A stretch of DNA of 14,238 bases from Paracoccaceae bacterium (GTDB taxonomy: Bacteria > Pseudomonadota > Alphaproteobacteria > Rhodobacterales > Rhodobacteraceae): positions 1 through 14,238 of the forward strand of contig RGAJ01000013.1 in NCBI GenBank assembly GCA_009920225.1. Direction: 5' to 3'. Under the pieces are notes generated by a model. The model did no database searches. It was not told the DNA's origin and saw nothing but the letters and a program-made list of their open reading frames with translations. The stretch's first letter is position 1. Every line of letters begins with the position of its first letter. Made by a program: the position numbers and the translations under genes. Below are positions 1 through 14,238 of this stretch, one piece after another.

Positions 1-464
1 TTCGGGTTTCCCGCCATTTCAAATTGGGCGACCATTGGGAAAATCGCTTGGGCCGCGACGATTGTGTCTAATCCGTCTGGCAGCCATTCTTCGGCAGGGG
101 AATTGAATCCGTTTTGGTACAGATCGCTGACCTCAAGCCGGCCATCGTGAAACAGGTTTCGAATGGACTTGTGCCCGATATTCCACAGGCCTGTTGCATT
201 GCGTGGGATGCGTTTTTTGATGCGATCCGCACCAACACCTGCGGTGCGGTTTTTGCCCATGCCTGACCCGCCTTCGCCAATGCCAAGGCTTTGGCCATCG
301 CTGCTGCCGAAATCGTGATGGTGACACGTGCCGCAGCTGATGTTTTGGTTGCCCGAAAGGATCTTGTCATAAAACAGCAATTGGCCGATTTTTGCCTTTT
401 TAGGGTCTGCATAATGGAAATCAGACGGTGACAAACGTGTTTCACCTGCATAGGCTGATGACAT
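1..464 (-). CDS. Di-heme cytochrome c peroxidase / MauG-family protein, N-terminal part (3' end outside window)
   Basis: The minus-strand frame reads as an exported di-heme cytochrome of the CcpA/MauG family, which use two c-type hemes to reduce peroxide or carry out related oxidations in the periplasm. The first heme site is CGTCH (coded at 335-321), in the family context GNQNISCGTCHHHDF. Downstream come GIGEGGSGMGKNRT, RNATGLWNIG and LFHDGRLE, all typical of the family. The gene runs off the left edge, so the second CxxCH is not visible. The start is uncertain. The only in-frame Met (464) lies inside what looks like the end of a signal peptide (hydrophobic HFIILILSCLFMSSAYA), and no in-frame ATG, GTG or TTG is seen further upstream. 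An out-of-frame ATG at 514 would supply a good signal-peptide start (MLIRF) if one base were added. The family call is firm; substrate and exact start are not. Confidence 0.8.
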   Translation of the reverse strand, partial: MSSAYAGETRLSPSDFHYADPKKAKIGQLLFYDKILSGNQNISCGTCHHHDFGSSDGQSLGIGEGGSGMGKNRTAGVGADRIKKRIPRNATGLWNIGHKSIRNLFHDGRLEVSDLYQNGFNSPAEEWLPDGLDTIVAAQAIFPMVAQFEMAGNP

Positions 465-494
465 GAAAAGGCAGGATAAAATCAGGATGATGAA

Positions 495-974
495 ATGCTG
501 AAACGAATGAGCATGGCGTTGGCCGTCGCGCTGTTCCCCATCGCGGTTTGCGCGGATATTGAACAGGCACGTGATTGGATGGAAGACGGTAAATTCAAGG
601 AAGCGCGCGACGCATTGTGGCCCGCGGCGCGATCTGGAAACGCCGATGCCGAGGAATTGATTGGCGTCATGTATGCAATGGGATTGGGCGTTGATCAGGA
701 TTACGAACGCGCGTTTGATTGGTACTTGCGTTCTGCCATGAAAGGTCACCCAGGGGCGCAATCGGGTGTTGGGTGGTATTATGAGGTCGGATTGGGCATG
801 CCCGCGCCCGATTTGATGCGTGCCTACATGTGGTATGTTTTGTCCACCATCGGCGGAGACCCCGATGCGGCGATCAGTCAGGAAGAAGTGATTAAAAAGA
901 TGACGCCTGAGCAGATTGAAAAAGCGCATGTCCTAATCGACGATTACAGGGTTTGGATGTACCCGTTTCGTTGA
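495..974 (+). CDS. Exported Sel1-like repeat (tetratricopeptide-type) protein
   Basis: This is a 159-residue protein with an N-terminal signal peptide (basic MLKRM, a hydrophobic stretch, likely cleavage after VCA at about residue 20). Two Sel1-like repeats follow. One is at about residues 50-84, with the characteristic A-E-x-x-I-G-x-M-Y-x-x-G-L-G-V and A-x-x-W-Y-x-x-A-M-x-G pattern. The other is at about 86-121, with YYEVGLGMPAPDLMRAYMWY. Sel1 repeats form alpha-helical scaffolds for protein-protein contacts, so this is probably a periplasmic adaptor; no enzymatic role can be read. An AGGA at 484-487 lies seven bases before the ATG. The gene diverges from the cytochrome peroxidase frame with essentially no spacer, so their 5' ends overlap or abut. 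It ends just before the 976-997 hairpin and converges on the TRAP operon, so it is probably unrelated to that operon. Confidence 0.85.
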   Translation: MLKRMSMALAVALFPIAVCADIEQARDWMEDGKFKEARDALWPAARSGNADAEELIGVMYAMGLGVDQDYERAFDWYLRSAMKGHPGAQSGVGWYYEVGLGMPAPDLMRAYMWYVLSTIGGDPDAAISQEEVIKKMTPEQIEKAHVLIDDYRVWMYPFR

Positions 975-975
975 A

Positions 976-997
976 ATGGCGCCCCAAAGGGCGCCAT
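976..997. terminator. Convergent-gene hairpin, probable bidirectional terminator
   Basis: A perfect 9-bp stem, ATGGCGCCC (976-984) and GGGCGCCAT (989-997), closes a 4-base loop. It lies between the stop of the Sel1 gene (974) and the stop of dctP (1006, minus strand). There is no strong T-run on either side, so termination may be incomplete; position and stem make a terminator the best reading. Confidence 0.65.
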
Positions 998-1005
998 CGG
1001 TTCGT

Positions 1006-2064
1006 TTATTGAATGTCTTTTGCACGACCTGCGTTGATGTCGCCTTCGGCGGCCGCAACAGCGTCTGTCAATGCGTTAAAGATCTTGTCGCCGCCGTCTA
1101 CGTTTGCTTTGAACCAATCGTATACAGGTGCAGCAGCTTGTTTGAACGCTGCTTTTTCAGAGGGGCTTGGAACGTATAGATCACCGCCGCCCGCGACGAA
1201 GTCTGCGTAGGCTTGGATTGATTTACGCTTTGGTGACGCAAAAGTTGCCTGCTGTAGTTCGGCAAAGCCGTCTACGACAACTGTACGTAGGCCTTCAGGC
1301 ATCGCCATGAATTTGTCGTTTGACATCCACCACAATGCACCCATGTAGGCGTGACCGTCCAATGTGACGTATTGCAGACCTGCATCTGGGAATTTCATGC
1401 CCATGATGTCGGTGATACCGTTTTTAGAACCGTCAACAACGCCAGTTTGGATCGATGTGAACAGCTCTGGCCATGGAATTGGTGTCGGAGACGCGCCCAG
1501 TGCTTTGACCAATTCTTGTGGAAGGTCGGCTACAACTGTACGGATTTTCAGACCTGATAGGTCTTCTGGTTTTTGAACACGGCGTTTTGTGTTCGCAAAG
1601 TTACGCCAACCGCCTGTGTTACCAATTGTCATCAGACGGATTTTGTCGCCTGAATCTGCCAATGCCATGTCACGCATTGTGCGTGTGAAATCGCCTGACA
1701 GAACATGTTCTGCAACGCGGTCATCTGCCATCAGGTAAGGAAGGTCCAATACTTGAACGTATGGGAAGATACCTGCCGCACCGCCAGATGTCGAAATGTA
1801 TACGTCGATGGAGCCATCAGCAACACCTTGCAAACATTCTGCACCGTTTGAACACAGTTGCGTACCGATGAACAATTCAACGGCGATTGCACCGTTTGAT
1901 GCAGATTCAACATAGTTTTTAAAGACAACTAGACCGTCATAGTCTTCGTCGTTTTCATTTGAGTTTGCGGTCGCACGGATTGTGAAATCCGCAGCATTGG
2001 CCGCGATTGCACTGGTTGCCAGCAATGCTGCTGTCGCCAGTGACTTAAGAGTACCCTTTAGCAT
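1006..2064 (-). CDS. dctP: TRAP transporter substrate-binding protein, DctP family
   Basis: This is a 352-residue periplasmic binding protein of a tripartite ATP-independent periplasmic transporter. The signal peptide is residues 1-24 (MLKGTLKS then a hydrophobic segment, cleavage after ANA). The family signature is clear at residues 171-212: GLKIRTVVADLPQELVKALG, then PTPIPWPELFTSIQTGVVDG. Arg175 aligns with the conserved Arg that binds the ligand's anionic group in DctP proteins. Two cysteines (C71 and C77), where most relatives have none, could form a disulfide near the lobe interface. The ATG is preceded by an ideal ribosome site, AGGGAGG (2077-2071), suggesting high expression, as expected for the binding protein. 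It is the last gene of the minus-strand operon, 26 bases after dctM. The operon's desulfonation genes suggest an organosulfonate ligand, but the sequence does not prove it. TRAP systems for taurine, isethionate and dihydroxypropanesulfonate are known precedents. Confidence 0.93.
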   Translation of the reverse strand: MLKGTLKSLATAALLATSAIAANAADFTIRATANSNENDEDYDGLVVFKNYVESASNGAIAVELFIGTQLCSNGAECLQGVADGSIDVYISTSGGAAGIFPYVQVLDLPYLMADDRVAEHVLSGDFTRTMRDMALADSGDKIRLMTIGNTGGWRNFANTKRRVQKPEDLSGLKIRTVVADLPQELVKALGASPTPIPWPELFTSIQTGVVDGSKNGITDIMGMKFPDAGLQYVTLDGHAYMGALWWMSNDKFMAMPEGLRTVVVDGFAELQQATFASPKRKSIQAYADFVAGGGDLYVPSPSEKAAFKQAAAPVYDWFKANVDGGDKIFNALTDAVAAAEGDINAGRAKDIQ

Positions 2065-2090
2065 ATCATACCTCCCTGGTTTGCAATGGG

Positions 2091-3383
2091 TTAATTCACA
2101 AACCCCGTCAGACGGGGAATTGTCATCGAAATGGCCGGAATAAACGTGATCAAAAAGATCACGGCAACTTCGACCAGTAGGAATGGAATAATGGCTTTCG
2201 CGATGCTTTCGACACGTTCGCCGGACACCGACGACGCAACAAAGAGCACCAAGCCCATGGGGGGGGTGGCCAGACCCACGGTCAAGTTCACGCTCATGAT
2301 GATCGCGAAATGAACGGGGTGAACACCCAAATCAACAAAAATTGGCGCAAGGATCGGCCCCAGGATAATGATCGCCGGACCTGCATCCAAGAACATACCA
2401 ACCGCGAAAAGCAACAGGTTGATCAGCAACAACAAGACCAGCGGATTGTCTGACAGACCCAAGATCCAATGGGCAAGCGTTTCTGGCGCGTGGCTTAGGC
2501 TGACCACGGTTTTAAAGGCCATAGCCGCCCCAACCAACAACAAAACCACTGCAGACGTCATCGCAGAGCGTGCAAAGACATCAGACAGATCAGACAGTCG
2601 TAAGGTGCGCAGCACGAACAGACCGATGAACATGGCATATCCCACGGCGACGGCTGCGGCCTCGGTCGGGGTAAAGATGCCGCCCAAAATACCGCCCAGA
2701 ATAATGACAGGGGTCATCAATGGGAAAAATGCCTTGAGGCTGGCACCCCCGCGTTCGGACCACGTGTATTTGCGGCTTGCCACGGGGAAATCATATTTGT
2801 CGGCCATGACCTTTACTGCCAACATCAACCCAATGCCGACCAAAATACCCGGTACGATCCCTGCCAAAAAGAGCGCTGCAACGCTTTCGCCCATAACATA
2901 GGCGTAGATGATCATAATGCCAGAGGGTGGAATAATCGGGCCGATTACCGAACTTGCCGCTGTAATGGCCGCAGAAAAACGGCGGGTGTAGCCCTGTTTT
3001 TCCATCGCGGGGATCAACATGGATCCAAGCGCAGATGTATCGGCAACCGCTGACCCTGACAGGCCAGCAAACAACATCGACGACAGAATGTTCACATGGG
3101 CCAAGCCGCCGCGCAGATGGCCCATCATCGCTTGGGCGAATTCGACCAGGCGTTCGGTGATCCCGCCACGGTTCATCAATTCACCCGCCAACATGAAAAA
3201 CGGGATCGCCATCAAGGGAAAGCTGTCCATGCCGTTGTACACATTGCGGTATAGCAACGCGATGTCGCGTTCTTGGCCGTTGAGCCACAACAAGGCACCC
3301 GGCGCGATCAAAAGCGCGAAAAATACCGGCAAGCCAATGAGAAGGAATACCAAGAAGACGGGTAGAAACCAGACCAACATCAT
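2091..3383 (-). CDS. dctM: TRAP transporter large permease, DctM family
   Basis: This is a 430-residue polytopic inner-membrane protein, the usual length for stand-alone DctM, the Na+-coupled transport subunit of TRAP systems. Family markers are MAIPFFMLAGELMNRGGI near the N-terminus, IIPPSGIMIIYAY, LGGILGGIFTPTEAAA and the C-terminal ATPPMGLVLF. Hydrophobic segments fill most of the length, fitting 11-12 membrane spans. The start codon overlaps the dctQ stop by four bases (ATGA, 3383-3380), so the two subunits are translationally coupled; AGGAG precedes the start. The ATPP motif is written with a run of eight C on the coding strand (near 2259-2266), a mutable tract inside an otherwise intact frame. 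It works with the DctQ and DctP products next to it. Confidence 0.95.
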   Translation of the reverse strand: MMLVWFLPVFLVFLLIGLPVFFALLIAPGALLWLNGQERDIALLYRNVYNGMDSFPLMAIPFFMLAGELMNRGGITERLVEFAQAMMGHLRGGLAHVNILSSMLFAGLSGSAVADTSALGSMLIPAMEKQGYTRRFSAAITAASSVIGPIIPPSGIMIIYAYVMGESVAALFLAGIVPGILVGIGLMLAVKVMADKYDFPVASRKYTWSERGGASLKAFFPLMTPVIILGGILGGIFTPTEAAAVAVGYAMFIGLFVLRTLRLSDLSDVFARSAMTSAVVLLLVGAAMAFKTVVSLSHAPETLAHWILGLSDNPLVLLLLINLLLFAVGMFLDAGPAIIILGPILAPIFVDLGVHPVHFAIIMSVNLTVGLATPPMGLVLFVASSVSGERVESIAKAIIPFLLVEVAVIFLITFIPAISMTIPRLTGFVN

Positions 3384-3973
3384 TCTGCTCCTTGGCTTTG
3401 GGCGACAACTGGGATCACGGGTAATTGGTCGCGCCCCCCCAAAACGTCAATGAATTGGCGCAACAAAAGTTCCACCGTGACCAGCGTCATCAGGACAACA
3501 CCAACGAATAAAGACATGTACATCCAAGCCAATTTTAATTTGACGATCTTGTACCCAATCCAATCCAACGGAATGCGCAGGGACGATGACGCAAACAACC
3601 AGCCAGAATTCACATGGTTCCACCCCAGTTTGATGGCAAATGTCAAAACGATCAACATCATGATCAGCAAAACAATCGATAAAGTCCGAAGAACAACGGG
3701 CGCCAAGAATTGGTGAAGCGTTTCAATCGCGACAAACCCACCTTGTCGCAGTGCGATGGGGCCCATCAATCCCGTCAACCACAACATTAAAAACCGCGCA
3801 GCTTCGTCAGGCCAAGGCAGGGCGTTGTTCAAGATATATCTGCAAAACACCTGTAACAACGTCACGGCCACCATCAATGCAATAGCCACCACCGAAATAC
3901 GCTTTCCGATGGTGCCCGCAAGGGTATTCACAAATGCCAGTGGGGACAAAATCCCCAATAATAGTGTCTTCAA
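3380..3973 (-). CDS. dctQ: TRAP transporter small permease, DctQ family (TTG start)
   Basis: This is a 197-residue four-span membrane protein, the small TRAP subunit that pairs with DctM. Hydrophobic segments lie near residues 25-45, 60-78, 95-115 and 148-172. The DctQ signature is at about 41-71, with QVFCRYILNNALPWPDEAAR then FLMLWLTGLMG. The start is TTG (3973-3971), chosen because a strong GGGAGG (3986-3981) sits seven bases upstream. An ATG at 3995 is in another frame, and no other start in this frame has a comparable ribosome site. The C-terminus overlaps dctM by four bases. The 51-base gap to the flavin reductase gene contains a compact hairpin (3989-4004). The gene follows the oxidative enzymes in the same direction, so transport and catabolism are probably co-transcribed. 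Confidence 0.92.
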   Translation of the reverse strand: MKTLLLGILSPLAFVNTLAGTIGKRISVVAIALMVAVTLLQVFCRYILNNALPWPDEAARFLMLWLTGLMGPIALRQGGFVAIETLHQFLAPVVLRTLSIVLLIMMLIVLTFAIKLGWNHVNSGWLFASSSLRIPLDWIGYKIVKLKLAWMYMSLFVGVVLMTLVTVELLLRQFIDVLGGRDQLPVIPVVAQSQGAE

Positions 3974-3986
3974 ACGCGTTCCTCCC
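3971..3986 (-). promoter_or_regulatory. Ribosome binding site deciding a TTG start for dctQ
   Basis: On the minus strand GGGAGG (3986-3981) is followed, after seven bases, by TTG (3973-3971), opening a frame that reads as DctQ from its first residues. This is a strong ribosome site paired with a weak start codon. Confidence 0.75.
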
Positions 3987-3988
3987 TT

Positions 3989-4004
3989 TGCGCATGAATG
4001 CGCA
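3989..4004 (-). other. Intercistronic hairpin upstream of dctQ
   Basis: On the plus strand TGCGCAT-GA-ATGCGCA forms a 7-bp inverted repeat (or 6 bp with a 4-base loop). It lies just before the dctQ ribosome site on the transcript and is not followed by a T-run, so it looks like an mRNA processing or stability element, not a terminator. It could set different levels for the enzyme and transporter segments. That role is inference. Confidence 0.5.
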
Positions 4005-4024
4005 GTTGCGTTTTGACGGTGATG

Positions 4025-4513
4025 TTACTTCAGGAAATCCCCCTGTGCGAAAATCAAAGGATTCCCTGCGTTTATTTCAAAATTATGAACTTGCCCCACG
4101 ATGATCGTATGATCACCGCCATCATGATGCGCAGATAGGCCGCATTCAAACCGCGCAAGACAGCCGTTGATAAGCGGAACATTATGTAACGACGGGGACC
4201 AGTCAACCCCCGAAAAATCATCAGCCGCCTTTGCAAACCGTTTGCACAGATCGATTTGATCTGTTGACAGGATATGGATCGCATAGTGCTGTGCGGTGGA
4301 AAACACGGGATAGCGTTTTGAATCTTTGGAAGATGACCACAAGACCAGCTGCGGATCCAAGGACACGGAATTAAAGCTGTTCGCCGTAATTGCCATGGGG
4401 CCATTTGGCCCTTGGGCTGTGACGATGGTAACACCTGTTGCAAATTGCCCCAAAGCCTGACGAAATAAAACTTTGTTATCCACTGGATATTCTTTCGCTA
4501 AAGCTTGTCCCAT
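4025..4513 (-). CDS. Flavin reductase (FMN reductase component, HpaC/SmoA-like)
   Basis: This is a 162-residue flavin reductase-like domain protein. Such enzymes use NAD(P)H to make free FMNH2 for a partner monooxygenase. Family features are RQALGQFATGVTIVTA (18-33), the FMN-binding core with AITANSFNSVSLDPQLVLWS (41-60) and the C-terminal GDHTIIVGQV (133-142). The length matches short-chain reductases such as HpaC. Its ATG overlaps the aldo/keto reductase stop by one base (TAATG, 4515-4511), so it is translationally coupled. The FMNH2-dependent monooxygenase is encoded two genes upstream in the same operon, making this the likely flavin supplier (SmoA or SsuE role, though SsuE itself is a different fold). 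Whether it prefers NADH or NADPH cannot be read. The family is certain; the pathway role is inferred from context. Confidence 0.9.
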   Translation of the reverse strand: MGQALAKEYPVDNKVLFRQALGQFATGVTIVTAQGPNGPMAITANSFNSVSLDPQLVLWSSSKDSKRYPVFSTAQHYAIHILSTDQIDLCKRFAKAADDFSGVDWSPSLHNVPLINGCLARFECGLSAHHDGGDHTIIVGQVHNFEINAGNPLIFAQGDFLK

Positions 4514-5403
4514 TATGGCACCTCGTTACCTAGGGCAGCGGTGTAAATCTCGTACCATTCTTGACGGTCTAGTTTCACATCACATGCGGTGGAAAGGGTT
4601 GCAATTCGATCAATGTTATTGGTTCCCATGACCGGCAAAATCTTCGACGGATGCGCCAAAAGCCACGCAACCGCAACCGCCGACATGTCAACACCACGAT
4701 CCGCCGCAATGCGCTTCAACGTTGCTGTGACCGTGTCATAGCCGCCGCTGAACAGCTGACCACCTGCCAAAGGTGACCATGCCATCATGGGCACTGCGTT
4801 GCGTTGGTGGAATGCCACATCACCGTTTGTGAACCCCTGATGCGCCAAAACGCTAAGTTCGATTTGGTTGGTGACAAGTGGATTTTTCATTGCTGATGAC
4901 AGCAATTCCCAATCCCACGGGCGAAAGTTCGATACGCCGACGCTGCGAACCTTGCCAGACGCGATCACCTCATCCAAGGCGGCACCCGTTTCATGGTGAT
5001 CCATCATTGGATCGGGGCGATGGATCAACAACAGATCAATGTGATCGATGCCCATCAAACGCAAGGAATGATCGACAGACGCCAAAATATGCGCGCGGCT
5101 GGTGTCATAGTATTTCACACGGGCATCCGCATAGCGGCCAACAGGGGCCACGATATCGCATTTTGTAACGATCTCGATCTTGTTGCGCAGGTCAGAACCA
5201 CGCAGCGCATTGCCCAAGATTTCTTCGGCCATATAGCCGCCATAAATGTCGGCTTGGTCCATGGTGGTGATACCTTGGTCCAAACAGGCCGCTATTTTGT
5301 TGCGCACGTGGTCTGGGGCGGTGTTTGTGTCATCGCCCAAGCGCCACAGCCCATAAACGATGCGCGAAAAATCCAATGATTTAGTGATCGATACGCGTTC
5401 CAT
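4513..5403 (-). CDS. Aldo/keto reductase, YdhF-like (candidate SmoB-type 6-oxo-sugar reductase)
   Basis: This is a 296-residue (alpha/beta)8 NAD(P)H-dependent aldo/keto reductase. The catalytic tetrad is complete: Asp49 and Tyr54 (MDQADIYGG), Lys81 (IVTKCDI) and His128 (LLLIHRPDP). The sequence resembles E. coli YdhF across its length, for example in the DHIDLLLIHRPDPMMD, GKVRSVGVSNF and C-terminal AALGNEVP regions. It sits between a sulfonate monooxygenase and its flavin reductase. Its ATG overlaps the monooxygenase stop by one base (TAATG at 5405-5401), with GGAGA just upstream. An FMNH2-dependent monooxygenase acting on R-CH2-SO3- leaves an aldehyde, so a carbonyl reductase here fits reduction of that product, as SmoB reduces 6-oxo-glucose to glucose in the sulfo-SMO pathway. 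Other aldehydes cannot be excluded. Confidence 0.9.
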   Translation of the reverse strand: MERVSITKSLDFSRIVYGLWRLGDDTNTAPDHVRNKIAACLDQGITTMDQADIYGGYMAEEILGNALRGSDLRNKIEIVTKCDIVAPVGRYADARVKYYDTSRAHILASVDHSLRLMGIDHIDLLLIHRPDPMMDHHETGAALDEVIASGKVRSVGVSNFRPWDWELLSSAMKNPLVTNQIELSVLAHQGFTNGDVAFHQRNAVPMMAWSPLAGGQLFSGGYDTVTATLKRIAADRGVDMSAVAVAWLLAHPSKILPVMGTNNIDRIATLSTACDVKLDRQEWYEIYTAALGNEVP

Positions 5404-6557
5404 TATTTCCGTTCTCCTGCGCCCAAGGGCGTCATTGGTGTTTCAGCCGGAACCCGACCGTATGCATGCGGCAACGAGCATGTTTTCATCTGTGGCAAAA
5501 CCCGAGATCCAAAGTGTTTGCATTCATCAAGATGCGGATATCCAGACAGGATAAATGCCCGAATGCCCATTTTCTGATAGGTTTCCAATTCGCTAAGGAT
5601 TTGGTCTGTCGATCCGACCAAGGCCGCCCCGCACCCAGACCGCGCACGTCCGACGCCTGTCCATAGGTGGGGTTCGATATAACCGTCCAAATCCGCCAAA
5701 TCGCGGTTTTTCGATTGATGCGACACACCCAATGATCCGCTGTCCAAGGCACGTTCACGAATAGCTTGCCCATATTCATCATCAAGCTTTGATGCGATAT
5801 AGCGGGCGTATTCCTTGGCCTCTTGTTCGGTATCGCGCACGATCACATGGACGCGCAAACCGTAATCGAGGGTGCGGTTGTGACGCGCTGCGGCTTCGTT
5901 CGCGGCTTTCATACGCTCTGCGATTTGGTCTTTGGGTTCAGGCCACATCAGATAGACGTCGCAATGTTGACCACACAATTCCAAAGCATCAGGGGAATAG
6001 CCGCCGAAATACAGCATCGGCCCGCCCTTTTGATAGGGCCTTGCGGGATCGGTTGTCAGACCTTGGAAATTATATACCTGACCATGGTAGTTGATTTCGT
6101 CTTGGGTCCAGGATTGTTTTAGAATTTCGACAACTTCGCGGCTTCTTTGATAGCGAAACGAACTGTCCGCTTTTTCACCGGGAAAATCGCTGCTGATGAT
6201 ATTGACGGTCAAACGACCTTTCATCATGTGATCCAGCGTCGCAATCGTGCGGGCCAACATGATAGGCTGCATTTCACCACACCGCACCGCGGCCAGCATG
6301 TTGATGTTTTCTGTAATGGGTGCGCAGCCCGCAACAAAGCTTAGCGTGTCTTGGCCAACTTGATAGGATGATGGGCACAAGATGTTGCGAAAGCCTTGCG
6401 CCTCGGCCTCTTTGACGATGGCGCTGCAATGTTCCCAAGATGACCGGAGATTGCCATCAGGTACGCCCAAGAATTGGTAATCGTCCGAACACAGTGCGGA
6501 AAACCATGATACCTCAACGGCATCCAAATCTGGTGATGTAATGGGCACAACTGTCAT
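5403..6557 (-). CDS. FMNH2-dependent sulfonate monooxygenase, SsuD/SmoC-like (LLM class)
   Basis: This 384-residue TIM-barrel flavin monooxygenase is homologous throughout to alkanesulfonate monooxygenase SsuD. Such enzymes use FMNH2 and O2 to cleave a C-S bond, giving sulfite and an aldehyde. Compared from memory with E. coli SsuD (numbered without Met1), Trp196, Arg226, His228, Arg297 and Tyr331 match Trp205, Arg235, His237 (YGLRVHVIVR), Arg306 (GVGRARSGCG) and Tyr340 (LSGYPHLDE) here, all offset by nine. The sulfonate and flavin pocket therefore looks intact. SsuD Cys54 is replaced; the local alignment puts Val67 there after a one-residue insertion. It is the first gene of the operon and is translationally coupled to the aldo/keto reductase. 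Its ATG at 6557 has AGGG ten bases upstream. The three-gene set points to sulfoquinovose monooxygenase (SmoC), but a simpler alkanesulfonate remains possible. Confidence 0.88.
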   Translation of the reverse strand: MTVVPITSPDLDAVEVSWFSALCSDDYQFLGVPDGNLRSSWEHCSAIVKEAEAQGFRNILCPSSYQVGQDTLSFVAGCAPITENINMLAAVRCGEMQPIMLARTIATLDHMMKGRLTVNIISSDFPGEKADSSFRYQRSREVVEILKQSWTQDEINYHGQVYNFQGLTTDPARPYQKGGPMLYFGGYSPDALELCGQHCDVYLMWPEPKDQIAERMKAANEAAARHNRTLDYGLRVHVIVRDTEQEAKEYARYIASKLDDEYGQAIRERALDSGSLGVSHQSKNRDLADLDGYIEPHLWTGVGRARSGCGAALVGSTDQILSELETYQKMGIRAFILSGYPHLDECKHFGSRVLPQMKTCSLPHAYGRVPAETPMTPLGAGERK

Positions 6558-6636
6558 GCGTGCAGTCCCTGTCTAGTTCGTTATTTTCTACTTGCGTACC
6601 ACCCAATTTGATGTAAATCAATAGTGTATCAATTTT
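6558..6636. promoter_or_regulatory. Divergent promoter/operator region between the monooxygenase operon and the gntR operon
   Basis: This 79-base gap must hold both divergent promoters. It contains TTGAT-GTAA-ATCAA (6608-6621), a perfect 5-bp inverted repeat. A third half-site ATCAA at 6628-6632 lies 11 bases, about one helical turn, after the second. The array ends four bases before the gntR ATG and is a good candidate GntR operator, giving autoregulation and control of both arms. I could not assign -35 and -10 boxes with confidence. Confidence 0.55.
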
Positions 6637-7350
6637 ATGAGTCAGAAAATGTCCATAGGTCAATCATTACCGAAATATGTGCAAATCAGTGAGATGCTGA
6701 TCCGTGATATTGCGGCGGGTCGGCTGGTGGATGGAGAACGCCTTGCGCCTGAGCGGGACATGGCAAAGTCGCTTGATATCTCTGTTGGTACGTTGCGCAA
6801 GGCGCTTGCTGATCTGGAAAGCAAAGGCGCGCTTCAACGCATTCACGGGTCTGGAAACTACATCAAAGCGCAGGCGCAGATGTCATCCATCTATTCGTTC
6901 TTTCGTGTTGAGTTGATCGCAGGGGGCGGATTGCCAACCGCAAAAGTGCTGTCAATTGGGACCGCGGAAAAACCAAAAGACTGGATCAATTCATCGCGTG
7001 ATCCGAACGCGCACCGAATCAGACGTGTTCGGTATCTAAATGGCACCCCCGCTGTCTTGGAAGAAATCTTTCTAGACGCGGGTGTCTGCCGCCAACCCAC
7101 GACCGAAGATCTGTCAGATGCTCTTTATGTCATGTATCGACGCAAGTTTAATATCTGGATCGCATCGGCCGAGGATCGATTGACGCTTCGTGATGTACCG
7201 GACTGGGCGCCTGACGAATTCGGAATGGCCCCGCACACCCAAACGATCTGTGTTTTGCGTACCAGCATGGATCAAAATAATCGCCCTGTCGAATTTTCGT
7301 ACAGTTGGATCAACACAAACGTGGCGCAATACGTTGCGCGCATTAAATAG
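6637..7350 (+). CDS. GntR-family transcriptional regulator, HutC/UTRA subfamily
   Basis: This 237-residue regulator has an N-terminal winged helix-turn-helix at about residues 10-75: PKYVQISEMLIRDIAAGRL, then the APERDMAKSLDISVGTLRKA core and the wing GSGNYI. A UTRA effector-binding domain follows at about 85-235 and usually binds a small catabolite. The position, divergent from the monooxygenase operon and eight bases upstream of the Gfo/Idh/MocA gene, makes it the likely regulator of both. The half-sites at 6608-6632 reach to within a few bases of its start, and no Shine-Dalgarno is visible before ATG 6637, so the message may be leaderless or weakly translated. A second in-frame ATG at 6649 is possible. 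The family is certain; the effector (a sulfosugar or its product) is inferred from neighbours. Confidence 0.92.
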   Translation: MSQKMSIGQSLPKYVQISEMLIRDIAAGRLVDGERLAPERDMAKSLDISVGTLRKALADLESKGALQRIHGSGNYIKAQAQMSSIYSFFRVELIAGGGLPTAKVLSIGTAEKPKDWINSSRDPNAHRIRRVRYLNGTPAVLEEIFLDAGVCRQPTTEDLSDALYVMYRRKFNIWIASAEDRLTLRDVPDWAPDEFGMAPHTQTICVLRTSMDQNNRPVEFSYSWINTNVAQYVARIK

Positions 7351-7358
7351 GACAACAA

Positions 7359-8477
7359 ATGAGTGAAGTTACCAGATACGGAATGATCGGCTGTGGCATG
7401 ATGGGCCAAGAGCATTTGAAAAATATTGCTTTGCTTCCAAATACAGCGGTCACGGCCATTTATGAACCCGATGCAAGTATGCGCGATATTGCGGCGGGCC
7501 TTGCCCCCGATGCCGCGTTTTGCGACTCTATCGACCAATTGCTGTCGCGCGATGATGTGGATTGTCTGGTGATCGTATCGCCAAACCATATGCATTTGTC
7601 CCAATTGGAACAAATCTCTACTTCGCGGCACCGTCCAATTTTGGTTGAAAAGCCTTTGTTCACGGCGGTTTCCGATATTGAGCGCATCATAACATTCAAA
7701 GAAACCTATTCGGCCCCTGTCTGGGTCGCGATGGAATACCGCTATATGCCGCCGATCACCGCGTTGAGTCATGGGTTAAAAGATGCAGTTGGCGAACTAA
7801 AGATGCTGTCCATTCGCGAACACCGGTTTCCGTTTTTGGAAAAGGTTGGCGATTGGAACCGTTTCAACGAAAACAGCGGCGGCACATTCGTCGAAAAATG
7901 TTGTCATTTCTTTGATCTGATGCGGGTGTTGACAGGGTCTGATCCTGTGCGTGTGATGGCCTCTGGCGGGCAATCTGTAAATCACCTTGATGAGGTCTAT
8001 GGCGGTAAGACATCGGATATCTGGGACAACGGGTATGTGATTGTTGATTTTGAAAACGGTATGCGCGCGATGTTGGAACTGTGCATGTTCGCCGAAGGAT
8101 CCAAGTATCAAGAAGAGATTTCCGCAATCGGCCCAATTGGCAAGATCGAAGCATTGGTCCCCGGACCTCAGCGGTTCTGGCCAGTGGACACCTTGGGCGC
8201 GCCCCCCACGCCCAAAGTCATCGAAAGCCCGCGCGATCCCAAAGGACCGATTGAACGAGAGGTCCCCGTTGATCCAACGATTTTGGCGGCAGGCGATCAC
8301 AACGGATCTACGTTTTATCAGCACCAAAAATTCTTGGAAATCGTGCGCAACGGCGGAACGCCCGAAGTTGATTTGATCGATGGCATCTGGGCGGTGCGCA
8401 TGGGGCAAGCTGCGCAAATATCTGCGCAAACAGGCCAAGCAGTTCATTTTGAGGCAGGCTGGAAAAGCAAAATTTAA
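7359..8477 (+). CDS. Gfo/Idh/MocA-family NAD(P)-dependent protein; candidate NAD+-dependent sulfoquinovosidase (GH188-like) or sugar dehydrogenase
   Basis: This 372-residue protein has a Rossmann domain with GCGMMG (11-16), the conserved EKP motif (97-99, Lys98 catalytic in the family), and a C-terminal substrate domain. The usual GG-x-L-x-D-x-G-x-H-x-x-D motif appears as GGTFVEKCCHFFD, with His183 and Asp186 kept and Glu179 replacing the usual Asp. Family members mostly oxidise a sugar or inositol hydroxyl, but some are NAD+-dependent glycosidases using transient oxidation. These include a family acting on sulfoquinovosides (GH188), whose members were first annotated as Gfo/Idh/MocA. Being next to a SmoCBA-like set makes that role attractive: release of sulfoquinovose from sulfoquinovosyl glycerol. 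I cannot confirm it, since the GH188 substrate residues are not known to me in enough detail. It follows gntR by eight bases with GGAC as a weak ribosome site. Confidence 0.85.
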   Translation: MSEVTRYGMIGCGMMGQEHLKNIALLPNTAVTAIYEPDASMRDIAAGLAPDAAFCDSIDQLLSRDDVDCLVIVSPNHMHLSQLEQISTSRHRPILVEKPLFTAVSDIERIITFKETYSAPVWVAMEYRYMPPITALSHGLKDAVGELKMLSIREHRFPFLEKVGDWNRFNENSGGTFVEKCCHFFDLMRVLTGSDPVRVMASGGQSVNHLDEVYGGKTSDIWDNGYVIVDFENGMRAMLELCMFAEGSKYQEEISAIGPIGKIEALVPGPQRFWPVDTLGAPPTPKVIESPRDPKGPIEREVPVDPTILAAGDHNGSTFYQHQKFLEIVRNGGTPEVDLIDGIWAVRMGQAAQISAQTGQAVHFEAGWKSKI

Positions 8478-8648
8478 ATGGCGGCTTAGGAAAATAATTA
8501 ATCGTCAGATTAATTAGAAATTTCTTGCCAGCTTTCCCTATTGGTGCTTTGTTAGCGGTATCGCGGACCATCGAACGGGTGGTCCGCTGATGAAAAAGGC
8601 GACAAGAGCTGTTAAAAAATGGCCGTTGCCACAATTAGGGAGAAGACA
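8478..8648 (+). promoter_or_regulatory. Leader between the Gfo/Idh/MocA gene and the ABC binding-protein gene, with two inverted repeats
   Basis: This 171-base gap precedes the binding-protein gene. AATTAAT-CGTCAG-ATTAATT (8496-8515) is a perfect AT-rich dyad of operator type. GCGGACCA-(9)-TGGTCCGC (8563-8587) is a perfect 8-bp stem with a 9-base loop, GC-rich and without a following T-run. An AGGGAG ribosome site lies at 8637-8642. The gap may hold a second promoter for the transporter or a transcript-processing site that raises binding-protein output. Neither role is proven. Confidence 0.5.
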
Positions 8649-9560
8649 ATGAAAAAATTACTACTCGCGACTGCGGCAATGGCTGTTATGGCAGGTTCCG
8701 CATTCGCAGAACGCTATGTTATGATCACCCACACACAAGGGACTGACCCATTCTGGCCAGTCGTTGAAAAAGGTGGCCGTGATGCCGCGGCAGCGATCGG
8801 CGCAGAATTTGAATACAACTTTGACCCATCTGGCGACATGTCAGGCATGGCCAAATTGATCGAAGCCGCAGCAGCATCAAACCCAGATGGTATCATCGTG
8901 TCGCTTCCTGACGCGGATGCGCTGGGCGGTGCGATTCGCGCTGCAGCGGATGCAGGTATCCCTGTTGTTACCATGAACTCTGGTCTTGAATCTTCTGCAG
9001 CTGTTGGCGCGTTGATGCACGTCGGTCAGCCAGAGCGTCTTGCCGGTGAAAAAGCAGGTGCGCGTGCGAAAGCAGAAGGCGTTACCAAAGGCCTATGTTT
9101 GAACCAAGAAGCGTTCAACACAGCGCTTGTTGACCGTTGCGAAGGGTACTTCTCGGGTCTTGGTGGCGATCTAAACATGATCGACGTATCAAACGACGTA
9201 ACACAAATCGAAACACGTACAGCGGCTGCATTGTCTGCAGATCCATCCATTGATGGCGTTTTGGCTGTCGGTCCACACGTATGTGCGGCCGCAAACAAAG
9301 CGATCAAAGATGTTGGCGCACAAGTGCATCTGGCATGTTTTGACCTATCACCAGAAGTCATGAACATGATCAAAGCGGGTGATGCGGCGTTCACCATCGA
9401 CCAACAACAACGTTTGCAAGGCTATATGCCTGTGATCGTTCTTCACCTGTACAACACAAACGCAGGCATGCTGCCAGGTGCGAACATCCCATCAGGCCCA
9501 GGCTTTGTTGATGCGTCAAACGCAGATTCAGTTGCAAGCCAAGCAGGTGTAAACCGCTAA
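8649..9560 (+). CDS. Sugar ABC transporter substrate-binding protein, RbsB/FrcB-like (CUT2)
   Basis: This 303-residue periplasmic binding protein of type I fold has signal peptide residues 1-20 (MKKLLLATAAMAVMAGSAFA). The start at 8649 is chosen because it gives this signal peptide and follows AGGGAG; a longer frame from 8619 would add ten residues before the signal. Markers of the family are the N-terminal THTQGTDPFWPVVEKGGRDA, the repeated hinge strands (DGIIVSLPDADALGGAIRAA, GIPVVTMNSG) and DGVLAVGPHVCAAANKAI. It contains four cysteines after the signal peptide. It is followed by two hairpins, then its permease and ATPase, so it is the ligand-recognition part of a CUT2 importer for a pentose, hexose or related sugar. 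Context makes a sulfosugar or sulfosugar glycoside possible; no ligand can be read directly. Confidence 0.9.
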   Translation: MKKLLLATAAMAVMAGSAFAERYVMITHTQGTDPFWPVVEKGGRDAAAAIGAEFEYNFDPSGDMSGMAKLIEAAAASNPDGIIVSLPDADALGGAIRAAADAGIPVVTMNSGLESSAAVGALMHVGQPERLAGEKAGARAKAEGVTKGLCLNQEAFNTALVDRCEGYFSGLGGDLNMIDVSNDVTQIETRTAAALSADPSIDGVLAVGPHVCAAANKAIKDVGAQVHLACFDLSPEVMNMIKAGDAAFTIDQQQRLQGYMPVIVLHLYNTNAGMLPGANIPSGPGFVDASNADSVASQAGVNR

Positions 9561-9565
9561 TTTGT

Positions 9566-9582
9566 AGTTCATAGTCTGAACT
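9566..9582 (+). other. First of two tandem hairpins after the binding-protein gene
   Basis: AGTTCA-TAGTC-TGAACT is a 6-bp stem with a 5-base loop starting five bases after the stop codon. With the next hairpin it probably protects the 3' end of the binding-protein message. Confidence 0.5.
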
Positions 9583-9585
9583 GGG

Positions 9586-9611
9586 CAGGCGGGCATTGTC
9601 CCGCCTGTTTT
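9586..9611 (+). terminator. Intra-operon attenuating terminator between binding-protein and permease genes
   Basis: CAGGCGGG (9586-9593) and CCCGCCTG (9600-9607) form a perfect 8-bp GC-rich stem with a 6-base loop, followed by TTTT (9608-9611). Such partial terminators after ABC binding-protein genes make that message more abundant than the permease and ATPase part. Enough readthrough is expected because the permease gene, only 36 bases later, shows no clear promoter. Confidence 0.7.
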
Positions 9612-9647
9612 CAAAATAGAAACTCATAATTATAAAACGGGGAAACC

Positions 9648-10841
9648 ATGTCGGAACGGAGTGAATCTGACCGCCTGCAAAGGGAATCTTGGGCAAGACG
9701 TATGGTTCGACGCCCAGAAATTGGGTCGTTCATCGTGATGATCATCATCATTTTAGCCCTTGCAGTCGCGTCCGAAGGTAAAGCGTTTAACGCGCTTGGT
9801 TTAAAGAATAACATCGCCATTATTTCACAGCTTGGCATCATTGCCGTTGGCGCGGCCTTGTTAATGATTGCGGGTGAATTTGACCTGTCAATTGGGCCGA
9901 TGATTGCCTTTGCAGGTATGTCGATCGCATTGATGATGAAATGGGGTCTGCCCTTTGGCATGGGCGAAGCAACGCCATTTTTGGCGTTTCTCATTACCTT
10001 GTGTATGACCTTGGCTTTTGGATGGTTGATCGGCAACATTGTCGTTCGATCTGGTCTATCAAGCTTTATTGTCACCTTGGCCTTTTGGTTTTTCCTGCGC
10101 GGTCTAACCGAAGTGTGCTTTCGTTTGATCAACCAAAACACCAACGTTTCCGGCCTGCCTGATTTCAAACAACAGAGCTGGTTTGCCGATCTTATGGGGG
10201 GCGAAGTATTCGGATGGTTCTTTAGCGCGTGGTACTGGATCGGAACAAAGATCTCGGCCGGTGTGGAAATGACGGGCGATATGACCCGTGAACAAACCAT
10301 TGCGATGATTGATTACCTAAGCTTTTTGAACATCAACCGCAAAATGGAAATGTGGGTGACAGGCTTTGATGCGCGGTTGCTGTGGTTCATTATTATTGCG
10401 GGCGCTGCATGGTTCGTTTTGGCAAAAACGCAATTGGGCAGCTGGATTTACGCGACTGGTGATAACAAAGAAAGCGCGCGCGCCAATGGTGTGCCTGTCG
10501 ATCGCGTTAAAATCGGCTTGTTCATGTTTTCGGCCTTTTGTGCGACAATTTTTGCCACATGCCAGGTGTTTGATACCAACTCATCTGACGCGGCCAAGGG
10601 TATGTTCAAAGAGCTCGAAGCCATCGCAATCGCGGTTGTGGGCGGTATTTTGATGACCGGTGGCTTTGGATCGATTGTTGGCGTGATCTTTGGTGCGGTG
10701 ACTTTTGGTCTCGTGGCGAACGCTGTGTTCTTTATCCCATGGATCGATGGCGCATGGTTCCGTGTCTTCGTTGGTACCGTGTTGTTGGCCGCTGTGTTTG
10801 CAAACGAACGCATTCGCAAACGTATCACAGGGGGGATTTGA
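9648..10841 (+). CDS. Sugar ABC transporter permease, CUT2 family (RbsC/FrcC-like), enlarged
   Basis: This 397-residue inner-membrane permease of the BPD_transp_2 family has GEFDLSIG (76-83) in place of the common G-x-DLS-x-G, SGLSSFIVTLAFWFFLRG (135-152) and the cytoplasmic coupling loop GDNKESARANGVPVDRVK (271-288). It is longer than the roughly 320-340 residues usual for RbsC. The extra length is a poorly hydrophobic stretch at about 160-240, including SGLPDFKQQSWF and a DMTREQTIAM segment, which would lie between two membrane spans, probably on the periplasmic side. FrcC-type permeases are also longer, so this may be a subfamily trait. GGGGAAA precedes the ATG. The gene ends two bases before the ATPase start, so the two are co-translated. 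Confidence 0.92.
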   Translation: MSERSESDRLQRESWARRMVRRPEIGSFIVMIIIILALAVASEGKAFNALGLKNNIAIISQLGIIAVGAALLMIAGEFDLSIGPMIAFAGMSIALMMKWGLPFGMGEATPFLAFLITLCMTLAFGWLIGNIVVRSGLSSFIVTLAFWFFLRGLTEVCFRLINQNTNVSGLPDFKQQSWFADLMGGEVFGWFFSAWYWIGTKISAGVEMTGDMTREQTIAMIDYLSFLNINRKMEMWVTGFDARLLWFIIIAGAAWFVLAKTQLGSWIYATGDNKESARANGVPVDRVKIGLFMFSAFCATIFATCQVFDTNSSDAAKGMFKELEAIAIAVVGGILMTGGFGSIVGVIFGAVTFGLVANAVFFIPWIDGAWFRVFVGTVLLAAVFANERIRKRITGGI

Positions 10842-10843
10842 TC

Positions 10844-11617
10844 ATGACACAACAAGCTTATATGCGCGTTGAAAACATCGTCAAACAATTTGGCCCCTTT
10901 ATGGCGTTGAATGGCGTCAATCTGGATGTGTATCCGGGTGAAGTGCATGCGCTGTTGGGGGACAATGGCGCAGGCAAGTCAACCTTGATCAAGATCTTGT
11001 CAGGCGTTCATCAACCCACCAGTGGTACGATCTATATCGATGGCAAGGCCCGAACATTTCGCAATCCCCGCGATGCTGCATCTGCAGGGGTTGGTACCGT
11101 GTATCAAGATTTGGCGATCAATCAATTGATGAGCGTGACGCGGAACTTTTTCATGGGGCGCGAATTGAAGTCCAAATTTGGCATTCTGCGCATGGATGAA
11201 ATGAACCAAATCGCGCATGATGAAATGCTAAAGATCGGGATTGATTTCTCTGACCCGACCCAAGCGGTTGGCACGATGTCAGGGGGACAACGTCAGACCT
11301 TGGCCATTGCGCGCGCGATTTATTTCGGGGCAAAGGTTTTGATTTTGGACGAACCGACATCGGCGTTGGGTCAAAAACAACAGATGGAAGTTTTGAAAAC
11401 CATCAAACGTGTGCGTGCCCGCGGTGACATTGCGATCATCTTTATCACGCATAACGAAATCCATTCAAAGCTTGTCGCGGATCGGTACACTTTCTTGGCA
11501 CTGGGTCAGGTTATTGGATCAGGCCCCAAGGCCGAAATCGAAAGCCAAGATATCCGTCGGCTCATGGCAGGCGGGGCTGAGATGAAGGACTTGGAACAGG
11601 AACTCGCCCATATCTGA
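10844..11617 (+). CDS. Sugar ABC transporter ATP-binding protein, single-domain FrcA-like
   Basis: This 257-residue ABC ATPase starts at ATG 10844; a longer frame from 10739 lies inside the permease gene and lacks homology, so it is discarded. Walker A is GDNGAGKST (39-47), the Q-loop glutamine Gln88 (VYQDL), the signature MSGGQR (145-150), Walker B VLILDE (165-170) and the H-loop His203 (ITHNE). All nucleotide-binding elements are intact. CUT2 ATPases such as RbsA carry two ABC domains, whereas this has one, as in the rhizobial fructose transporter FrcBCA, so the transporter would use a homodimer. The C-terminus after the H-loop is short, with no regulatory domain. It is the last gene of the operon, 16 bases before a strong terminator. 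The product energises import by the binding protein and permease upstream. Confidence 0.93.
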   Translation: MTQQAYMRVENIVKQFGPFMALNGVNLDVYPGEVHALLGDNGAGKSTLIKILSGVHQPTSGTIYIDGKARTFRNPRDAASAGVGTVYQDLAINQLMSVTRNFFMGRELKSKFGILRMDEMNQIAHDEMLKIGIDFSDPTQAVGTMSGGQRQTLAIARAIYFGAKVLILDEPTSALGQKQQMEVLKTIKRVRARGDIAIIFITHNEIHSKLVADRYTFLALGQVIGSGPKAEIESQDIRRLMAGGAEMKDLEQELAHI

Positions 11618-11632
11618 GTTTACAAGAAATCG

Positions 11633-11663
11633 AAAAAGGGCCGGCGCGACGCTGGCCCTTTTT
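11633..11663. terminator. Strong bidirectional rho-independent terminator
   Basis: AAAAAGGGCC (11633-11642) pairs with GGCCCTTTTT (11654-11663). The stem extends inward by a G-T pair and two GC pairs to a 5-base loop. A T-run follows on both strands, so it ends the ABC transporter operon and also the convergent KbaZ-like gene, whose stop lies about 70 bases away. The remaining bases to 11731 hold only a weak long-loop repeat. Confidence 0.9.
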
Positions 11664-11731
11664 ACGTGTTTAGTGGGACTGCAAGGCATATCAGTTTTGG
11701 TTTACCTAATGCAGTCTGCGATGCAATTCCT

Positions 11732-12988
11732 CTAACCGATAATTGCCGCGTGATACTTTGCCAAAACATCTTGCACCGCGCGGATCAAAACCGTTTCTGC
11801 ATCAGGATCATCGTCTTGCACGCTTAGCCCGCCCAAGAATTGACCAATCAACGGCGCGGGTATTTTGCGGTTCTTGAGACGCGCGAATACGCGATCAACG
11901 GCCTGTTTCGCACCATCGGTCCCCCAGTAATAGCGAATGCGGTCCGACAGGCTGTAATGACGTTGAAAGAATTGTGTGACTTCGCTTCCGGAATAGTATT
12001 TAGCCCAGTTGTTTGGCGCAGATTGCATTTCGGTTTCCATCGCGGTCATCAGTTCGTTTTGCGGCGACTGACCGTCCAAAATATCTGCAATCGCGTCCAA
12101 TCCATACAGAGCCTCGCGCAGCGCATAGGTCAACCAAGGTCCAACTTTTAGAATTGCAAAACCGTGATTCACCAACGCGCGTAGATTGGTGGTGGTTTGA
12201 TAGTCCGTGGAATGGGCTTCGAAAACCAAATTGGGATAATTGCCCAAGCTTTTTGAAAGGGCCTTGGCCTTTGCGGCATCGAAATGAATAACGTCACTAT
12301 GGCCGAATTCAACACCGGGCTGGACAACGACGCCGATCACACGGCGAAATGCGTCGGCCAGACCCAGTTCCAAAAACGCGTTGCGATGCACTTCGATCGT
12401 TGTAGCGACAGAGGCAGGCGTGGTTAACTCAATCACGTCCAGTGCGTGATCAGCCCCACCCGGAACGGGAACTTCGGTGCCAATGATGTACACGGGGGGT
12501 ACAGGCATCGCCTGCGTTTCCGCCGCTGCCGCCAATCTTGCGGCACGGGCAGCCGTCGTCGCATCGTCAAGCGCAACCGGTTCGCCCGCGCATCCCATCG
12601 ACGTATCAAGATGAAGCTTGGTAAACCCCGCACGTGCATAGGCGACGATCATGGCCTCTGCCTTGTTCATAGCTTCGTCCGCAGGCAGGTCTTTCCACGG
12701 GTTTGGCCCCAAATGGTCACCTCCCAGAATGATCTGTTCGCGTGGACATCCAATTTCATCGGCAATGCGAAATACAAAATCGCGAAAATCGGTAGGCGTC
12801 ATGCCTGTATATCCACCATCTTGGTTGACTTGGTTACAGGTCGCCTCGATCAAAACGGGGGTACGTGTGTCCCGCCCATGCAAGAGCGCCGATTTGATCA
12901 CAATCGGATGTGCCGAACACACCGAGGTAATGCCAGAATGGACACCTGAATGGAACGAACGCGGCAACGCATGCAATACATCAGTCAT
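11732..12988 (-). CDS. KbaZ/GatZ-family protein (tagatose-bisphosphate aldolase 'non-catalytic subunit' family, possible sugar-phosphate 4-epimerase)
   Basis: This is a 418-residue protein with the full family pattern: SGITSVCSAHPIVIKSAL near the N-terminus, VLIEATCNQVNQDGGYTGM, LGGDHLGPNPW, LHLDTSMGCAGEPV, GTEVPVPGGAD, VVVQPGVEFGHSDVIHFD, FEAHSTDYQT and KVGPWLTYALREALYGLD. Length matches KbaZ and GatZ (about 420). In E. coli these proteins support the catalytic class II aldolases KbaY and GatY. Here no KbaY/GatY gene is next to it, so it may act alone. A homologue in Agrobacterium was reported as a D-tagatose-6-phosphate 4-epimerase, and conserved His, Asp and Glu residues make a metal-dependent epimerase plausible. 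AAGGGA precedes the ATG. It converges on the ABC operon and shares its terminator, and it diverges from the FAD oxidoreductase. A link to the sulfonate genes is not shown. Confidence 0.88.
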   Translation of the reverse strand: MTDVLHALPRSFHSGVHSGITSVCSAHPIVIKSALLHGRDTRTPVLIEATCNQVNQDGGYTGMTPTDFRDFVFRIADEIGCPREQIILGGDHLGPNPWKDLPADEAMNKAEAMIVAYARAGFTKLHLDTSMGCAGEPVALDDATTAARAARLAAAAETQAMPVPPVYIIGTEVPVPGGADHALDVIELTTPASVATTIEVHRNAFLELGLADAFRRVIGVVVQPGVEFGHSDVIHFDAAKAKALSKSLGNYPNLVFEAHSTDYQTTTNLRALVNHGFAILKVGPWLTYALREALYGLDAIADILDGQSPQNELMTAMETEMQSAPNNWAKYYSGSEVTQFFQRHYSLSDRIRYYWGTDGAKQAVDRVFARLKNRKIPAPLIGQFLGGLSVQDDDPDAETVLIRAVQDVLAKYHAAIIG

Positions 12989-13125
12989 TTGCTATCCCTT
13001 TGTCTTTTCCGCGCTAACCTATGAAAGATCTCAGACAAGGTAAACGATAAAGCGGTTTCGAAAATTCGTTGAACTGGCGTTTGTTTGTGGCCTATGGTCA
13101 TGGCGATGAACGAGCGGGGTTTTGC
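12989..13125. promoter_or_regulatory. Divergent intergenic region between the KbaZ-like gene and the FAD oxidoreductase gene
   Basis: This 137-base region must carry the promoters for both divergent genes. AGGGA (minus strand, near 12996) serves the KbaZ-like gene and a weak GCGGGG lies before ATG 13126. I see no clear palindromic operator. An upstream in-frame TTG at 13069 would lengthen the oxidoreductase by 19 residues that do not resemble its family, so I treat this stretch as non-coding. Confidence 0.4.
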
Positions 13126-14190
13126 ATGACAAAATCGGTCATGGTGATTGGTGCAGGTGTTGTTGGGCTTGCCTGTTCGCGGGCGCTGGCAATAGCGGGC
13201 TATGACGTTGTGATTGTTGAAAAGCACGCCTATATCGGAACCGAGGTCAGCGGCCGAAATTCCGGCGTGATTCATGCAGGGATTTATTATCCCCAAGGAT
13301 CTGCCAAGGCGCGGTTTTGTCTGCGCGGCAAACAGCTGATGTATCAATATTGTGCCGATCATGACATTCCCCACCGCAATACGCAAAAGCTGATCGTTGC
13401 GACAAATTCTGCCCAAGACGGAATTTTGCAAAAGTTACAAAAAACGGCGGCGCAAAACGGTGTGATATTGGATTTGATTTCAGGGGCTCAGGCGATGGCG
13501 CTTGAACCTGAATTGTATGCGACCTCTGCATTGGTGTCCGCAACCACGGGTATCGTCGATGTGCATGGTCTTTTGTTTTCCCTACTTGCCGAGGCCGAAG
13601 CGATGGGCGCAGTTTTGTCAACACAGACATGTGTGTCCCAAATTCTGCGAACACCGCAGGGTTTGCATGTTACGGGCAACAGCATGGGCGCGGCATTCGA
13701 AATGAGTGTTGATATGGTGGTCAATGCGGCAGGTCTGGGCGCGCCGCAATTGGCCGCGACTTATTGGCCAGATGCGCCAAAGCCGCCAGCACTGTTTGCG
13801 AAAGGCAATTATTTTTCAATCGCTGGATCACTGCCATTTCAAAGGTTGATTTATCCCGTTCCGGAACAGGATGGTCTGGGCATCCATTATACCCTAGACC
13901 TGAATGGACAAAGCCGATTGGGTCCAAATGTGCGCTGGATCGATACGCCGAACTATGACGTTGATGTGGATGCCGAAGATCTGTTTCGCGATGCAGTCAA
14001 ATCCTATTGGCCAAATGTCCAAGATCGCGCTTTGTCGCCCGATTACGTGGGGATCCGACCGAAAATCGAAGGCGGAGATTTCGTCATACGCCGTGATGAT
14101 CGTATCATCACGCTGCTTGGTATTGAGTCCCCGGGTTTAACATCTTCGTTAGCGATTGCCGAACATGTCACAGCGTTGGCGCAGGCCTAA
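13126..14190 (+). CDS. FAD-dependent oxidoreductase, L-2-hydroxyglutarate oxidase/dehydrogenase (LhgO)-like
   Basis: This 354-residue flavoprotein of the DAO superfamily starts at ATG 13126, where the Rossmann motif falls at residues 9-14 (GAGVVG) with the ribose-binding Glu32 (VEK). Strongly LhgO-like signatures are SGRNSGVIHAGIYYPQGSA (42-60), the DIPHRNTQKLIVAT segment, VNAAGLGAP, GIHYTLDLNGQSRLGPNVRW and the C-terminal GIRPKIEGG and GIESPGLTSSLAIAEHV. The family oxidises L-2-hydroxy acids to 2-oxo acids and passes electrons to the respiratory chain, usually at the membrane surface. It is somewhat shorter than E. coli LhgO (about 400), with the loss spread over loops and the C-terminus intact. 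It diverges from the KbaZ-like gene. The substrate is unproven: L-2-hydroxyglutarate by family, some other 2-hydroxy acid by context. Confidence 0.85.
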   Translation: MTKSVMVIGAGVVGLACSRALAIAGYDVVIVEKHAYIGTEVSGRNSGVIHAGIYYPQGSAKARFCLRGKQLMYQYCADHDIPHRNTQKLIVATNSAQDGILQKLQKTAAQNGVILDLISGAQAMALEPELYATSALVSATTGIVDVHGLLFSLLAEAEAMGAVLSTQTCVSQILRTPQGLHVTGNSMGAAFEMSVDMVVNAAGLGAPQLAATYWPDAPKPPALFAKGNYFSIAGSLPFQRLIYPVPEQDGLGIHYTLDLNGQSRLGPNVRWIDTPNYDVDVDAEDLFRDAVKSYWPNVQDRALSPDYVGIRPKIEGGDFVIRRDDRIITLLGIESPGLTSSLAIAEHVTALAQA

Positions 14191-14238
14191 GTGTTACAGC
14201 TGATGTCGATCAAGGGGCTTGTCACTTGGATCAAAACA

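Follow-up and report, generated by a model that had tools for sequence, protein, structure and literature searches.

The stretch of DNA analysed here (the window) comprises positions 1-14,238 of the forward strand of contig RGAJ01000013.1, from Paracoccaceae bacterium GCA_009920225.1, the genome of which is small (2.4 Mb) and 92% complete. On the minus strand there are three adjoining ORFs, encoding proteins of 384 aa, 296 aa, and 162 aa that belong to the Pfam families Bac_luciferase, Aldo_ket_red, and Flavin_Reduct (Table 1). They overlap by 1 base at 5403 and by 1 base at 4513, in both cases within TAATG, which confirms the ORFs, families, and overlaps given for this monooxygenase, aldo/keto reductase, and flavin reductase in a preliminary description of the locus. 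The extent of the cluster as described there holds for the trio itself but misses the divergent arm from smoC, in which a GntR/UTRA regulator is followed by a GH188 sulfoquinovosidase, and also the likely operator.

Table 1. Features of the window, with the positions, strand, and basis for each assignment.
Feature	Position	Strand	Basis
TRAP solute-binding protein (P), predicted SQ or SQ-glycerol binder	1006..2064	-	PF03480
TRAP large permease (M)	2091..3383	-	TIGR00786 437 bits, cut-off 268
TRAP small permease (Q)	3380..3973	-	position; homologue after flavin reductase in 61/80 loci
smoA-like flavin reductase, predicted reduced-flavin supplier	4025..4513	-	PF01613; after smoB in 77/80 loci
smoB-like aldo/keto reductase, predicted 6-dehydroglucose to glucose	4513..5403	-	best PDB matches 7bby/7bbz
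smoC-like FMNH2-dependent sulfoquinovose monooxygenase (predicted)	5403..6557	-	identity to 7olf/7oh2, SmoC clade
conserved element TTGATACACYATTGAT(YTACA), putative GntR operator	6612..6632	-	between gntR and smoC
GntR/UTRA-family regulator, divergent from smoC	6637..7350	+	PF00392, PF07702; in 79/80 loci
GH188 NAD+-dependent sulfoquinovosidase (sqgA-like, predicted)	7359..8477	+	homology, residues kept
CUT2 ABC sugar-binding protein (role uncertain)	8619..9560	+	best PDB match 4ru1, 177 bits
CUT2 ABC permease (role uncertain)	9648..10841	+	75% identical copy in L083
CUT2 ABC ATPase (role uncertain)	10844..11617	+	PF00005; 91% identical copy in L083

Conservation of the gene arrangement

At least 551 matches were confirmed, and the related loci compared here are the 80 best among them, in which close relatives are therefore over-represented. 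In all 80 the aldo/keto reductase comes next after the monooxygenase, and in 77 the flavin reductase comes next after that, with one of the three misses, L059, being a locus that ends there. The one-base overlap of the first two genes is also present in 68 of the 80. The recurrence of the gene order and overlap across these loci indicates that the arrangement of the trio is not due to chance. The order had been called reversed in the preliminary description, but it is the usual one in the related loci and is also that of Rhizobium sp. SL42, so it is no peculiarity of this genome. Linkage to smoC is seen for GntR in 79 of the 80 loci, for GH188 in 79, and for the aldo/keto reductase in 80, while among 198 genomes drawn evenly from one family, 88 bear smoC and GH188 is found in 86 of these. 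The relatives are mostly marine Rhodobacterales, for example HIMB11, which agrees with the source proposed earlier, a probable marine Rhodobacterales.

The best site in each locus for a 16-bp element lies between gntR and smoC in 80/80 loci; it is exact in 61, has one mismatch in 15, and has two mismatches in 4. When up to 3 mismatches to the 21-mer are allowed, the 6612-6632 site is still unique in its own genome. Through this element, the GntR/UTRA regulator probably governs both divergent arms.

Predicted desulfonation enzymes and sulfoquinovosidase

Over 383 columns the monooxygenase is 79.1% identical to 7olf and 77.0% identical to 7oh2, both of which we take to be SmoC, their PDB names being generic, as against 33.4% to MsuD and 32.6% to SsuD. 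The bit scores are 723 and 706 to the two SmoC-type structures versus 184 and 197 to SsuD/MsuD; SfnG, for which the comparison is one of score alone, gives 99 bits. Of 115 diagnostic columns, 96 are SmoC-type, 5 are SsuD-type, and 14 are neither. A tree was built from 32 rows, made up of the window, 4 structures, 4 plasmid loci, and 23 of the 80 related loci; in it the protein falls inside the SmoC clade and apart from SsuD/MsuD, with a split of 100/100. By tree, bits, and identity it groups with the SmoC-type structures and not with SsuD/MsuD, this grouping being the part of the refuting condition in the preliminary description that sequence can address.

An ordinary SsuD/MsuD-type alkanesulfonate sulfur-scavenging operon, lying beside an unrelated aldo/keto reductase, would fit with the monooxygenase being distantly related within the one superfamily. 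Like SsuD/MsuD it is bacterial luciferase-like and has the R-x-H motif, which reads GLRVHVIVR here in place of GIRLHVIVR, and at E <= 0.001 it is the only match in its own genome to the TIGR03565 family. The score to this SsuD equivalog is, however, 235 bits, under the cut-off of 518 bits, and where SsuD has PTHGDG and PTGRSCED there are SmoC-type sequences here, ALCSDD and PSSYQVGQD. On the bit scores, the 33% identity, the diagnostic columns, and the tree such an operon was rejected, and with a GH188 sulfoquinovosidase linked in 79/80 loci it is very improbable.

In the case of the aldo/keto reductase, 7bby/7bbz match over the full length with 420 bits, the next being 4r9o with 206 bits. The motifs DQADIY (from residue 49), TK (80-81), and H128 are as in 7bby, which is presumably SmoB, although the PDB name is generic. 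These motifs are assumed to carry the catalytic tetrad and, on that assignment, the tetrad is intact, as had been noted. The flavin reductase is FerA/HpaC-like and under the cut-offs of all 8 NCBIfam models matched; its identity across the 80 loci is only 43-65%, which counts against the sulfo-SMO reading. With 7olf/7oh2 and 7bby as the best matches, and with the placement in the SmoC clade, the sequences support the SmoC/SmoB-type sulfosugar desulfonation operon that had been proposed.

The GH188 protein is 64% identical to 8zn9 and 49% identical to ArSqgA. Its residues K98, Y127, E154, R156, L160, K162, E179, H183, and H314 are equivalent to the published catalytic and sulfonate-contact residues. 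The active site of ArSqgA (Lys107, Tyr136, Glu163, Glu189, His193, His321) is kept throughout, taking the published Glu163 as the Glu one position on (164 in the numbering used here), and the sulfonate site of Arg166, the Leu170 backbone, and Lys172 corresponds to R156, L160, and K162. These residues are the same in 100/100 loci aligned, 99 of them distinct, one contig being present twice (L002 and L082). The window enzyme, a predicted sulfoquinovosidase, differs from SqgA (8QC2/8QC8, 8QC3/8QC5/8QC6) and 8zn9 by ordinary sequence divergence and resembles them in these residues and in a full-length match at 49-64% identity; 8zn9 itself would belong with GH188, judging from its alignment to the window protein. 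Assignment of 7359-8477 as an inositol dehydrogenase was rejected, since the best such match has 59 bits, whereas GH188-type structures have 365-524 bits. There is no match to GH31 in the genome at its 92% completeness, which fits with GH188 being the sulfoquinovosidase.

The window is thus likely, at a probability of about 0.93 and as read from the sequence, to be a Roseobacter-type sulfo-SMO cluster acting on sulfoquinovose (SQ), a sulfur-containing sugar found in the lipids of plants and algae. It has in common with the sulfo-SMO (sulfo-ASMO; SmoA, SmoB, SmoC) of Agrobacterium/Novosphingobium the SmoC-type protein (77-79%), the SmoB-type protein (420 bits), and the adjoining flavin reductase. 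The sulfoquinovosidase of Agrobacterium is a GH31 enzyme, whereas that here is GH188, and by transporter type there is an ABC importer (SmoEFGH) in Agrobacterium but a TRAP and a CUT2-type ABC here. Roseobacter clade sulfo-SMO clusters with GH188 were reportedly described by Liu et al. in 2023. PMC9594981 gives the Agrobacterium transporter as an SQ-glycerol ABC, and the presence here of a TRAP instead is counted against the sulfo-SMO reading; PMC13372026 supports that reading. According to Kaur et al. 2023 (PMC10755693), GH188 is near-universal in the sulfo-SMO clusters of the Roseobacter clade, and this kind of cluster is common there, so the core of the present cluster is ordinary. The enzymes and the GH188 linkage are the same, and no core difference was found from the clusters as presented in the parts of that paper covered, the CUT2 downstream of GH188 being a local addition here.

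SQ-glycerol or free SQ would enter the cell, most likely via the TRAP at 1006-3973, and GH188 would open the glycoside to give SQ by the NAD+-dependent oxidation, elimination, hydration, and reduction proposed for its homologues. The flavin reductase would provide FMNH2, with which, together with O2, the SmoC-like monooxygenase would split the C-S bond of SQ. This would give sulfite along with 6-dehydroglucose, which the SmoB-like aldo/keto reductase would reduce to glucose, both steps having been shown for homologues. Phosphorylation of the glucose probably falls to a glucokinase from outside the window; a glucokinase family match is present in the genome, covering model positions 57-311 of 314.

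SQ is assigned as the substrate by homology and there are two transporters in the window, so that another sulfosugar or sulfoglycoside, such as sulfofucose or a sulfosugar acid, might be used in its place. PMC12421959 shows that Paracoccus has sulfofucose pathways, but in the passages covered their clusters rely on ABC systems and on enzymes of other kinds. Here the GH188 protein retains both the sulfonate triad and the SQ contacts, and the monooxygenase shares 77-79% identity with the SmoC-type structures, which makes a different substrate very unlikely.

Transporters of the cluster

The P, Q, and M subunits of a TRAP transporter are in one operon, and there are two conserved arginines in the binding protein. 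In the place of the small permease, a TRAP small permease is annotated in Rhizobium sp. SL42 and Ruegeria sp. TM1040. The arginines, R154 and R175, are invariant in 80 aligned TRAP binding proteins (the distant L101 being left out) and are presumably the functional arginine positions of this family.

Of the related loci, 75 are informative, and in 60 of these the TRAP comes after the trio. Across the family, the TRAP binding protein is found in 73/198 genomes, 70 of these with GH188, and where smoC and the TRAP are both present (54 genomes) they are within 10 kb of each other in 50. A close relative of the TRAP is also present in 13 loci that have GH188 and sulfo-EMP-type genes but lack smoC. 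The EMP-type set was named by Pfam/NCBIfam for L085 only and extended to the 12 further loci by tblastn; there are 19 TRAP-bearing genomes without smoC, of which G016 and G143, with the TRAP and GH188 on different contigs, were left out. Between the binding proteins linked to SMO (64) and those linked to EMP (13) there is no position with a fixed difference (at 90%), in a comparison of 81 rows, 79 of them distinct, with L089, L096, L100, and L101 omitted from the two-group test. That the TRAP follows the trio, and that a relative accompanies GH188 in 13 loci without smoC, marks it as a good candidate for the importer of SQ or its glycerol glycoside.

The model of the binding protein has a mean pLDDT of 76, but values fall under 50 at residues 153-159 and over most of 199-229, and the ligand pocket is therefore unreadable. 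The structure alignment used 32 of the 81 binding proteins. By E-value, the top Foldseek match is the isethionate TRAP protein IseP (8t9t, 8te9), which has the same solute-binding fold, although other TRAP proteins are nearly equal in score; identity to IseP is 22%, and a C6 sulfosugar is the ligand expected here, in a pocket modelled at low confidence. The best folds are those of isethionate, sugar-acid, sialic acid, and dicarboxylate binders, and would fit many acidic ligands.

These folds also suit a TRAP that is merely a neighbour, for a C4-dicarboxylate or sugar acid, with SQ entering via the CUT2 ABC or elsewhere. The TRAP is absent from 15 of the 75 informative loci, 11 of which have a CUT1-type ABC cassette (of two types) somewhere in the locus, and one locus from the same genus (G001/L082) has neither TRAP nor CUT2. 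There is no TRAP match in 34/88 smoC-bearing genomes, and no GH188 match in 3/73 TRAP-bearing genomes. The abstract of PMC4646407 also states that TRAP binding proteins are limited to carboxylates by the interaction of arginine with the carboxylate. Against this neighbour reading are the proximity to smoC in 50/54 genomes, the 13 sulfo-EMP-type loci, the lack of any position fixed differently between the two groups of binding proteins, and the sulfonate binder IseP as best match by E-value, so the TRAP as an unrelated neighbour is possible but rather unlikely. The CUT2 sugar-binding protein has no counterpart in 80/80 related loci and is present in L083, of the same genus; among the loci examined the transporter is found only in the window and in that one genome, and no tie to sulfoquinovose was found for it.

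A further-reaching reading of the TRAP, somewhat more likely than not, is that it is a dedicated importer of SQ and/or SQ-glycerol and the main route of entry in marine bacteria of the Roseobacter type, being a module that pairs with GH188 and is exchanged between sulfo-SMO and sulfo-EMP.

Significance

Production of sulfoquinovose is put at ~10 billion tons/year, and the GH188 of the Roseobacter clade is thought to contribute to marine turnover, according to parts of PMC10755693. The cluster itself is one more genome, and a small one, with a core pathway already known from relatives; what may be new is the TRAP-type importer predicted for SQ. A link between TRAP and sulfoquinovose is proposed in no title or abstract listed by the literature searches, although it may already be in print. 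If the prediction is true, the TRAP would be a sodium-driven route for SQ, in contrast to the ABC importers characterised to date, which are driven by ATP, and a C6 sulfosugar would join carboxylates and small sulfonates as a substrate of TRAP transporters. The locus may thereby be of use in offering two testable predictions, that SQ enters via a TRAP common to two unrelated pathways and that an operator switches the pathway on.

Monooxygenase and partner enzymes

The monooxygenase matches two solved structures over its full length, 7olf (723 bits) and 7oh2 (706 bits), ahead of MsuD (7jv3, 197 bits), SsuD (1nqk, 184 bits) and SfnG (8t0u, 99 bits). The first two, whose PDB names are generic, are presumably the SmoC enzymes of the sulfo-SMO work. 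In alignment the protein is 79.1% identical to 7olf and 77.0% to 7oh2, against 33.4% to MsuD and 32.6% to SsuD. There are 115 diagnostic columns at which the two SmoC structures share one residue and SsuD and MsuD share a different one; the protein is SmoC-type at 96 of these, SsuD-type at 5 and of neither type at 14. In a maximum-likelihood tree of 32 rows, SsuD and MsuD part from all others at 100/100; the window monooxygenase falls within the group containing 7olf and 7oh2, where its place beside HIMB11-like marine Rhodobacterales has modest support (88/94). Scores, identities and tree thus all place the enzyme with SmoC and not with SsuD or MsuD, and the score sets it apart from SfnG, so that at the level of sequence the refuting condition given in the preliminary description does not hold.

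The three genes and their two one-base TAATG overlaps, proposed in the preliminary description as a sulfosugar desulfonation (sulfo-SMO) operon, are all found on the minus strand, and comparison of the sequences supports this reading, with a probable SmoC-type monooxygenase and a linked GH188 gene, the latter overlooked in that description.

Features of the window and their coordinates
Feature	Position	Strand	Placement	Pfam
Small Sel1-repeat protein	495-974		near TRAP binding protein	
TRAP transporter, three parts	3973 down to 1006	minus	downstream of trio	
Flavin reductase	4025-4513	minus		Flavin_Reduct
Aldo/keto reductase	4513-5403	minus		Aldo_ket_red
smoC-like monooxygenase	5403-6557	minus		Bac_luciferase
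GntR/UTRA regulator	6637-7350		upstream of trio, divergent	
Gfo/Idh protein (GH188)	7359-8477		upstream of trio, divergent	
CUT2-type ABC transporter	8619-11617		upstream of trio, divergent	
GatZ/KbaZ-like protein	11732-12988	minus	after CUT2 genes	
L-2-hydroxyglutarate-oxidase-like protein	13069-14190		window end	

Among solved structures the aldo/keto reductase scores highest with 7bby/7bbz (420 bits), which is taken here to be SmoB, followed by 4r9o (206 bits) and YdhF (203 bits). The flavin reductase is an unremarkable member of PF01613, scoring below the cut-offs of its nearest models (FerA and HpaC-type), and its putative SmoA label comes from linkage. For completion of the pathway, the window's own genome offers a match to the glucokinase family (model positions 57-311 of 314) and a single match to PF00174 (molybdenum oxidoreductase), which could be a sulfite-oxidising enzyme or SoxC. 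The gene at the window end encodes an FAD oxidoreductase whose closest model is L-2-hydroxyglutarate oxidase, matched at 209 bits against a cut-off of 299.

A SmoC relative, 52.5% identical, is present on an Emticicia plasmid (Bacteroidota; L105, 6489-7664), where its neighbours are a sodium/solute symporter and a GH95 gene; the incomplete gene table shows no adjoining aldo/keto reductase. Its substrate may differ.

The probable GH188 sulfoquinovosidase and conservation of the locus

For the Gfo/Idh protein the strongest match is 8zn9 (524 bits), ahead of both structures of GH188 sulfoquinovosidases, 8qc2 (368 bits) and 8qc3 (365 bits); the next family reaches 59 bits. The residues surrounding sulfoquinovose in ArSqgA are given by Kaur et al. 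2023 (PMC10755693); Lys107, Tyr136, Arg166, Leu170, Lys172, Glu189, His193 and His321, mapped via the 8qc3 chain, are all conserved in the window and in 100/100 aligned loci (99 distinct). Glu163 of that paper lies one position off in the numbering used here, and the Glu there is also fully conserved. There is no GH31 match in the window's own genome (92% complete, 586 contigs), which fits GH188 as its sulfoquinovosidase.

The genome collection holds at least 551 related loci; among the best 80 of these, the aldo/keto reductase is present in 80, GntR and GH188 in 79 each, and the flavin reductase in 77. The layout of the window, TRAP included, is also the annotated one in Ruegeria sp. TM1040 and Rhizobium sp. 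SL42; in Marinovum algicola DG 898 the trio is accompanied by an ABC cassette, and TRAP is missing. Among 198 genomes drawn evenly from one family, smoC is found in 88, GH188 in 104 and both in 86.

The conserved element and the CUT2 transporter

The element TTGATACACYATTGAT lies between gntR and smoC in all of these 80 best loci (of at least 551), exact in 61, with one mismatch in 15 and two in 4, and is the top-scoring site of the entire locus in each. Its end is 54-60 bases upstream of smoC in 62/80; the window copy (6617-6632) has zero mismatches. At up to 3 mismatches, chance alone would yield 0.28 sites in the window, so the case for the element rests on conservation and place. A 21-base version (6612-6632) does not recur in the window's own genome at up to 3 mismatches. 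Part of the conservation may reflect descent, the loci being related, although the intergenic sequence on either side varies. The element is a likely operator for the GntR protein and would serve both arms.

At a threshold of 38% identity, none of the 80 best loci (of at least 551) contains a counterpart of the CUT2 transporter. The CUT2 and GatZ genes follow GH188 in the window (8619-12988) and in one same-genus genome (L083, CUT2 at 75-95% identity), but in none of those 80 loci; in the other same-genus genome (L082) CUT2 is absent from this place. Among solved structures the CUT2 binding protein is nearest to 4ru1, and it falls below the cut-off for a rhizopine-binding model. The transporter may be a second importer or just a neighbour.

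The TRAP transporter

TRAP genes follow the trio in 60 of the 75 loci with enough sequence, the other five of the 80 being too short. In the 15 TRAP-less loci there is one CUT1 ABC cassette type in 5, another in 6 (whole, or truncated where the locus ends), and neither in 4. The TRAP binding protein is found in 73 of the 198 family genomes, 54 of them with smoC, on the same contig within 10 kb in 50 and on a different contig in 4; 34 smoC-bearing genomes have no TRAP match. GH188 is present in 70 of the 73 (Fisher odds ratio 62; p = 2e-23, a guide only because the genomes are related).

The other 19 of the 73 TRAP-bearing genomes have no smoC, and GH188 is present in 17 of them. Loci from 17 of these 19 were examined; in 13 a fucose-isomerase-like sulfoquinovose isomerase occurs together with a PfkB kinase, with GH188 in 13/13 and a DeoC/LacD-type aldolase in 12. 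These genes, named by Pfam and NCBIfam in L085 and by tblastn in the other 12, read as a putative sulfo-EMP-type set; the L085 isomerase matches the SftI-type NF048012 at 258 bits, below the 700-bit cut-off. The remaining four are L089, L096, L100 and L101, the last with a more distant TRAP (49%).

L089 (7400-9750) has TRAP, flavin reductase, aldo/keto reductase, GntR and GH188 and retains the conserved element with one mismatch, but smoC is found neither in the gap of about 270 bases nor elsewhere in that genome (G058) at E <= 1e-100. Further reduced are L096 (G160), with TRAP, GntR and GH188 without the trio, and L100 (G066), with flavin reductase and TRAP only.

This association evidence, which is good, points to the TRAP system as the importer of sulfoquinovose or its glycerol glycoside, with a probability of roughly 0.6. 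What speaks against this reading is that some relatives have no TRAP, same-genus L082 among them, that three TRAP-bearing genomes have no GH188 match, and that TRAP binding proteins usually prefer carboxylates (PMC4646407).

Across 80 binding proteins of the proposed importer (that of the window plus 79 from the loci, L101 excluded) there are 122 invariant positions, R154 and R175 included. Between 64 SMO-linked and 13 EMP-linked proteins there is no position with a fixed difference at the 90% level. A structure model with a pLDDT of 76, low in the pocket, comes closest by E-value to the isethionate TRAP protein IseP; further TRAP proteins follow, among them binders of sugar acids and sialic acid.

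A small Sel1-repeat protein is encoded close to the gene for the TRAP binding protein in 45 of the 80 best SMO loci (of at least 551) and in 11/13 sulfo-EMP-type loci (L085-L088, L091, L092, L094, L095, L097-L099), and may be a conserved companion of this system. In 11 of the 60 TRAP-bearing loci (L019, L034, L047, L055, L061, L062, L066, L068, L075, L078, L080) an insert, roughly 60 residues long and located near query residue 204-217, interrupts the large permease match.

The cluster adds a further example to a kind already published. The core of the finding is already known, since GH188 is described as near-universal in marine Roseobacter sulfo-SMO clusters (Kaur et al. 2023, PMC10755693) and sulfo-SMO as prevalent in the Roseobacter clade (PMC13372026). 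The leads worth pursuing are the candidate TRAP importer and the putative operator.
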